Below, in pieces: positions 1-64,000 of a stretch of 64,000 bases of DNA. The stretch comes from Mariniphaga sediminis (lineage in GTDB: Bacteria; Bacteroidota; Bacteroidia; Bacteroidales; Prolixibacteraceae), in assembly GCF_003573545.1 (NCBI RefSeq), contig NZ_QWET01000002.1, positions 186,001-250,000 of the forward strand, in the 5' to 3' direction. The translations under genes were made by a program, and so were the position numbers. Under the pieces are notes generated by a model. That model was not told where the DNA came from and did not search any database. It was given only the letters and a program-made list of their open reading frames with translations. The first letter of the stretch is position 1. Each line of letters begins with the position of its first letter.

Positions 1-1
1 G

Positions 2-829
2 ATGCATGAAATTGGCCGTTTGCGAGAACTGACCTTCAGAGACGCTGGTGGCGGCACCGGAAAGGACACCGACATCGACAATTACGACACAGCAGAATAC
101 CCCTACAAACAACTAATAGTTTGGGACCCTGAAGCCCAGGAAATTCTTGGCGGATACCGGTACATGCTTTGCGGGGAAGTGCCCGTTGACGCCAACGGAG
201 AGGTTCAGATGGCCACTTCGAGGCTATTTCATCTTTCTGAAAAATTTATAAAAGAATATTTGCCGCACACCCTGGAGTTGGGGCGTTCTTTTGTTCAGCC
301 AGCCTACCAGTCGAGTAAAGCAGGAGCCAAAGCGCTTTTCGCTCTCGATAACCTGTGGGATGGATTGGGGGCATTGACAGTCGATCATTCAGAAATCGAA
401 TATTTCTTCGGGAAAGTTACCATGTATTCCCATTTTCACAACGAAGCCCGGAACCTGATTCAATACTTCTTTAAAAAATACTTCCGCGACAAGGAGAATC
501 TTGTGTACCCGAAAAATCCGGTAGAATTTAACTACGATGAAGAGGCAATGAAATCTGTTTTTACCGGGCAGGACTACAGTGAAGACTACCGTATTCTGAC
601 GCAGGCCGTACGGCGATTTGGCGAAAATGTACCGCCGCTGATAAATGCGTACATGAACCTCTCACCATCGATGAAAACGTTTGGAACTGCTACGAATGAG
701 AAATTCGGAGGAGTACTTGAAACCGGAATTATCGTTACGCTTAAAGATATTTATGAGGTGAAGTACGATCGCCACATCGAAACGTATATCCAGAACAAGG
801 AAAACGACGAATGGGGCACGCCGGAATAA
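2..829 (+). CDS. Hemolysin-like GNAT N-acyltransferase (Acetyltransf_5 type), 5' partial
   Basis: The reading frame enters from the left edge, so the N-terminus is missing; the Met at base 2 is probably internal because the conserved block EIGRLRELTFRDAGGGTG follows it at once, while family members carry more sequence before it. The 275 visible residues match the hemolysin-like acyltransferases of Bacteroidota, related to the N-acyltransferase (GlsB or OlsF N-acyl part) that makes acyl-amino-acid lipids such as glycine lipids from acyl-ACP. Supporting blocks are YKQLIVWDPEAQEILGGYRY and LELGRSFVQPAYQ. Such enzymes work at the inner face of the cytoplasmic membrane. It could equally be the C-terminal half of a PlsC-hemolysin fusion, which the window edge hides. 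It converges on the response regulator gene, 15 bp away. Family is fairly sure; substrate is inferred. Confidence 0.75.
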   Translation: MHEIGRLRELTFRDAGGGTGKDTDIDNYDTAEYPYKQLIVWDPEAQEILGGYRYMLCGEVPVDANGEVQMATSRLFHLSEKFIKEYLPHTLELGRSFVQPAYQSSKAGAKALFALDNLWDGLGALTVDHSEIEYFFGKVTMYSHFHNEARNLIQYFFKKYFRDKENLVYPKNPVEFNYDEEAMKSVFTGQDYSEDYRILTQAVRRFGENVPPLINAYMNLSPSMKTFGTATNEKFGGVLETGIIVTLKDIYEVKYDRHIETYIQNKENDEWGTPE

Positions 830-844
830 CCTGATTATTTCGGG

Positions 845-2008
845 TTATTTTAACGGAGCGGCAAATTTCTGAACGTCTTCGCCGGTAATTTGTTTGTCAC
901 ACAGAATAATCAATCGTTCGATCACGTTCCGGAACTCCCGGATGTTTCCGGTCCAATTTATCTTTTGCAATTCATCTATGGCATCTTTGGCAACCGATTT
1001 TTCGGGCATTCCATATTCACCGCAGATAACGTCCACAAAGTGGTTTGCCAGCAATGGGATGTCTTCCAATCGCTCGTTAAGCGACGGCACATGAATGAGA
1101 ATGACACTCAGCCGGTGGTACAAGTCTTCCCGGAACTGCCCTTTTTCTATTTCTTCAGAAATATTTTTATTGGTGGCCGCTACCACCCGTACGTCAACAT
1201 TGATGTGTTTATCGCCGCCCACCCGAGAAATAACATTTTCCTGAAGTGCGCGCAACACCTTAGCCTGGGCCGAAAGACTCATGTCCCCAATTTCATCAAG
1301 AAAAAGAGTACCTCCGTTTGCCTGTTCAAATTTTCCTTTGCGCTGTTTCACGGCCGAAGTAAACGAACCTTTTTCATGGCCGAACAGTTCGCTTTCAATT
1401 AACTCGGAAGGAATTGCCGCGCAATTCACCTCCACAAACGGCCCGGAAGCTCGTCCACTCTGATCGTGAATACGCCGGGCAACCAGTTCTTTACCTGTTC
1501 CATTGGAGCCGGTAATTAAAACCCGGGCATCGGTAGGCGCCACGCGATCCGCCATTTCTATCACCTTCTTTATGGCCGGAGACTCGCCAATAATTTCAAA
1601 TTTTTTACTGACTTTCTTTTTGAGAATTTTTGTCTCATTTACCAGCGTTGATTTATCCATGGCATTACGGATTGTAATGAGCAGGCGGTTTAAATCGAGC
1701 GGTTTTTCGATAAAATCGTAAGCGCCTTTTTTTATGGACTCCACAGCCGTATCAATATTCCCGTGACCGGAAATCATCACCACCGGTGAATCCACGGCCT
1801 GGGTATTTAACTGCTCCAGCACTTCAATTCCGTCAAGGCCGGGCATCTTAATATCGCAAAGAATAATGTCGTACTCGGTATGTTTTACCATTTCCAGCCC
1901 CTTCTTCCCGTCTTCGGCCAAATCAACCTCATATTTTTCGTATTCCAGAATATCTTTCAGCGTATTACGAATGCTCCGTTCGTCATCGATTACAAGAATT
2001 TTTGACAT
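845..2008 (-). CDS. REC-AAA+ (NtrC-like) response regulator lacking the Fis-type HTH
   Basis: Residues 1-120 form a receiver domain with acidic residues D8-D9 and phospho-acceptor D52 in CDIKMPG. Residues about 140-365 form a sigma-54-activator AAA+ domain: Walker A is GSNGTGKE, Walker B is GGTLFLDEIGD, and the arginine-finger region (REDLYHRLSV) is present. At 387 residues it is some 60 shorter than NtrC or AtoC. It stops just after the AAA+ lid (ITGEDVQKFAAPLK), so there is no C-terminal Fis-type DNA-binding helix-turn-helix. The sigma-54-contacting loop, usually GAFTGA, reads GSFTSA. It may therefore activate from solution, bind DNA through a partner, or have another role. No sensor kinase gene is in view. 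Domain identity is sure; target genes are unknown. Confidence 0.93.
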   Translation of the reverse strand: MSKILVIDDERSIRNTLKDILEYEKYEVDLAEDGKKGLEMVKHTEYDIILCDIKMPGLDGIEVLEQLNTQAVDSPVVMISGHGNIDTAVESIKKGAYDFIEKPLDLNRLLITIRNAMDKSTLVNETKILKKKVSKKFEIIGESPAIKKVIEMADRVAPTDARVLITGSNGTGKELVARRIHDQSGRASGPFVEVNCAAIPSELIESELFGHEKGSFTSAVKQRKGKFEQANGGTLFLDEIGDMSLSAQAKVLRALQENVISRVGGDKHINVDVRVVAATNKNISEEIEKGQFREDLYHRLSVILIHVPSLNERLEDIPLLANHFVDVICGEYGMPEKSVAKDAIDELQKINWTGNIREFRNVIERLIILCDKQITGEDVQKFAAPLK

Positions 2009-2029
2009 AATCAGTTCTTTAATGAGTTA

Positions 2030-2059
2030 CAAAAATAAGTTCCCCGAAACAAATAACAA
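2030..2059 (-). promoter_or_regulatory. Bacteroidota-type promoter of the response regulator gene
   Basis: On the minus strand a TTG (2059-2057), a 19-base spacer and TATTTTTG (2037-2030) fit the Bacteroides pattern of a -33 TTTG and a -7 TAnnTTTG. Transcription would start near 2023, giving a leader of about 15 bases before the ATG at 2008. Confidence 0.5.
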
Positions 2060-2117
2060 CAGGAAAAGGGCAAATAAAAAAATTGACTAAAGAAAAAATC
2101 AAATCACGAAAGGGAAC

Positions 2118-3047
2118 TCAATGCACGTCGACATCGTTCACCATTCGTATCGAATGATTGAGTGTTGGTATAATTTCAGTAAGGTATTCGTTTACAGCCT
2201 TTACGCTTCCGGGCAGCACATAAATCAATGATTTCCCTTTTACGCCTGCGATACTTCTGCTCAAAAGTGCATTCGGTTTTACAGACCCGTATTTGTAACG
2301 AATCAGCTCCATAATGCCCGGAATTTCTTTGTCAAGCAACCTCTTTACCACATCCGGGGTAATGTCCCTGCTGCCAATTCCTGTTCCACCGGTAGTTACA
2401 ATAATATCCGCCTCATTTTCCACCGCCCGGTTCAGTTCATTTTCCAGCATTGTCTCATCGTCCGGAATTAAGATTTGCTCCACAGTCACCGGCCGGTTAG
2501 CTTCCCCGAAAAAATCGTTAAGCATTTTGGTAACATAAGGGCCGCTTTTGTCTTCATAAATCCCTTTGTACGCCCTGTCGCTCAACGTGATTACCGCAAT
2601 CTTTATTTGCCTGGGAATGTACTGTAAAACATCGTTTACCCGGAGTTCCCCGGGTTGAATCACCCGGCAAAATATTCCTTCAACCGGCATAATACAATTC
2701 CCGGAAATCTTCATTATTTCACAGCCTTTGTGGCATTTTTTACCAATCTGCGTCACTTCCAGAATAACATTTCCCGCCTGAAACCGGTCGAGGATATTGG
2801 CTTTATAAAGCTCAAGCCCCTCGGTTGTTATATTTTCGCCAAAGTCGCCGTACTGAAACGTACGGTTATTTTGTTCCTCTGCTTTTTTTAAACTTTCAGT
2901 GCCCAGCAAACTGACCTGCCGGTGCCAGTGCCCTGCATGAGCATCATCCTTCACCCCGGTTTCTGTAATTTCAACCGAACCGACCGGTGTTTTTACGGTG
3001 CCCTTCTTTTCTGAAAGATTGAGAGATTTTATGGTTACCTGAATCAT
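2118..3047 (-). CDS. MOSC domain fused to MogA/MoaB-type molybdopterin adenylyltransferase
   Basis: Residues 1-145 are a MOSC domain, with GVKDDAHAG at 31-39, FGENITTEGL at 69-78 and cysteines at 105, 109, 118 and 127. Residues about 148-305 are a MogA/MoaB-like domain with AVITLSDRA at 151-159 and the nucleotide-binding TTGGTGIGSRD at 218-228. MogA-type proteins adenylylate molybdopterin before metal insertion by MoeA; MOSC domains occur in enzymes that bind or sulfurate the molybdenum cofactor. The fusion would join an early cofactor step to a handling step in the cytoplasm. It is the last gene of the cofactor block and overlaps moaC by 4 bp (ATGA). The domain calls are strong; the combined role is inferred. 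Confidence 0.9.
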   Translation of the reverse strand: MIQVTIKSLNLSEKKGTVKTPVGSVEITETGVKDDAHAGHWHRQVSLLGTESLKKAEEQNNRTFQYGDFGENITTEGLELYKANILDRFQAGNVILEVTQIGKKCHKGCEIMKISGNCIMPVEGIFCRVIQPGELRVNDVLQYIPRQIKIAVITLSDRAYKGIYEDKSGPYVTKMLNDFFGEANRPVTVEQILIPDDETMLENELNRAVENEADIIVTTGGTGIGSRDITPDVVKRLLDKEIPGIMELIRYKYGSVKPNALLSRSIAGVKGKSLIYVLPGSVKAVNEYLTEIIPTLNHSIRMVNDVDVH

Positions 3048-3493
3048 TTTTTATGCTTCTCCAGAAGTTTAATTTCACTCATTACCATCTGTTTATCCAC
3101 GGCCTTACACATATCATAAATGGTCAGTAACGCCACATTCACTGCGGTTAAAGCCTCCATTTCCACCCCTGTTTTCCCGGTACACTTTGCTATTGCCGTT
3201 GTTCTGATACCATCATCCTCCATTTCAAAATCAACTGAGACTTTGGATAGCGGTACCTGGTGGCACAACGGGATGAGGGTAAACGTATTTTTTGCCGCCT
3301 GAATTCCGGCTATCCGGGCAACAGCACAGATATCTCCCTTTTCAATGGAACCGGCCTTAATCAATTTCAGCGTTTGAGGCTGTAAAAATATTTTTCCTGA
3401 GGCTCTGGCCATCCTCTTCTGGTCAGGCTTTTCCCCAACATCTACCATGCTGGCCTCGCCTTTTTCATTTAAATGTGAAAATGTATCTGCCAT
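3044..3493 (-). CDS. moaC: Cyclic pyranopterin monophosphate synthase MoaC
   Basis: This 149-residue protein has normal MoaC length. It carries MVDV at 16-19, LIPLCHQVPL at 73-82, GVEMEALTAV at 109-118 and the active-site stretch YDMCKAVDK at 126-134. MoaC converts the MoaA product (3',8-cyclo-GTP) to cyclic pyranopterin monophosphate in the cytoplasm. The gene lies 11 bp after the moaA stop and overlaps the MOSC-MogA gene by 4 bp, so translation of the three is probably coupled. Confidence 0.96.
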   Translation of the reverse strand: MADTFSHLNEKGEASMVDVGEKPDQKRMARASGKIFLQPQTLKLIKAGSIEKGDICAVARIAGIQAAKNTFTLIPLCHQVPLSKVSVDFEMEDDGIRTTAIAKCTGKTGVEMEALTAVNVALLTIYDMCKAVDKQMVMSEIKLLEKHKK

Positions 3494-3504
3494 TTTATGT
3501 TTTA

Positions 3505-4305
3505 TTATCCGCCTATATTATAAAAACTACTTTTGCTATTCAATACACCTTTTTTGGGTTTTGCATTCAATGCCAGCAGAAACGCCTCCTTAATTCCATG
3601 TTCTTTAATACTGAACTCTTTATTGCTAAAAAGGCAGGGTTTTATCATTCCGTTTGCCGTGAGCCGCAAGCGGTTACAGACAACACAGTTTCCTCCGTCG
3701 CCCCCTTCCACTTGCGAAAATTCACCCGTCCGCAAGTCCATTTGCGTAATAAACCTTAACTGAAGGCCTTCTTCGGCAGCAAATTTTTTTATCTGCTCCG
3801 TCTGCTGATTGTCGCCGTTACTGAGCTTTACCATATTTAATTTGACAGGGGTCAGTCCGGCCTTTTTCGCTGCCTGAATCCCGGCAAATACATCTTCCAG
3901 CTCACCGCCGCGGGTTATTTCTTTATACTGCCCGGGAGACACCGAATCAAGACTGATGTTGACCCGTCTCAAACCGGCTTTTTTCAATTCCCCGGCAAAC
4001 CGGGACAGCAACACACCGTTGGTTGTCATGGTTATTTCCTCAATCCCTTCAATCCGGTTCATCCGTTCCACCAATTCCACAATTCCCTTTCGAACCAAGG
4101 GTTCACCTCCGGTTAAACGCACTTTTTTAATCCCCAGTTCTGCCCCAACCTTAACCACGTCGGTAATCTCCTCCAAACTCAGCAATTCATCCCGTTTGAG
4201 CAAGTCTATCCCCCCTTCGGGCATGCAATAAATGCAGCGAAGGTTACATCTGTCAGTTACAGATATCCTCAGGTAAGTAATATTTCGGTTATATCGATCG
4301 AACAT
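3505..4305 (-). CDS. moaA: Compact GTP 3',8-cyclase MoaA (radical SAM)
   Basis: The 266-residue protein has the radical SAM cluster C20-x3-C24-x2-C27, TGGEP at 65-69 and a second cluster site C207-x2-C210-x13-C224 inside CVVCNRLRLTANG. It ends in Gly-Gly (265-266), the tail that enters the active site of known MoaA enzymes. The family is normally about 325-330 residues. The shortage lies mainly between LRFITQMD (183-190) and C207, where about 48 residues seen in E. coli MoaA are absent and a short VEGGDGGN stretch stands instead. The frame is open throughout, so this looks like a compact subtype, not a frameshift. The 3' end of moeA overlaps its start by 17 bp. Confidence 0.88.
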   Translation of the reverse strand: MFDRYNRNITYLRISVTDRCNLRCIYCMPEGGIDLLKRDELLSLEEITDVVKVGAELGIKKVRLTGGEPLVRKGIVELVERMNRIEGIEEITMTTNGVLLSRFAGELKKAGLRRVNISLDSVSPGQYKEITRGGELEDVFAGIQAAKKAGLTPVKLNMVKLSNGDNQQTEQIKKFAAEEGLQLRFITQMDLRTGEFSQVEGGDGGNCVVCNRLRLTANGMIKPCLFSNKEFSIKEHGIKEAFLLALNAKPKKGVLNSKSSFYNIGG

Positions 4306-5464
4306 TTACCCGTTCCCCTTTTTTTATTGCGTTAACACCTTTGGGCACTTCCAGCAAGTGGGTAGCCCCGCTCAATGCATTGATATGCGCCGAACCATGA
4401 AATTCAACCGGAATAATTTCCATTTCAGCCCCAATATTTACAGGCACAAAATCCATCCGGTCCGATTTTTTCCGGTTCATTTCTTTCCCCAGCGGCAATG
4501 TTAAAATTTCAGTTTGAAACCTGTGCCCCATTAGGGCAAATAAAAATGGTTTTACATACAATTCAAACTGCACAAAAGAGGACACCGGATTCCCTGACAA
4601 TCCGAAACAATAATTGCCTCCTTTCCGGGCAAAAATCATGGGTTTCCCCGGTTTTATGGCCGTGGTTGTAACAAGAATATCAAACCCCTGCTTTGTTAGC
4701 ACATCGGGAATCAGGTCGAAATCCCCCACCGAAACACCACCGGTAAGAATAACCACCCTGCTGTTATTCAATGCCTCTGAAATCTTCTCCAAAAGAACAG
4801 GCTCATCATCCTGAATAATCCCGCCATAACCGGCCTGAATTTTCATTTCAGCCAGTTGGGCAAGCAGTTGCGACGAATTGGAATTCCGGATTTGAAAAGA
4901 GCGTGGTTTTGCATCGGGTTCAACCAATTCGGTTCCGGTGGCAAAAACAGCTACGTCGGGTCGTCCAAAAACCAAAGGACGGGCCACTCCTGCGCCAGCC
5001 AGCACCGGTAAATGCCTCGCTGAAATCAAGGTTGATTTCGCCAGCACCTTCTCCCCCTTTTTGATATCTTCGCCCTGGTAACAAATATTATTGCCGGTAG
5101 ACTGGTTTTTACAAATAACCTTACCCGGCGCAACCCATGCTGCATCTTCTTTTTTAAAGACACAGTCGGCACTCTCAGGAACCACTGCACCTGTCATAAT
5201 TTTGTAACACTGGTTTTTCAACAGGGCTTTTTCCGGCAGCTTACCGGCGAATAGGGTTTCAACCACTTCAAGTTCATTGCTCAAGTCGGCTCTTCGGCAG
5301 GCAAAACCGTCCATAGCCGATTTGTTAAACGGCGGCATATCCATATCGTGAAAAACATCCTCCGCCAAAACCCGTTTAAGCGCATGTTGTAAATCAACCT
5401 TTTCTGCCGGCATCTCTTTCGCTGTTGAAAGAATACGCTCCAGCGCCGTTTTATATTCAAGCAT
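4289..5464 (-). CDS. moeA: Molybdopterin molybdotransferase MoeA
   Basis: MoeA inserts molybdate into adenylylated molybdopterin in the cytoplasm. The protein shows MPPFNKSAMDGFA near residue 45, the MogA-like motif TGGVSVGDFD, KPGKPM and GLSGNPVSS, all standard for MoeA, and the 391-residue length is usual. I place the start at MLEYKTALERIL (5464), not at the Met 20 codons upstream, because family members begin there and the extension would run well into the mobB-like gene; with this start the overlap is only 8 bp. It overlaps moaA by 17 bp at its 3' end. Confidence 0.94.
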   Translation of the reverse strand: MLEYKTALERILSTAKEMPAEKVDLQHALKRVLAEDVFHDMDMPPFNKSAMDGFACRRADLSNELEVVETLFAGKLPEKALLKNQCYKIMTGAVVPESADCVFKKEDAAWVAPGKVICKNQSTGNNICYQGEDIKKGEKVLAKSTLISARHLPVLAGAGVARPLVFGRPDVAVFATGTELVEPDAKPRSFQIRNSNSSQLLAQLAEMKIQAGYGGIIQDDEPVLLEKISEALNNSRVVILTGGVSVGDFDLIPDVLTKQGFDILVTTTAIKPGKPMIFARKGGNYCFGLSGNPVSSFVQFELYVKPFLFALMGHRFQTEILTLPLGKEMNRKKSDRMDFVPVNIGAEMEIIPVEFHGSAHINALSGATHLLEVPKGVNAIKKGERVNVRSI

Positions 5465-5984
5465 CGATAGTAAATTTTCCGTTATTAAAATGAACCTTCT
5501 TCCAGTCAAAATTCTGCGCCTCACCGGAAGACAAACGAATCACCGTTGAATGAGGCCTGATATTACTTTCCTTTTTTAGTTCCTCCCCCTCAATGTACAC
5601 CAGCAGGCCTGGCTCCCAAAAATCATACAACCCTCCTGACTCAATCACCACAGGATTTATGGAATTTATCTGTTGTAAAACCATTTCCACCGCCTGCGGC
5701 AAATAGTCATTTTTAGCCTGAATGTAAAATACTTTCTTTGCACCTGCCTGCAACATTCTTGAACTGTCTTTCCCATTAATATTCCGCTCTTCCACAATTA
5801 CAAAATCGGGTGAGAAATGAATAAATTTCTGTTTCTCATCTAAACGATGAAAATGCGGAGAAATTTTGATTCCGACAGGAGCATGACTTTCAGCCAATTG
5901 CCGGATAATCTGGCAGGCAGAAACAGTTTTGCCCACATTCCGGCCACTCCCCTTCACAATCAATATGTTTGGCATGTATTTCAT
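5457..5984 (-). CDS. MobB-like P-loop protein of molybdopterin-guanine dinucleotide synthesis
   Basis: A 175-residue P-loop protein with GSGRNVGKT near the N-terminus and hydrophobic strands ending in DFVIVEE and PVVIESGG, as expected of the MobB/GTP-binding fold. MobB is an accessory factor for attaching GMP to molybdopterin, helping MobA. Position between mobA (4-bp overlap) and moeA (8-bp overlap) supports the call. Sequence outside the P-loop is divergent, so a related metal-cofactor GTPase remains possible. The exact start (MKYMPNIL or MPNIL) is uncertain by three residues. Confidence 0.72.
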   Translation of the reverse strand: MKYMPNILIVKGSGRNVGKTVSACQIIRQLAESHAPVGIKISPHFHRLDEKQKFIHFSPDFVIVEERNINGKDSSRMLQAGAKKVFYIQAKNDYLPQAVEMVLQQINSINPVVIESGGLYDFWEPGLLVYIEGEELKKESNIRPHSTVIRLSSGEAQNFDWKKVHFNNGKFTIDA

Positions 5985-6523
5985 TTCACATCCTCCGGAT
6001 AATTAACATTCAAAAGCGCCTCGTCCTCTAAAACCATTACCGTTTTGGCGCCAAGTTTTTCCAGCAGGCTTTGTAGTTTATAGTCTTTTTTTTCTATTTG
6101 GGCGCGGATGACAGGAAGCGCTGATTTATTATAGTATCCCAAAACCGGGAAAATTTTGCCATCGCCACGGGCAACAACCACAGCATGGTTATCCCCTTTT
6201 TTATGAAGAATTTTTTTAAAAAGACCGGCGTGAATACCAGGCATATCGCACGGACAAACAATATTGTCAGAAGTTTTTGAACGGGAAAGCGCAGCTTCCA
6301 GTCCGCCAATAGGACCTAAGCCTTCATAATTATCCCGAACCGTTTCGTATCCTAAAACATCGTATTCCGAATTATTCGCGCTTATCAAAATACCCGAAGC
6401 TATTTTTGAGCAGGCGTCTATGGCATTCTCGACGAATCGTTTTCCACGATAAATCATCAGTCCTTTATCCTGCCCCATGCGTGAGCTTTTTCCGCCCGCC
6501 AGTATGATTGCTGTCAGTTCCAT
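5981..6523 (-). CDS. mobA: Molybdenum cofactor guanylyltransferase MobA
   Basis: MobA transfers GMP from GTP to the molybdenum cofactor, giving the MGD form used by DMSO-reductase-family enzymes such as the PsrA-type reductase at the head of this block. The nucleotide-binding signature LAGGKSSRMGQDKG opens the protein, CDMP is the metal-binding motif and NVNYPED the typical C-terminal block. I start at MELTAIILAGG (6523); ten upstream codons in frame would overlap the permease gene and lack similarity. About 180 residues, normal for the family. Confidence 0.92.
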   Translation of the reverse strand: MELTAIILAGGKSSRMGQDKGLMIYRGKRFVENAIDACSKIASGILISANNSEYDVLGYETVRDNYEGLGPIGGLEAALSRSKTSDNIVCPCDMPGIHAGLFKKILHKKGDNHAVVVARGDGKIFPVLGYYNKSALPVIRAQIEKKDYKLQSLLEKLGAKTVMVLEDEALLNVNYPEDVK

Positions 6524-6524
6524 T

Positions 6525-7256
6525 TCAAAAATAAAAAAGTTTAAAACTGGCAAAAAGCAACACAGCGGCCAGCAAATAGGTTAATTTCAGGGAAGTCAGC
6601 CGGGCCCTTCCCATGTGGGAGCCAATTAAACTTCCGCCTATACCGAGCGCAATCAGGATATAAATTTCAGCTACCGGGTTCATTCCGCCGCGCGAAACCA
6701 AACCTGCTATTCCGCTGGCAGAATTCAAAAAAATAAAAATGGCTGAAACAGCTGCCGTCTCTTTTATGGTGGCCCAACGGAGTAACAAAAGAATGGGGCT
6801 CAGGATTATCCCGCCGCCAATTCCTATCAACCCCGAAAAGAACCCGAGGAAAGCTCCAATGGCCAGCGCAACCGGAATGTTTATCGGTTTTGTATCTACC
6901 GGCTTCCTCGCTGCAAACAACATGCGGGTAATGGCAATCAACAAAAAGATTCCCAGAATTATTTTATAGGTGGAAGGATTGATTTGGAGCCGGGCTCCCA
7001 AAAATGACATGGGAACAGAAAGCACAATAAACGGAAGGAGCAATTTTAACCTGAAAAACCCTCCTCTGTAATAAGAATAAAAAGAAATACCGGCCACAAA
7101 CAGGTTAAGAATTAAGGCCGAAGCGCGCATGTTTTCGGGAGAAACAGCAAAAATAGCCATAATGGCAAGGTACCCGCTGGCACCACCATGCCCAACGGAT
7201 GAGTACAATATGGCCGTTACAAAAATTAGCGCATAAAAAACAATTCCATACTCCAT
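6525..7256 (-). CDS. TauE/SafE (TSUP) family permease
   Basis: This 243-residue hydrophobic protein has about eight predicted membrane segments and the paired motifs SSVGHGGASGYLA near the N-terminus and GLIGIGGGIILSPIL in the second half, typical of TSUP permeases (TauE/SafE, sulfite or sulfoacetate export; some carry sulfur intermediates). It follows the sulfur-reductase genes and directly precedes mobA. Upstream is AGGAG (7270-7266), nine bases before the ATG, a strong ribosome site that is unusual here and could pair with the upstream leader. Substrate is not evident; a sulfur oxyanion is inferred from context. Confidence 0.85.
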   Translation of the reverse strand: MEYGIVFYALIFVTAILYSSVGHGGASGYLAIMAIFAVSPENMRASALILNLFVAGISFYSYYRGGFFRLKLLLPFIVLSVPMSFLGARLQINPSTYKIILGIFLLIAITRMLFAARKPVDTKPINIPVALAIGAFLGFFSGLIGIGGGIILSPILLLLRWATIKETAAVSAIFIFLNSASGIAGLVSRGGMNPVAEIYILIALGIGGSLIGSHMGRARLTSLKLTYLLAAVLLFASFKLFYF

Positions 7257-7405
7257 TTGGCTTTTCTCCTTTCCAATTCATTCAAAAATACTTCGAACTC
7301 GGGAGGATACGCTGTTTCCAGCCTATCCCGTCGGTTTATCATCCCTGCCTGAGTTTAGGACTGACAAACTCGGAGAACACAATCAACAAAAATATCAGAT
7401 GTTAC
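7257..7405 (-). promoter_or_regulatory. Structured leader with alternative hairpins before the TauE/mob genes
   Basis: The 149 bases between the rhodanese-fold gene and the permease gene form a dense set of inverted repeats on the minus strand. GAGUUU (7371-7366) can pair with AAACUC (7356-7351), but AACUC (within 7355-7351) can instead pair with GAGUU (7300-7296). A stem GGAUA/UAUCC (7328-7324 with 7309-7305) encloses GCUG-GAAA-CAGC, a GNRA-type tetraloop. UUCUCC (7377-7372) is the exact complement of GGAGAA (7269-7264), which contains the Shine-Dalgarno. This suggests a cis-acting RNA that can hide or expose the permease start. I could not match it to a known riboswitch class. Confidence 0.45.
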
Positions 7406-8029
7406 TTAACATCCACCCTGAACGCCTTTTTTTCTTTCCTTTTTTTGAACAGACGGCTTCGGAGCACTCGGCGCTTCAAGGGGCTGGGCCGTATCGACCG
7501 CTTTTCCACCCAATGCCATTCCTGCTCCCGTGCGTAGGTTATATTTTAAAAACTCTTCGTTGGGACTGGCGCTTTCAGGCGCTTCCGGATTCATAACCGT
7601 CTCTACCCAATAGTTTAATCCTCCCTGTAAAACGTAGTTATTTTTATAGCCCAGCTGGCGGGTAATCATCCAGGCTTCGTTGGCAGCATTTGTTCCGTTT
7701 GAATAAAACACATTCAACTTAACATCCTGATTGACATACCCTTCCCATTCAGGATTTAAAATATCAACCAGCGGAATGTTCATCGCATTGGGAAGCCTGA
7801 ACTGGTCATACTCCGCAGCGCTTCGCACATCAATCAGTTGCAAAGAAGGATCTTTTGAAATGATCATATCGGCCACTTGATCCGGCCCGATAAACTGGGT
7901 CCCGCTTTTTACCTCCTCAAGCAACTGGCCGGCTGTTAATTTATACGGTTTCGTCGTATTTTCCGGCACAGCAGCAATTATCAATCCCAAAGGGATCAAT
8001 ACAGATGCTAATATTATTCTTGCTTTCAT
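7406..8029 (-). CDS. Exported rhodanese-fold protein without catalytic Cys, ending in GGC
   Basis: Residues 1-20 (from MKARIILAS) form a signal peptide, so the protein is probably periplasmic. A rhodanese-like domain covers about 44-145, with LIDVRSAAEYDQFRLPNAMNIP typical of the fold (split here as LIDVRS at 65-70 and the following strand). The active-site loop, normally C-x-x-G-x-R/S, reads S110-N-G-T-N, so the persulfide-forming Cys is absent. A basic, proline-containing tail (about 185-203) leads to the last residues Q-G-G-C; C207 is the only cysteine in the protein. This recalls the terminal Cys arm of sulfur carriers such as SoxY. The start at 8029 is chosen because the signal peptide begins there. 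Confidence 0.85.
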   Translation of the reverse strand: MKARIILASVLIPLGLIIAAVPENTTKPYKLTAGQLLEEVKSGTQFIGPDQVADMIISKDPSLQLIDVRSAAEYDQFRLPNAMNIPLVDILNPEWEGYVNQDVKLNVFYSNGTNAANEAWMITRQLGYKNNYVLQGGLNYWVETVMNPEAPESASPNEEFLKYNLRTGAGMALGGKAVDTAQPLEAPSAPKPSVQKKERKKGVQGGC

Positions 8030-8084
8030 TTTGCTAATTTTTGGTTTTAAACGAATATTCAAAACATAAAAACAGTTGAGCCAA

Positions 8085-8687
8085 TTATTGGTTCAGTGTA
8101 TAATCGTCGCGGGCAAATCTTCTCTCAGCCCACTCGCCAACCCAAAACATTCCAAGAGCAACCAGAATCACAAGTAATGTCAGCAATCCGCGGGAAGCTC
8201 CCAGCATATCGCTCAAAAGAGGCGCGCCAAGAAATTTGGCATAATAAAAATTCTCCCAAAGTGGATATCCTTCGGCAAAAATAAAAATGCCGATAAACAT
8301 TCCGCCAATAAAAGCCAGGGCATCAATCTTTCCGATGGAGGCTGCACAAAAGGATGTACCGGGGCAGTAGCCGCCAAGAATAAAACCGGCCCCCATAATG
8401 ACTCCGCCCCCAAGGGTGGACCAAAGATAGGTTGGGTTAATATAAATGTAGCTTAAATCTATCCAGTGAAAAAGGCTCATAAAGAGTAGTCCGACCGCCC
8501 CCACAAGGGCCGCAGTAAAGAATACTTTTAACACGGTGGTATCGTAACCATAAAACATTCCGGCCAGCCTGCGACTGGAGGAAAATCCGTTGGACTCGAG
8601 TACAAAACCAAACCCGATTCCGATAATAAATGCCAAAAATAAATTGGTATTTTCTGAAATTATTCCGTTTACAATTAGTGGTCCCAT
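8085..8687 (-). CDS. YeeE/YedE-type sulfur transport half-protein (second subunit)
   Basis: About 200 residues with five predicted membrane segments. GFVLESNGFSSSRRLAGMFYG near the start and GGYCPGTSFCAAS in the middle are marks of YeeE/YedE (TsuA-like) proteins, in which conserved membrane cysteines pass thiosulfate or related sulfur species. The classic form is one polypeptide of about 350-400 residues; here it is split with the next upstream gene. The start at MGPLIVNGI (8687) is preferred over a Met 26 codons upstream, whose extension is not hydrophobic in the family way and overlaps the other half gene. Confidence 0.85.
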   Translation of the reverse strand: MGPLIVNGIISENTNLFLAFIIGIGFGFVLESNGFSSSRRLAGMFYGYDTTVLKVFFTAALVGAVGLLFMSLFHWIDLSYIYINPTYLWSTLGGGVIMGAGFILGGYCPGTSFCAASIGKIDALAFIGGMFIGIFIFAEGYPLWENFYYAKFLGAPLLSDMLGASRGLLTLLVILVALGMFWVGEWAERRFARDDYTLNQ

Positions 8688-8727
8688 TTTTATGATTTTT
8701 GAATGAGTAAATGCAACAATGTGTGAA

Positions 8728-9246
8728 TTAAATCCATAATTTCCGGGCAAAGTAAGCCAGGGCAAAAGCGGTTCCGAAAATAGCCGCCATCGACAAAAAG
8801 CCGCTTACCGAAAGCACCGCCATGCCGGTAAGGGCAGAGCCACTGGTACAACCACGCCCCAACTGCGATCCAAAACCAAAGAATACACCGCCAATAACCG
8901 CAAATATTATCCTGGTTTTGTTGGTAATTTTCGGCGATTTTTCCACCTTAAATTTTAGGCGGCCGGCAATGGCCCCGGAAACAAAACCTCCTACCACCAG
9001 CCCCAGCATTTCAAAAACAAGCCACTGACTTAGCGGATTTGGATGAGACTCCAGGTAATCGCTGTAAAAAGCTGAATTTCCAGCGTGTGCTGGAGCAACC
9101 GTATTCATTCCTGCAACAAGGGCGCTTTTTGCCGCACCACTTGCCCCCAGGCCTCTTCCGGAAACCCAGAAAGCCACAATCAAAACAAGCCCTAACAGTA
9201 CTCCCCCGAGATAAGGGTTCATGTATTTTTTCTGTTTCATAATCAT
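8728..9246 (-). CDS. YeeE/YedE-type sulfur transport half-protein (first subunit)
   Basis: A 172-residue membrane protein with four to five hydrophobic segments and the motif GFGSQLGRGCTSGSALTG, the Cys-containing signature of the YeeE/YedE family. Together with the adjacent 8085-8687 product it would make a full two-domain sulfur transporter in the cytoplasmic membrane. A hydrophilic stretch (SAFYSDYLESHPNPLSQ) between the first two segments is probably on one membrane face. Start codons at 9246, 9240 and 9222 are all possible. It follows the NrfD-type gene by 48 bp in the same direction. Confidence 0.85.
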   Translation of the reverse strand: MIMKQKKYMNPYLGGVLLGLVLIVAFWVSGRGLGASGAAKSALVAGMNTVAPAHAGNSAFYSDYLESHPNPLSQWLVFEMLGLVVGGFVSGAIAGRLKFKVEKSPKITNKTRIIFAVIGGVFFGFGSQLGRGCTSGSALTGMAVLSVSGFLSMAAIFGTAFALAYFARKLWI

Positions 9247-9294
9247 GATATCTTTTATAAAAACTTATTTATTTTCTACTAAACACTATTCAAG

Positions 9295-10236
9295 CTAATA
9301 AAGCCAGCGGCTCATTTGTCCGGCATAGGCAATGACAAACCGGAGCATTAAGCTGCCAAAGAGCACCAAAATCACCGGAATTATCACCGGAATATGAAAC
9401 TTTTTGAGTTCCAGAAATTCAAGAACTGCTGGCAAAATCATCCCGATTATCACTACAAAAATCCAGAAAGGAGCGGTGTAAGGTCCGCCTAAAAACAAAT
9501 TGGCTGCGTCGATCTGAACTTCTGTACTTGCCAAAAATCCCATAAACATGTGAACGATTAGAAAGAGCTCAATACCAATAAGCATGATATCGATTTTGGC
9601 AAAATTGATACGCTCCCTTTTTCTTCTTGAAAAAAGAATGATAACGGCCGACCCTGCAGAAAGCCCCGAAACAAGAAACAACGGTCCTAAAATGGATGTA
9701 TTCCACAGTGGCCGGGCATTAAATGCGGAGAATAAAATACCGGTGTAAATTCCAAGAATAACTGAAAAATATAAAATGATCCAGGCCAGGATTTTTTTAT
9801 ACTTCACCAGGAATTTCTCCAACTCTTTCAGCAGGGTCCATTTCCAGTCCCAATTAGGAAAAAATTCCCTGATATGAATGGCAACCCAGGCAAAAGAAAG
9901 CGGTGTAATAGCCATTAAAGTCCAGGCTCCCCATGACATGGGTGACTGTATTTTAATGGTGGTGTACAACTGCCAGAAGTAAAGCTTGTGCCGCAAGTCG
10001 AGAAACAAAGCAGCCAGTCCGATTATCAGCAAAAACGGCACAATTACAGGAGCCCGGCGAACAGCTCCGATGTACTTATTCTCTTTCCCCAAAACCGTAT
10101 AAAGGCTGGCAAAAAAGAGGATGCCGGCAGCCAACCCACCCAAAAAAAGATACAGCGGAATATGCCAGTGCCAAATCTCCAGATGGGGATCTATATTCGG
10201 ATTTAATCTTCCTGATGTTATAATTTCTTCTCTCAT
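9295..10236 (-). CDS. NrfD/PsrC-type membrane quinol subunit
   Basis: This 313-residue protein has about eight predicted membrane helices and the NrfD-family opening EIWHWHIPLYLFLGGLAAG, seen in PsrC, PhsC and TtrC-type anchors. Such subunits exchange electrons between menaquinone and the iron-sulfur subunit and anchor the reductase in the membrane. It lies 11 bp after the ferredoxin gene, in the standard A-B-C order of polysulfide/thiosulfate-reductase operons. Confidence 0.93.
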   Translation of the reverse strand: MREEIITSGRLNPNIDPHLEIWHWHIPLYLFLGGLAAGILFFASLYTVLGKENKYIGAVRRAPVIVPFLLIIGLAALFLDLRHKLYFWQLYTTIKIQSPMSWGAWTLMAITPLSFAWVAIHIREFFPNWDWKWTLLKELEKFLVKYKKILAWIILYFSVILGIYTGILFSAFNARPLWNTSILGPLFLVSGLSAGSAVIILFSRRKRERINFAKIDIMLIGIELFLIVHMFMGFLASTEVQIDAANLFLGGPYTAPFWIFVVIIGMILPAVLEFLELKKFHIPVIIPVILVLFGSLMLRFVIAYAGQMSRWLY

Positions 10237-10247
10237 ATTCTTTGGTT

Positions 10248-10781
10248 TTAAATCAGGTAATACACATGAGGTTTTGTTCCTGCTTCAGGAATCAAGGTTT
10301 TATGTTTTCTCTTTTTCAGCACGTTTGAAACATCACTGTTCGGGTCGTCCAGGTCGCCGAAGTACATACATTTTGTCGGACAAACCTCCACACAGGCGGG
10401 CTGCTGCCCCTTCTTAATCCGATGCAGGCAAAAGGTACATTTATCCACATATCCTTCCGGATGTGAATACCGCGCATCGTAAGGACAACTTACGATACAT
10501 GCCCCGCAACCAATACATTTATTGTGTGTGACCGTTACAATTCCCCCGGCTTCGTAATGACTGGCCCCGGTGGGACAGCACCTGACACAGGGAGCATTAT
10601 CGCAGTGGTTACACCTTTCGGAACGGATTTCGGTTTCAAGCTGCGGATAGGTTCCATCAGTAATTTCCACGATCCAGTCGCGGCAATACCCAATCGGAAC
10701 ATCGTTTTCGGTCTGACAGGCAACCACACAATCCGAACAACCTACACACTTTTTGGTATCGATGGCCATTGCATATCTCAT
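10248..10781 (-). CDS. Four-cluster 4Fe-4S ferredoxin subunit (PsrB/PhsB-like)
   Basis: A 177-residue protein with four Cys groups of the DmsB/PsrB kind: C12-x2-C15-x2-C18-x3-C22, then CNHCDNAPCVRCC, CIGCGACIVSC and CTFC with later Cys in ACVEVCPTKC. It would carry electrons between the NrfD-type subunit and the catalytic molybdopterin subunit. It overlaps the catalytic gene by 4 bp, so the two are translationally coupled. No signal peptide is seen; in this family it is usually co-exported with the Tat-bearing subunit. Confidence 0.95.
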   Translation of the reverse strand: MRYAMAIDTKKCVGCSDCVVACQTENDVPIGYCRDWIVEITDGTYPQLETEIRSERCNHCDNAPCVRCCPTGASHYEAGGIVTVTHNKCIGCGACIVSCPYDARYSHPEGYVDKCTFCLHRIKKGQQPACVEVCPTKCMYFGDLDDPNSDVSNVLKKRKHKTLIPEAGTKPHVYYLI

Positions 10782-13015
10782 GACTTCACCTCGCTTTCTT
10801 TTTCAAACCTGAATGTGACAAAATTTCCTCTCATACCGGTACCCCCCATAACCGGATCCATTAAAACCCGGGTAATTAGTTGGGAATCACTCACTCCTTT
10901 CCCGTATGCGCGGCTCAGCTTTTTATCGGCATGGCCAAACCCGTGGACTATATATACGGAATCGAACCGGATGCGCTCCGTTACGCGCACTTTTACCTGA
11001 AAGTCAGAAACAACACCGTCCTGGTTTTGTAAATAAACAGGCTCCCCGTTTTTAATTCCCCACTCTTTGGCTACTTTAGGATTCACCCAAACGGTGTTTT
11101 CATCCATCAAATCCGTAAGGTTGGGATTATTTGCAGTGCGACTAAAAGTATGCATTGGCGCCCTTCCGTAATTTAAGTGGTAATAACCAGCAGGAGGTTC
11201 TGTGTGAGGAGTGTAAACCGGAAACGGGTCGAACCCTTCAGCTTCAAAAGCAGTGGAATACAACTCAATTTTACCTGTATTGGTATAAAAATCAACATCT
11301 TCCCCTTCCTCGAAAAATAAATTACCATATTCCCGTGGCAAATTCTTTACCCCAAGCCGCTTCATCTCTTCCAGCGAAGAACCTACCTGTTTCAACTGCC
11401 AGTCGAGTTTTTCCTCAAAAGTATCCCAGCCAAAATATTCCTCAAGGCCCAATCTTTTGGAAACTTCTTTGGCCATCCAGTAAGCCGGTTTGGAATTGTA
11501 TTTCGGCTCTGTTGCCGGCATTCTGAGTGCAATGCTGGGATTCCGCCCCTGGGCCACTCTCAAATCATCCCACCTTTCAAGGTAGGTACATTCGGGAAGA
11601 ACCACATCGGCATAGCCTGTAATTTCCATCGGCATTGTATCGACCACGACCAAAAGGTCCAGGTTATTGATGGCGTCAATTGTTTTTTTCTGATCGGGCA
11701 GGGTCATAATCAGGTTGGTACCGTTAACAATCCACCCTTTAATGTTGCAATCCAGTTCCGGTGAAGGAATCGTTGCATCGCAAACCCCTGAAGCGAGGGC
11801 CAAATCAGCCAGCTTGTATTTTCCACCCATAGCCTCCCGCCATGTGCGGGAAGGTTTTGGGAATGGAGGGTGCGGATATGCAGGTAATCCCATTTTATCG
11901 GGAATATAAAAACCACCTCTTCGTCCCCACGACCCGAGCAACGCATTTAATATGGCAACGGCCCTCAAACGCTGGGTGTCGTCTCCATACCAGGTTACAT
12001 GCCTCCCGGGGTGGATAATTACTGAAGGAGCTGCGTTAGCCATTTCACGGGCTGTTTCTCTGATCTGATCGGGTTTGATAGTTGTAATTCCGTAGGCCCA
12101 TTCCGGCGTAAACGGCTGTACATAATTTTTCAGCTCTTCAAAACCGTAAGTATATTGTTCCACATATTTTTTATCGTACCACTCGTTGTTGATGATTTCT
12201 CTGATCCAGGAAAGCAGAAGCGCAATATCTGTTGCCGGCTTTATGGGCAGCCAGAACTTCGATTTACTGGCCGCTGTTGAATATCGCGGGTCCACAGTAA
12301 TAATGGAAGCGCCGTTATCAATGGCATCCGACATCTCCTGCACCTGCCCGTTGTGCATGTTTTCCCCCAGGTGCGAACCAATTAACACAAGGCATCTTGT
12401 ATCGCGAATGTCGAGTGGTTCGGGTGAATTCAGACCATCGCCAAAAGTTGCAATAAATGCTACTTCCCGCGGGCCACGACACTGAGAATAGGATGGAGCG
12501 GCAATATTCCCCGAGCCAAATGCTTTTAACAAATCACCCCAGTAATGACCGCCGGAACCATGCGTAAATAATGCGGTACACTCCGGGCCATGTTCTTTTT
12601 TAATTTTTTGAAGCTTTTCTGCAATAAAATCAAAAGCCTCGTCCCAGGAAACTTCTTTAAACGTTTGCTTTCCGTCCTTCCCGGTAACACGTATCAGGGG
12701 AGTTTTCAGCCTGTCTTCATCGTAATACATTCCTACGCCGCCAGTTCCGCGTGGACAAAGCCGGCCGTTACAATTCGGGTCATCATCATTCCCCGTAATT
12801 TTTTTAATCTTTCCCTCTTCATTTTTATGTACCCAACCGGCACATTGCCAAAAACAGACTTCGCAATAGGTCGGCGTACGCAGCGGATCGCTGCTTCCTC
12901 CTATTCCTTCCTGTCTGAGAGCTTTCACGGCTGAATGGACATATTGGCCTCCAAAAATAAGGCCTGCTGCACTTAATGAAGTAATCCTTATAAAATCACG
13001 TCTTGAAGCTGACAT
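10778..13015 (-). CDS. Tat-exported molybdopterin oxidoreductase, PsrA/PhsA-like catalytic subunit
   Basis: The 745-residue protein begins with a Tat signal (SRRDFIR at 4-10, then a hydrophobic run to about 22). A 4Fe-4S site is formed by C51, C54, C58 and C87. C179 in PSYSQCRGPRE is the probable molybdenum ligand, as in polysulfide and thiosulfate reductases, and a C-terminal molydopterin dinucleotide-binding domain follows from about residue 620. With the next two genes it forms a membrane-bound respiratory reductase acting outside the cytoplasm. Polysulfide, thiosulfate and tetrathionate are all possible; the sulfur-handling neighbours favour a sulfur compound. Arsenate or nitrate use is less likely from context but not excluded by sequence. 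Confidence 0.92.
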   Translation of the reverse strand: MSASRRDFIRITSLSAAGLIFGGQYVHSAVKALRQEGIGGSSDPLRTPTYCEVCFWQCAGWVHKNEEGKIKKITGNDDDPNCNGRLCPRGTGGVGMYYDEDRLKTPLIRVTGKDGKQTFKEVSWDEAFDFIAEKLQKIKKEHGPECTALFTHGSGGHYWGDLLKAFGSGNIAAPSYSQCRGPREVAFIATFGDGLNSPEPLDIRDTRCLVLIGSHLGENMHNGQVQEMSDAIDNGASIITVDPRYSTAASKSKFWLPIKPATDIALLLSWIREIINNEWYDKKYVEQYTYGFEELKNYVQPFTPEWAYGITTIKPDQIRETAREMANAAPSVIIHPGRHVTWYGDDTQRLRAVAILNALLGSWGRRGGFYIPDKMGLPAYPHPPFPKPSRTWREAMGGKYKLADLALASGVCDATIPSPELDCNIKGWIVNGTNLIMTLPDQKKTIDAINNLDLLVVVDTMPMEITGYADVVLPECTYLERWDDLRVAQGRNPSIALRMPATEPKYNSKPAYWMAKEVSKRLGLEEYFGWDTFEEKLDWQLKQVGSSLEEMKRLGVKNLPREYGNLFFEEGEDVDFYTNTGKIELYSTAFEAEGFDPFPVYTPHTEPPAGYYHLNYGRAPMHTFSRTANNPNLTDLMDENTVWVNPKVAKEWGIKNGEPVYLQNQDGVVSDFQVKVRVTERIRFDSVYIVHGFGHADKKLSRAYGKGVSDSQLITRVLMDPVMGGTGMRGNFVTFRFEKESEVKS

Positions 13016-13053
13016 ATATTACTTATTTTTAAACAAATCGAACAATTCTCATA

Positions 13054-13083
13054 CAAAATTATCCAAATATCTATATATACAAA
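13054..13083 (-). promoter_or_regulatory. Probable promoter of the sulfur-reductase/molybdenum-cofactor block
   Basis: On the minus strand TTTG (13083-13080), an 18-base spacer and TAATTTTG (13061-13054) fit the -33/-7 pattern. The transcript would start near 13047, about 32 bases before the ATG at 13015. A second TAnnTTTG match (13087-13080) overlaps the -33 box. Confidence 0.45.
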
Positions 13084-13378
13084 TATAAAAAAGTAAACAT
13101 AGGAAGTACACCAGCCAAAAACGCGCACAAACGACTCATTAACAATAACATAAAACAATATGTTTTACGGCATTCTTTCGTTATATATATTGATTCTAAA
13201 GAAGAAAAAATCAGACTTTTAGGTATGAATTAAGACGACAATAAAAGAACAAAAGACAATAATATATGAATAAACATTTCAAAAAAAAAGAATCATTAGT
13301 GTCCGGTTAAAAGATAATTTTATTGTGTTGGTGATATTATTTACACTAAACAACTTAATTATAGTACTATAATAATTG

Positions 13379-13474
13379 GACTAAAGCCCGTTTACCGGAT
13401 CTCCTATCTATTACCCCCGGCTTTAAAGCCGGGGCTATGCATGCATACCCAATAAAAACGGGGGCTTTAGCCCG
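13379..13474. repeat. REP-like nested palindromic element
   Basis: A perfect 20-base palindrome, ccccggctttaaagccgggg (13415-13434), sits between arms ctaaagccc (13381-13389) and gggctttag (13462-13470). The two units share the core ggcttta/taaagcc. This GC-rich island inside AT-rich DNA is what an extragenic palindrome (REP/RAYT-type) looks like. No transposase gene is next to it and I see no second copy in the window. Confidence 0.65.
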
Positions 13475-13510
13475 ATTATCATTTTTCCCCCGGACAGTAA
13501 TGAAAAAGAA

Positions 13511-13541
13511 TAAAAAAAGCTTCCCTGAAAAAGGAAGCTTT
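13511..13541 (-). terminator. Rho-independent terminator after the beta-barrel gene
   Basis: Arms aaagcttcc (13516-13524) and ggaagcttt (13533-13541) pair perfectly around an 8-base loop. On the minus strand the stem is followed by a T-run (TTTTTTTATT), 63 bp after the stop of the gene ending at 13604. Confidence 0.85.
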
Positions 13542-13603
13542 CTTTAACAATCAAAGGCAAAACAAGAATTAAATTCTTCCTTGCCCTGAAGGTTTCAACG
13601 GGT

Positions 13604-14236
13604 TTAAAATCTTATTCCGGCATAAACCTGAATAACGGTATTGCGGGCATCGCCAATTATTTCTTCTGCCGGCCTGTTCTCTTTTGCCACTCTGGTTAAC
13701 CCTACATTATAATTAAACCCCAGCAAAAAAGGGTCTAAATTAAATCCCAATCCGGCTGATAAACCCATATCAAACGGCCTGAAATTCGCACGATCCAGTT
13801 CTCCATCAGAATCAATATCGAAAAAATCCATCACTTCGGCGTCTGTTTTAACTTTTGCTTTTAAAAGGTAACTGACATACGGTCCGAATTGAAATTCAAA
13901 GTCGGGTGACAGATTATACACCAGTTTAACCGGGAGGTCAATATAACGCAGGTTGAACTTTGCTTCTCCATCCGCAAAAACAACGTTATCAAAATTATAT
14001 TTAAACCCTTTTACCGAATAAAGTAATTCGGGTTGAATAGCAAAAGACTCAGAGATGCTGATTTTATCAAACACCCCCACATGAAAACCGAGTTTCAGGT
14101 TTTCATCGTTATTCCCGCTGACAGTCATATTCGAAAAATTAAGACCCCCTTTGGCGCCAAAATCCGAATTTTGAGCAGACAAATTCGATACAAATAATAT
14201 CCCTCCTATCAATACAGCAACTAATATCTTTTTCAT
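13604..14236 (-). CDS. Outer-membrane beta-barrel protein (PorT-like porin family)
   Basis: The 210-residue product has a signal peptide (about 1-21, ending LSAQ) and then FGAKGGLNFSNM, a frequent opening of the Bacteroidota outer-membrane beta-barrel family (PF13568). Alternating strands such as FAIQPELLYSVKGFKYNF and YIDLPVKLVYNLSPDF fit an eight-strand barrel, and the C-terminus AGIRF ends in Phe as outer-membrane proteins often do. Function is unknown; these often serve as small structural or binding barrels. It lies 34 bp downstream of the OmpA-family gene and may be co-transcribed; the terminator at 13511-13541 closes the unit. Confidence 0.85.
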   Translation of the reverse strand: MKKILVAVLIGGILFVSNLSAQNSDFGAKGGLNFSNMTVSGNNDENLKLGFHVGVFDKISISESFAIQPELLYSVKGFKYNFDNVVFADGEAKFNLRYIDLPVKLVYNLSPDFEFQFGPYVSYLLKAKVKTDAEVMDFFDIDSDGELDRANFRPFDMGLSAGLGFNLDPFLLGFNYNVGLTRVAKENRPAEEIIGDARNTVIQVYAGIRF

Positions 14237-14270
14237 AATAAATTACTTACAAGTTTAAATCTCGGTTATT

Positions 14271-14951
14271 TTAAATCTGCCCGTTTTTAGCAGCTCTTTT
14301 CAGTTTTTCATTGGCAAATATGGCCACCTCCACTCTCCGGTTCTGGCTCCGGCCTGCCTCCGTTGAATTGTCGGCTACCGGCTGGGTTTCACCATAACCC
14401 ACTTCATTTATGCGAGAGCTACCCACTCCCAGACTTTTCAACCTCCCGGAGACGGAATTTGCCCTTCGTTCCGAAAGTTCCTGGTTATAACTTTCTGCCC
14501 CTTTGCTGTCGGTGTGTCCTTCAATCAAAACATTGGTATCGTCATACTTTTGTAATGTCTGGGCAAGTTCTGCAATATTCTTTTCTGATTCTGCCGTAAG
14601 CGAAGACGAATCAAAACCGAATAGTATCCCGGAATCAAAAGTAATCTTAATCCCTTCCCCTACACGCTCTACAGTTGCCCCCTCCAAATCCCGTTCGAGC
14701 TCTGCGGCCTGCTTGTCCATGTATTTACCAATCAATGCCCCGGCTGTTCCTCCGATAACTGCGCCAAGGATAGCGCCTTTTGCTGTATTGTCCGATTTGG
14801 AACCAATGAGCCCTCCAAGGGTTCCACCCGCACCTGCTCCAATAGCTCCACCTCTCAATGTTCTGGAGGTATTACATCCAAAAGAAAATACTGCAATCAA
14901 CAAAAAAATAAAGCTTCTTCGTGCTTTGTAGTTTACACTCATTTTTTTCAT
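14271..14951 (-). CDS. OmpA-family lipoprotein with glycine-zipper region (YiaD-like)
   Basis: A lipoprotein signal precedes FSFGC, whose Cys would be acylated. Next comes a glycine-zipper segment rich in GxxxG repeats (GGAIGAGAGGTLGGLIG and AILGAVIGGTAGALIG). The C-terminal 110 residues are an OmpA peptidoglycan-binding domain with LIEGHTDSKG, LSERRANSV and SQNRRVEV. The protein probably tethers the outer membrane to the cell wall. The Met at 14951 is preferred because the signal is then of normal length; codons at 14984 and 14942 are alternatives. Confidence 0.88.
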   Translation of the reverse strand: MKKMSVNYKARRSFIFLLIAVFSFGCNTSRTLRGGAIGAGAGGTLGGLIGSKSDNTAKGAILGAVIGGTAGALIGKYMDKQAAELERDLEGATVERVGEGIKITFDSGILFGFDSSSLTAESEKNIAELAQTLQKYDDTNVLIEGHTDSKGAESYNQELSERRANSVSGRLKSLGVGSSRINEVGYGETQPVADNSTEAGRSQNRRVEVAIFANEKLKRAAKNGQI

Positions 14952-14984
14952 TTCTACATCATTTAAAAGTTTTCTCTTTATCAT

Positions 14985-15390
14985 TGTTTTTTCTAAACTG
15001 TCATTTCCATTTCTTTCAGAAGGACTATTTTAAAAAATCATAATCATGTTTTTATCTAAACCATTATTATTTATAATCGCCTCCTGTCCATAATATCATT
15101 ATGCCATCAAGTACTCTCAACAAAATCCCGGACGCATTTTAATGTGTTATTTAACAAAGGATTAAACACAAATCACTAAAAAAACCAAATCATCCAGTTA
15201 TGTATTACCAACACTTCTGGTACCTATACTATCCACAATGGGGATAAATCCCCCCTTTCAATAACAGTTTTAAACCGAAAAATATTCAGGTTTTGTGATA
15301 ATAGTCCTGTTGAACTATTCATAAACATTGTATTTTTCAACTTGTTTACAACAAAAAGTCCCGATATTTAAATCTGCTAAAACTATAATC
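14985..15390. other. Divergent intergenic region
   Basis: About 400 bases between the OmpA-family gene (minus) and the VPS10-like gene (plus). It holds the likely promoter of the latter at 15310-15338 and a short GGGGAT/ATCCCC hairpin near 15240-15250. I found no good TAnnTTTG box for the OmpA-family gene and no small gene. Confidence 0.5.
15310..15338 (+). promoter_or_regulatory. Possible promoter of the VPS10-like gene
   Basis: TTG (15310-15312), an 18-base spacer and TATTTTTC (15331-15338) match the -33/-7 pattern with one mismatch. A start near 15345 lies upstream of the ATG at 15391 and excludes the ATG at 15328 as the real start. Confidence 0.35.
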
Positions 15391-18300
15391 ATGAAAAAAA
15401 TTACTTCACTGTTACTTTTATGCTTCCTTTTTGTCGGTTCAGTTTCTATGGCAAAAAAGCAAGAGAAGATGAACAAAGAAGAAGGAGATACGCTTATTAC
15501 CAATGAATTGGTGAGCGGATTAAAATTTCGCAGCATCGGGCCGGCATGGGCCAGCGGAAGGATAGCCGATTTCGCCGTAAATCCGCATAATCCGAAAGAA
15601 TATTATGTTGGGGTTGCCAGCGGAAATGTTTGGAAAACGACGAACAGCGGAACTACCTGGGAACCTGTATTTGACAAGTACGGCGCTTACTCCATTGGCG
15701 ATGTGGAAATGGACCCGAACAATCACAATGTAATTTGGGTAGGCACAGGGGAGAACAATCACCAGCGTGCTCTCGGCTATGGCGACGGCATTTACAAATC
15801 GTTGGACGGCGGAAAATCGTTCAAAAACATGGGACTGAAAGAAAGCCGTCAGATTGGGGGAATTGTTATTGACCCACGTAATTCGAACATTGTTTTTGTG
15901 GCTGCCGAAGGTTCGGCCTGGGGGCCGGGAGGAGACCGTGGCTTGTATAAAACCACTGACGGAGGTGAAACCTGGAAAAAGGTACTCGAAATCAGTGAAC
16001 ATACCGGCGTAAACAATGTAAAGATGGATCCCACAAACCCGGATATTATGTACGCTACTTCGGAGCAGCGGCGGCGTACTTCGTTTACAAAAATTGGCGG
16101 CGGCCCTGAGTCGGCTGTGTATAAATCGACTGATGCCGGCGAGTCCTGGCGAAAAATTACCAAAGGACTTCCCTCCGTGCACATGGGAGGCATGGGTATT
16201 GATGTATCATCAGCCGACCCCAACATAGTTTACCTGATTGTGGAGGCTGCTGAAGGAAAAGGTGGTTTTTTCTGCTCGACTGACAAAGGCGAAAGCTGGG
16301 AGAAAATGAGCGACCACCACTCCAGCGGACAGTACTACAATGAAATATACTGTGACCCGGTAAACAAAGACAAGGTTTACTCAGTAGAAACCGTTTCGAA
16401 AGTGACGGCAGACGGCGGTAAAACCTGGACCAATATTCCTATCCGCACCCGCCACGTGGATGACCATGCACTTTGGATTGACCCGGCTGACACCGATCAT
16501 TTTATCATTGGCGGTGACGGGGGAATTTACGAAACCTGGGATGCAGGAGCCACCTTCGATTTTAAAGAAAACCTGCCGGTAACCCAGTTTTACCGTGTCC
16601 AGACAGACAATGCCGAACCATTTTACAATGTATATGGAGGAACCCAGGACAACAACACGATGGGGGGACCTTCAAGGAACATTACCAAGGACGGGGTCAT
16701 TAACGACGAATGGTACGTTACTTTGGGTGGCGACGGCTTCTGGATTGCCACCGACCCGGACAATCCGGACATTGTTTATACGGAATACCAGTACGGGAAC
16801 CTTTACCGTTACGATAAAAAAAGTGGCGAAGAGGTGAATATTAAACCCCGTGAAAAAATGGGTGAGCTTACCTACAAATGGAACTGGAATGCGCCCATGT
16901 TTGTAAGCCCGCACAAAGGAACACGTTTGTATCTCGCTGCAAATAGGGTTTTCAGAAGTGATAATCGGGGAAACACCTGGGAAGTTATAAGCGACGACCT
17001 CACCGCTCAGGTCGACCGCAACAGTTTCCCTGTAATGGGTAAATACTGGCCAGCCGGGGCTGTGGTAAAAGATGTATCCACTTCCTTGTGGGGCACCATC
17101 GTTTCTCTCGCGGAATCCTCAGTAAAAGAAGGGCTTCTTTTTGCAGGCACCGATGACGGCGTTATCTCAGTTACTGAGGACGGAGGTGAAACCTGGACAC
17201 AGATAAAATCGTTTCCCGGTGTTCCCCAATACACCTACGTGAGTGACATCTGGCCCGATCGTTTCGACGAAAACATTGTATTTGCCACCTTCGACAACCT
17301 GAAAAATGATGATTTCAAACCCTACATTTATAAAAGTACTGACAAAGGCAAAACCTGGAGAAACATCAGTGGCAACTTGCCGGAAAACGGAACCGTGCAT
17401 ACGATTACCCAGGATCATATTCGTCCGGAACTACTTTTTGCAGGAACTGAATTTGGGCTCTTCTTCACCATCGACAATGGAGAAAACTGGACACAATTGA
17501 AATCGGGTATTCCTACCATTGCCGTAAAAGACATTGCCATCCAGGAACGGGAAAATGATTTAATTCTGGGCACTTTCGGACGCGGCTTTTATATTCTTGA
17601 CGACTACAGTCCACTGCGTAAAATCTCTGAAAAAATGGTAGAACAGGAAGCCCGGCTTTTTGAAATAAAAGATGCCCTGATGTACATCCAGACCAGCAAC
17701 AAAAGCAACCAAGGAGACACCTACTACAAAGCACCCAATCCCCCTTTTGGAGCAACATTTACCTATTACCTGAAAGAAATTCCGAAAACAAAAATGAACC
17801 TTCGGAAAGAAAAGGAAAAAGAACTTTTCGAAGCCGGGAAACCCATTCCCCAACCTTCGTGGCGCGAATTGCAACTGGAAGAAAAGGCAGAGCCCTCTCA
17901 CCTCATTTTTACCGTTTACGATGAAGGGAACAACGTTGTGCGCCGTCTTACGCAATCTCCCGCAAAAGGGATTAACCGCATTACCTGGGATCTTCGCTAT
18001 GAAATGCCGGTTGCTGTCCGGGTGGAAAAACGCTTTAATCCGGCAAAAAAAGAAACCCCGGGAAATGGAATTTTGGTGCTGCCGGGAACCTATTCAGTTG
18101 ACATGAAACTCTGGCATGAAGGAGAACTGACCGATTTGGCCGATCCGACTGAGTTCATTGTTAAAAAACTGAACCATACCACACTACCTGCAGCAGATTA
18201 CCGGGAGAATGTAATTTTTAATGCAAAAGCAGGGAAACTGGCTGTAGCCATGACAGGAAGCAACCGCCTTATAGATCAGTTAATTTCAAAAGTGGAGCAC

Positions 18301-18675
18301 ATCAAAGAGGCTGTTTATTCTACACCGGATGCCAGTCAACAGTTGATGAACAAAGCCCGGGAACTGGGCAGGGAACTGGAAGAACTAAACTTTAAAATGA
18401 ACGGAGTACCTGCCAGGGCCAGTCAGGAAGAGATTCCGCCGGCACAAGTACCGCTATACGACAGGCTGGGACAAATAACTCACGCAACTGCCGGTTCGAC
18501 CAGCGGAATTACTACAACACAGAAACAAGGTTACGAAATTCTGACCGAAGAGTTTCCGCCGGTTTTAAGTGCTCTAAAAAAAATTGTTGAGCAAGACATT
18601 CCGGAGATAGAAGCTGAACTGAATAACCTCAGCGCTCCCTGGACACCGGGAAGGCTACCGGTTTGGAACAAATGA
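15391..18675 (+). CDS. Exported VPS10/BNR-repeat (sortilin-like) beta-propeller protein
   Basis: From the start MKKITSLLLL the product has 1094 residues and a signal peptide of about 20. It carries many BNR/Asp-box type repeats: GNVWKTTNSGTTWEP, GIYKSLDGGKSF, GLYKTTDGGETWKK, AVYKSTDAGESWRK, FFCSTDKGESWEK and more, typical of VPS10/sortilin-like propellers. The last 350 residues are a different, partly helical region (LIFTVYDEGNNVVRRL; PGTYSVDMKL looks like a beta-sandwich). Such proteins are widespread in Bacteroidota and often labelled glycosyl hydrolase, but no catalytic residues can be assigned. The Met 21 codons upstream (15328) is rejected because it would precede the signal peptide with a polar extension. 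Confidence 0.88.
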   Translation: MKKITSLLLLCFLFVGSVSMAKKQEKMNKEEGDTLITNELVSGLKFRSIGPAWASGRIADFAVNPHNPKEYYVGVASGNVWKTTNSGTTWEPVFDKYGAYSIGDVEMDPNNHNVIWVGTGENNHQRALGYGDGIYKSLDGGKSFKNMGLKESRQIGGIVIDPRNSNIVFVAAEGSAWGPGGDRGLYKTTDGGETWKKVLEISEHTGVNNVKMDPTNPDIMYATSEQRRRTSFTKIGGGPESAVYKSTDAGESWRKITKGLPSVHMGGMGIDVSSADPNIVYLIVEAAEGKGGFFCSTDKGESWEKMSDHHSSGQYYNEIYCDPVNKDKVYSVETVSKVTADGGKTWTNIPIRTRHVDDHALWIDPADTDHFIIGGDGGIYETWDAGATFDFKENLPVTQFYRVQTDNAEPFYNVYGGTQDNNTMGGPSRNITKDGVINDEWYVTLGGDGFWIATDPDNPDIVYTEYQYGNLYRYDKKSGEEVNIKPREKMGELTYKWNWNAPMFVSPHKGTRLYLAANRVFRSDNRGNTWEVISDDLTAQVDRNSFPVMGKYWPAGAVVKDVSTSLWGTIVSLAESSVKEGLLFAGTDDGVISVTEDGGETWTQIKSFPGVPQYTYVSDIWPDRFDENIVFATFDNLKNDDFKPYIYKSTDKGKTWRNISGNLPENGTVHTITQDHIRPELLFAGTEFGLFFTIDNGENWTQLKSGIPTIAVKDIAIQERENDLILGTFGRGFYILDDYSPLRKISEKMVEQEARLFEIKDALMYIQTSNKSNQGDTYYKAPNPPFGATFTYYLKEIPKTKMNLRKEKEKELFEAGKPIPQPSWRELQLEEKAEPSHLIFTVYDEGNNVVRRLTQSPAKGINRITWDLRYEMPVAVRVEKRFNPAKKETPGNGILVLPGTYSVDMKLWHEGELTDLADPTEFIVKKLNHTTLPAADYRENVIFNAKAGKLAVAMTGSNRLIDQLISKVEHIKEAVYSTPDASQQLMNKARELGRELEELNFKMNGVPARASQEEIPPAQVPLYDRLGQITHATAGSTSGITTTQKQGYEILTEEFPPVLSALKKIVEQDIPEIEAELNNLSAPWTPGRLPVWNK

Positions 18676-18701
18676 GACAAAACAGTAAAATAATAATAAA
18701 G

Positions 18702-18725
18702 AGCCCGGTTTTGCCGGGCTTTTTC
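18702..18725 (+). terminator. Rho-independent terminator of the VPS10-like gene
   Basis: Arms agcccgg (18702-18708) and ccgggct (18714-18720) form a 7-bp GC-rich stem with a 5-base loop, followed by a short T-run. It lies 27 bp after the stop codon at 18675. A second small palindrome, cggtttccaaaccg (18735-18748), follows and may serve the convergent receptor gene. Confidence 0.85.
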
Positions 18726-18840
18726 GGGGTGCGACGGTTTCCAAACCGCCGGTTAAACAATTCTAAAAATATAACTTATCCCAAAAAACTCGTAACACGG
18801 GAAATCGCAAATAAAATACAACTCGAAAATAGTTTACCCG

Positions 18841-21396
18841 CTAAAACCGCCATGTTACTCTCATTCCCAGCATCCTTGGTGGACCAGGAATAAAGGTAGG
18901 AAACCCCAATTGTCCGCCCCAATGACCGGCGCTGGCAATATATTCTTCTTCCAGTAAGTTGGAACCATAGACACTCAACACCACGTTCGGCTCATCCATT
19001 TCGAGCCCGAGGTTTATATTCAGCACTCCGTAGGCAGGCTGGTCAAGCCCTGATGTATTGGCTTCTGTAAACCAGAAATGCGAATTCCACGTGTACCATG
19101 GTGTAGCAAAAAGACGTAACCGGTGTACAATCGATATTTTTGCCGTAAACCCGGCAGAGAAACTATGTTCAGGCGCCTTTGCAAAATGATTTCCCGCATA
19201 CTGGTAATCTTTTCCGTCCACTCCGGTTGAATCGAAAGCCGACTGCATCCAGGTATAATTCCCGAACAAATCCAGCGCCGGAATAACAGCCACTCGTAAA
19301 CCTGTTTCAGCCCCGTAAGAAGTGGCTTTCCCGTTGGCAGCCAGCAGTGCCGTTCCGGGTTCCCCAGCCCCCTGCAATGTTTGCACATTAAAGTGCCGCC
19401 GGTAAAAGCCGTTCGCATTCCAGAAAACACGTTTTTTGATGATGGTTTTCCAGCCGGCCTCTCCACTGTACACTTTTTCAGCACCGGCAATCAGCGGTTT
19501 TCCCTCCCATGAAAACTGCAAAGCCTGGGGCCTTCGTCCCCGTGCTGCATTTAAATAAAAATTGAAGTTCTCATTCCACCGGTAAGCTAGTCCGGCCTGA
19601 GCGGTAAAAGACAAGCTGTTTTTGGTAAGTTTCTGCTGCTCCGCAGGACTAAAAAACAAATTGGGCTCTGCTCCTGAAAACGTTCCGAGAGAAGAGGCTT
19701 CTCCGTCAGTAAAAACAGATTCATGGGTAAGTTGCAAACGATCGTACACCGCACGGGCCCCCAACGTAAAAAACAACCGCTGCTTCCACTGGTACGTATA
19801 ATGCAAAAATGCCTGAGCTGACTGAGTCATTCTTTCATTAAAAACTGCTTCGTTATGGTCTCCCGAAAAAGGGAAGCTGGCCATCGGCTCCGGTTCAAGG
19901 GGACCTGGATTCACGGGAAAGGGACTTTGTCCCGGCAGCAAAAAATTTTCAGGAACGGATATCAAACTGTAAATCTGTTCGTCGTTAGAGAATATGTCTT
20001 GCGAAAAATTTCCTTTCTCCTGGAAATAACTAACACCAAACGAACCATGCGTCTGGCTCCACCTTACAAAATTGTATCTTATCTCCTGAAAAAACAGTGT
20101 TGCATCTGCCTTGTTGCTCATTTCAAGAGCAGACAGCGAAGTTCCATCAGCATCCCAATGGGAAGCGGAATTATTTTTACGGTACGAACTTACCGATGTC
20201 CAGTAATTGTGCTCATCTCTGAAGAGCCGGTAGGTAAGCGTAGCATCCATTAACTCCATTTCCGATCCTGCCTGCTCTTCATTATTCACCGATGCCCGGT
20301 AACTAAAGATTCCGGTTTCCCCCTCATCGTTCGGAAACCACCGGTTCATTAAAGCAACGCCCGGCTCATCGTTTTTTTGATAGTTTAGTTGCAGATCAAT
20401 TTTATGGTTCCATGCAGGCAAAAACCGAACGGAAAACCTTCCGCCTAACACATTCTTCCCACTCAGCGATCCTCCGGAAGTATTTTCAACGTAACCGTTC
20501 CGGTCACGAAACAGCCCTGCTGCCCGTACAAAAAGTATATCTTCCATTACCGGCAAATTAACGGCTGCCTGAACCTCCTTATTCCCAAAATTTCCTGCAC
20601 CGGCCGTGATATATCCGCCAAACTCTTCCTCCGGTTTTTTGCTGATAAAATGAACGGCCCCGTTTACCGCATTCCTTCCAAACAATACATTCTGAGGCCC
20701 TTTCAACACTTCTGTTCTATCCATATCAAACAAATCAGAGAAAAACCGGCCATTATAGGACAGCGGAACCTGATCAGAAAAAACAGCAACCGATGGCGAA
20801 ACTTCCGGAAAACCGGAACTGCCGTTTGCACCATATATGGAAAAACCAGCCTTCCCTGCTCCAAGCCTTTCAAAACCGAGACCGGGAATAAAACCAGCCA
20901 TTTCTGAAAAATCAGTAACTCCTATGTCCTTCGCAAAAGACTCATTCACCACAAAAAGGGCAGCAGGCAAATCCGGAATTTGCTGTTCCCGTTTTTGAGC
21001 GGTGGAAAAAGCAGATTCCAGGGGGACCGGTCCACGATCAAGTGCAATGTAGTGGTCATTGTAACCCGCTTGAAACATGTAGTCGATGGTTTTTGTCTGG
21101 TAGCCCAGACAGGATACTTTAATACGAAGTCGCTGGCCAGGTAAATTAGAAATCATAAACTGCCCAAACTCATTGGTGTGAACCAACCTTTTTAACCCTT
21201 CTATTTCCACACACGCGCCAGAAATAGGAGCCTTGGCAGCGTCGCGCACCAGACCGCGAAAAACAACCTGTGGAGCATTTTCCCTTGTTCGCTCCACATT
21301 GCGGTATTTACGTTTTACCTTACCGCGCGTTTTCGGTTGGGAAACCGCAGTAAAAGCCATTAGAAGCAACAGGGAAACAATCAGTGTACGTCTCAT
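18841..21396 (-). CDS. TonB-dependent outer-membrane receptor
   Basis: 851 residues: signal peptide 1-19 (ending AVSQ), a carboxypeptidase-regulatory-like domain at about 45-125 (FRGLVRDAAKAPISGACVEI), a plug domain around 140-255 (TEVLKGPQNVLFGRNAVNGAV is the conserved end of the plug) and a 22-strand-type barrel ending in Phe. It imports a substrate through the outer membrane using TonB energy. No SusD-like lipoprotein or glycan enzymes lie next to it, so it is not part of a recognisable polysaccharide locus; a siderophore, vitamin or small ligand is possible. The stretch RGKVKRKYRNVERTRE before the first domain is unusually basic. Confidence 0.92.
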   Translation of the reverse strand: MRRTLIVSLLLLMAFTAVSQPKTRGKVKRKYRNVERTRENAPQVVFRGLVRDAAKAPISGACVEIEGLKRLVHTNEFGQFMISNLPGQRLRIKVSCLGYQTKTIDYMFQAGYNDHYIALDRGPVPLESAFSTAQKREQQIPDLPAALFVVNESFAKDIGVTDFSEMAGFIPGLGFERLGAGKAGFSIYGANGSSGFPEVSPSVAVFSDQVPLSYNGRFFSDLFDMDRTEVLKGPQNVLFGRNAVNGAVHFISKKPEEEFGGYITAGAGNFGNKEVQAAVNLPVMEDILFVRAAGLFRDRNGYVENTSGGSLSGKNVLGGRFSVRFLPAWNHKIDLQLNYQKNDEPGVALMNRWFPNDEGETGIFSYRASVNNEEQAGSEMELMDATLTYRLFRDEHNYWTSVSSYRKNNSASHWDADGTSLSALEMSNKADATLFFQEIRYNFVRWSQTHGSFGVSYFQEKGNFSQDIFSNDEQIYSLISVPENFLLPGQSPFPVNPGPLEPEPMASFPFSGDHNEAVFNERMTQSAQAFLHYTYQWKQRLFFTLGARAVYDRLQLTHESVFTDGEASSLGTFSGAEPNLFFSPAEQQKLTKNSLSFTAQAGLAYRWNENFNFYLNAARGRRPQALQFSWEGKPLIAGAEKVYSGEAGWKTIIKKRVFWNANGFYRRHFNVQTLQGAGEPGTALLAANGKATSYGAETGLRVAVIPALDLFGNYTWMQSAFDSTGVDGKDYQYAGNHFAKAPEHSFSAGFTAKISIVHRLRLFATPWYTWNSHFWFTEANTSGLDQPAYGVLNINLGLEMDEPNVVLSVYGSNLLEEEYIASAGHWGGQLGFPTFIPGPPRMLGMRVTWRF

Positions 21397-21515
21397 TTTA
21401 TTTAATTCTTACGGAAAATAAAACGAAACGAACGGGATAAAATTTTCTTGTACATAAATTTTACCGGATAAGAAAAAGATGTTGTTATTTGGAATGGGGC
21501 AGGTGCAACAAAAGT

Positions 21516-21538
21516 CACCTGCTTCATTGCAGGTGTGA
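21516..21538 (-). terminator. Hairpin after the DUF1080 gene, possible terminator
   Basis: Arms cacctgc (21518-21524) and gcaggtg (21531-21537) flank a 6-base loop just beyond the stop at 21540. The following T-run on the minus strand is short (ACTTTTGTT), so termination strength is doubtful. A further copy of gcaggtg lies at 21501-21507. Confidence 0.45.
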
Positions 21539-21539
21539 A

Positions 21540-22334
21540 TTACAATACTTCTGCCGGAATTTCCTTAATGGGTTTTACCTGGATTGATTTAACAAACATC
21601 TCTGCTCCTTCAGACTGCAACTGGATTTTTCCTGACGATAGAGGAACAATGGCTCCGCCCTCGACAATTCCGGTGTTCGTGTTTACCATAACGGTTTGCC
21701 CATTTACCACATGGACGGCCGTGCGGCCAACACAGTAAAGATCAACGGTGTTCCACTCTCCCAGCGGGTTCTCTGCATCCACCCCTTTTTTTATTCCTTT
21801 GCCGTTATGATCCTCGCTAAATTTTTTCACCTCGCCGTCTTTTGCATACAGGAAACCATCTTCCAACTCCTTCACAGCAGTTTCACAATAGGTATTGTTC
21901 ATCAAATAGGTATCGCCCAAACGGTCGTGCATCAACTGGCACTCGATATTTACCATCCAGGTTCCGAGGGCCTCCCCGAAATCACCGAAGCTGTGGTAGA
22001 GCAAACCGCTGTTCCGGCGGGTGTAAACATCTTCGCCCCATTTAAAAACCAGTTGTAAATGATAATTGGCAAACGTATCACGAGTGGCCAGAGAACCATT
22101 TACTTCACCCGAAATGCGAATCAATTTTTCGCCGTTTTCTTCGACTACTGAAAATACTTTCTCTGTGGTTGCAGCCTGTGCAAGATTCTCAAATCCATCC
22201 AGTGGAGTACCCAGATAAGTATCCCAGTTTTCAAGGCTTTCACCGTTAAACAAAGGCTGCCAGGGCTTTTCTACCTGACAAGACTGAGCGGCTAAAAAAA
22301 AGACCGTAAGAATAAACAGATAATATTTTTTCAT
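21540..22334 (-). CDS. DUF1080 (3-keto-disaccharide hydrolase family) lipoprotein
   Basis: A 264-residue exported protein with lipobox AAQSC, lipidated at C19. WQPLFNGESLENWDTYLG is the hallmark opening of the PF06439 family, a concanavalin-like beta-sandwich; some members hydrolyse 3-keto-disaccharides or bind sugars. Later blocks such as NSGLLYHSFG and GEWNTVDLYCVG also fit the family. It would sit on the outer membrane, probably facing the periplasm or surface. No sugar-oxidising partner gene is close. The gene starts only about 20 bp after the terminator of the upstream HTH gene, so its own promoter is unclear. Confidence 0.88.
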   Translation of the reverse strand: MKKYYLFILTVFFLAAQSCQVEKPWQPLFNGESLENWDTYLGTPLDGFENLAQAATTEKVFSVVEENGEKLIRISGEVNGSLATRDTFANYHLQLVFKWGEDVYTRRNSGLLYHSFGDFGEALGTWMVNIECQLMHDRLGDTYLMNNTYCETAVKELEDGFLYAKDGEVKKFSEDHNGKGIKKGVDAENPLGEWNTVDLYCVGRTAVHVVNGQTVMVNTNTGIVEGGAIVPLSSGKIQLQSEGAEMFVKSIQVKPIKEIPAEVL

Positions 22335-22352
22335 TTTGATTCGGTATTAATT

Positions 22353-22387
22353 AAAAAAAACTGCCCCATAAATATAGGACAGTTTTC
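22353..22387 (-). terminator. Rho-independent terminator after the small HTH gene
   Basis: On the minus strand AAACTGtCC and GGgCAGTTT pair around TATATTTAT, with one mismatch, and are followed by a run of eight T. It starts about 28 bp after the stop at 22415 and separates this gene from the DUF1080 gene. Confidence 0.75.
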
Positions 22388-22414
22388 GGGATTTCTATGA
22401 AAATTTCTTTTTCG

Positions 22415-22669
22415 TTAAACGACTTCTTCGTGAATAAGTTCTTTTGCCCGTTCAAGAATGGCGATATCGTCAAGAAGAACGATTCCCCCGTTGGGCCCTG
22501 GTTCCATGTGAATCCCCACTGCTGCTCCGCTGGTGTAATTAGCACCTCCAAAATAATTCCTGACGGTTTCTTCTGTCAAATCAAACTCCTCTGCTATCTT
22601 TCTGATTGAACCGTCAGGCAAACTGTCTTTAATTTTACGCAGTTCATTAAAAGTGATTTTACGCTCCAT
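22415..22669 (-). CDS. Small conserved DNA-binding (HTH) protein
   Basis: This 84-residue protein has a clear helix-turn-helix at about residues 20-41 (SIRKIAEEFDLTEETVRNYFGG), followed by a conserved tail with EPGPNGGIVLLDD. Close relatives of this length and order of motifs are common in Bacteroidota, where they are listed simply as DNA-binding protein. It would bind DNA in the cytoplasm; targets are unknown. It is a single-gene unit ended by a good terminator. Confidence 0.8.
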   Translation of the reverse strand: MERKITFNELRKIKDSLPDGSIRKIAEEFDLTEETVRNYFGGANYTSGAAVGIHMEPGPNGGIVLLDDIAILERAKELIHEEVV

Positions 22670-22932
22670 AATGCTTAAAATTTTATTTTGTTTTTACAAC
22701 TTATTTAAAGAACACATCTGAACATGTAAATTTAAAATTAATAATTTAATAAAGAACTTTTTAATATCAGGTTCTCTGTCTTCTTCCTTTTCGCACCATA
22801 TATACGTCAGAAGAAATAAAAATGTTATTCAGTACAACTATCTGAGATTGAACAAAAAAACAGGCACAAAAAAGGATTCAGGCAATTTTTAACTTTAGAA
22901 TAATTAACGTTTTTTAACCCGTTTTTATTCTT

Positions 22933-25893
22933 TCAAGGGGTCAGGCTATCATAAATTATTTGGTGCATTGCAGTCCGTATGTTCAGGTTATAAAGGGTGG
23001 AATTTTCACGAGTCGGGTATACGCGGTTTGACATAAAAATAAAAAGAATTCCACTATCCGGATCGGCCCATGCCATGGTTCCGGTGTACCCTGTGTGACC
23101 AAAGCTGTTTTTACTTGCGCTCACTGCCGGATAAGCATCCTTCAAGCTATTTTTAGAATTATCAATCAATGGTTTATCAAAAACGAGCCCCCTGCGGTTT
23201 TTATTTTCCGGAAACTGGATGCGGGTAAATTCATTTATGGTCTCCTCCGAAATAAAACGTTTCCCTCCGTAATATCCCTTCTGCAAGTACATTTGAAATA
23301 CCTTGGCCAAATCGTTGGTTGTCCCAAAAAGGCCTGCATTTCCTGACACACCCCCTAATACTGCGGCTCCTTCGTCGTGCACAAAACCTCTTAGTTTTTC
23401 GTTGCGAAAAAAGTCATCTGTTTCTGTAGGGATAATTTTCCCCAGTGGAAAATGAAGGTATGGCTTGTACGTGATGGAACTGGCCCCCAACGGACGGTAA
23501 AAATTAGATTTGATATACTTTTCATAAGGCGTTCCGGTTAGGGTTGAAATGATTTCAGGATACAGGTGAAAACTAAGGTCTGAATACACATATCTTCTGC
23601 GGGGCAGTAACTCTGCATTTCGAATAGTATCCAAAATTGCCTGTTTGAAATTTTCATTCATGTACAAATGATTTGAAACCCGCACGTTAAAATGTTCTGT
23701 CGGATGAGAAGAGAAAACCTCATGACTCAGTTTTCCTTCGTCATCAAGGGCCATTCGCCAAAAAGGTATCCATGCAGGCAACCGTGCCTGATGGGCAAAA
23801 ACATCGCGAACCGGTAATTTCTCTTTTTCCGTTCCTTTAAAAGCCGGCCAGTAGTTACCGAACGGGGCGTCCAGATCAACCGTTCCTTCATCCACCAACT
23901 TCATCAGTGCCGGAAGCGGTCCTGTAACTTTAGTTAGCGATGCCAGGTCGTAAATATTTTCCTGTGTAACTTCCTGCTCATTATCGTAGGTATGATAGCC
24001 GTAGCATTTGTGAAAAACTACATTCCCGTCTTTGGCAATCAACACCTGGCACCCCGGATAAGCTTTATTCCCGATACCGAGATTAGCCAGCGAATCAATC
24101 CTCCGGGAAAGCCAAACCGAATTAATTCCCACTTCTTCCGGAATGGTGTAACTCAGCGTTCCGTTTTTTTTTAGAGGAAGGCCATCAGAAAGGTTAAATC
24201 TTTTGTCGATGGTAACAGGCAGTTTTCCGGAAGCGTCGAAAGCCCCGAATAACAGTTGGGCCGCAAGCTCCTGCACCAGCGGGGTATTTTGGTAAGCCAG
24301 AATCAATCCTTTCGCCCGGTGAATATTCTCAAAATGCTTCATTGCATAAGCATTTCCAAAGAAAACAGTAACCACGTTATTGTCCCGGATAAAATCAGCA
24401 AGGGTATTTCGTTGCATCTCAGTGGTCCCGTATTTTCCTGAAGGATACAGGTTAATACCAACAACTCCGGCAATTACAAGATTGTAGTTATCAAGTGTCT
24501 TACGCAGGTGAGCCATTTCACGGGCCGAAGCTTCTTTTCCCAAGACAAAATGGTCAACACGGGCATACTTGTCCAGCATTTTCTGAAACGGGGAGATGCG
24601 GTCATCACCAATCATTACCGAAGCAATTTTCAGGTTGGCCAGATCCTGTACAGGAAGCACATTCTGGTTAGCCAAAACGGTAAACGAACTTTTTATCAGT
24701 TTGCGGGCGGTTACTTCGTAGTAAGGTGAATTCAGCCGGTTTGTCAGATTTTTTGTGTCTGCCGGTTTGTAAAGATGCAATCCGGCCCAGCGTTTCAACG
24801 CAAGTACCCGGCGACACTTGCTTTCAATCTCACCAAGTGTAATTTCACCACTCAACAATGCCTGCTTCACAGAAACAATGGCATTTTGCAGATCGGGCAC
24901 AAACTCCACCATGTCGTTGCCTGCCTTTAATGCTTCCAATTCGGCATTCCCTTTGTTTGTCCGTACTCCTTTCATATTCAGGGCATCGGTTACTACAAAA
25001 CCATTATAACCGATCTCTTCCCGCAGGTAACCGTCTATTATTTTTTTGGAAAGTGACGAAGGAGTTCCCGAAGGATCGAGCGCCGGCACATCCAGGTGGG
25101 CCGACATTATGCCGCTAATACCCTGATCGGCTAAATAACGGAAGGGAAAACTTTCCACTACATCAATTCGCTCTTTCGGGTGCAAAATAACAGGCAATTC
25201 CTTGTGCGAGTCGGTTTCGGTGTCCCCGTGCCCGGGAAAGTGTTTGGCTACAGGAACAACCCCGGCATGCTGCATACACCCCGACAAATACCAGGCTTTT
25301 TTTGAAACATTGATTTTATCTTCTCCGAAAGAACGGAAATTGATAACCGGATTTTGAGAATTGGTATTCACATCTGCCACCGGGGCAAAATTGACATGAA
25401 TTCCCATTTGTTTCATTTGCAGAGCAATATCGCGGCCCATTTGGCAAATGTAGGTTGAATCCTGAATGGCCCCGATAGTTTGGGCATAAGGGTACCGCAT
25501 GGTGCTGTCAATGCGCATGGACAAACCCCATTCCCCATCAATAGCCACCAACAACGGAACCACAGACTTCTCCTGAAACTCGTTGATCCACCTTGCTGTT
25601 TTCACCGGGGTTCCCTGCATGACTAAAATACCTCCGGGTTTGTATTTTTCGATTTCTTCAATCACGCTGTTTTTACTCGCTTCATTCTGCCGCGGAAAAA
25701 CGGCCACCATCATGAGCTGTGCAATCTTTTCATCAAGGGACATCCCTTCCATCTGCATATTCACCCACTGGTCGTTAAGCAGAAGCAGGAAAGGCGGTTC
25801 CCTGGAAACCGGGGGTTCCATACTATTTAACCCGGAAACGGTACCCAAAAGAAGAATACACAGCGCTGATATGAATTTAAAATGTAAATGCAT
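22933..25893 (-). CDS. Exported GH3 beta-N-acetylglucosaminidase fused to a serine beta-lactamase-like domain
   Basis: 986 residues. A signal peptide spans about 1-24. Residues 50-370 are a GH3 domain of the NagZ type: KHFPGHGDTETDSH at 217-230 holds the His/Asp acid-base loop and D303 in VTDALNMKG is the nucleophile. A GH3 C-terminal sandwich covers about 395-570. Residues 590-985 are a serine hydrolase with S652-L-T-K655, Y770-S-D772 and H933-T-G, all catalytic motifs intact. The fusion probably removes GlcNAc from muropeptides and then acts on a peptide or ester in the periplasm, a peptidoglycan-recycling role; that step is inferred. An isolated -7 box (TATTTTTG, 25939-25932) lies upstream. 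Confidence 0.9.
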   Translation of the reverse strand: MHLHFKFISALCILLLGTVSGLNSMEPPVSREPPFLLLLNDQWVNMQMEGMSLDEKIAQLMMVAVFPRQNEASKNSVIEEIEKYKPGGILVMQGTPVKTARWINEFQEKSVVPLLVAIDGEWGLSMRIDSTMRYPYAQTIGAIQDSTYICQMGRDIALQMKQMGIHVNFAPVADVNTNSQNPVINFRSFGEDKINVSKKAWYLSGCMQHAGVVPVAKHFPGHGDTETDSHKELPVILHPKERIDVVESFPFRYLADQGISGIMSAHLDVPALDPSGTPSSLSKKIIDGYLREEIGYNGFVVTDALNMKGVRTNKGNAELEALKAGNDMVEFVPDLQNAIVSVKQALLSGEITLGEIESKCRRVLALKRWAGLHLYKPADTKNLTNRLNSPYYEVTARKLIKSSFTVLANQNVLPVQDLANLKIASVMIGDDRISPFQKMLDKYARVDHFVLGKEASAREMAHLRKTLDNYNLVIAGVVGINLYPSGKYGTTEMQRNTLADFIRDNNVVTVFFGNAYAMKHFENIHRAKGLILAYQNTPLVQELAAQLLFGAFDASGKLPVTIDKRFNLSDGLPLKKNGTLSYTIPEEVGINSVWLSRRIDSLANLGIGNKAYPGCQVLIAKDGNVVFHKCYGYHTYDNEQEVTQENIYDLASLTKVTGPLPALMKLVDEGTVDLDAPFGNYWPAFKGTEKEKLPVRDVFAHQARLPAWIPFWRMALDDEGKLSHEVFSSHPTEHFNVRVSNHLYMNENFKQAILDTIRNAELLPRRRYVYSDLSFHLYPEIISTLTGTPYEKYIKSNFYRPLGASSITYKPYLHFPLGKIIPTETDDFFRNEKLRGFVHDEGAAVLGGVSGNAGLFGTTNDLAKVFQMYLQKGYYGGKRFISEETINEFTRIQFPENKNRRGLVFDKPLIDNSKNSLKDAYPAVSASKNSFGHTGYTGTMAWADPDSGILFIFMSNRVYPTRENSTLYNLNIRTAMHQIIYDSLTP

Positions 25894-26059
25894 TTTGAGA
25901 CATTCTTTCTTATTTAACCCTCGTAAACAGACAAAAATATAAAAAAGTCAGGCATAGTAAAATAATCCAAAGCGGATTAAGGCCTATGCAGATTTAATAT
26001 TGAATTAATGGAGGATAACATTAAAAGTGTAAAATCCTGCCAGTTATCGAATTACTTCC

Positions 26060-26067
26060 TACTTTTG
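26060..26067 (+). promoter_or_regulatory. TAnnTTTG box directly before mnmA
   Basis: TACTTTTG fits the -7 consensus exactly and ends only five bases before the mnmA ATG at 26073, so a transcript from it would have almost no leader. I see no matching -33 box. Confidence 0.35.
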
Positions 26068-26072
26068 CAGTC

Positions 26073-27251
26073 ATGAGCAGAATAGTTATCGGACTTTCAG
26101 GGGGAGTAGATTCCAGTGTGGCTGCCTGGTTGCTAAAGCAGCAGGGACATGATCTGACCGCATTGTTTATGGTAAACTGGCACGAACGTGTGGGCGCAGT
26201 AACCAGCGCTTGTACCTGGGAAGAAGATGCGCTCATTGCCGAAATGGTGGCTAAAAAACTGGACATTCCTTTCCACATCGTTGATCTGAGCAAAGACTAT
26301 AAACGAAGGGTTGTGGATTATATGTTTGCCGAGTACCAGGCTGGTCGCACGCCCAATCCCGATGTGCTTTGCAACCGCGAAATAAAATTCGACACCTTTC
26401 TTGAAGAGGCGCTCAAGTTTGACGCTGATTTAGTTGCAACCGGCCATTATTGCCGTAAAGGCGAAACGGAAGTAGCAGGCCAACCAATTTACCAGCTGCT
26501 GGCCGGAAAAGACCGCAACAAGGATCAGAGTTATTTCCTTTGCCAGCTCAACCAGGAACAACTTGCCAAAGCACTTTTCCCCATCGGGCACCTTACCAAA
26601 CCACAGGTCAGGGAAATTGCCCGGGAGCAGAACCTCCCCACCGCAGAACGTAAAGATTCCCAGGGGATTTGTTTTGTAGGGAAAGTGGATTTGCCTACCT
26701 TTCTGCAGCAGCAGCTACAGCCCAAAACCGGCAATGTGATTGAAATCCCTGTCAAATTTATGGCCAAAAAAAAGCTGGTGGAAATTCAGGAAGAAAACTA
26801 CCGGAAATTATGCTTCCCTTTTCCCTACAAGCCATGGAATGGCAAAATTATAGGCGAACACCAGGGAGCACATTTTTACACCGTGGGGCAACGAAAAGGC
26901 CTGAACATTGGCGGGCATAAAGAGCCCCTTTTTGTTTTGGCAACCGATGTACAACGCAATATTGTATATGTAGGTGAAGGACAGGAGCATCCCGGACTTT
27001 TCAGGGCCGGCCTGTTTATCGATAAAAAAGATATACACTGGATTCGTCCCGATCTAAAAATGCATCCGGGGGAAAAGCAGGAATTCGATATCCGGATTCG
27101 TTACCGCCAACCCCTCGAAAAAGGAACGCTTCATGTAAAAGAAGAAGGGATTTATATTCTGTTTGAAAATGAACAACGGGGTATTACATCCGGACAATTT
27201 GCAGCCTGGTACTCCCAAAATGAATTGATCGGTTCGGGGGTTATTTTCTGA
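26073..27251 (+). CDS. mnmA: tRNA-specific 2-thiouridylase MnmA
   Basis: MnmA adds sulfur to U34 of tRNA for Lys, Glu and Gln using ATP and a persulfide relay. The PP-loop SGGVDSS is at 9-15, the catalytic cysteines are C100 in PNPDVLCN and C200 in DSQGICFVG, and HYTVGQRKG-like sequence (HFYTVGQRKGLNIGG) marks the central domain. At 392 residues it is slightly longer than the E. coli enzyme, owing to an insert after C200 around residues 210-260. The start is fixed by the conserved SRIVIGLSGGVDSS opening. Confidence 0.95.
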   Translation: MSRIVIGLSGGVDSSVAAWLLKQQGHDLTALFMVNWHERVGAVTSACTWEEDALIAEMVAKKLDIPFHIVDLSKDYKRRVVDYMFAEYQAGRTPNPDVLCNREIKFDTFLEEALKFDADLVATGHYCRKGETEVAGQPIYQLLAGKDRNKDQSYFLCQLNQEQLAKALFPIGHLTKPQVREIAREQNLPTAERKDSQGICFVGKVDLPTFLQQQLQPKTGNVIEIPVKFMAKKKLVEIQEENYRKLCFPFPYKPWNGKIIGEHQGAHFYTVGQRKGLNIGGHKEPLFVLATDVQRNIVYVGEGQEHPGLFRAGLFIDKKDIHWIRPDLKMHPGEKQEFDIRIRYRQPLEKGTLHVKEEGIYILFENEQRGITSGQFAAWYSQNELIGSGVIF

Positions 27252-27469
27252 AACAGCAAAGAAAAAAACCTACCTCACAGATAGAACACGATAAAACGGG
27301 TTGCATCGAAACAGGCCGGCACATGCTGCCAAACAGTATTTATTAATGAATAAAAAGAAAACAGACCCCATCAAAAAATAATAATTGCAATAAAATTATT
27401 AGTTTGCACCCGATAAACCCGGAACACTGAATTGATGAAAAGTTTTAAATTCGCAAAAAATTAGAACCC

Positions 27470-28345
27470 ATGATAAAATCGATGACAGGCTTTGGGAAAG
27501 CCGAATTTGAAGTGAACAATAAAAAAATCACCATTGAGCTAAAAGCGCTCAACAGTAAACAAATAGATATAAACGCACGCATCCCTTCCGTATACCGGGA
27601 AAAGGAAATTGAGTTACGGAAAGTGCTGGCAGAAAAGCTGGTTCGCGGGAAGATAGATTTATCCATTTACGTTGAAAATCATGGGGAAGAGTCCAACAGT
27701 AAAATCAATGAACCCATTCTGAAAAGTTATTTCGACCACCTGAAAGAAATAAATGCAGGATTGGGACTACCCACTGATCAAACGATAATGCAGGCCATTC
27801 TGAGGTTACCCGATGTGGTAAAAACAGAACACGAAACACTCGACGAAGAAGAATGGCAGGTGATTTTGGAACATTTACACAAAGCCACAAAAGACATCAA
27901 CGATTTCCGTACCAGGGAAGGAGAAGCGTTGGAAGCCGACATCGTTTCAAATACCGAAAATATACGAAACCTGCTGACCCAGGTCGCCCCTTTTGAAGCT
28001 CAACGGATAAACACCATCAAAAGCCGCCTTACCGAAAACCTTGGGAAGCTGAACCTCAACGGAAATGTGGACGAAAACCGTTTTGAACAGGAGTTGGCGT
28101 ATTACCTTGACAAAATGGATATGAACGAAGAAAAAGTACGGTTGGAAAACCACTGTATCTATTTTATCGAAACATTATCTCAACCGGAACCAAGTGGAAA
28201 AAAACTCTCTTTCATTTCACAGGAAATGGGCCGTGAAATCAACACCCTTGGCTCCAAAGCTTACGAAAGCAACATTCAACGGATAGTCGTTCAGATGAAA
28301 GACCACCTGGAACGTATAAAAGAACAACTGCTGAATGTTTTGTAA
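27470..28345 (+). CDS. YicC-family endoribonuclease
   Basis: The 291-residue protein opens with MIKSMTGFGKAE, the diagnostic start of YicC, and ends with the DUF1732 block NTLGSKAYESNIQRIVVQMK, which holds conserved acidic and lysine residues of the family. YicC proteins cleave RNA and take part in small-RNA turnover. It lies 40 bp before gmk; yicC-gmk linkage is seen across many bacteria. A TTG/TTAGTTTG pair around 27385-27406 could be its promoter, with one mismatch. Confidence 0.93.
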   Translation: MIKSMTGFGKAEFEVNNKKITIELKALNSKQIDINARIPSVYREKEIELRKVLAEKLVRGKIDLSIYVENHGEESNSKINEPILKSYFDHLKEINAGLGLPTDQTIMQAILRLPDVVKTEHETLDEEEWQVILEHLHKATKDINDFRTREGEALEADIVSNTENIRNLLTQVAPFEAQRINTIKSRLTENLGKLNLNGNVDENRFEQELAYYLDKMDMNEEKVRLENHCIYFIETLSQPEPSGKKLSFISQEMGREINTLGSKAYESNIQRIVVQMKDHLERIKEQLLNVL

Positions 28346-28384
28346 GGCTCTGCCGGATGCTTGCCGGAAAAACGTAAAATAAAA

Positions 28385-28951
28385 ATGAAAGGTAAACTCA
28401 TTATATTCTCAGCGCCTTCCGGGGCCGGAAAAACAACCATTGTAAAACACCTGCTGCAACAGGATTTCGGTTTGGAATTCTCCGTTTCGGCTACCAGCCG
28501 CCAACCCCGGCCGACAGAAGTACACGGGAAAGATTACTATTTCCTTTCGGAGAATGATTTCCGGAAAAAAATAAAAAACAATGAATTCCTGGAATGGGAG
28601 GAAGTATACAGCGGCACCTTTTACGGAACCCTGAAAAGCGAGGTGGAACGCATTCGTCAAAAAGGTAAAAATGTGATTTTTGATGTGGATGTGGTTGGTG
28701 GAGTAAATATCAAAAAATATTACGGAGAGGAAGCGCTGGCAGTGTTCGTGCAGCCGCCTTCTGTAGAAGAACTGAGGAAACGCCTGCAAAACCGCTCCAC
28801 CGAACCGGAAGAAAAAATTAACATGCGCGTTGCCAAAGCAGAGAAGGAGCTGACTTTTGCAAAACAGTTCGATATGATTCTTATAAACGACGAGCTGACT
28901 GAAACGTTAAAAGAAGCAGAAAAAATGATTACCGGATTTCTTTCTCAATGA
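28385..28951 (+). CDS. gmk: Guanylate kinase
   Basis: Guanylate kinase phosphorylates GMP to GDP. The P-loop SAPSGAGKTT is near the N-terminus, SVSATSRQPRPTEVHGKDYYF is the GMP-binding region (quoted blocks: SATSRQPRP and GKDYYF), and RNRSTE-like LQNRSTEPEE is the lid. From MKGKLIIFS (28385) the protein is 188 residues, normal size; the Met eight codons upstream would add a charged, unconserved tail. It sits between yicC and nadD. Confidence 0.96.
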   Translation: MKGKLIIFSAPSGAGKTTIVKHLLQQDFGLEFSVSATSRQPRPTEVHGKDYYFLSENDFRKKIKNNEFLEWEEVYSGTFYGTLKSEVERIRQKGKNVIFDVDVVGGVNIKKYYGEEALAVFVQPPSVEELRKRLQNRSTEPEEKINMRVAKAEKELTFAKQFDMILINDELTETLKEAEKMITGFLSQ

Positions 28952-28964
28952 CAAATGGACTGTA

Positions 28965-28976
28965 ATTGTCGACAAT
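28965..28976. repeat. 12-base perfect palindrome between gmk and nadD
   Basis: ATTGTCGACAAT is a perfect palindrome 14 bases after the gmk stop and 41 bases before nadD. A second inverted repeat, TTCAAC-N8-GTTGAA (28983-29002), follows. One or both may be an operator or a weak processing hairpin; neither has a T-run. Confidence 0.4.
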
Positions 28977-29016
28977 AATTATTTCAACCTTTTTAAGTTG
29001 AATAAATTAAATTGCC

Positions 29017-29628
29017 ATGAAACAACCACAAAACAAATCATTCCCTGCCAAAGAAATTGGATTGTACTTCGGCTCATTTAACCCGGTTCATATCGGACAT
29101 TTGGTTATTGCCAACTACATCGTGGAATTTACCGGTCTGGATGAGTTGTGGTTTGTAGTTTCCCCTCAAAATCCGCACAAACAAAAGGCGAACCTGCTCA
29201 ACGACTACGATCGCCTCGAAATGGTTCAACTGGCTGTGGAAAGCGACAACCGGTTTAAGGTTTCCGATATCGAATTTTTCCTGCCAAAGCCCAGCTACAC
29301 TGTAGATACGCTGGCTCATCTGAAAGACCGGAACCCGCAAAAAGAATTCAAAATTCTGATGGGATCCGACAACCTCGAAAGTTTTCACAAATGGAAAAAC
29401 TACGAAGCTATTGTTGAAAACTACGGGGTAATTGTTTACCCGCGGCCCGGTTTTGACGAATCGAAAGTCAGAAAGCACGGTAACATTGTTATTGCTGAAG
29501 GTGCCCCGCTAATGGAAATCTCCTCCTCATTCATCCGCAAAGCCATTAAAAAGGGAAAAGATGTCCGTCATTTTTTACCGCCAAAAGTCTGGGAATACAT
29601 AGATAAAAAAGGGCTTTATGAACAATAA
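29017..29628 (+). CDS. nadD: Nicotinate-nucleotide adenylyltransferase NadD
   Basis: NadD makes nicotinate adenine dinucleotide from NaMN and ATP in NAD synthesis. GLYFGSFNPVHIGH carries the HxGH nucleotidyltransferase motif, and MEISSSFIRKAIKKG contains the second ATP-binding motif ISSSxIR. Length 203 residues is usual. The next gene's start overlaps its end by 11 bp. Confidence 0.95.
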   Translation: MKQPQNKSFPAKEIGLYFGSFNPVHIGHLVIANYIVEFTGLDELWFVVSPQNPHKQKANLLNDYDRLEMVQLAVESDNRFKVSDIEFFLPKPSYTVDTLAHLKDRNPQKEFKILMGSDNLESFHKWKNYEAIVENYGVIVYPRPGFDESKVRKHGNIVIAEGAPLMEISSSFIRKAIKKGKDVRHFLPPKVWEYIDKKGLYEQ

Positions 29629-30556
29629 AGGATTCCTTTTTATTTTTCTGTTTTTAATAACCCTGCAAACTCTCGGAAACCGCTACACAGAAACCGTTTA
29701 CCTCGAACACGAAGAGATAAACCGATCGTATGAATTATACGTTCCCGGTAGCTTTAGCCCTGCCAAATCATATCCCGTTGTTCTGGTGTTACATGGTGGC
29801 GGAGGTACAGCAAAAGGAATCATTCGCCACACACGCAGGCGGTTCAACCAACTTGCCGACAGAGAGGGATTTGTAACCGTTTACCCAAACGGAGTAGGCA
29901 AAAGCTGGAACGACGGCGCCCGCGATACATTTGGGATTGCCCGCAAACTAAAAATCGACGATGTTGGCTTTTTGGAAAAAGTTTTGGAAGATTTGGATTC
30001 TAAAATACGGGTGAACAGGAAAAAAGTTTTTGCCTGTGGTATTTCAAATGGCGGATTTATGGCACAGCGGCTCGCATTTGAACTTTCGAATAAAATAAAT
30101 GGGATTGCCGTTGTTGCTGCCAATTTGAGTGAAGTGCAGGCATCGAAAAAAATTCCGGCAAATCCGGTACCCGTCCTTTTTATTAACGGAACAAACGATC
30201 CGCTGATTCCCTTTGAAGGAGGACACGTAACTGTTTTCAGGCAGAAAAGGGGAAAAGTACTGAGCATAAAAAACAGCCTGGAAGCCTGGCAAAAAATAAA
30301 TGGATGTCTGGAAGAAGGAGATGAACATCCTTTCCCGGATACAAATAAAAAAGACGGATGTACGGCCATCAAAACGGTCTGGACAAATCCGCAAAACCCG
30401 AAGATAAAAGTGGCCGCCATAAAAATCCTTGAAGGAGGGCACACCTGGCCGGGCGCCAACCACAATTTACCCGAAAGGCTGGTTGGAAATACCTGCTACG
30501 ACCTTAACGGATGTGATGAGATATGGAATTTTTTTAAAACTGTTACCCCTGAATAA
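29618..30556 (+). CDS. Exported polyhydroxybutyrate-depolymerase-like esterase (alpha/beta hydrolase)
   Basis: 312 residues with a short signal peptide (FLFIFLFLITLQTLG). VVLVLHGGGGTAKG gives the oxyanion-hole HGG, and CGISNGGFMAQRLA holds the nucleophile Ser in G-x-S-x-G. A later GTNDPLIPFEGGH and GGHTWPGA provide candidate Asp and His. The family (LpqC/PHB depolymerase, esterase D-like) hydrolyses short polyesters or acetyl and feruloyl esters; the true substrate is not evident. It overlaps nadD by 11 bp and abuts the methyltransferase gene with no gap, so it is in the same operon. Confidence 0.85.
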   Translation: MNNKGFLFIFLFLITLQTLGNRYTETVYLEHEEINRSYELYVPGSFSPAKSYPVVLVLHGGGGTAKGIIRHTRRRFNQLADREGFVTVYPNGVGKSWNDGARDTFGIARKLKIDDVGFLEKVLEDLDSKIRVNRKKVFACGISNGGFMAQRLAFELSNKINGIAVVAANLSEVQASKKIPANPVPVLFINGTNDPLIPFEGGHVTVFRQKRGKVLSIKNSLEAWQKINGCLEEGDEHPFPDTNKKDGCTAIKTVWTNPQNPKIKVAAIKILEGGHTWPGANHNLPERLVGNTCYDLNGCDEIWNFFKTVTPE

Positions 30557-31162
30557 ATGGTAGAATCCGGATTTTTTTACAGTACTTTTATTGATCCGGT
30601 GTTAACCGGAATGCGCGAGAGGGTAAAGAATATTATTCCACCCGGAAAAAAAATACTGGACGTGGCCTGTGGCACCGGGGCGCAGGTTTTTAACCTGGCA
30701 CCCTCTGCACTTGAAGTTACCGGTTTCGATTTTTCAAAATCCATGATAGAAAAAGCGGAACAAATCAAACACAAACAAAATGTTTCCAATGTCAGTTTTC
30801 ACCATTTTGATGCAACGGGCCGCTGGAAATTTGAGGATAAACAATTCGATATGGCTGTCATCAGTCTGGCGCTCCATCAGTTTTCGCCCGTAGATTACAC
30901 TCCCATCTTAGAAGAAATGAAACGGGTTGCCCACTCCATTATTCTGGTAGACTATGCTATTCCCCTCCCCCGGAACATCGTTGGTTTTGGCAGCCGGGTA
31001 GCTGAGTTTTTTGCAGGCAGGGAACATTACCGGAACTTCATACAATACAAGCGGTTGGGAGGGTTACATGGAATAAATAAAAAAAACAATCTTGTTGTTG
31101 AAAAGGAAGTTTATTTTGCAAAAGGTGCTTTTCTCTTAATGGTTTGTTCTCAAGCAGATTAA
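30557..31162 (+). CDS. SAM-dependent class I methyltransferase
   Basis: A 201-residue cytoplasmic protein with motif I ILDVACGTGAQVF, an acidic strand end (VTGFDFS) and DMAVISLALHQF as motif IV, the standard Rossmann methyltransferase layout (Methyltransf_11/25). The C-terminal part is shorter than in ubiquinone/menaquinone methyltransferases, and no substrate-specific motif is visible. Its ATG follows the esterase stop directly (TAAATG). Confidence 0.82.
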   Translation: MVESGFFYSTFIDPVLTGMRERVKNIIPPGKKILDVACGTGAQVFNLAPSALEVTGFDFSKSMIEKAEQIKHKQNVSNVSFHHFDATGRWKFEDKQFDMAVISLALHQFSPVDYTPILEEMKRVAHSIILVDYAIPLPRNIVGFGSRVAEFFAGREHYRNFIQYKRLGGLHGINKKNNLVVEKEVYFAKGAFLLMVCSQAD

Positions 31163-31228
31163 ATTTCAGCGCCTCTTTATCAAAATCTAAGATACTTTTT
31201 TTCCATCTTTACTGCTAAAATACCATTT

Positions 31229-31981
31229 GTGAAAACCGCGCGAATCATTTTACTTGCTCCCCTTGCCTTGTTCAGATTGATTTCCATTTTAACCATTTCT
31301 GCAGTGGTAGCTTTGGTTGGCTGGCTTTGGTTAAAATTGTTTGGGTTTAGCCGGCGTTTGCAAAACTGGTCGATGCAAACCTGGGGAAAAAGTATCCTGT
31401 TCATCTGTGGCATAAAAACCGACAAAAATGAAAAACCCCAAAACGGTCACTTTATCCTGATGCCCAATCACCGCAGTTACATCGATATTTTTATCGTGGC
31501 CGCTTACAATCCGGCAGCCTTTGTAGGAAAAGCCGAACTAAAAAAATGGCCTCTGCTGAAAATCGGGGCAAAACTCACCAACTCCATTTTTGTTTCGCGT
31601 GCCGAACTGCAAAGCCTTGTTTCTACCATGCATAAAATAAAAGCCTCTGTAAACAAAGATATTCCGGTGGCCCTATTCCCGGAAGGAACTACCTACAAAG
31701 GCCCTCTGACCAAACCGTTCAAAAACGGCAGTTTTAAAGTGGCTGCCGATACCGGAATCCCTATTATTCCCATGGCTATTCATTTTAAAGATGAAAAAGA
31801 TGCCTGGATAGACGACGATACGTTTGTGGGACACTTTTTCAGGCAAATGAGCAAACCGCTCATTCACGTTTCTGTCCGCTATGGAAAGCCTCTGGTGAAC
31901 AGCGATTATAAAATTCTTCAGAAAGAAACAAGGGAGCAAATTAATGCCATGTTAGAAGACATTATTTCACGAAACGGGTAA
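31229..31981 (+). CDS. 1-acyl-sn-glycerol-3-phosphate acyltransferase (PlsC family)
   Basis: The protein has an N-terminal membrane segment (about 5-40), the acyltransferase box NHRSYID (H-x4-D) and FPEGTT, both required in PlsC. It would acylate lysophosphatidic acid at the cytoplasmic membrane. Translation starts at a GTG (31229) by this reading; no in-frame ATG lies between it and the first membrane segment. Its last 15 bases overlap the 3' end of the convergent permease gene. Confidence 0.9.
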   Translation: MKTARIILLAPLALFRLISILTISAVVALVGWLWLKLFGFSRRLQNWSMQTWGKSILFICGIKTDKNEKPQNGHFILMPNHRSYIDIFIVAAYNPAAFVGKAELKKWPLLKIGAKLTNSIFVSRAELQSLVSTMHKIKASVNKDIPVALFPEGTTYKGPLTKPFKNGSFKVAADTGIPIIPMAIHFKDEKDAWIDDDTFVGHFFRQMSKPLIHVSVRYGKPLVNSDYKILQKETREQINAMLEDIISRNG

Positions 31982-33343
31982 CTTTCCATTTTTCTTTTTA
32001 AACCAGTAAAAAACCGGAATTCCCGAAAGCGCAGTCAGAATGGCAATAGTTGATTCCCATGGGCGTTCAAAATACGCCAGTACTAAAATCGCCAAACTAA
32101 CGATGATAAAAAACACATGGGCCACCGGATAACCGGGAAGCTTCAACCTGCTCTTTCCGGCAATCCGCAATTTAAAAACGCCCAACACAGCCAAAATTGG
32201 AAAAATACCGAGCGCAAACCCCATGTAAGCCAGAATCTGTTCGAAGGTACCGGAAAGCACCAGTACAATGGCAATAGCGCTTTGCAACAACAACGCGTTG
32301 GAAGGTACTTTGAAGCGGGGATGAACGGCCGAAACCCACTTAAAAAAATAGCCGTCGCGCGCCATGGAATAATAAACGCGGGGTCCCAGGATAATATAAG
32401 CGCTGAGCGAAGAAAAAAGGGCAAACGAAATAAGCATGGAAATAACCGTTTCGGCAATTCCCCCGAATGCAAAACCAGCTGCCACAGCTCCTATTTCCGG
32501 TTCTCCTGCCATTTGCCCGGGCGGGATGGCATACACAAAGAACAGGTTCAGCAGCAGATACAAAAGCATGACAACGCCTGTGGAAATAAGTAACGAACGG
32601 GGAATTACCCGAACTGGATTTTTTATTTCAGAACCAATGTAGGTTGCCGAATTCCAACCGCTGTATGCAAACATGATGAACATAAGCGACAGCCCCATAG
32701 ATTTCCACCCCGAAAAATTGAAAGAAAAAGGTTCTCTTTCCGGCGACGAAGCCTGTAAATGATCCAGACTTCCATTTCCCCAGCTGAATCCGGCAATAAT
32801 CAGCCCAACAATCAATACTATTTTCAGCATAGTGAGCCCGCTTTGTACCCGGGCGCCCAATATCACACCGCGGGCGTGCAGCAAAGAAAACGCAAGGATA
32901 ACCAGGATGGCCAGTAACCTGCTGAATAATTCCGGATGTACAATCTCGTCAAACAAAAACCACGACTGAAACCCCGGAAATGCCCAAATAAAATATTTAC
33001 TGAACCCGATAGCAGAAGCAGCAATGGGCGCAGAAAAACCAACAATGAGCGAAAGCCAGCCACTTAAAAAACCCAGCATCGGGTGAAATAATTTTGAGAT
33101 GAACGTGTATTCGCCGCCTGCCTCCGGGAATGCCGCCCCCAGTTCTCCGAAAGCCAGGGCCCCGCAAAGGGCAATTAAGCCACCCACAAGCCAAAGTCCT
33201 AACGTTAGTAACGGATGGCCAAGAAAATTCATCAGGTACCCTGTGGTGGTAAAGATTCCTGCCCCAATAATGTTGGCAACAACAATATTGGTTACCGGAA
33301 AAAGCCCCAGCTTTCGTTCCAGATGACTACCGGACGAATTCAA
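31967..33343 (-). CDS. APC-family amino acid permease
   Basis: 458 residues and about twelve membrane helices. The opening LGLFPVTNIVVANIIGAGIFTTTG holds the GAGIF motif of the amino acid-polyamine-organocation family, and GGEYTFISKLFHPMLGFLSGW is the conserved second-to-third helix region. It probably takes up or exchanges an amino acid; specificity is not readable. The start overlaps the end of the exported methyltransferase gene by 4 bp, so both are one transcript. Confidence 0.9.
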   Translation of the reverse strand: MNSSGSHLERKLGLFPVTNIVVANIIGAGIFTTTGYLMNFLGHPLLTLGLWLVGGLIALCGALAFGELGAAFPEAGGEYTFISKLFHPMLGFLSGWLSLIVGFSAPIAASAIGFSKYFIWAFPGFQSWFLFDEIVHPELFSRLLAILVILAFSLLHARGVILGARVQSGLTMLKIVLIVGLIIAGFSWGNGSLDHLQASSPEREPFSFNFSGWKSMGLSLMFIMFAYSGWNSATYIGSEIKNPVRVIPRSLLISTGVVMLLYLLLNLFFVYAIPPGQMAGEPEIGAVAAGFAFGGIAETVISMLISFALFSSLSAYIILGPRVYYSMARDGYFFKWVSAVHPRFKVPSNALLLQSAIAIVLVLSGTFEQILAYMGFALGIFPILAVLGVFKLRIAGKSRLKLPGYPVAHVFFIIVSLAILVLAYFERPWESTIAILTALSGIPVFYWFKKKNGKLPVS

Positions 33344-33993
33344 TTTGTTTCTGGTTTTTCAGCTTTCTTGTAGCTAATAGAAATACCCGAACGGCTATTT
33401 CGGACATAAGAAGTTTTGTAATAATCAAGACTTTCGATATACTCCACAAACTCGCGGATTCCGGAAATTCGCATGGAGGTGTTATGCGCGGTAAAGCAGC
33501 CCCCCACTTTCAGCTTTGGGTCCATGGTAACAAAATAATTTTTGTACCAGTATTTATCCGCGTCGCTAAAAACAAAATCATACTTGCCGGGCAGGCTGGG
33601 AACCAGATCGTGCGCATCGGCCAACCTTGCATCAATAAATTTATCTACTCCCGCTTTTTTAAAGTTCGCCTTGGCCTCCAACCAGCGTTTCTTGTCAATT
33701 TCAATGGTAATCAGTTTCCCGCCGGTTTTGCTCAGCGCCCATGCAATCCATATTGCAGAATGCCCTGTGGAAGTTCCTATTTCCACCGCTTTGGTGTAAT
33801 TATTCTCCACAATAATGTCGTAAAGGGTTTTACCGTCTGAGATAGGCACATTCATATCGCGCCAGTTATTTACATTTTCCTCGAGAAATGTTTTTACTTT
33901 CCGGTCGAGATTGGTTTTTATCTCAGGATATTGCGCTTTGGCAAAGAATACTCCAAAAATCAGTACTGCAACGGCCACATATTTCAATTTCAT
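33340..33993 (-). CDS. O-methyltransferase-fold protein with signal peptide
   Basis: The fold of a class I O-methyltransferase (catechol/caffeoyl-CoA type) is clear from VEIGTSTGHSAIWIAWAL (SAM site), ITIEIDKKRWLEAKANF, and FVFSDADKYWYKNYF with the metal-binding Asp region. Residues 1-20 (MKLKYVAVAVLIFGVFFAKA) form a signal peptide followed by QYPEI, so the product is predicted to leave the cytoplasm, where SAM is not normally available. Related exported forms exist in Bacteroidota. 217 residues. Confidence 0.83.
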   Translation of the reverse strand: MKLKYVAVAVLIFGVFFAKAQYPEIKTNLDRKVKTFLEENVNNWRDMNVPISDGKTLYDIIVENNYTKAVEIGTSTGHSAIWIAWALSKTGGKLITIEIDKKRWLEAKANFKKAGVDKFIDARLADAHDLVPSLPGKYDFVFSDADKYWYKNYFVTMDPKLKVGGCFTAHNTSMRISGIREFVEYIESLDYYKTSYVRNSRSGISISYKKAEKPETN

Positions 33994-34037
33994 GGGAACC
34001 TTATTTTGTTGTACGTCTTAAAGATAAAAAAAATGGA

Positions 34038-35306
34038 CTAACTCCCCTGACTTTTTAAGTCATCTTCTTTTACATTTTCACTTTGAGCGAGCACGGGCTC
34101 ATTGTCTTTAAAATGAAAATAAGCGTCGAGAAAAACAGGAATACTTTGCGAAGCGACACTGTTTGGCGAATTGCTAAGGTAAACAATTCCGATATGTTCC
34201 TGACTACACAGTGCAATTTCCGCCTTGTAACCATTCACATACCCACCATGGTAAGCCACATGCCTTCCTTTGTAATCGACCGTCCGCCAACCGATAGCGT
34301 ATCTTTTCGATTTTGCCTTGTTCCAATACCGAAAATATCCCCGGTGCAGATGTGAATTCACCTGAGGGGTAAAAACCGTTTCCATGATGTGGCTCTGGAG
34401 CAATGGGTTTTCCTCATCCAGCAATGCCAGAAGAAACTGTGATAAATCAGAAATACTTGCATTAACCCCGGCAGCCGGGGCTGTTGAATAGTATCTGTCG
34501 TTCAGGGGAAGTGCCCGGTAACGGCCATTTCCACCCGAATGGGGAAAGGCTTTGTTTGGATTATCCCGGAAACTTTCAAAATCAGCCGAAGCATCATTCA
34601 TTCCCAAAGGCCCAAACAGTTTCTCTTTTATCAGTTCGCTATAACTTTTGGATGTTTTTACCGACAAAATGGTATCCAAAAGACTGAACATTACGTTCTG
34701 GTATCCATACAATTCACCCGGAGGGGCCGAAATATCAACGTATTTCAGTCGTTCCACGATGTTACTTAAAGGAACATAACCTTCTACAAGATCGTCATAC
34801 GCATGGGGAACAAGTCCTGTGGTGTGGCTTAATAAATGACGGATAGACAACTGCCGCGTACTTGCCGGCAGGCTGAGACAAAAACCCGGAATGGATGCTG
34901 CTACTTTTTCATCAAAATCGATAATTTCTTCCTGTGCCAAAAGACCGGCCAGTACTCCGGTAACCGGCTTGGAAACAGATGCAAGCCTGAAAATGGTATG
35001 TTCATCAATTGAATCCGAACTCCCTATTTTTTGAGTTCCGAAACACTTCATAAAAGCCACCTGGTCTTTATAAAGAATGGCCACCGCAGCGCCAACAGTT
35101 CCTGAAGAGGTTACTTCTCCGGTGAGCCACTGCTCATACTCCCGGAAAATATCCTGCATCTCAGCCAACTCCAGTTCAGACTGGGATGGACGGAGGTTTT
35201 CTAATTCAATGAAACTATCGGGGGAAGAAGAAATAGGCTGATTTGTAGTAGTCAGCAATAACAAAAACAATAAAGCCAGTACGGTAAAAAATCTCTGTCC
35301 CTTCAT
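34038..35306 (-). CDS. Exported serine hydrolase (class C beta-lactamase / PBP4*-like)
   Basis: 422 residues with a signal peptide (about 1-20). Catalytic motifs are S110-V-S-K113 in LASVSKPVTG, YGYQN (the Y-x-N motif) and YHGGYVNG in place of KTG. A DUF-like tail with PVLAQSENVK follows. The family includes penicillin-binding esterases and D-aminopeptidases; real beta-lactamase activity cannot be judged from sequence. It lies 44 bp before the methyltransferase-permease pair and may head that operon. Upstream (35478-35507) is an inverted repeat. Confidence 0.88.
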   Translation of the reverse strand: MKGQRFFTVLALLFLLLLTTTNQPISSSPDSFIELENLRPSQSELELAEMQDIFREYEQWLTGEVTSSGTVGAAVAILYKDQVAFMKCFGTQKIGSSDSIDEHTIFRLASVSKPVTGVLAGLLAQEEIIDFDEKVAASIPGFCLSLPASTRQLSIRHLLSHTTGLVPHAYDDLVEGYVPLSNIVERLKYVDISAPPGELYGYQNVMFSLLDTILSVKTSKSYSELIKEKLFGPLGMNDASADFESFRDNPNKAFPHSGGNGRYRALPLNDRYYSTAPAAGVNASISDLSQFLLALLDEENPLLQSHIMETVFTPQVNSHLHRGYFRYWNKAKSKRYAIGWRTVDYKGRHVAYHGGYVNGYKAEIALCSQEHIGIVYLSNSPNSVASQSIPVFLDAYFHFKDNEPVLAQSENVKEDDLKSQGS

Positions 35307-35477
35307 TCAGTCTCAGTCTTTATCAGGAAAAGCAAAAGTGCCTTTTCGTTTTATAATTGCCGAAATTAAAAAAATCAGGAAAAAATTCAATACCATTAAG
35401 GATTTTATTTTTAACACGTCTCATGTTAATAAAGTCAAACCCGAAAATAATCCCGAACATCTGCCGGAATTACATTT

Positions 35478-35507
35478 ATACTGAAATCCTCCCTGGCCTT
35501 TCAGTAT
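35478..35507. repeat. Inverted repeat between gltD and a serine hydrolase gene
   Basis: Arms atactgaaa (35478-35486) and tttcagtat (35499-35507) are perfect 9-base complements around 12 bases. No T-run follows on either strand. It lies 25 bases beyond the gltD stop and may be an RNA processing or weak termination structure. Confidence 0.4.
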
Positions 35508-35531
35508 GAAGGACAAGTTTACCCGAAAATA

Positions 35532-36956
35532 TTAAACATTCCGGAGGAATGCATCAACTCCCCGGGCGGCCACCTTACCAGCCTCAATAGCATGAACAAC
35601 AAGGCTTGCTCCCTTTTCCGCATCTCCGGCTGCAAATATTCCTTCTACTGTAGTTTGTTTTTGCTCATCTACTTTCACATTTCCACGGGCATCATATTCC
35701 ACGCCCAAAGCATCGAGCAAACCATTATGAACAGGCTGGGTAAAACCCATAGAGAGCAAAACCAATTCGGCATCGATAAGTTCCGAAGTTCCTTCAACTT
35801 CATTCATTACCCAACGGCCATTGTCATCTTTAGACCATTCAACCTGAATTATTTCAACCTGTTTCAGCTTACCTTCTTCGCCAATAAACCTCTTGGTAGA
35901 AAGGCTCCATCTGCGCTCGCAACCTTCTTCGTGTGAACTTGACGTACGCAAAGTATTTGGCCAGTATGGCCATGGATTGTTTCCTTCCCTTTTTTCCGGA
36001 GGCTTCGGCAGAATTTCAATTTGGGTAACCGATTTTGCCTGCTGGCGGTTGGACGTTCCCACACAGTCGGAACCTGTATCTCCGCCGCCAATTACAAGTA
36101 CATTTTTATCTTTGGCATGAATCCTGTTTTTAGTGGTAATCTTTTTACCTGCCACCAATTTATTTTGCTGGGTAAGAAAATCCATAGCAAAATGTACTCC
36201 GTCGAGGTCGCGTCCCTCCACAGGCAGGTCGCGGGGTTGTTCCGCTCCAACAGCCAACAATACCGCATCAAATTCCTGGAGCAGATCCTCTTTCGAAATA
36301 TCAACTCCCACAGTCACGTTCGTTTTAAAATTCATTCCCTCATCAACGAAAATTTCCAACCTGCGGTCGATAACCCGTTTGTTGAGTTTAAAATCAGGAA
36401 TGCCATAACGAAGCAACCCTCCAATCGCATCGTTTTTTTCAAAAACAGTGACAGTATGGCCGGCCCTGTTGAGCAAGTCGGCAGCCGACAAACCAGCCGG
36501 TCCGGACCCGATAACGGCCACTTTTTTACCCGTACGAACTTTGGGAGGATTGGCTTTAATAATACCCGCCTCAAAAGCCTGCTCTACCGTAGCACATTCA
36601 TTTTCACGAATGGTAACGGGCTCCTCATCAATAGCCAGCACACACGATTTCTCGCAGGGTGCGGGGCAAACCCTCCCGGTAATTTCCGGAAAACTGTTTG
36701 TGGAGTGTAATATGTAATATGCTTCTTCCTTATTTCCACGGTAAAGCGCATCCTGCCATTCCGGAATTTTACTGCCCACGGGGCAGCCCCAATGGCAAAA
36801 CGGAATGCCGCAATCCATACACCGGGAAGCCTGTAGCCTCCTGTCATTTTCATTTAGTGTCTGTTCCACTTCTCCGTAATCGTATATTCTCTCTTTGGCA
36901 GGACGATAACCTGCCACCTGGCGTGGAACTTTCATAAAACCTTTTGGATCTCCCAT
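35532..36956 (-). CDS. gltD: Glutamate synthase small subunit
   Basis: The beta subunit passes NAD(P)H electrons to the large subunit. It has an N-terminal cluster-binding region with RCMDCGIPFCHWGCPVGSKIP (quoted key Cys at CMDC, C and C) and GRVCPAPCEKSC, then an FAD-binding GSGPAGLSAADLL and an NAD(P)-binding VLVIGGGDTGSDC. 474 residues is normal. The gene starts 45 bp after the gltB stop in the same direction. Confidence 0.96.
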   Translation of the reverse strand: MGDPKGFMKVPRQVAGYRPAKERIYDYGEVEQTLNENDRRLQASRCMDCGIPFCHWGCPVGSKIPEWQDALYRGNKEEAYYILHSTNSFPEITGRVCPAPCEKSCVLAIDEEPVTIRENECATVEQAFEAGIIKANPPKVRTGKKVAVIGSGPAGLSAADLLNRAGHTVTVFEKNDAIGGLLRYGIPDFKLNKRVIDRRLEIFVDEGMNFKTNVTVGVDISKEDLLQEFDAVLLAVGAEQPRDLPVEGRDLDGVHFAMDFLTQQNKLVAGKKITTKNRIHAKDKNVLVIGGGDTGSDCVGTSNRQQAKSVTQIEILPKPPEKREGNNPWPYWPNTLRTSSSHEEGCERRWSLSTKRFIGEEGKLKQVEIIQVEWSKDDNGRWVMNEVEGTSELIDAELVLLSMGFTQPVHNGLLDALGVEYDARGNVKVDEQKQTTVEGIFAAGDAEKGASLVVHAIEAGKVAARGVDAFLRNV

Positions 36957-37001
36957 ATCTGTAGTGTCCTTTTTTCTGTGTTATTAAAATCGAAAATATG
37001 T

Positions 37002-40000
37002 CTATTCGTGACGTGACGGATCGTCTTCGGTCAACTGCAACTTTTTCTGCAATTCCTGAATCTTTTGCTCTTCCAGTACTTTCTTGTACTCGAACGGAAT
37101 AACCTTCACAAACTTCGGAAGGTATTCTTCCCAATTAGTCAGGATTTTTGCAGCCAGGTTACTTTGTGTGTACAGCAAATGATCATTAATCAATTTTTGC
37201 AACTCTATAACGTCAGATTTATCTTCTACTGGCAATAAATCCACTAACCCCTTGTTACAGAAATAATCGAAATTACCGTTTGTGTCTAGCACATAGGCAA
37301 TCCCGCCGCTCATACCGGCCGCGAAGTTTTTTCCTGTTTGACCAAGCACAACTACCCGGCCACCGGTCATATACTCACAGCAATGGTCTCCGGCACCTTC
37401 CACCACGGCATGTACCCCTGAGTTCCTTACGCAAAACCGTTCTCCTGCTACCCCTCTGATGTATGCCTCGCCTCTGGTGGCACCATAAAAAGAGGTATTT
37501 CCGATAATAATATTTTCTTCCGGTTTAAAGGTACTCCCAACAGGAGGAACTACAACAATTTTTCCACCTGAAAGTCCTTTACCGATATAATCGTTTGCAT
37601 CTCCTTCGAGCCTGAAGGTAACCCCTTTTACCAGGAACGCACCAAAACTTTGTCCGGCTGTTCCGTGAAATGTACAGTTTATGGTATCGGGGGGAAGCCC
37701 CTCTTCGCCGTACCGTTTGGAAATTTCGCCCGAAAGCATCGCTCCGGTCGTACGATCCACGTTAATAATTGAGTGTGAAATCCACACTTTTTCTGCGCCC
37801 CTGATGGCTTTCCGGGCATCCCTGATTAAGTCGAGATCGAGGTGCCCCTTATTTTGACGGGTATTAGGATGCGTATTCCGAATAGCCACATTCTTTGCTT
37901 CTTTGGGCATGTAAAGAAGTCTGGAAAAATCGATTCCCTTCATTTTCCAGTTGGAAATCTCTTTATTCACTTCCAGCAAATCTGTCCGCCCAACAATGTC
38001 ATCGAATTTCGTAAATCCCATTTCGGCAAGGTGCTCACGAATCTCGCGGGCCACAAACCTGAAATAATTTATCGTATATTCTGATTTTCCAATAAATCTT
38101 TTTCGCAACTCTTCGTCTTGTGTGGCAATCCCTGTAGGACAAGTATTCATATGACACTTACGCATCATAACGCAGCCCAGAACGATAAGCGGCGCTGTGG
38201 AAAAGCCAAACTCTTCTGCCCCGAGGCATGCCATGGTAACAACATCCCGACCGGTTTTCAACTGTCCGTCGACCTGAAGTTTAACCCTTCCCCGCAGGTT
38301 ATTCAGTACCAGTGTTTGTTGTGTTTCGGCAATACCAAGCTCAACCGGCAATCCGGCATGTTTGATGGAACTGGCAGGACTTGCTCCTGTTCCTCCCTCG
38401 GTACCGGCAATCACAATTACGTCTGAAAAAGCCTTTGAAACACCCGCGGCAATAGTACCTACGCCATCTTCCGAAACCAGTTTTACCGAAACCCTCGCAG
38501 TGGGATTGGTAATTTTCAGGTCATAAATCAACTGCGCCAAATCTTCAATGGAATAAATATCATGGTGCGGAGGCGGCGAAATCAAAGTAATTCCGGGGGT
38601 GGAGTTCCGGGTTTTGGCAATAATTTTATTCACCTTGTAGCCTGGCAACTGTCCCCCTTCGCCCGGCTTGGCGCCCTGGGCAATTTTTATCTGAAGCTCG
38701 TCGGCATTTACCAGGTAATTATTTGTAACCCCAAAGCGTCCCGATGCCACTTGTTTTATTTTGCTGTTGCGGTCGGTCCCGAAGCGTGCAGGATCTTCCC
38801 CGCCTTCACCGGTATTGCTCCTTCCTCCAATGGTATTCATAGTGACAGCCAGCGCCTGGTGGGTCTCAATACTGATGGATCCGTACGACATAGCGCCCGT
38901 AACAAAACGCTTCATGATTTCTTCTTCCGGCTCCACCTGATCCAACGGAATCGGGTTACGCTTGAATTTAAAACACCCGCGCACAAAAGCCGGTTTCCTG
39001 TTCTGTTGATCGACCAACGAACTAAATTCTTTAAACTTAGCATAGTCGTTTGTCCGGGTAGCCCACTGAAGCAATCCGATTGATTCCGGATTCCAGGCGT
39101 GGTGTTGCCCGTTTTTTCTCCAGGCATACGTTCCATCACTTTCCAAACGGAAAGGTTCAGGAGTAGCATCCTCTTCAAATGCTTTTTGATGGAACATCGT
39201 AGCTTCGGTACAAATCTCTTCCAGACCCACTCCTCCAATCTTCGCAGCCGTTCCGGTAAAGTACTTATCTACAACATCTTTACTGATACCTACCGATTCA
39301 AAAATTTGGGCTCCGTGATAACTACGCAAGGTGGAAATCCCCATTTTCGAAAAGACTTTAAGTAGCCCTTTATCAATGGCCTTGATATAATTTTTCCGTG
39401 CTTCTTTATATTCCAGGTCTATTTTCCCTTCTTTTACCAAATGGTCGATAGCGGCAAAAGCGAGGTATGGATTGATTACACTTGCCCCGTAACCAATAAG
39501 CAAAGCAAAATGGTGCACCTCACGGGCTTCTCCGGTTTCCACAATAATACCCACCTGCATCCTCTTTTGTTTTTTAATAAGGTGGTGGTGTACTGCTGCA
39601 ACTGCAAGCAGTGAAGGGATAGCCGCTTCTTCTTTGCCGATATTCCTGTCGCTCAGAATTATATAATTCTTCTTACTGTCCACTGCTTTTTCAGCATCAG
39701 TCAACATTTTTTCAATGGCCTCCTCAAACCCTTTCACTCCTTTGTTCACCGAAAAAACCATTGGGATTACCTTGTGAGAAAACATCTCATCTTTCAGGTC
39801 TTTTATTTTTCCCAAATCAGTGTTGGTTAAAATGGGCTCCGGGAACTTGATAAGCTTACAGTGTTCCGGTGTCTCCATAAGAATATTGGAATGGAAAGAA
39901 CCGATATAGTTTGCCAACGACATTACCAGCCCTTCCCGGATGGGGTCGATCGCCGGATTGGTAACCTGTGCGAACATTTGTTTAAAGTACTCAAACAATC

Positions 40001-41537
40001 GCCGCGGCTTATCTGAAAAAACAGCCAGGGGAACATCGTTACCCATTGAGCTGGTAGGCTCAGCGCCGTTTTCGCTCATGGGTTTTATCAGTTCGTATAA
40101 ATCCTCTTTCGTGTATCCGAAGGCTTTAGTATATGTATCAAAGTTTTCAATGGTTGACGGCACACGATGTTTCACCTTAATATCGTCCATCATCAGGCGA
40201 TTTTCCTTGAGCCACATTTGATAAGGATTTCGGTGGCTCAACTGGTCTTTCACCTCTTCATCAGGAATAATAATACCCAATTGGGTATCTACCAACAAAA
40301 TTTTTCCTGGTCGTAGCCGGCCTTTGGCTTTTATCTCCTCCGGCCTGAATGTTTGCACTCCCACCTCAGACCCCATTATTATAAGATCATTTTTGGTAAT
40401 AACGTACCGCGAAGGCCGCAGCCCGTTCCGGTCGAGGGTGCCGCCAATGTACCGCCCGTCGGAAAATACCATAGAAGCGGGGCCGTCCCACGGCTCCATA
40501 ATAGTGGAGTGGTACTCATAAAATGCTTTCAGACTGTCGGGTATCGGATTCTTTTCATTAAATGATTCCGGAATCATCATACACAGTGAATGGGGCAGAG
40601 AGCGCCCTGTCATGTGCAGAAACTCGAGCACGTTATCAAACGAAGCCGAATCGGATTTACCGGGTTCTATAACCGGCAGCAACTTTTTAAGGTCATCGCC
40701 ATACACTTCTGATTTCAATAGTGCCTCGCGGGCCTTCATCCACAGGCGATTTCCTTTTATCGTATTTATTTCGCCATTGTGGGCCACAATCCGGAAAGGT
40801 TGTGCCAAATCCCAGGTTGGAAAGGTATTGGTACTAAACCGTGAATGAACCAGTGCAATGGCGCTTTTGAGCTTTTCATTCTTTAAATCAAGAAAATAAT
40901 CACGCAATTGAACGGGGGTCAGCATCCCTTTGTAAACAATTATTTTCGCTGAAAGGCTGGGTTGATAAAAGCTTTCTTTATATTTCAGCTTCGATTCCCT
41001 GATTTCCCGTTCAGCCAGTTTACGCACCACGTATAATTTACGTTCCAGTGCATCTTTTTCAAGGTTGGCTTTTACAAAAACCTGTTTAATTGTCGGTTCC
41101 GTAACTTTGGCAATTTCGCCAGGCGCTGAATGGTCTACCGGCACATCACGGAAACCGACCAGCGTCAGCCCCTCCGCTTCAATATGTTTGGTTAGCACTT
41201 CAACACATAAACCAGCCTCCCTTTCATCTTTAGGAAGAAAAACCAGTCCGGTCCCGTATTTTCCCGGTTCGCCAACATTAAAATTCAATACTTCTGTAAT
41301 AAACTCATGCGGGATTTGCATCAACATTCCCGCTCCGTCGCCGGTGGAGTTGTCGGCACTTATGGCCCCCCGATGGTCCATATTCATCAGAACCTCCAAT
41401 CCCCTCCTGACAATATCGTGCGATGGCTTACCTTTTATGTGGGCAACAAATCCAATTCCACAACTATCTTTTTCATTATCAGGACTATAATAGCCCTGAG
41501 CTTCAGGTAATCTCATTCGTGTCATATTCAAATCCAT
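37002..41537 (-). CDS. gltB: Glutamate synthase large subunit
   Basis: The 1511-residue alpha subunit makes two glutamates from glutamine and 2-oxoglutarate. The class II glutaminase begins at C26 (DSCGIGFVAH), so a 25-residue propeptide must be removed. The FMN-binding synthase domain has GGRSNTGEGGEDP and PPPHHDIYSIEDLAQLIYDL, and the cluster Cys are in CVMMRKCHMNTCPTG. A C-terminal GXGXG-type beta-helix follows. With gltD and the glnK-amtB locus it supports ammonium assimilation by this cell. A weak promoter-like TGACTTTG is seen upstream on the minus strand near 41604. Confidence 0.97.
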   Translation of the reverse strand: MDLNMTRMRLPEAQGYYSPDNEKDSCGIGFVAHIKGKPSHDIVRRGLEVLMNMDHRGAISADNSTGDGAGMLMQIPHEFITEVLNFNVGEPGKYGTGLVFLPKDEREAGLCVEVLTKHIEAEGLTLVGFRDVPVDHSAPGEIAKVTEPTIKQVFVKANLEKDALERKLYVVRKLAEREIRESKLKYKESFYQPSLSAKIIVYKGMLTPVQLRDYFLDLKNEKLKSAIALVHSRFSTNTFPTWDLAQPFRIVAHNGEINTIKGNRLWMKAREALLKSEVYGDDLKKLLPVIEPGKSDSASFDNVLEFLHMTGRSLPHSLCMMIPESFNEKNPIPDSLKAFYEYHSTIMEPWDGPASMVFSDGRYIGGTLDRNGLRPSRYVITKNDLIIMGSEVGVQTFRPEEIKAKGRLRPGKILLVDTQLGIIIPDEEVKDQLSHRNPYQMWLKENRLMMDDIKVKHRVPSTIENFDTYTKAFGYTKEDLYELIKPMSENGAEPTSSMGNDVPLAVFSDKPRRLFEYFKQMFAQVTNPAIDPIREGLVMSLANYIGSFHSNILMETPEHCKLIKFPEPILTNTDLGKIKDLKDEMFSHKVIPMVFSVNKGVKGFEEAIEKMLTDAEKAVDSKKNYIILSDRNIGKEEAAIPSLLAVAAVHHHLIKKQKRMQVGIIVETGEAREVHHFALLIGYGASVINPYLAFAAIDHLVKEGKIDLEYKEARKNYIKAIDKGLLKVFSKMGISTLRSYHGAQIFESVGISKDVVDKYFTGTAAKIGGVGLEEICTEATMFHQKAFEEDATPEPFRLESDGTYAWRKNGQHHAWNPESIGLLQWATRTNDYAKFKEFSSLVDQQNRKPAFVRGCFKFKRNPIPLDQVEPEEEIMKRFVTGAMSYGSISIETHQALAVTMNTIGGRSNTGEGGEDPARFGTDRNSKIKQVASGRFGVTNNYLVNADELQIKIAQGAKPGEGGQLPGYKVNKIIAKTRNSTPGITLISPPPHHDIYSIEDLAQLIYDLKITNPTARVSVKLVSEDGVGTIAAGVSKAFSDVIVIAGTEGGTGASPASSIKHAGLPVELGIAETQQTLVLNNLRGRVKLQVDGQLKTGRDVVTMACLGAEEFGFSTAPLIVLGCVMMRKCHMNTCPTGIATQDEELRKRFIGKSEYTINYFRFVAREIREHLAEMGFTKFDDIVGRTDLLEVNKEISNWKMKGIDFSRLLYMPKEAKNVAIRNTHPNTRQNKGHLDLDLIRDARKAIRGAEKVWISHSIINVDRTTGAMLSGEISKRYGEEGLPPDTINCTFHGTAGQSFGAFLVKGVTFRLEGDANDYIGKGLSGGKIVVVPPVGSTFKPEENIIIGNTSFYGATRGEAYIRGVAGERFCVRNSGVHAVVEGAGDHCCEYMTGGRVVVLGQTGKNFAAGMSGGIAYVLDTNGNFDYFCNKGLVDLLPVEDKSDVIELQKLINDHLLYTQSNLAAKILTNWEEYLPKFVKVIPFEYKKVLEEQKIQELQKKLQLTEDDPSRHE

Positions 41538-41724
41538 ATTTTATTTCTCAATTTTATCAAAAGCAATGATTTCGGTCGTTTTAATGTTAAACTGAAAGCA
41601 AAGTCATACATTTTCTAACGAAATGAAATCAAAAATAATTAAAAGAGAGAAAAATTTCCCTGGATGCTCTAAAAAAATGTGTTAAATAACATACAATTAA
41701 CCTTCCTTTTCCGTAGAAAAATGC

Positions 41725-43056
41725 TTATTGCAACAAAGCAGAAACCGCTTTCTCAATGGCCTCAAACCCAAAATTATCCACAATCTGAGATTTCTTGCGG
41801 GCAATTTCTTCGAGGCATAAATTACCGATACTTCCCTCGTGAGTGTGGGTTATCGCTTTTTCCGGTTTAAATTCACCTTTCTCAATTTGCTCGGCCACCT
41901 GCCGGTAGGCTTCTCTAAAAGGAACCCCCTTCAGTACCAGTTTGTTCACTGCCTCGACACTGAAGAGGTAGTCGTATCTCGGATCGTCGAGAATATGTTC
42001 GTTTACAACCAGCTTTTCCAAGGCCAGAGAAGCAATGGAAATACAATCGTGCAGTTCCGAAAACAAGGGGAGAAAAATTTCTTTTACAATTTGTAAATCG
42101 CGGAAATAGCCACTTGGCAGGTTATTCACCGTAAGCGCTATCTGCTGCGGAATACCCTGTATTTTGTTACACTTGCCGCGGATGAGTTCAAATACATCCG
42201 GATTCTTTTTGTGCGGCATAATACTTGACCCAGTGGTAAATTCAGGCGGAAGAGAAACAAAATTGAAATTCTGGCTGGTAAACAGGCACACATCGTAAGC
42301 CAGTTTAGAAAGTGTGGAAGCCAGGTTGGCCATTGCAAATGAAACAATTTTCTCCACCTTTCCGCGCCCCATTTGGGCATATACTACATTATAATTCATA
42401 TTATTAAATCCGAGCAAGTCTGTAGTCATTTGCCGGTTTAACGGGAAAGACGAACCATAGCCGGCAGCCGATCCCAGTGGATTCTGGTTGGTAATCCTAA
42501 AAGCGGAAAGGAGCAACTCCAAATCGTCGGAGAGGCTTTCTGCATAGGCGCCAAACCACAAGCCAAAGGACGAGGGCATAGCTACCTGAAGGTGGGTGTA
42601 GCCAGGAATCAGTACCTCTTTGTGCTGTTCGCTCCGGGCCAGCAAAATATCAATCAACTGGCCCGCAGCAGTCACAATTTCACGAATACCCGAGCGGGTA
42701 AATAGTTTCAGGTCGAGCAACACCTGATCGTTTCGTGAACGTCCGCTGTGAATCTTTTTACCTAAATCACCCAATTCCTGGGTTAAAAGAAACTCCACCT
42801 GTGAATGCACATCTTCCACTCCCTCTTCAATTTTAAAATCCCCGTCGAGAGCATGCTGGTAAAGCTTTTTCAGGGAATCCAGCAAAACAGGCAACTCATC
42901 TTTTTCAATCAAACCGACTGATTCGAGCATGGTTACATGGGCCATAGAACCCAAAACATCAAAAGGCGCAAGAAGAATATCCAGTTCACGATCTTTTCCT
43001 ACAGTAAATTTTTCAATGGCTTCATTAACAGTTGTACCTTTTTCCCAGAGCTTCAT
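41725..43056 (-). CDS. argH: Argininosuccinate lyase
   Basis: ArgH splits argininosuccinate into arginine and fumarate. The superfamily signature GSSIMPHKKNPDVFELIR is present, with catalytic Ser in the flexible loop, along with HSGRSRNDQV and GYTHLQVAMPSSFG. At 443 residues it is near the usual length. It is read divergently from the first glycosyltransferase; a promoter lies in the 136 bp between. No other arginine genes are nearby. Confidence 0.95.
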   Translation of the reverse strand: MKLWEKGTTVNEAIEKFTVGKDRELDILLAPFDVLGSMAHVTMLESVGLIEKDELPVLLDSLKKLYQHALDGDFKIEEGVEDVHSQVEFLLTQELGDLGKKIHSGRSRNDQVLLDLKLFTRSGIREIVTAAGQLIDILLARSEQHKEVLIPGYTHLQVAMPSSFGLWFGAYAESLSDDLELLLSAFRITNQNPLGSAAGYGSSFPLNRQMTTDLLGFNNMNYNVVYAQMGRGKVEKIVSFAMANLASTLSKLAYDVCLFTSQNFNFVSLPPEFTTGSSIMPHKKNPDVFELIRGKCNKIQGIPQQIALTVNNLPSGYFRDLQIVKEIFLPLFSELHDCISIASLALEKLVVNEHILDDPRYDYLFSVEAVNKLVLKGVPFREAYRQVAEQIEKGEFKPEKAITHTHEGSIGNLCLEEIARKKSQIVDNFGFEAIEKAVSALLQ

Positions 43057-43077
43057 TTTTTAGAATTGAAATTTGAA

Positions 43078-43105
43078 CAAAGATATGGATTTTGACTTGA
43101 AACAA
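43078..43105 (-). promoter_or_regulatory. Probable argH promoter
   Basis: TTG (43105-43103), a 17-base spacer and TATCTTTG (43085-43078) on the minus strand fit the -33/-7 pattern and would start transcription near 43071, about 15 bases before the argH ATG. In the other direction CACTTTTG (about 43149-43156 on the plus strand) is a one-mismatch -7 box for the glycosyltransferase gene. Confidence 0.45.
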
Positions 43106-43192
43106 TTTGCCGTTCCCCATTTTATAATTTCTGAAAAAATTGCCACTTTTGCCCAGACTTTGCATGCAAAGGCACTACTTACATTTTATTAC

Positions 43193-44812
43193 ATGTTCGA
43201 AAACAAAACGATCCGTATTATATTCGTTGCTGTAATAGCACTGGGACTAGCCTCCTATTTTTCCGGTCTTTCCATCGACGTAACCCGCGATGCCGGGAAA
43301 TATGCCACTGTTTCAAAAGAGATGCTTCAAAACGGGCATTTTATCAACCTGAAAATCCATGGCGAGCCCTACGATCAAAAGCCGCCCTTGTTGTTTTGGC
43401 TGGGAGCGCTGGGTTTTGCCATCGGAGACATTTCCAATTTTTGGTTCAAGTTCCCGGTTTTATTACTCGTCTTTTTTGGGTTCTATTCTGCTTACGGATT
43501 GGGAAAAAGCCTGTATAACCGGCGTGTCGGATTTCTGACGGCATTACTGTTGTCCTTCTCTCTTATCTACTCGCTTTACAGCATGGACATACACACCGAC
43601 ACCCCCCTCCAGGCGTTTGTAACTTTTGCGCTCTGGCAGCTTTCGGAGTTTATTCAAACGAAAAAAAACAAACACTGGATTTTAGGCTTCATTGGCATTG
43701 GCATGGCCATGCTTTGCAAGGGCCCCATTGGCGCTATAATTCCTGCCTTTGCTGTTGTGGGGCACCTGCTGTTAAAAAAAGACTTCAGGGCGTTTGCCGA
43801 CTACCGCTGGTACCTCGGCATCCTCCTCTCATTTATTATTGTTAGTCCGGCCCTGATTGGATTGGCCAACCAGTTTGGATGGGACGGCATTGTCTTCTTC
43901 TTCTGGGAAAACAATGTAGGCAGACTCGCGGGTACTTATGTAAAGCCCAACAGCGACCCGGCTTTCTATGTTCACAATCTGCTGTTTCTTTTCCTGCCCT
44001 GGAGCCTGCTGTTTTTTGCCGCCACTTTTATGGAGTTCAAATCACTTTTTATAAGCCGGTTTAAGGCGTCAGAATATTTTACTTTTACAGGCATCTGGAT
44101 TTTCTTTATTATCCTGAGTGCATCCCGCAGTCAGTTACCCAACTACATTTTGAGCATTGTTCCGCTTATCGGGGTACTCACCGCCAAATGGATTGACATT
44201 GCTTTAATCCGGAAGTCGCAATTGCTGAAAATCTTCCGGCCGACACAAACCGTAGTTGTTGTATTGCTCTGGCTTGCGATCGGTGTCATCTCTTTTTACC
44301 TCTTCCCTTTCCCTCAATGGCAAACGTTGCTGATTGCTGCAACCGGGCTGGCAGCAACCCTGTATATTTTTATCCAATGCAAAACTTCCATTACCCGTTT
44401 TATTCTGCCTTCCGTTATAGGATTTGCCTGTTTGGCTTACCTCCTGAATGCTGATATTTTCCCATATATTTTCAGCTACCAGGCGCCCCCTAAAGCCGCC
44501 CGCTATTTTAACGAGAATGCAGCGCCGGGCGAAAAACTTTACAATTTTCATTACCCGCAGTACGAACTGTTTTTTTACAGTGAACCACAGGCCAGTCAAA
44601 TCTCTTCTGAAGAAGAGCTGACCGCTGTTGCGGGAAAAGATGGCCATTGGATTTTTACAGATGCCCAGGGGTTTGATACGCTTGAAAAATTAAACGCAGA
44701 AGCAGATACCATTATACAATATCGCCACCTTTACCTCAACAGGGGAGGTCGGTTTATTCATCCCAAAACCCGGGAACAAGTGCTGCAACCGATGTACCTC
44801 ATAAAGTACTAA
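43193..44812 (+). CDS. GT-C glycosyltransferase, ArnT/PMT-like (first of three)
   Basis: About 540 residues with some eleven membrane helices. After the first helix comes VTRDAGKYATVSKEMLQNG and GEPYDQKPPLLFWLG, the loop typical of ArnT-like enzymes, which move a sugar from a polyprenyl-phosphate donor to lipid A, protein or another lipid on the outer face of the inner membrane. Here the first acidic motif is R-D where ArnT has D-E. I start at MFENKTIRII (43193) because the 40 upstream codons are soluble and overlap the probable promoter. Next gene begins 3 bp after its stop. Confidence 0.85.
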   Translation: MFENKTIRIIFVAVIALGLASYFSGLSIDVTRDAGKYATVSKEMLQNGHFINLKIHGEPYDQKPPLLFWLGALGFAIGDISNFWFKFPVLLLVFFGFYSAYGLGKSLYNRRVGFLTALLLSFSLIYSLYSMDIHTDTPLQAFVTFALWQLSEFIQTKKNKHWILGFIGIGMAMLCKGPIGAIIPAFAVVGHLLLKKDFRAFADYRWYLGILLSFIIVSPALIGLANQFGWDGIVFFFWENNVGRLAGTYVKPNSDPAFYVHNLLFLFLPWSLLFFAATFMEFKSLFISRFKASEYFTFTGIWIFFIILSASRSQLPNYILSIVPLIGVLTAKWIDIALIRKSQLLKIFRPTQTVVVVLLWLAIGVISFYLFPFPQWQTLLIAATGLAATLYIFIQCKTSITRFILPSVIGFACLAYLLNADIFPYIFSYQAPPKAARYFNENAAPGEKLYNFHYPQYELFFYSEPQASQISSEEELTAVAGKDGHWIFTDAQGFDTLEKLNAEADTIIQYRHLYLNRGGRFIHPKTREQVLQPMYLIKY

Positions 44813-44815
44813 ACC

Positions 44816-46450
44816 ATGTCCAACCGGTCAAAATACACCTGGCTATTTGTTCCGCTGCTGTTTTTACTTTATTCGGCACCCAGCGCCCTGGATTATGTTT
44901 TCCATTTTCCGGATGAAAAATACTATACCGACGCCGTGCTGCAAATGATGGATAAAGAGGATTACTTTACTCCTTACAAAGCTGATGGCTCCCACCGCTT
45001 CCTGAAACCTATCGCTACTTACTGGGTACTGATGGGAAGCTACAAGGTACTGGGAGTAAGCAAATTTTCATCGCGACTACTATTTTGGCTGGCCGGCGCG
45101 TTGCTGGTTATGGTCGTTTACTTCATGACAAAATCACTTACCAAAGAAAGGAAAACCGCCTTCCTGGCGGCCTTCATTACCGCTGCAAACCCGCTTGTAC
45201 TTATGAGCGCCAGCCGCTCCATTCCGGACATTCTCCTTGTATTGTTCCTCACGATTAGCGTGTGGGGATTCCTGGAAATTATGACCGCAGAGAATCCTTC
45301 ATCCAAATACTATTGGATGGCTTACCTCGGCGCTGCGCTGGCTTTTGAAACCAAGGGGCTCCCCGCAGTGGCCTTTACCGGGATCAGCTTTTTATACCTG
45401 CTTTTCAACCCATGGCAACAAAAAAAAATCGGCAAACTCATCCACCCCGCATCTGTTATTGTAGCGCTGATGGTAGCCGTGAGCTGGTTTGTTTTCATGT
45501 ATATAGAACACGGTTCGCATTTTTTCGCCTCTTTTTTTGCCGATCAGATAGGCTACCGGGTATCGTCAAAAACAGTACAGGTAATTACCAACACATCACT
45601 GGGTGTGCTTAACCTGATAGCATTTACCATCCCCTGGATAATTATAGCCTTTTTAAACTTCGCCAAACTAAAATTATTTATTTCAGGGGCCAATCCGAAA
45701 ACAAAAGCTATCCTGGGATTGATTGCCCTGTGGATCATAATGGTCATTGTTATGTCCGGCGCAGTTTTTAAATTTTATGACCGTTACCTGCTGCCGGTTA
45801 TTCCGTTGTTTTCGTTATTTTTTGCACTGGTTCTCACCCATACCGAAACCCGTTTTAAAAAGCCGATATTAAACCTCTTTCTTGGATTGACCCTGTTCCT
45901 GCTCCTTATTAATATATTGTATGCCCTGTTTATTTTACCCGATAAAATTTTGATTTCAGGCACAGCCACAGGCGCAGTATTTTTTCTCCTTTTGGCGGCA
46001 GGCAAGTTTAAAACGGTATCTGTTGAAGTTATTTTGGCAAACACCATTCTACTCCTTTGGTTTAATGTACATCTATTATTGTACCCCCTGTTAATGCCCA
46101 ATCCCGGAGAACAACTGGTAGAAGCTATCCGAGAAAAACAAATAACCGGAAACGAGACCATTTATGTTTACGGAAATATTCGCACAGCATCAAACATTCG
46201 TATCCACAGCCACCACAAACTTGATGTGGTGAGTATGGATACCATTTTCACCCTCCCTGCCGAAAAAGAGGATATACTGGTTTTCAGCAAAAAAGAAGAA
46301 CCATTTCTTAATTTAAAAGATTACCGGGTTACAAAAGGATCGGAAGAATGGAAACGGGTACCCCAGGAAAAATTTCCCGGTTTTTTACAACCCGTCATTC
46401 AGAAGGTAAAAGAAAGCGGGACAGTCTATTATATTGCAACACCTAAATAA
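44816..46450 (+). CDS. GT-C glycosyltransferase, PMT-like (second of three)
   Basis: 544 residues, about eleven membrane helices. The first external loop has FPDEKYYTDAVLQMMDKEDYF and RFLKPIATYWVLMGSY, equivalent to the D-E and K-P-P motifs of ArnT-like enzymes but with KPI instead of KPP. The C-terminal 100 residues are soluble (periplasmic). Donor and acceptor are unknown; it is probably co-transcribed with both neighbours, which lie 3 and 6 bp away. Confidence 0.85.
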   Translation: MSNRSKYTWLFVPLLFLLYSAPSALDYVFHFPDEKYYTDAVLQMMDKEDYFTPYKADGSHRFLKPIATYWVLMGSYKVLGVSKFSSRLLFWLAGALLVMVVYFMTKSLTKERKTAFLAAFITAANPLVLMSASRSIPDILLVLFLTISVWGFLEIMTAENPSSKYYWMAYLGAALAFETKGLPAVAFTGISFLYLLFNPWQQKKIGKLIHPASVIVALMVAVSWFVFMYIEHGSHFFASFFADQIGYRVSSKTVQVITNTSLGVLNLIAFTIPWIIIAFLNFAKLKLFISGANPKTKAILGLIALWIIMVIVMSGAVFKFYDRYLLPVIPLFSLFFALVLTHTETRFKKPILNLFLGLTLFLLLINILYALFILPDKILISGTATGAVFFLLLAAGKFKTVSVEVILANTILLLWFNVHLLLYPLLMPNPGEQLVEAIREKQITGNETIYVYGNIRTASNIRIHSHHKLDVVSMDTIFTLPAEKEDILVFSKKEEPFLNLKDYRVTKGSEEWKRVPQEKFPGFLQPVIQKVKESGTVYYIATPK

Positions 46451-46456
46451 AATGCG

Positions 46457-48106
46457 ATGAAAAACCTGCAAAAAAAACATTATTACCTCATCGGAGCCTG
46501 GTTCATTGCCAACCTGTTGCAATCCATTTTCACTGGCCTCCATTCCGACGAATCGTATTACTGGATGTATTCTGAAAACCTGGCCTGGGGGTATTTCGAC
46601 CACCCGCCAATGGCAGCGCTTTTTATCCACCTCGGGCACCTGATATTCCCGGGCGAGCTGGGAGTCAGGCTTTTCCCTATCCTCCTCTCCACCATAACTT
46701 TCGCCCTCATTCTAAATGAGCTGAATGAAAAAGAGGACCTGCTTTTCCTCTCCGTCTTTATCCTTTCTTTTCCACTCGTTCACACCCACATTGCGGGTTT
46801 TCTTGCCATTCCGGATGTTCCGCTGCTTTTTTTCACGCTGCTGTTCCTCATACTTTACCGGAAATTCTTACAACAGCCCGGAACAAGACTTTCCATTTTG
46901 CTGGCTGTTGTTATTGCAGCTTTGATTTACAGCAAATACCACGCATTCCTTGTAGTCGGTTTTACGGTACTCTCGAACCTAAAACTGTTTCGTAACAAAT
47001 ATTTCTGGCTAACAGTAAGCCTTTCCATCTTATTGCTAATGCCCCACGCATGGTGGCAAATTGAAAATGGCTTTCCTACATTTAAATACCACCTGATTGA
47101 ACGCGCCAAACCTTTCCGACTGAAATACATTACCGACAACCTGCTAAACCAGTTACTCATGGCCGGCCACATCACCGGCATTTTGGTATTTTGGAAACTT
47201 TCCCGCTTCAAAATAAAAAATGATTTTGATCGGGCACTGGTTTTCAATATTCTGGGTTTTTACATTGCCCTTTTTTTACTGAGTTTTAAAAACCGCATAG
47301 AAGCCCATTGGGCCGCCGCGGTCATTCCTATGCTCATGCTGGTAACCTACCCGCTCATTAAAACGGATGTAAAAATTAAGCGCTGGTTCAAACGGCTGGC
47401 GCTCCCTGTAATTGTTTTAATGCTTTTGTACAGGGTTTACCTGGCGCTGGACGTCATTCCGAATGTAGGCTACACCAAAATTACATTCTACAACCGCGAA
47501 GCCCATGCCCTGGAAATAAAAGAGATGGCACAGGGGAAAAAGGTTGGGTTTTTCGACAACTATGCCGCTGCAAGTAACTATATTTTTTACACGGGCGACT
47601 CAGCAGTACTCCTGTCAACCCCCGCATACCGTTTCTGTCAATATGATTTATGGGACGATGAAAAATATGCTGAAGGAGAAACGGTTTTTGCCATCCAGTC
47701 AAAACACTTGAACCCGCCAAACCTTACCCGTATGGCCACCGGACAGATGAAAGGTTTTATTGAGATTGAAAAATTTCAATCGCTGAAAGGGGTTGGCATT
47801 ACTCCCCAAATAAAACACTCCAACGGAGAATACCAGTTCGAGATTACCCTACAGAATACCAACAAACGAACGGTTTATACAGAACATGTTTCCAAACCGG
47901 TTTTATGCCTAATGCAAAACCAGGAAGAAATAGCATCGGTGCCATTGTCTGATTCTTCTGCCAGCCATCAAATTGCAGCCAATGGCAAAGCCACCCTCCG
48001 GATTACCCTCCCTGAAAACAAATTAAACAGGAATTACCCCATTACATTTTACACCCGCACGAAAGAAAATATCCGGGGAGAAATCGTTTCCCTAAACTTA
48101 AAATAA
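46457..48106 (+). CDS. GT39-like GT-C glycosyltransferase (third of three)
   Basis: 549 residues. Its first loop reads HSDESYYWMYSENLAWGYFDHPP, the D-E-x-Y-Y ... DHPP form of the family-39-like glycosyltransferases, clearly different from the two upstream paralogues. About nine helices are followed by a soluble C-terminal part of about 110 residues (from GFIEIEKFQSLKGVG) rich in beta strands. The three genes probably modify one surface glycan or lipid, but no other glycan genes lie beside them. No clear terminator follows. Confidence 0.85.
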   Translation: MKNLQKKHYYLIGAWFIANLLQSIFTGLHSDESYYWMYSENLAWGYFDHPPMAALFIHLGHLIFPGELGVRLFPILLSTITFALILNELNEKEDLLFLSVFILSFPLVHTHIAGFLAIPDVPLLFFTLLFLILYRKFLQQPGTRLSILLAVVIAALIYSKYHAFLVVGFTVLSNLKLFRNKYFWLTVSLSILLLMPHAWWQIENGFPTFKYHLIERAKPFRLKYITDNLLNQLLMAGHITGILVFWKLSRFKIKNDFDRALVFNILGFYIALFLLSFKNRIEAHWAAAVIPMLMLVTYPLIKTDVKIKRWFKRLALPVIVLMLLYRVYLALDVIPNVGYTKITFYNREAHALEIKEMAQGKKVGFFDNYAAASNYIFYTGDSAVLLSTPAYRFCQYDLWDDEKYAEGETVFAIQSKHLNPPNLTRMATGQMKGFIEIEKFQSLKGVGITPQIKHSNGEYQFEITLQNTNKRTVYTEHVSKPVLCLMQNQEEIASVPLSDSSASHQIAANGKATLRITLPENKLNRNYPITFYTRTKENIRGEIVSLNLK

Positions 48107-48552
48107 CAACTCTTCACACATATTACTTACCCCATTTGATATTGTCAAAAACCCGGACAATAGCCATATATATTCGGCAATAAAATATAACACACCGGTA
48201 AAATATGATATTTCCGTAAAGCATGCTGCACACCTCCACCACTTTTTCTATCATTATAAATATTTGAAACGATAATCTTAAAAACATTATCTTTTTTCTT
48301 TTATAACAAATCTTTTTGTTTCTTTTTTCTTGAAAAGATAGCCAAACATTAAAAATTTGTTAACTCACCAATTCATGTTATTTAAAAATAGGGGTATCAT
48401 CAAAAAACATATCATTTTTGAAAAATAAAAACAAAAAATATAGGGGTCTAATTCGAAAACAAAACAAAATATTAAAAACAAAACATCATTTCAAAGGGGG
48501 TCAAAATAAAAATTAATAAAAAAAGAATGTTCAACTTTTAAAAATTTAAATT
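48107..48552. other. AT-rich control region upstream of the porin-glnK-amtB locus
   Basis: These 446 bases carry no credible gene. The right-hand 160 bases contain three GGGGT boxes described separately and a repeated ACATatCATTT-like motif between them. The AT content is much higher than in the flanking genes. I saw no sigma-54 (-24 GG/-12 GC) promoter and no clean TAnnTTTG box. Confidence 0.5.
48391..48501 (+). repeat. Three phased GGGGT boxes upstream of a nitrogen locus
   Basis: TAGGGGTat (box 48391-48395), TAGGGGTct (48443-48447) and AGGGGGTca (box 48497-48501) lie 52 and 54 bases apart on the same strand, about five helical turns each; the third is 52 bases before the ATG at 48553. They are the only GC-rich clusters in this AT-rich stretch, and the spacers share ACATatCATTT. 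This looks like a set of binding sites for one protein. Confidence 0.5.
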
Positions 48553-49197
48553 ATGGAAAAGAATCTGATCAGAATGGCCGGTATTTTAATTTTTATGTCA
48601 TTCATGCCGAATACAAAAGCACAGGAATGGAGCACAGGCCTAGACATTTACAGCAATTACATATGGAGGGGGACCAAGTTTGGTTCGGGGCCAGCATTCC
48701 AGCCCTCGGTTGAATTCAGCACAGGTGGTTTTTCCATTGGCGCCTGGGGATCTTACAGCGCTTCTACCGAAGAGGCGGCAGAAGCCGACCTGTACGCCAG
48801 CTACGGGATTGACCTGGGCGAGAATGCTTCGCTCGGACTTACCCTTACCGATTACTATTTCCCCGGAACGAAATGGTTTGATGGCCTGTCACACTACATT
48901 GAGCCAATGATCACCCTTGGACTTGGAGCTTTTTCTCTAACAGGAGCCTACATGATGAACGACGATGAAGGGGACATTTACCTTGAAGCAGGTCTTTCGG
49001 CTGGCCCGGTTGATCTGTTTCTGGGAGGTGGCGACGGAGCATATACTGTCGATGGAGATTTTAACATCTGCAATATTGGCATTAGCACTTCAAAGGAAGT
49101 TCAGGTGACCGAGTCTTTTTCGCTTCCGGTATCGGGGGCAGTCATCCTGAACCCTTCTTCCGAACAATTTTACGTTGTGGTAGGAATTTCATTGTAA
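48553..49197 (+). CDS. TorF-like outer-membrane porin linked to ammonium uptake
   Basis: The 214-residue product has a signal peptide (about 1-23, ending TKAQ) and then WSTGLDIYSNYIWRGTKFGSGPAFQPS, which resembles the opening of the TorF/Gcw_chp putative porin family. Alternating strands (SIGAWGSYSAST, ADLYASYGIDLG) and a C-terminal VVVGISL fit a small outer-membrane barrel. Its place 19 bp before glnK suggests a role in moving ammonium or small nitrogen compounds through the outer membrane, an inference from position only. Confidence 0.75.
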   Translation: MEKNLIRMAGILIFMSFMPNTKAQEWSTGLDIYSNYIWRGTKFGSGPAFQPSVEFSTGGFSIGAWGSYSASTEEAAEADLYASYGIDLGENASLGLTLTDYYFPGTKWFDGLSHYIEPMITLGLGAFSLTGAYMMNDDEGDIYLEAGLSAGPVDLFLGGGDGAYTVDGDFNICNIGISTSKEVQVTESFSLPVSGAVILNPSSEQFYVVVGISL

Positions 49198-49216
49198 AAA
49201 TTAAAAGATAAAAAAA

Positions 49217-49573
49217 ATGAAAAAAGTTGAAGCAATTATACGCAAAACCAAATTTGAAGAGGTAAAAGAAGCCCTTCATGATGCGGGGATCGAATTCTTT
49301 TCTTTCTGGGATGTAAGAGGAGTAGGATTAGCCCGCGAAGGTCGTATTTACCGGGGCATTGTTTACGACACCAGCACCATCGAACGAACGAAACTATCCA
49401 TTATCGTAAGAGACAAAAACATTGAAAAAACGGTACAGGCTATTCTCGCCTCAGCAAGGACCGGCGAGATAGGGGACGGAAAAATTTTCGTCATCCCGAT
49501 TGAAGAATCGTATCGTATCCGGACCGGAGAAAAGGGAGACGAATCACTTTTCATTAAAGGGAAAGAAGTATAA
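49217..49573 (+). CDS. PII signal-transduction protein (GlnK-type)
   Basis: The 118-residue protein begins MKKVEAIIRKTKFEEVKEAL and has the C-terminal TGEIGDGKIFV of PII proteins, whose lysine contacts ATP. Tyrosines at 45 and 50 match the T-loop Tyr46 and Tyr51 (the uridylylation site) of E. coli GlnB, with one residue fewer before them. The position of Gln39, which helps hold Mg-ATP-2-oxoglutarate in classical PII, is Ala or Leu here (VGLAREG). It would bind and block the ammonium channel encoded 25 bp downstream. Confidence 0.9.
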   Translation: MKKVEAIIRKTKFEEVKEALHDAGIEFFSFWDVRGVGLAREGRIYRGIVYDTSTIERTKLSIIVRDKNIEKTVQAILASARTGEIGDGKIFVIPIEESYRIRTGEKGDESLFIKGKEV

Positions 49574-49597
49574 AAAAACGCAAAAACAAGAAGTATT

Positions 49598-50812
49598 ATG
49601 GAAGAATTATCTATATCAATCAACAATGTATGGGTTTTGGTCGCAACATTTTTAGTTATGTTCATGCAACCCGGATTTGCCATGGTCGAAGCAGGTTTTA
49701 CACGCCAAAAGAATACAGCAAATATCCTTACCAAAAACCTGATGGATTTTGCCATTGGCTCCATCCTCTTTTGGTTCATCGGATACACCATTATGTATGG
49801 AGAATCAATCGGCGGACTGATAGGAATGCCAAGCCTTTTCATTAACGACAACGGCATTGGCGACTATGCCAACAAAACCGACCTGATGTTTCAAACGGTT
49901 TTTGCAGCCACAGCCGCTACCATTGTTTCGGGAGCGGTAGCCGAACGAACCAAATTCAATGCCTACCTTATTTTTACAGTCGTGATAACCGTACTCATTT
50001 ATCCCATCTCCGGTCACTGGAAATGGGGCGGTGGCTGGCTCGATCAGCTTGGCTTTCTGGACTTTGCCGGCTCCACACTGGTACATTCCGTGGGCGCCTG
50101 GGTAGGTTTAGCCGGTGCCATTGTACTGGGACCACGTGTAGGGAAATATATAAACGGTAAAGCAAAAGCCATTCCCGGGCACAACCTCACATTTGGCGCA
50201 CTGGGTGTTTTTATCCTCTGGTTCGGATGGTTTGGGTTCAATCCCGGTTCGCAATTGGGAGCTGCGGGCAACGAAAATACGCTGGCAATAGCCCACATCG
50301 CCCTCACAACAAACCTCGCCGCTGCCGGCGGTGCCATAGCAGCTCTGTTAACATCCTGGATGCGCTACAAACGCCCGGCATTATCGTTGGCGCTGAACGG
50401 TGCACTGGCAGGACTTGTGGCCATAACTGCCGGCTGTAATATCGTTAGCCCCGGAGGAGCGTTAATTATCGGATTACTGGCTGGTATCATTCTGGTATTC
50501 AGCGTTGAAATTATTGACCAGAAGTTGCGCGTGGACGATCCGGTAGGCGCCATTTCCGTACACGGTGTAAACGGGGCCTTCGGAACTCTTGCTGTAGGCC
50601 TGTTTGCCACCGACGGAGGCCTGTTCTATGGCGGTGGCGCACAACTACTTATTTCACAAATCATTGGAGTAGCCGCGGTTTTTGTTTGGGCATTTGGGAC
50701 AGGACTCATCCTGTTCAAAACAATTAAGGCAACCATTGGATTACGAGTCTCCAAGCGAATAGAAGAAGAAGGTCTTGATGTTTATGAACACGGAGAAAGC
50801 GCCTATAACTAA
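49598..50812 (+). CDS. amtB: Ammonium transporter AmtB
   Basis: 404 residues and about eleven helices. The two pore histidines lie in STLVHSVGAWVGL and AISVHGVNGAFGTL, and the family signature around AGCNIVSPGGALIIGLLAG is present. The N-terminus has no long cleavable signal. Its pairing with the PII gene is the usual arrangement, in which PII closes the channel when nitrogen is plentiful. A strong terminator follows at 50849. Confidence 0.95.
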   Translation: MEELSISINNVWVLVATFLVMFMQPGFAMVEAGFTRQKNTANILTKNLMDFAIGSILFWFIGYTIMYGESIGGLIGMPSLFINDNGIGDYANKTDLMFQTVFAATAATIVSGAVAERTKFNAYLIFTVVITVLIYPISGHWKWGGGWLDQLGFLDFAGSTLVHSVGAWVGLAGAIVLGPRVGKYINGKAKAIPGHNLTFGALGVFILWFGWFGFNPGSQLGAAGNENTLAIAHIALTTNLAAAGGAIAALLTSWMRYKRPALSLALNGALAGLVAITAGCNIVSPGGALIIGLLAGIILVFSVEIIDQKLRVDDPVGAISVHGVNGAFGTLAVGLFATDGGLFYGGGAQLLISQIIGVAAVFVWAFGTGLILFKTIKATIGLRVSKRIEEEGLDVYEHGESAYN

Positions 50813-50848
50813 CATCTTATTTTTGGCTTTTAGTCTGTAGCTGTCTGT

Positions 50849-50880
50849 AAGGGGTTCGCCCGTAGGGGCGGCCCCTTTTT
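50849..50880 (+). terminator. Rho-independent terminator of the porin-glnK-amtB unit
   Basis: AAGGGG-TT-CGCCC pairs with GGGCG-G-CCCCTT around a GTAG loop, followed by a T-run, 36 bp after the amtB stop. The GC-rich stem makes this one of the strongest terminators in the window. Confidence 0.85.
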
Positions 50881-51028
50881 CCAAAAACTTACACTGTACA
50901 ATACCAGTGAGATAAGACAATACAAAGAGACAGCCGGAAAAACACACATAGAGTAAGGCAGTTTTTATTACTAGTTAGTGTGGCAAGAACCGATGAGGAA
51001 GAAAAATCCGGGTCGGTTCTTTTTTTTT
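50881..51028 (+). ncRNA. Possible small RNA or attenuator ending in a terminator hairpin
   Basis: After the amtB terminator, about 100 bases without an ORF lead to a second intrinsic terminator: AGAACCGA (50986-50993) pairs with TCGGTTCT (51013-51020), followed by eight T (to 51028). A CACTG-N8-CAGTG repeat lies near its start (about 50890-50910). It could be an independent short transcript or a back-up/attenuator ahead of the DUF4494 gene. No promoter box of the common type is visible for it. Confidence 0.35.
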
Positions 51029-51043
51029 AACCAAAGAGAGTTC

Positions 51044-51051
51044 TATTTTTG
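51044..51051 (+). promoter_or_regulatory. TAnnTTTG box of the DUF4494 gene
   Basis: TATTTTTG fits the -7 consensus and lies 19 bases before the ATG at 51071. No clear -33 box is present; the bases there are the T-run of the preceding terminator. Confidence 0.35.
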
Positions 51052-51070
51052 TCGGCCTAATAAAAAGAAA

Positions 51071-51562
51071 ATGATGCAAACCTGGTTTGAATGTAAAGTA
51101 AAATACGTAAAGGTTTCTGAAAGCGGGAAGGAACAGACCGTTACGGAGAATTTCCTGTTGGATGCCGTATCATTCACGGATGCTGAAACCCGGATGATTC
51201 GCCAAATGCAGCAAATGGTAAAAGGGGAGTTTTCGGTGACCGACATCAAAAAATCCAAAATTGCCGAGGTATTCCCGTTCGAAAATGGAGAATGGTGGTT
51301 TAAAGCTACTATTAATCTGGTAACAATCGACGAAGAAGCAGGACGCGAAAAAAAATTACGTACCTACTATTTAATAATGGCCGATGACATAAAGGAGGCA
51401 CTGGAAAGACTTGATGAAAGTTTATCTTACCTTGTTATCCCTTATGTGGTTTCTTCGCTGGCAGTCAGCACCATTGTGGATGTATTTCCGTATGAACCCT
51501 CAGAATCTGCGGTGCCGGAAGGATTCACTCCCCTGGAAAAGGAAACGGAAACGGAGGAATAA
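51071..51562 (+). CDS. DUF4494 family protein
   Basis: A soluble protein of about 163 residues opening with MMQTWFECKVKYVKV, the typical start of DUF4494, a family found almost only in Bacteroidota. It looks like two similar halves (EVFPFENGEWWFKATI and DVFPYEPSESAVPEG), each ending with a VFPF/Y-type motif. Function is unknown. The ATG at 51071 is chosen because the upstream in-frame extension runs through a terminator hairpin. Confidence 0.85.
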   Translation: MMQTWFECKVKYVKVSESGKEQTVTENFLLDAVSFTDAETRMIRQMQQMVKGEFSVTDIKKSKIAEVFPFENGEWWFKATINLVTIDEEAGREKKLRTYYLIMADDIKEALERLDESLSYLVIPYVVSSLAVSTIVDVFPYEPSESAVPEGFTPLEKETETEE

Positions 51563-51633
51563 AAGTCCGGGTAATTACCAGACAACAACAGATACAGGGA
51601 AAGCCTTAACAGGGTAACACAATTTCCGAATCA

Positions 51634-51689
51634 CGCACAAAAAAAGACTGTGCGCCATTAAGTTTTAAAACTGTGAGATTTTCACAGTT
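51634..51689. repeat. Two hairpins between convergent genes
   Basis: CGCACA (51634-51639) pairs with TGTGCG (51649-51654), and AACTGTGA (51669-51676) pairs with TCACAGTT (51682-51689). Both lie between the 3' ends of the DUF4494 gene and the acyl-CoA synthetase gene. Neither has a clear T-run, so they may be weak two-way terminators or mRNA 3'-end structures. Confidence 0.45.
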
Positions 51690-51850
51690 GAAAATATTCT
51701 TATGTGTTGATCCGAATATTTTACGGATTACCTTTCATTTTCCAGTACCCGGAAAAATATACAAGCCGGAATTCCTTTCTGACGAACAGGAAATAACATC
51801 AACCAATACGGTGAAATGACAATACAATCTCAAGTCATACTATCGCCTAC

Positions 51851-53632
51851 TTAACTCTTGGAATAGATATCATTGATAAGGTGCTGATATTTTACAGCGA
51901 CCACGTTACGGCGGAGTTTCAGTGTGGGAGAAAGCTCTCCGGTGCCCGGAGTCCAATCTTCATGCACCAGCCGGATTCGGTTAATCTGTTCATGTGACCC
52001 CAGGGTTTTATTGATGTTGTTTACTTCCCGCTGGATTTTCCCTACTACTTCCGGAATCTGGATTAACGCTTTGTTATCTTCAAAATGAATTTTATGCTCG
52101 GCACACCAATCGTGCAACAGCGGGAAATTCGGTGAAATAAGGGCGCTGGCAAATTTTTCATTGGCACCAATCACCATCACCTGCTCAATGAGGTTCGATG
52201 TTTTCAATTTGTTTTCAATCATCTGCGGAGCAATATACTTCCCTCCTGAAAGTTTAAAAATCTCCTTTTTACGGTCGGTGATTTTCAAAAACTTACCCTC
52301 TTCCAGAATACCGATATCCCCCGTATGAAACCATCCATTTCTGTCAATCACTTCGGCCGTCAGTTCGGGCGCTTTGTAATATCCCATCATCACACCGGGA
52401 CCTTTACAAAGAATTTCGCCATCGGTAGCAATTTTCACTTCAAAGCCTTCCAGCACCGGCCCAACCGTGCCTATTTTCATTTCATCCTTTACCGGATTAT
52501 TCACGGCAATTACCGGTGAAGTTTCTGTAAGGCCGTACCCTTCGAGATTATACATTCCTGCCATACCCAGAACCCGTGCGATACGTGGCTGAAGCGCTGC
52601 TCCGCCCGAAACGATGTAAACAATATTTCCACCCAGCGCAGCCCGCCATTTGGAATAGATGAGTTTGTCGGCTATTTTAATTTTCAACTTCAGCCAGGGA
52701 CCGTATTTTCTTTTATATTCAAAATGATGTGTCAGTCGCAAAGCCCAAAAGTAAAGTGCCTTTTTAACACCCGAAAGTTCTTTCCCTTTTGCAACAAATC
52801 CATCGTAAACCTTCTCAAGCAACCGCGGTACTGAATTAAACATGTGCGGTTTAACTTCTTTAATCGCCGAAACAATCTGGCCCAGGCTCCCCACATAGTA
52901 AACGCCCATTCCTTTGTACTGAAAGTGGTAATTCACACTGCGCTCATAAACATGGCAAAGGGGAAGAAAGCTAACCACCCGGTGGTCTTTCCCGAGATTA
53001 TGCATTTTAGAATGGGACACAAAGTTGGAAACCAGGTTATTCTGCGAAAGCATTACTCCTTTCGGCACGCCTGTGGTACCAGAAGTGTAAATAATGGTGG
53101 CCAAATCGCCGGGCTCAACCGATGATTTAACTTCATGTAAAGCGCCTTCCAATTCTACTCTTTTGGATTCCCCAAGAGCCAGAATCTCCTCAAAATTTTT
53201 GGCCCCTTCTACATCCTCAAAAGTGTATACCTCCCGGATAACGGACAAACTTCTCACAATGGGTCCCAGCTTCTCATAAAGTTTACTGTCCCCGGCAATC
53301 AGCATCCTTGCTTCTGAATGATCCAGTATGTATTTATATTCCTCCTCTCCAATAGTGGGATAAATGGGTACATGCACCACGCCAACCATTGCCATTCCCA
53401 TATCGGCAAAATTCCACTCGGGCCGGTTAGTAGTTACCGTGGCAATTTTATCACCCTTTTTAAAGCCCAGCGCCAATAACCCCAGGGCAAATTGATGTGA
53501 TTTTTTATAATACTCCTCCGTGGAATAGGTGTACCACTCGCCGTTCTTTTTCCCTCCAAGAGCGTCTTCTCTTGGAAACTCCTGCATGTATTTGTCCAGG
53601 ATATCAAAGGTGCGTGTAACTCTGACTGTCAT
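51851..53632 (-). CDS. Long-chain fatty acid-CoA ligase (AMP-forming)
   Basis: 593 residues with the ATP/AMP motif TIIYTSGTTGVPKG, GYGLTETSPVIA, and GWFHTGDIGILEEGKFLKITDRK (the last lysine-bearing motif near the hinge). It activates long-chain fatty acids to acyl-CoA, probably at the membrane. The length and AMP-binding/C-terminal domain order are those of FadD15-like enzymes of Bacteroidota. A -7 box TATATTTG (53664-53657) lies 25 bases before the ATG. Confidence 0.92.
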   Translation of the reverse strand: MTVRVTRTFDILDKYMQEFPREDALGGKKNGEWYTYSTEEYYKKSHQFALGLLALGFKKGDKIATVTTNRPEWNFADMGMAMVGVVHVPIYPTIGEEEYKYILDHSEARMLIAGDSKLYEKLGPIVRSLSVIREVYTFEDVEGAKNFEEILALGESKRVELEGALHEVKSSVEPGDLATIIYTSGTTGVPKGVMLSQNNLVSNFVSHSKMHNLGKDHRVVSFLPLCHVYERSVNYHFQYKGMGVYYVGSLGQIVSAIKEVKPHMFNSVPRLLEKVYDGFVAKGKELSGVKKALYFWALRLTHHFEYKRKYGPWLKLKIKIADKLIYSKWRAALGGNIVYIVSGGAALQPRIARVLGMAGMYNLEGYGLTETSPVIAVNNPVKDEMKIGTVGPVLEGFEVKIATDGEILCKGPGVMMGYYKAPELTAEVIDRNGWFHTGDIGILEEGKFLKITDRKKEIFKLSGGKYIAPQMIENKLKTSNLIEQVMVIGANEKFASALISPNFPLLHDWCAEHKIHFEDNKALIQIPEVVGKIQREVNNINKTLGSHEQINRIRLVHEDWTPGTGELSPTLKLRRNVVAVKYQHLINDIYSKS

Positions 53633-53935
53633 TTTTTAAATATTTGGAAAAACGGCCAAATATACTTTTTTGCTACGTCGTTAAATTCTCATTCAGAGAG
53701 GAATTAACCACATATCATTTATTTTGAACGAATCTAAATAAGCACAAACACCTAATAATAAACCAATTAAATCAAGCGCATTCGAAAAGGAGAACCAAAT
53801 ATTCTAAAAATTCAGATATCCGAAAGAAAAATAAACTCCGAATTTCTTACAATTTGTGGTAAAAAAAAACAGGAGTTTCCCTTACCAAAGCACACAATCT
53901 CAAGGCAATGATTTCAGATTCCGAAACCGGAGAAA
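53633..53935. other. Intergenic region between ccsBA and the acyl-CoA ligase gene
   Basis: 303 AT-rich bases downstream of ccsBA and upstream of the ligase. They hold the ligase -7 box at 53657-53664 and a loose AAACTCC/GGAGTTT repeat spaced by about 35 bases near 53835-53878. I see no gene and no clear terminator for ccsBA. Confidence 0.4.
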
Positions 53936-56900
53936 TTATGTCCGTTGCTCTTTCTCTTTTTCATACTTTGCATCCTTTAGGTAGGCCCAAATCATGAGTC
54001 CGGCTATTAGCGCAAAACTAACCGGTACAGCGGGATGAACTCCGTCAGTTACCCCTTTACCATAAGAATGGAGCCCCGAAAGGAAGTAGTTCACGCCAAA
54101 ATAAGTCATTAAAATAGATGCAAAACTTATAATAGAAGCAAGGTTATAGTTAAAAATTCCCTTTAGCGAAGGAATGAGCCGCATGTGGGCAACAAACGAA
54201 TAAATAACCACTGAAATCAGCGCCCACGTCTCCTTCGGGTCCCACCCCCAGTAACGGCCCCAGCTTTCGTTGGCCCACACACCGCCAAGGAAGGTACCGA
54301 TGGTAAGAAAGTAAAGCCCCACAGTTACTGACATTTCATTGATGGTGGTTAGCTGATCGACAAACAGGCTCACCTTGTTTTCATTTGAGCTACGACGAAT
54401 CACAATAAGAATCAGTGTCAAAATCCCCAGAAAGGCGCTTAATCCGAAAAATCCGTAACTGGCAGTAATAATGGAAACATGGATGGTAAGCCAGTAAGAT
54501 TTAAGCACCGGCACGAGCGGGGTTATTTCCGGGTTCATCCAGTTCAGGTGGGCGACGAACAACGAAATCCCCGCTAAAAATGCAGCTGTTCCCACTACCA
54601 TAGGATATTTTCGCCCGAAAACAATTCCGGCAAGCATGGCTGCCCAGGCCACATAAACCACCGACTCGAAACCATTGCTCCAGGGCGCTCTGCCGGATAT
54701 GTACCAGCGAATAATTATTCCTCCGGTATGCACCACAAACAACAGGATTATGAAAAAGTAAAACGACCTTTTCAGAAGAACAGGCAAGGGTTTCTGCCTG
54801 AAAATATTTACAAAAAGCACAAAAAGCAACAGGAACCCGAACAACAGATAATACGGATAAATCCTTTCAAACGGGTTCACTTTATTGTAAACCAGTTCTG
54901 CATCTTTTTTAACCTGCGAAGGGATAAGATCTGCCCCGTATTTTTTCTGGAATTTATCGATGGCATCGACCACTTCCAATGCATCACTTGTGTTTCCTTC
55001 CTTAACAGATTGAATCATCAGATTCACCCCACTTTTAATAAAAATGGAATCGCCCCCCGAATATTCCCGGGCAGTAGCTCCGGGTTCATACCATGTATTT
55101 TCTGAATTTTCGCGCGGGAACAGGTTAAACAGGGAGCCTCGAAATACCATAAAACAAATACTCACGCGCTCGTCGAGGTAAATGTATTCTTTTTCCAGTT
55201 TATTGCGGAATGCCACGGGTTTATTGAAGGCGGCCCTCACTTGTTCGGTAAGCCTGTAATTCCCCTGCGCATCAAACAGTTGTTGGATGGAAATGGTTTT
55301 TCCACTGATACCCAGTTCAGCAGCCAGTTCTTTATTTCCCACTTTCACAAACGGCAGTGTTTGCCACAATTCCGGGTGGCTCATCATGCTTATCACCACT
55401 TCATCGGACGACATTCCGTAAAGGTTGGATTTCCGGCTTACTTTGCGCACAATTTCACCGGAAAGAGTATTAACCGGCTTAATACGTCCGTCAACCGTTT
55501 GCACCCACAACTCGCCAAAACGTTCTGCCAGCTGCGCATCTACGGCCGGGATACCAGCCCCGACCCCATCCTGAGCGGAAGTGGCAAGCGAGAAACCACT
55601 TACCAGTAGCAGCACTGCCGCAGCTTTTCCGGAGCTCTCTTTCAAGCGCCGGGCAAGATATCTGAAATAGGAATTTTTATTCAGCAATGAGAATATAAAG
55701 CCCAATGCAAGAAGCAGGTAACTGAAATATGAAATCCAGGTTCCCCATAAATCATAATTTACGGAAAGCACGGTCCCTTTCTCATCGCGATCATACGACG
55801 ACTGAAAAAACTTGTACCCTTTGTACAGCAGGGTATTATTCATAAAAATCCGCACATCGCGCTCTACCCCTTCGTCCTCATCAATCAGAACCACATCTGA
55901 TGCAAAAGAAGAAGGAGATTCAGAGCCCGGGTAACGTTCCAGTTCAAAATCTTTCAGGTAAAGACGAAATGAGAGTGGAATAGGCCTGGCACCATAAGCC
56001 AGTTTCAGTGTGGCATTGGCCAGTGGAACTCTTACGGTATCGGCAGCCAGGTTAGAATGGCCAAAAACAGGGACGGTTTGTTGCCTCACCCCATCGGAAA
56101 CCTCCACCATTACGGCATGTTCGTTGGTTTCCTGTGCACTTTTTACCGCAGTAAAAGTGGCTTTTGGAAAAAAGTCGCGCACCAGGAACCGGAAATCGTT
56201 CAGATTATACAAAAACATTTTTTTTGCCGGAATAGTATCACCTGCAGCATACTCCACAGTTTCCTGGCTGGCCATGGTTGTTTCACCCAACAAAACATTT
56301 GAAACCAAAAATAATTCATCGTCCTGCATAAAAAAACGGACCATGGTTTCCTCTTTCGATTCAAAACCAACCGTTAACCCCGGATAATCCAACACCTCAC
56401 CACGCCGGAAAGTAAACGACTGCATTCCCTGACGATCGGGGGTTGCAAATACAAAGTCGATGACTGCTTCCCCTGATTCAGAAGGAATGGCTTTTCGTTC
56501 GGCGTGCGAAATAAACCCTACGGTTTTCACTTTTACATTTTGTCCGTTAACATCAAATCCCGCCGAAAACTGTTTGGGTGTAATCTCTGAAAAACGTACG
56601 TTTTCTTCCTCCGATTGCTCCCCAATACCTGCAAAAAAGTAAGAATCGGAGGAAAGGATGTAATCCGAACTGTCGTTTTCACGGATGTGCATGGTGCCCT
56701 CGTAACTTAGCCAGCGGGTAACAGCCCCGCCCAACAGCATCACCAAAAATGAGACATGAAAAAGGCCGATAGTAAACCGACGCCTGGTAAACAGCCTGTA
56801 TTTAAACAGGTTGTTCAGCAAATTGAGGGCAAACAGGGCCCAAAGCACCTCAAACCAATGGGTATTATAAATAAGTGAACGCGCCGCCGGTGTGCCGTAA

Positions 56901-57001
56901 CTACTCTCAACAAAAGTGGCAATAGCCATGGAAAAAGCCAGAGCAAGCAACAAAAAAGCCATAAAAGACATGGAGGTTATAAACGCATATATTTTCTTCA
57001 T
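53936..57001 (-). CDS. Fused cytochrome c synthetase CcsB-CcsA (ResB-ResC)
   Basis: A 1021-residue membrane protein. The N-terminal half is ResB/CcsB-like: helices near 10-30, 50-70 and 80-100, then a large periplasmic domain. The C-terminal half is CcsA, with the tryptophan-rich heme-handling WANESWGRYWGWDPKETW and flanking histidines in SYWLTIHVSII and FVAHMRL. It exports heme and attaches it to CxxCH motifs of c-type cytochromes outside the membrane. The single-gene fusion is common in Bacteroidota and epsilonproteobacteria. It implies the cell makes c-type cytochromes, which fits respiratory life with the Psr-type reductase. Confidence 0.93.
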   Translation of the reverse strand: MKKIYAFITSMSFMAFLLLALAFSMAIATFVESSYGTPAARSLIYNTHWFEVLWALFALNLLNNLFKYRLFTRRRFTIGLFHVSFLVMLLGGAVTRWLSYEGTMHIRENDSSDYILSSDSYFFAGIGEQSEEENVRFSEITPKQFSAGFDVNGQNVKVKTVGFISHAERKAIPSESGEAVIDFVFATPDRQGMQSFTFRRGEVLDYPGLTVGFESKEETMVRFFMQDDELFLVSNVLLGETTMASQETVEYAAGDTIPAKKMFLYNLNDFRFLVRDFFPKATFTAVKSAQETNEHAVMVEVSDGVRQQTVPVFGHSNLAADTVRVPLANATLKLAYGARPIPLSFRLYLKDFELERYPGSESPSSFASDVVLIDEDEGVERDVRIFMNNTLLYKGYKFFQSSYDRDEKGTVLSVNYDLWGTWISYFSYLLLALGFIFSLLNKNSYFRYLARRLKESSGKAAAVLLLVSGFSLATSAQDGVGAGIPAVDAQLAERFGELWVQTVDGRIKPVNTLSGEIVRKVSRKSNLYGMSSDEVVISMMSHPELWQTLPFVKVGNKELAAELGISGKTISIQQLFDAQGNYRLTEQVRAAFNKPVAFRNKLEKEYIYLDERVSICFMVFRGSLFNLFPRENSENTWYEPGATAREYSGGDSIFIKSGVNLMIQSVKEGNTSDALEVVDAIDKFQKKYGADLIPSQVKKDAELVYNKVNPFERIYPYYLLFGFLLLFVLFVNIFRQKPLPVLLKRSFYFFIILLFVVHTGGIIIRWYISGRAPWSNGFESVVYVAWAAMLAGIVFGRKYPMVVGTAAFLAGISLFVAHLNWMNPEITPLVPVLKSYWLTIHVSIITASYGFFGLSAFLGILTLILIVIRRSSNENKVSLFVDQLTTINEMSVTVGLYFLTIGTFLGGVWANESWGRYWGWDPKETWALISVVIYSFVAHMRLIPSLKGIFNYNLASIISFASILMTYFGVNYFLSGLHSYGKGVTDGVHPAVPVSFALIAGLMIWAYLKDAKYEKEKEQRT

Positions 57002-57153
57002 TTTACTATAAACTTTTAAAGCGCTGAAAATAGTTCATTTTGGGAACATGGCAAAGCAGAAACCACAAAAAGGACTGAAAGGTATTTTTATTCTTAAGAA
57101 AGGTTATTCGGAAAGCTTTCTTCCGCCTTAACCCGGCCCCCTGATGCAGTCTT

Positions 57154-57173
57154 TCCGGTTAATCGCAACCGGA
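57154..57173. repeat. Short inverted repeat upstream of ccsBA
   Basis: TCCGGTT (57154-57160) and AACCGGA (57167-57173) are perfect 7-base complements around six bases. It lies between the GNAT gene's stop and the start of ccsBA, both on the minus strand. No T-run follows. Confidence 0.35.
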
Positions 57174-57252
57174 TAACCCCCGAACAATTCAATCTGTATT
57201 CTCCTCCCATTCTTTCCTTTCAGGAGAGATTTAGAGCCAAATGATGAATGCC

Positions 57253-57681
57253 TCACTTTAAAATATACCTGTATTTATTTGTTTCCTGTTTAACAAAACC
57301 AACCCGCTGGTACAGTTTATTTGCCGCAACCCGCGAAGGCCGGGAAGTCAGTTCTACAGAGACTGCCCCTATCGATTCTGCAAACCTTATCGCTTCCAGA
57401 ATCAATTGTTTTCCATAGCCTTTCCCTGTATGTTTTTGATCTACCACAACATCTTCAATCCATACCCTTTTTCCCGTTGGAATAACATACGTACCAACGG
57501 TGAACATCCCAACTATCTCCTCGTCCTTTTCAGCCAGAAACAAGTGACTGTTTTGGGACTCCAGAATTTGTTTAAAATGTTCTTCCGTTAGCAATGGGAT
57601 GCCCTCCCCCAACTGCGGCGTTAACGCCAATACAGCCCGGTATGTTTCCTGCTGAAATGTTTTCAATTCCCAAATCTTCAT
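57253..57681 (-). CDS. GNAT-family N-acetyltransferase
   Basis: A 142-residue single-domain acetyltransferase. VWIEDVVVDQKHTGKGYGKQLI holds the acetyl-CoA-binding motif (Q/R-x-x-G-x-G/A as TGKGYGK), and VELTSRPSRVAANKLYQRVGF is the usual motif B with the N-x-x-A-x-x-L-Y pattern. It transfers an acetyl group to an unknown amine in the cytoplasm. A 16-base near-palindrome, CCTAAAA-AC-TTTTAGG (57707-57722), sits upstream of the start and may be an operator. Confidence 0.88.
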   Translation of the reverse strand: MKIWELKTFQQETYRAVLALTPQLGEGIPLLTEEHFKQILESQNSHLFLAEKDEEIVGMFTVGTYVIPTGKRVWIEDVVVDQKHTGKGYGKQLILEAIRFAESIGAVSVELTSRPSRVAANKLYQRVGFVKQETNKYRYILK

Positions 57682-57853
57682 CTTTTTCCTTTTTCAGAAA
57701 GTTAAACCTAAAAACTTTTAGGAGAAGAACAATAAAAAAGCGAAAAGAAAAACCCCGAAACTTTCCTTATTTACTGATTCTTACCCTTCCTTTTTCCTGA
57801 TTATTAAAGCTTAATTTCTGAATATAACCATTTAAGCTATTTTTATATTGAAA

Positions 57854-57887
57854 TTTGTTTTAAGTTAAACTGATAATTATAAATTTG
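57854..57887 (+). promoter_or_regulatory. Promoter of the barrel/lipoprotein pair
   Basis: TTTG (57854-57857), a 22-base spacer and TAAATTTG (57880-57887) match the -33/-7 pattern. Transcription would start near 57893, 28 bases before the ATG at 57921, and this rules out the in-frame ATG at 57885. Confidence 0.55.
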
Positions 57888-57920
57888 CGCCCTGATTTTA
57901 ATAAACTAACAATACATACA

Positions 57921-58634
57921 ATGAAAACAGGAAGTTGGGTTTTAACGTCGGTTTTGTTTTTTTCAATCCTGGCATTCCAGGGAGTCTTTGCAAAGGGCAG
58001 CACAAACCCCGAAAACAATTCGCAGGAAAACCCATCAGGACTTTATGTAGGCGGACAGGCTACTACCAACGGACTGGGTTTAAACCTCCATTACATCATC
58101 AGCAAGCGGCTAACCCTGGGAATGGGAGTAGAGGCGTTTAACCTGAGTCGTAATTTTACCTTCGACGAAAACGATATTTCCTACGACACGGAACTCAATT
58201 ATAAAACCGGCGGGTTGTTTTTACTGGCCGACTATTTTTATACCCGTTCCCTTTATTTATCTGCTGGCGCCGTATTGAATAACTTTCAGCCCCGCCTGGA
58301 AGGCATGGCGGTTAGCGACATGGAATACGGGGACATTTCAATCCCTGCCTCCAAGGTAGGAGGTTTCGATTTTCAATTTGAACCCGACTTAAAAGTCTCC
58401 CCTTATGCGGCATTAGGTTTTCGCAGGTTCATTGGAAAAAAACAAATGGTGACCTATAATTTTGAAACAGGACTTTACTACATGGGGCCTCCCCGTTTAA
58501 ACATAGAAGCTAACGGGCTGCTTGCCCCAACAGCCGATCCTGCCCACGGGAAAAAAGAACAACTGGAAGAACAGTTTTCTGCCTATAAATTTTACCCTGT
58601 TGTAAAATTTGCCATTGCCCTTCGCCTTTTTTAA
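57921..58634 (+). CDS. Predicted outer-membrane beta-barrel protein, family not recognised
   Basis: About 237 residues: signal peptide 1-24 (SILAFQGVFA), then a low-complexity NPENNSQEN stretch and strands such as GLYVGGQATTNGLGLNLHYII, RLTLGMGVEAFNLS and LYLSAGAVLNNFQPRLEG. The C-terminal Phe (ALRLF) and DLKVSPYAALGFRRFI support an outer-membrane barrel of about eight to ten strands. I cannot name a family. It is followed 24 bp later by a lipoprotein gene and the two probably work together. Confidence 0.7.
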   Translation: MKTGSWVLTSVLFFSILAFQGVFAKGSTNPENNSQENPSGLYVGGQATTNGLGLNLHYIISKRLTLGMGVEAFNLSRNFTFDENDISYDTELNYKTGGLFLLADYFYTRSLYLSAGAVLNNFQPRLEGMAVSDMEYGDISIPASKVGGFDFQFEPDLKVSPYAALGFRRFIGKKQMVTYNFETGLYYMGPPRLNIEANGLLAPTADPAHGKKEQLEEQFSAYKFYPVVKFAIALRLF

Positions 58635-58658
58635 CTTAAACACGTAAAAAAATTAAAC

Positions 58659-60311
58659 ATGAAAAACAAGAATAGTAAAATACACCGGATTATTCGCACA
58701 GCCTTTGCTGTAATTTTAACCGTTTCTTTAGCCGGTTGCAACTACCTCGACAACCCGCTAAAAGACAAAGAAACAGGAGAAGACATAAACCTGCTTGTGC
58801 TTGACTTCAATTTTTTCAATACACGGATTTCGGTCAAACTACTTGATGCCAAAGACGGATCACTTATTACATCTCCCGCAACCATTCGCTTTACAGGAGA
58901 GAACGGGAATGATATTGTCACTTTTTCCGGCGACAAAAAACCGGAATTTACCACTTCGCAAGGACAATTAGAAGTGACAGTGGACCCGAATGTATCTATT
59001 TCGGAAAGTTCGCCTTTTACTTTTGCAGTGAATGTGGAAGTGGATGGTTACAACACGCTTTCAAAAGGATTCCAGTTTCAGGCCGAAGGAAAAAAGACCA
59101 TTGAACTACAATTGTCGAAAATAGCTGACGAAGAAGAATCCGAAATGGGAGGTGAGATAATTATCGGGGACGGAGATACTACATTTATTGTTTCCGGACT
59201 CCAGGCACAACAGCTAAAATCTGCCGCTGTAGAAGAAAAACCTTATAAAATCCAGTATGAGTTCACACCGACGGAGATCCTGAAATTTGAAGATGCCGGC
59301 GGCAATCTGTTGTTTCAGTCGAAAACAGATTTAATGGCTGCCTATGCAGCTGACCCGGAAAATTTTATCAAATTAACAATCAGTAAATTTTCTGATTATA
59401 AACCGGAAACGGATGTAGTGAACATTGACGGGAACCCGGTGAGTGTTCTTTTCCACAAACTGGAAACCGGTAAACTCACCAGCCTGACCATCGGCGGGAA
59501 AGTAGTGGCAGACTTAAACGGAGGTAAAATCACATCTACCAGCAGTTACACGGGCCTCCCGGCACCAGACCTTTTTGGGTTTGCCCAGTTTTCAGAACAA
59601 GCCTGGGACATTTCCGGTACGGAAAACAGTTACACCAGCCTGAATTTCAGCTACACCCTGGTAAAAGCCTCAACAGAGCCCCTTTGCCCGGCCGGAAGCA
59701 GTATTACATTCAAATCGAATGTGATATCAAGCTTTTCCATTGATGCTGATGTTTACGACAACGAAGACAACCTGATAACCACACTCAATTTTAAAGGGAG
59801 CTTCCCTGAAACTTTTGAAGTGGAGAACACCCCGCAAAAAGCAGTAAAACTTGTTTTCCGCGACAACAACCCTGCTTTTCAACCCATTGCCCCGCTGGAA
59901 ATTGCCGATTTCTGTTCCGGTAATTATGAAGTGACCGTCTCTCCTACTGAGGGATACAAGGAATACCAGATCGTTCTGAAAGCTTTCTGCCCCGATAATC
60001 CGACCATTGCCGTAGCGCCCACTTACAGCGGCGAGCTAAGGATTAAAAATAGTGATAATCCGTGGCAGGGTGCCGATATGACCGGCGGTGTAGTTGATCT
60101 GCTGGGGCTTCCCGACCAGGAATACCAGTACCGCCTGCTCTGGGAAGACGAATGGGAGTATTCCGCATTGGTTACCGAATTTGATGAGAACGGGAATTAC
60201 CTTCACGAAAGCGGCTCGAACATTCATTCCGAATTACTGGAAGACGGACGTGTGCGGATTTATGTAGAGCATAATTTCAGTCAGGACGTGTGCGACGATT
60301 TGGGATGGTAA
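58659..60311 (+). CDS. Large surface-type lipoprotein of unknown function
   Basis: 550 residues; lipobox SLAGC with acylation at C27. The acidic residues soon after the Cys (NYLDNPLKDKETGED) resemble the export signal for surface lipoproteins in Bacteroidota, which is an inference. Several beta-sandwich, Ig-like or prealbumin-like stretches follow: NTRISVKLLDAKDGSLITSP, LEVTVDPNV, FAVNVEVDGYNTLSKGF and KTIELQLSK, and later VKLVFRDNNP and EVTVSPTEGYKEYQIVLKA. I do not recognise the family. It shares an operon with the barrel gene upstream. Confidence 0.7.
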   Translation: MKNKNSKIHRIIRTAFAVILTVSLAGCNYLDNPLKDKETGEDINLLVLDFNFFNTRISVKLLDAKDGSLITSPATIRFTGENGNDIVTFSGDKKPEFTTSQGQLEVTVDPNVSISESSPFTFAVNVEVDGYNTLSKGFQFQAEGKKTIELQLSKIADEEESEMGGEIIIGDGDTTFIVSGLQAQQLKSAAVEEKPYKIQYEFTPTEILKFEDAGGNLLFQSKTDLMAAYAADPENFIKLTISKFSDYKPETDVVNIDGNPVSVLFHKLETGKLTSLTIGGKVVADLNGGKITSTSSYTGLPAPDLFGFAQFSEQAWDISGTENSYTSLNFSYTLVKASTEPLCPAGSSITFKSNVISSFSIDADVYDNEDNLITTLNFKGSFPETFEVENTPQKAVKLVFRDNNPAFQPIAPLEIADFCSGNYEVTVSPTEGYKEYQIVLKAFCPDNPTIAVAPTYSGELRIKNSDNPWQGADMTGGVVDLLGLPDQEYQYRLLWEDEWEYSALVTEFDENGNYLHESGSNIHSELLEDGRVRIYVEHNFSQDVCDDLGW

Positions 60312-60348
60312 TTTCCTTGCATTAACCACGGGGCATGGTAAGAACCGG

Positions 60349-61389
60349 TTACCGTCGCAGCCTGAAATAAACAGGGAAATGGTCGCTTACCCCGCCATTA
60401 TAATTTGGTCCTTTATACGTGCGGCGCGGAAAAATATCTCCTTCCCTGCCCACATCTTCCATCCACTCCTCATGGAAAATATGTCCCTGTTGCTCCATGC
60501 ACCGGAAACCTTTTTCATCGAGCAGGTTGCGGGAAACAATAACGTTATCAAGCATGTTCCATGTTCCCCGGTAGTTGTAGGTACCTTTCCCTTTTTCATC
60601 TTCAGGAAACATAAGGTTTACCAACATGGCATTTGCATCTGAGGGTGCTTTGGCGCCCAGTACCTCCTGCAGGCTTCTGTTGTCAGGCTCATCATTCATA
60701 TCGCCCAAAATAATAATACGGGCCCGGTTGTCGGCTTCCATCAAAGAATCAATTTTCTCCTTTAAAATACGGGCAGCGGCTACCCGTTTCGGTTCCGTCT
60801 TCTCCACCCCGCCAATTCGGGAGGGCCAGTGGTTTACAAACAGATGAAGTTCTTCCCTGTTCCGGGTTCGGCCTTTCACATACAAAATATCGCGGGTTTT
60901 AAAGTCAGCGCTCCCCTCAAAATATACCGGGACAGCTACATAGTCAACCACTCTAAATTCGTCGGGACGGTAAACCACCGCACAATCTATTCCTCGAAAA
61001 TCGGGACTTTCAAAATGAATAACCTGATAGTTGCCATTTGCTAGCAGGCCGGTCTGCACCAAATCAGTCACCACACTTTCGTTCTCCACTTCACACAATC
61101 CCACAATCTCGGGCAAGTCACCTTCATTTATTCCACTGATAACTCTTGAAATGTCGGCCAGTTTTTTCCGGTACTTTGTTCTGTCCCAGTTTTTATCTCC
61201 ATCCGGCGTAAATTCATCATCGTTTTTCCCGCTCTCATCTTCAAGGTCGAAGAGGTTTTCCACGTTATAAAACGCGACAGTCATATTCCGGCGCGCTGCA
61301 TTTTTCCATGGGGCACATGCCCCCAGAAAAAGCAGGACTGCGACAAAAAACAGTGCATGGTTCAGAAAATGAAATGTACGCTCCCTCAT
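60349..61389 (-). CDS. Endonuclease/exonuclease/phosphatase-fold lipoprotein
   Basis: 346 residues with lipobox LFLGAC, so probably anchored in a membrane outside the cytoplasm. The catalytic core is complete: AFYNVENLFD, CEVENE (metal-binding Glu), NHWPSR, LGDMNDEP and SDHFPV (final Asp-His). This is the DNase I/exonuclease III-like fold, used for nucleic acids or phosphoesters. The phrase YNVENLFD and a GDKNWDRTKYRKKL block are typical of the Bacteroidota exported type. It converges on the lipoprotein gene upstream, 37 bp apart. Confidence 0.9.
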   Translation of the reverse strand: MRERTFHFLNHALFFVAVLLFLGACAPWKNAARRNMTVAFYNVENLFDLEDESGKNDDEFTPDGDKNWDRTKYRKKLADISRVISGINEGDLPEIVGLCEVENESVVTDLVQTGLLANGNYQVIHFESPDFRGIDCAVVYRPDEFRVVDYVAVPVYFEGSADFKTRDILYVKGRTRNREELHLFVNHWPSRIGGVEKTEPKRVAAARILKEKIDSLMEADNRARIIILGDMNDEPDNRSLQEVLGAKAPSDANAMLVNLMFPEDEKGKGTYNYRGTWNMLDNVIVSRNLLDEKGFRCMEQQGHIFHEEWMEDVGREGDIFPRRTYKGPNYNGGVSDHFPVYFRLRR

Positions 61390-61490
61390 TCTTTTAAATT
61401 AAATGTCTGTCCATTCTCTCGGTCTACCTTAAAAAGGCTCATAAACAGGAAATCATTTTTTCACTCCGCCTTCAGAGGGAGTAAATCAAT

Positions 61491-62099
61491 TTAAATATCC
61501 TTCCCAATGGTAACTTCGTAGTATTCTGTTACCAAAGTAGAGATCATGCCGGCAGCAGTGGCAGCCTGAATTCCCGGATCGCCGTCTTCAAACACCTGGC
61601 ACACTTCGGGTTGAACCCCCAATAGTTCGGCGCATTTCAAGAAAGTTTCCGGATGGGGTTTCGGGTGCTTCACATCTTCGGCTGACACCAGTATTTCAAA
61701 ATATTTATCCAGCCCCAAAATTTCAAGCGTTTTCCAGGCAAGCCTCTTGTAGCCACCGGTGCCCACTGCCATGGGAAGCCTTCCATGGTATTCTTTTACC
61801 AACTCCACTACCGGCTCCACCGGCTTCATCTTATACATTATTTTCTCGTATTCCCCTTCTTTAAAATGTCCAACTTCTTCCGGCACCATATGGGTACCGA
61901 ACTGTTCATTCAATTTGCGTATAGTGTCCACTGCCGGGACCCCCGCGAGGGTGCCGAATAATTCAGGAGTAAACTCAATGCCATAATCCCGCAAAATATT
62001 TTTATATGCCTGAAAATGTACCGGCATGGTATCGGCAAGTGTCCCGTCCAAATCGAAAATTAAAGCTTTTGCTTTCGGATCGATGTTTAATTTCACCAC
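61491..62099 (-). CDS. HAD-superfamily phosphatase, beta-phosphoglucomutase-like
   Basis: 202 residues with all four HAD motifs: FDLDGTLADT (nucleophile D16 and D18), GTGGYKRL (motif II), KHPKPHPE (motif III lysine) and VFEDGDPGIQAA (motif IV). A helical cap lies between motifs I and II. This group (YqaB/GPH-like) dephosphorylates sugar phosphates or similar small molecules; substrate is not evident. A good promoter lies just upstream. Confidence 0.9.
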   Translation of the reverse strand: MVKLNIDPKAKALIFDLDGTLADTMPVHFQAYKNILRDYGIEFTPELFGTLAGVPAVDTIRKLNEQFGTHMVPEEVGHFKEGEYEKIMYKMKPVEPVVELVKEYHGRLPMAVGTGGYKRLAWKTLEILGLDKYFEILVSAEDVKHPKPHPETFLKCAELLGVQPEVCQVFEDGDPGIQAATAAGMISTLVTEYYEVTIGKDI

Positions 62100-62123
62100 A
62101 ATGTTCCTTTTTTATTTAAAACC

Positions 62124-62155
62124 CAAAATTAAAAATAAAGCCTAAATGCCCCAAA
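62124..62155 (-). promoter_or_regulatory. Promoter of the HAD gene
   Basis: On the minus strand TTTG (62155-62152), a 20-base spacer and TAATTTTG (62131-62124) match the -33/-7 pattern closely. A start near 62117 gives a leader of about 18 bases before the ATG at 62099. Confidence 0.55.
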
Positions 62156-62205
62156 GCTTTTGAAATTAAGGAAATTTCCCCAATTTTGTTTCAAATTAAT
62201 TTAAT

Positions 62206-62628
62206 ATGAGCCAGGATACCTTTCTTTATACGCTTCCCCAGTGGTTTGTTTTTGCCGGTATTATTGCAAGTGTTTACGGCTGGGTGGAACACAAGAAGGG
62301 ATTCCGTATGCTGGGCCCGGCAATTTTCGTCCTGCTGGGAGCATTTGCTACCTTCACTCTTTTAAACGGCTCATTCTCTGCCCATGAATTTCTTACCCCG
62401 GAAGAGATATTAAGCGAAGAGATGGAAGAGGAAACACTGCAGGAGATTCCTTTTGTCGCTCAGCTTCTGCCCGCCTACATCGCATTCCTCTCTTCAGGTG
62501 TGCTGGCTATTCCTGCATTTGTTCTGGAATGGAAAAATAAAAAGGGCAAAAGCCTGCTGATGATTCTTACCGGATTGGCAGGGCTTATGGGATTTTTTGT
62601 TATCGTAGGAGCACTACGGAGTGTATAA
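62206..62628 (+). CDS. Small integral membrane protein of unknown function
   Basis: 140 residues with about four hydrophobic segments (WFVFAGIIASVYGWV, MLGPAIFVLLGAFATF, LLPAYIAFLSSGVLAIPAFVL, LLMILTGLAGLMGFFVIVGAL) and an acidic, glutamate-rich stretch (EEILSEEMEEETLQEI) between the second and third. I recognise no family. A one-mismatch -7 box (CAATTTTG, 62181-62188) precedes it. Confidence 0.65.
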   Translation: MSQDTFLYTLPQWFVFAGIIASVYGWVEHKKGFRMLGPAIFVLLGAFATFTLLNGSFSAHEFLTPEEILSEEMEEETLQEIPFVAQLLPAYIAFLSSGVLAIPAFVLEWKNKKGKSLLMILTGLAGLMGFFVIVGALRSV

Positions 62629-62698
62629 TGTTAGAATTTTATCAAAAACCCATTCAAATTGTCAACAATCTGTCTTTTTTATTTTCTTGTTTTTTATC

Positions 62699-62730
62699 TT
62701 GCACACCAAATTGTATGAATATTAAATTTG
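62699..62730 (+). promoter_or_regulatory. Promoter of the aminotransferase gene
   Basis: TTG (62699-62701), a 21-base spacer and TAAATTTG (62723-62730) fit the -33/-7 pattern. A start near 62736 would leave about 22 bases before the ATG at 62758. Confidence 0.55.
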
Positions 62731-62757
62731 AAAAAAACAGGTTAAAATTGACAAATT

Positions 62758-64000
62758 ATGAATCCACAGGCTGAAGAACTGAATCAAATTATCCGGCAAA
62801 AAAGTACACCGGTTTTCGAAATGCTTTCTGAGAGGGGAAAAAATATTTTCTTTCCCAAAAAAGGAATCCTCGGACAAACAGCTGAAGCCAAAGGCACCCG
62901 TATCAATGCGACGATTGGAGCTGCCATTGAGGACGACGGTTCGCCTATGCGTCTGGAAACCATCGCCTCGAAAATTAATCTTGACCCGTCGCTGGTATTT
63001 CCTTATGCTCCCAGTTTCGGACGACCCGACCTGCGTTCGAAATGGAAAAGTATGATTTATGGAAAGAACCCGTCGCTTGGAAAAACGGAAATAAGTTCGC
63101 CGGTGGTTACCAACGCGCTTACCCATGGAATCAGCATGGCCGGTTACCTGTTTGCCGATGCCGGCGACGAAGTAATTGTACCCAGCCTTTTTTGGGGAAA
63201 TTACAATCTCACGCTAGCCAACGGTTACGGAGCCAATCTTGTTACATTTAACCTGTTTAAAGACGGTGGTTTTGATGTGGATGCATTCGAAGCCAAACTG
63301 AATGAAGGCCCAATTGGCAAAAAAATTCTTATTCTGAACTTCCCTAACAACCCATCGGGTTACACGCCTACTCAAAAAGAGGTGGATGCCATTATTTCCA
63401 TCATTGGAAAGGCTGCGGTGAAAGGCAACAAACTCGTATGTATTACTGATGACGCCTATTTTGGCCTGGTCTACGAAAAAGGAATTGCACAGGAAAGTAT
63501 CTTCGCCCCGCTTGCCAGCCTGCATGAAAATGTACTGGCCGTAAAACTGGACGGCGCTACCAAAGAAGATTATGTCTGGGGATTTCGCGTCGGATTTATA
63601 ACATACGCTACGAAAGGAGGCGACGCCGAACTTTACGGGGCACTGGAGTCAAAAACTGCCGGCGCTATTCGCGGAAACATTTCCAACGCGGCCAACATCT
63701 CTCAATCGCTGATGTATGTTGCATACAACAGCGACGAGTATGCCCTGCAAAAACAGGCGAAATTCCAGGTTATGCAGCAACGGTATGTGGCTGTAAAGGA
63801 AGCCCTGAAAGATGAAAAATATAAAAAGTACTTTACTGCACTGCCTTTTAATTCCGGGTACTTTATGTGCGTTCAACTGGCAGAGGGACTGGACAGTGAA
63901 AAAGTGCGCCAGACGCTTATTAATAAATACAGCATTGGCACCATTAGCCTGAATGGTATATTAAGGCTGGCATTCTCTGCCGTAGCTTCAACCAATGTAA
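62758..64000 (+). CDS. PLP-dependent class I/II aminotransferase, 3' partial
   Basis: The frame opens at ATG 62758 (MNPQAEELNQIIRQKSTPVF) and stays open to the window edge, giving 414 codons with no stop; the gene is therefore cut. Fold-type I aminotransferase features are seen: FPYAPSFGRPDLRSKW, ILNFPNNPSGYTPT (the substrate and PLP contact region), ITDDAYFGL and VKLDGATKEDYVWGFRVGF, where the lysine of GATKE is the probable Schiff-base residue and the following Arg binds phosphate. The substrate is unknown; alanine/aspartate-type or a D-amino-acid use are all possible. Confidence 0.88.
   Translation, partial: MNPQAEELNQIIRQKSTPVFEMLSERGKNIFFPKKGILGQTAEAKGTRINATIGAAIEDDGSPMRLETIASKINLDPSLVFPYAPSFGRPDLRSKWKSMIYGKNPSLGKTEISSPVVTNALTHGISMAGYLFADAGDEVIVPSLFWGNYNLTLANGYGANLVTFNLFKDGGFDVDAFEAKLNEGPIGKKILILNFPNNPSGYTPTQKEVDAIISIIGKAAVKGNKLVCITDDAYFGLVYEKGIAQESIFAPLASLHENVLAVKLDGATKEDYVWGFRVGFITYATKGGDAELYGALESKTAGAIRGNISNAANISQSLMYVAYNSDEYALQKQAKFQVMQQRYVAVKEALKDEKYKKYFTALPFNSGYFMCVQLAEGLDSEKVRQTLINKYSIGTISLNGILRLAFSAVASTNV

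Follow-up and report, generated by a model that had tools for sequence, protein, structure and literature searches.

A rhodanese-fold protein with its only cysteine at the end of a C-terminal arm is a candidate sulfur carrier for YedE-type transporters

The window, i.e., the whole stretch of 64,000 nucleotides of Mariniphaga sediminis DNA analyzed here, encodes a rhodanese-fold protein that lacks the reactive cysteine of the active-site loop and carries a single cysteine at the C-terminal end of a flexible, lysine-rich arm. From conservation and gene neighborhood we consider it fairly probable that this protein is a swinging-arm sulfane-sulfur carrier for YedE at the outer face of the cytoplasmic membrane. 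A sequence-only reading of the gene had proposed a periplasmic sulfur carrier, and this is also our best reading of the terminal-cysteine rhodanese. Coordinates of the gene and its operon are given in Table 1.

Table 1. Features of the putative carrier gene and of the surrounding operon, in window positions.
Feature	Position	Strand	Evidence
Rhodanese-fold (dead-rhodanese) gene of the putative carrier	7406..8029	minus	207 aa, stop TAA; translation; Pfam PF00581 E 2.3e-14
Rhodanese-fold domain, residues 49-143	7601..7885	minus	Pfam; Foldseek against PDB gives rhodanese domains
Ser110 codon (Cys in active rhodanese)	7700..7702	minus	no Cys there in 149/151 relatives
Terminal Gly205-Gly206-Cys207 codons	7409..7417	minus	invariant in 67/67 aligned relatives; Cys last or penultimate in 149/151
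Flexible Lys-rich C-terminal arm, about residues 173-207	7409..7513	minus	AlphaFold2 block means; K/R in 92 tails
N-terminal hydrophobic helix, residues 3-20, putative export signal or anchor	7970..8023	minus	model helix 3-20; alignment to fused relatives
YedE N-terminal half, PmpB-like, 200 aa from ATG	8085..8687	minus	PF04143 positions 11-160; conserved Cys108, Cys114
YedE C-terminal half, PmpA-like	8728..9246	minus	PF04143 positions 174-309; Cys133
NrfD/PsrC-type membrane subunit	9295..10236	minus	PF03916 E 3.2e-47
4Fe-4S electron-transfer subunit	10248..10781	minus	PF13247 E 1.3e-23
Molybdopterin catalytic subunit, Psr/Phs type, twin-arginine-like start	10778..13015	minus	PhsA best NCBIfam match; N-terminus SRRDFI
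TauE/SafE-family membrane protein, downstream of the carrier gene	6525..7256	minus	PF01925 E 5e-31

The reading frame is intact and conserved in relatives, which rules out a pseudogene, and translation of the plus strand across 7406–8029 gave a frame full of stops. The product ends in SAPKPSVQKKERKKGVQGGC directly before TAA, its tail end reads KKERKKGVQGGC, and Cys207 is the sole cysteine of the protein. Rhodanese is the single Pfam domain found (54.1 bits compared with a curated cut-off of 22.2); PF00581 stood alone at E ≤0.001, i.e., no SoxY domain was detected. Ordinary rhodanese domains were also the nearest solved folds when the model was compared with the PDB in Foldseek. The active-site loop is FYSNGTNAANEAW, with Ser110 at the catalytic cysteine position. 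In an AlphaFold2 model based on 67 relatives, pLDDT averaged 82.5; blocks within residues 41–170 had means of 87–96 and those within residues 171–207 means of 47–64, and the tail is probably disordered. Two statements of the sequence-only reading were hence borne out, namely the serine in place of the persulfide-forming cysteine and the lone terminal cysteine on a flexible, lysine-rich tail. The helix of residues 3–20 has no lipobox cysteine and aligns with an extra hydrophobic helix that connects YedE half and rhodanese domain in fused relatives; the protein is most likely exported or membrane-anchored at the outer face. A second rhodanese domain of this genome, the only further one to pass the cut-off, has a normal cysteine loop, YCTGG.

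Relatives were gathered by similarity to the window protein. Among 60 relatives, 42 matched it, the weaker matches being largely ordinary rhodaneses. From GTDB contigs we obtained 46 loci of Prolixibacteraceae, other Bacteroidota and Neomarinimicrobiota, with one of the six underlying patterns located in the tail, and 72 of 395 further genomes of the phylum contained a match at E 1e-12 or better. We set aside six rhodaneses (open frames of 285–363 aa, at least 25 bits), which left 151 distinct family proteins. None of the six has a terminal cysteine and five have no YedE half nearby; the two examined at the loop both carry a cysteine there, and one of the six has two Pfam rhodanese stretches. 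We judged them to be a different family; when they are added back, the terminal-cysteine count becomes 149/157.

Within the 151 proteins, the last or next-to-last residue is cysteine in 149. Position 110 is occupied by serine in 92, alanine in 31, glycine in 23 and tyrosine, histidine or aspartate in one each; the two proteins with cysteine (L174, L177) keep the tail as well. No cysteine at all is present at positions 108–116 in 147/151, and from profile start to end the tail cysteine is the only one in 110/151. Clustering, with rows of fewer than 60 aligned domain residues left out, gave the same picture, i.e., 53 of 55 clusters at 50% identity and 26 of 27 at 40% identity had the tail cysteine, and none at either level had Cys110. 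Already in a first alignment of 84 proteins, the active position was without cysteine throughout. An alignment of 67 relatives that share 25–84% identity with the window protein (of 78 sequences, 11 were excluded as second tandem copies or fragments) retained only nine invariant columns, three of which are G205, G206 and C207. In 92 tails anchored on the cysteine, drawn from 94 clusters at 70% identity, position −2 was glycine in 99%, and position −3 was glycine in 80%, glutamate in 13% and methionine in 4%. Lysine or arginine made up a fraction of 0.34–0.61 at positions −6 to −12, and no residue reached 0.4 further upstream within the last 30.

The terminal cysteine is therefore near-universal, and Ser110 is variable; of the two residues whose conservation the sequence-only reading had proposed to check, only the cysteine is thus kept. 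The description as a non-catalytic rhodanese fits, and the view that the active site was exchanged rather than decayed is strongly supported by the retained tail, the rarity of Cys110 and the apparent selenocysteine-for-cysteine replacement described below. Neither loss or free variation of the terminal cysteine nor a restored Cys110 was found as a rule among homologues.

Both exceptions without tail cysteine are short second paralogs (L020:2125-2556, L022:873-1346) beside a GGCE-ended carrier; they contain no cysteine at all, stop with TAA, and may be scaffold partners. In three other loci, the second tandem copy is Cys-tailed and has one or two cysteines shifted within the old loop (L017:252-914, DECGACGPW; L021:740-1414, QADACGPW; L018:785-1465, HSEACAPV), where a second reactive site is possible. 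In the window's own genome, a census of GGC directly before a stop, excluding GGCS and GGCE and dropping rows with TGG as last triplet, yielded 63 occurrences compared with 49 for the reversed control pattern. The window gene was the one GGC-ended open frame above 100 aa in this census, which rules out a genome-wide C-terminal sorting tag.

Because the original profile included the tail, we rebuilt a domain-only profile from residues 44–150 of 43 members and searched the same 395 genomes, 106 of which matched at E 1e-10. The top 57 places, with E values up to 2.3e-16, were all known members, each with cysteine last or next to last; below this value, members and ordinary rhodaneses were mixed. 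From 20 weaker loci (every locus not yet examined down to E 2.9e-12, plus three beyond it) we obtained 23 proteins. None of them ends in cysteine, and 21 have a loop cysteine, which stands either in the aligned column or directly before it. Apart from L257, no tailless branch of the family appeared among the places examined, with most places at E above 2.9e-12 lying outside this set, where tailless members could hide. L257 (genome G353, outside the 151) stops after 140 residues without a tail and shows a KKKKREGC end in the next frame; it looks like a frame-shifted family member. L256 was rejected as a member. It is a two-part rhodanese-like protein and the nearest outgroup without loop cysteine; it has serine in the loop, and a check for a hidden TGA found none, since it ends in ESGG followed by TAA.

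Among 199 genomes of Neomarinimicrobiota, the phylum of L065, 39 matched at 46 places. The first 30 loci, 18 of which were already in the set of 151, all have Ser110 and a terminal cysteine (28 GGC, 2 GSC). Nine further loci contributed 10 proteins, some of them repeats; seven end in GGC or GGCS and three in GGG before a TGA. Of the 46 places, six were outside the examined set, two in a near copy of an examined contig and four at E 6e-13 or weaker, where tailless members could hide. The carrier–YedE system spans two phyla, one of which is Neomarinimicrobiota.

On the minus strand, the window operon runs MopA – FeS – NrfD – YedE C-half – YedE N-half – rhodanese – TauE – molybdenum-cofactor genes. 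The sequence-only reading had placed the gene between transporters and reductase; this was incorrect, as the YedE halves lie between the reductase genes and the rhodanese. Molybdenum catalytic, FeS and NrfD subunits occur together as in Psr/Phs/Sre reductases. For the catalytic subunit, the best NCBIfam match is PhsA with 478.4 bits, under the cut-off of 694, and Psr, Phs and Sre are not separable by sequence (PMC8359478). In 40 of the 46 loci, the available sequence extends beyond the carrier on its upstream side by about 4.4 kb or more, and 39 of these 40 show MopA, FeS, NrfD and both YedE halves; L047 has the YedE halves only. The order MopA-FeS-NrfD-YedE-carrier is also found in genomes of other classes, and seven of the 46 loci encode a tandem pair of Cys-tailed rhodaneses. 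L046, a locus from a named strain of Sunxiuqinia elliptica, likewise contains the operon.

For 146/151 proteins, we found a YedE N-half either fused to the carrier or encoded on the same strand at a distance of at most 6 kb. Three of the five carriers without it start at a contig end, and the other two are the tandem pair of genome G355. G355 has the molybdenum operon and two GGC rhodaneses, yet no PF04143 match in the genome, so YedE is not always the acceptor. Among the 60 relatives, the YedE N-half was matched in 38 and NrfD in 27. One chain contains both YedE half and carrier in 39 of 157 distinct proteins, and the fusion runs through one extra hydrophobic helix. Adjacency and fusion to a sulfur transporter suggest that the carrier hands sulfur to YedE.

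Cysteines of the transporter halves are conserved, i.e., Cys133 of the C-half in 70/70 relatives and, in the N-half, Cys108 in 67/67 and Cys114 in 56/67 distinct relatives. Cys133 aligns to Cys293 of TsuA/YeeE (8j4c, E 6.6e-6; residue number counted by hand). The match of the N-half profile to TsuA was weak (E 0.44), and Cys108 is no more than a candidate equivalent of Cys91. Foldseek with a model of the YedE-rhodanese fusion found rhodanese folds and no YeeE structure among the 50 matches listed. Cys293 is the first of three conserved cysteines in TsuA, and Cys22 adjoins the cysteine of YeeD (PMC11073785), which supplies the fourth cysteine from the cytoplasmic side of YeeE (PMC11073785). In the two-chain systems, PmpA and PmpB are the halves that hold the equivalents of Cys293 and Cys91 (PMC11582611). 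Direct transfer from cysteine to cysteine in such pores has been doubted, with the cysteines about 7 Å apart (PMC11582611). Sulfur import is described as poorly understood, and passage from the SoxY cysteine along those of SoxT as conceivable (PMC11582611).

As redox partner, the carrier has either a molybdoenzyme of the Psr/Phs type or a cytochrome from the octaheme tetrathionate-reductase family; in some loci neither is adjacent. A single chain of about 400 aa comprises rhodanese and YedE N-half in G002, G004, G006, G010, G011 and G031 and, among genomes of other classes, in G381 and G385. Upstream of these eight fusions lie a cytochrome of 522–556 aa with 17–19 cysteines (8 haem motifs in the two that were counted) and a smaller membrane protein. 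The pair scanned, that of G002, consists of an octaheme cytochrome (TIGR04315, 565.9 bits compared with a cut-off of 375) and a b561-type cytochrome. The molybdenum and octaheme partners are not homologous to each other. In L135 and L136, YedE and the carrier stand without an adjacent Mo/NrfD or octaheme gene. YedE is the most constant partner of the carrier; the redox enzyme varies. The sulfur-reductase setting noted earlier holds insofar as the Mo/FeS/NrfD operon is present, and the emphasis on Psr needs to be shifted.

In L132 and L141, an octaheme operon with a YedE-rhodanese fusion is located at the place of the molybdenum-reductase operon of the window (window 1–18700). Judged from unaligned sequence ends, the same NtrC-like regulator flanks both on one side, and L141 has also the same large protein (window 15328–18675) on the other. 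Here, the YedE-carrier module seems to have remained in place through a replacement of the respiratory enzyme. Next to the molybdenum operon, several genomes encode large multihaem proteins whose N-terminal domain is cytochrome b-like (L134:1894-4599, L138:1-2034, L206:1337-4126), in L134 together with a Rieske protein (L134 and L206 were scanned, L138 was assigned by sequence only). In other-class genomes, MerR-type regulators with 9 cysteines are found just upstream of both operon types (L206:4339-4782, L207:13897-14364, L211:11602-12075); they are possible sulfane-sulfur sensors.

The two kinds of sulfur redox enzyme found as partners could also mean that the arm ferries no sulfur and is a redox tool, which acts either at the respiratory enzyme, by breaking S–S bonds in polysulfide, thiosulfate or tetrathionate, or on YedE, by keeping its pore cysteines reduced. 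G355, with carrier and reductase in the absence of YedE, agrees with this, and so does the tail replacement described in the next paragraph, as selenocysteine usually stands in for a redox-active cysteine. The thiol is however a lone one in most relatives, and adjacency to a YedE half was observed more often than adjacency to either reductase, with many flanks too short to show a reductase. We regard the redox tool as unlikely and retain the sulfur carrier as the preferred reading.

In genomes G548, G503 and G523, the fused protein (L299, L300 and L301, respectively) ends in KKA[S/T]GGG, followed by TGA, a GGC glycine codon and a stop. The in-frame TGA sits where relatives carry the terminal cysteine in all three. 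With the G503 protein as query, the other two were 62–63% identical, and 3/245 genomes of Neomarinimicrobiota match this subtype at E 1e-15. Downstream of each TGA we found a hairpin with a spacing of 18 nt, a 6-bp stem and a 3-nt loop with G first; between L299/L300 and L301, three of the six pairs are changed on both sides, i.e., compensated. The bacterial SECIS model asks for a 3–9 nt loop with an early G, a 4–16 bp stem, 16–37 nt spacing and a minimum free energy of at most −7.5 (PMC13188914). All three hairpins agree with this geometry; their energies are −8.7, −8.7 and −6.8, the last of which falls short of the model limit. tRNA-Sec scored 72.8, 72.7 and 72.0 bits in G548, G503 and G523, respectively (gathering score 47), in each case with a TCA anticodon according to ARAGORN. 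Apparently, TGA is translated as selenocysteine in these three relatives.

An ordinary stop codon in a clade that has lost the cysteine and ends in GGG is the competing interpretation, and we consider it quite improbable. Several results are compatible with it. Whole-stretch energies (−11.3, −11.8 and −9.6) were unexceptional against shuffles (z between −0.8 and −1.2), and the third stretch has a minimum-energy fold other than the hairpin. Among 268 other long TGA-ended frames, recounted without the three TGA-type genes themselves, a relaxed bSECIS-like hairpin at ≤−6.5 kcal/mol followed 13, and one of any energy 74. tRNA-Sec exceeded the gathering score in 22/22 tested Neomarinimicrobiota genomes, chosen among the 39 with a match, in 5/14 controls and not in G000; it permits selenocysteine without singling out the three, because all 22 tested genomes of the phylum carry it, and is weak evidence alone. 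Against an ordinary stop stand the near-universal cysteine site of the TGA with glycine and a stop after it, the equal hairpin spacing and loop with double-sided pair changes, and the suitable tRNA in all three genomes. Given the apparent exchange of cysteine for selenocysteine at the TGA, the tail thiol is probably chemically active rather than an anchor. Selenocysteine in the window gene itself was ruled out, since it stops with TAA and the best tRNA-Sec score in its genome is 45 compared with 47.

The TGA-type operon of G503 comprises an ArsR regulator, an octaheme cytochrome (558.1 bits), a haem protein ending in a b561-type cytochrome, a YedE half and the fusion. G523, where only the fusion was scanned, has genes of the same sizes, haem counts and order. 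The haem protein of G503 (L315:9932-12592) combines 7 haem motifs with a C-terminal b561-type cytochrome (PhsC-like, 147.3 bits compared with 204), which replaces the separate cytochrome b; L316:5355-8018 has the same size and haem count.

We propose the following mechanism for the carrier. The N-terminal helix would export or anchor the protein, and the rhodanese fold would form no persulfide in its own pocket and serve as scaffold and docking body. The lysine-rich arm of about 35 residues would end in a reactive thiol (GGC) or, in one clade, in an apparent selenol (GGGUG). This group could take up a sulfane-sulfur species in the periplasm, for which polysulfide, thiosulfate and a persulfide in the vicinity of the Psr/Phs-type or octaheme enzyme are the candidates. 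With the rhodanese body docked, the arm would then pass the sulfur to the first, outer pore cysteine of the adjacent YedE half-transporter pair. The carrier would correspond, on the outside, to YeeD, which partners YeeE in the cytoplasm. Sulfur loading of the thiol, the cargo and an inward direction are all presumed here, with import favored over export because of what is known of YeeE and SoxT.

Carrier and YedE might instead feed a sulfane-sulfur signal to a cytoplasmic thiol repressor, with no role in nutrition or respiration. SoxT1B, which is signal-transducing, sets a precedent (PMC11582611). The ArsR-type regulator heading the G503 operon (NF033788, 79.9 bits compared with 55; TsoR and BigR below cut-off) and the 9-Cys MerR-type regulators of L206, L207 and L211 would suit such a role. 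Among the ORFs listed for the window, part of which were scanned, no such regulator adjoins the operon, and the NtrC-like response regulator lies beyond the molybdenum-cofactor genes; we hold signaling, too, to be quite improbable. That the terminal cysteine is a structural or attachment feature, i.e., a lipid anchor, cross-link, metal ligand or sorting tag, is highly improbable: lysine-rich tails with a terminal cysteine do resemble anchoring tails, but the GGC end is no genome-wide tag, a second anchor would be needless in proteins that have an N-terminal helix and are in many cases fused to the transporter, and exchange for TGA/selenocysteine is unexpected at an attachment site.

The family profile finds PDB entry 1qxn at E 6.8e-6; it is titled sulfide dehydrogenase, and we take it to be the Sud polysulfide-sulfur transferase of Wolinella. 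Sud is an exported single rhodanese domain tied to polysulfide reductase that uses the cysteine of the rhodanese loop. It shares with the carrier the single exported domain and the polysulfide-reductase-type setting, whereas the carrier thiol is C-terminal and its most constant neighbor is YedE. SoxYZ is a periplasmic carrier with a reactive cysteine flanked by glycines at the C-terminus, GGCGG (PMC6067878). The cysteine on a Gly-flanked C-terminal arm is common to SoxY and the carrier, with thiol reactivity putative in the latter; in contrast to SoxY, the carrier has by Pfam the rhodanese fold only, and its cysteine is last or next to last. The YedE halves of the window fit the family of YeeE/YeeD (TsuA/TsuB) and PmpAB, with Cys133 corresponding to Cys293. 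YeeD is cytoplasmic, whereas the carrier is rhodanese-like, lies most likely on the outer side and is fused to a YedE half in the 39 one-chain proteins.

The Psr operon of Desulfurivibrio encodes an exported three-rhodanese sulfur-transferase, predicted to be a lipoprotein (PMC12142623). It is likewise an exported rhodanese in a Psr operon, but it differs in its three domains and lipoprotein nature, and the excerpted account mentions no terminal-cysteine arm (PMC12142623). Rhodanese-type selenoproteins have been described in forms 1–5, TsoB included, with the motifs UxxS, UxxG, CxU, UxxG and UxxxxU, and a YeeE/YedE selenoprotein with GUxSG and an octaheme selenoprotein are tabulated as well (PMC13188914). 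Rhodanese domain and selenocysteine are shared with the TGA-type proteins, but none of the motifs in the excerpted source has a C-terminal GGGUG arm (PMC13188914). We file the carrier as a rhodanese-fold subfamily of its own, a variant of the carrier-arm type, because the defining features of SoxY and Sud are both lacking, i.e., there is no SoxY domain and no Sud-type loop cysteine. The open-licence literature searched yielded no description of a rhodanese with a GGC tail, of a fusion between YedE and rhodanese or of a rhodanese with C-terminal selenocysteine.

A broader proposal, for which we see an even balance, is that these proteins form a family of shuttles for sulfur, or selenium-assisted sulfur, that face outward and whose reactive chalcogen has moved from the pocket to a mobile C-terminal arm wired to the YedE pore, often in one polypeptide. 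They would be the missing outside donor for importers of the YeeE/YedE/PmpAB type, serve two unrelated sulfur respiratory systems and include a new kind of selenoprotein with penultimate selenocysteine (GGGUG). The carrier is a candidate donor on the outside route of sulfane sulfur to YeeE/YedE-type transporters, and the 39 one-chain carrier-transporter proteins make the handover testable with one purified complex and one point mutation. The family also illustrates clearly how a catalytic residue can be relocated within a fold, with the old site abandoned and an apparent cysteine-to-selenocysteine exchange at the new one. For Neomarinimicrobiota, sulfur metabolism has been debated from psr-like genes (PMC8359478). 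Only close relatives (L002, L003, L031–L034) have a TauE/SafE relative after the carrier, and the window protein of this family is perhaps a sulfite exporter for a thiosulfate-reducing system.
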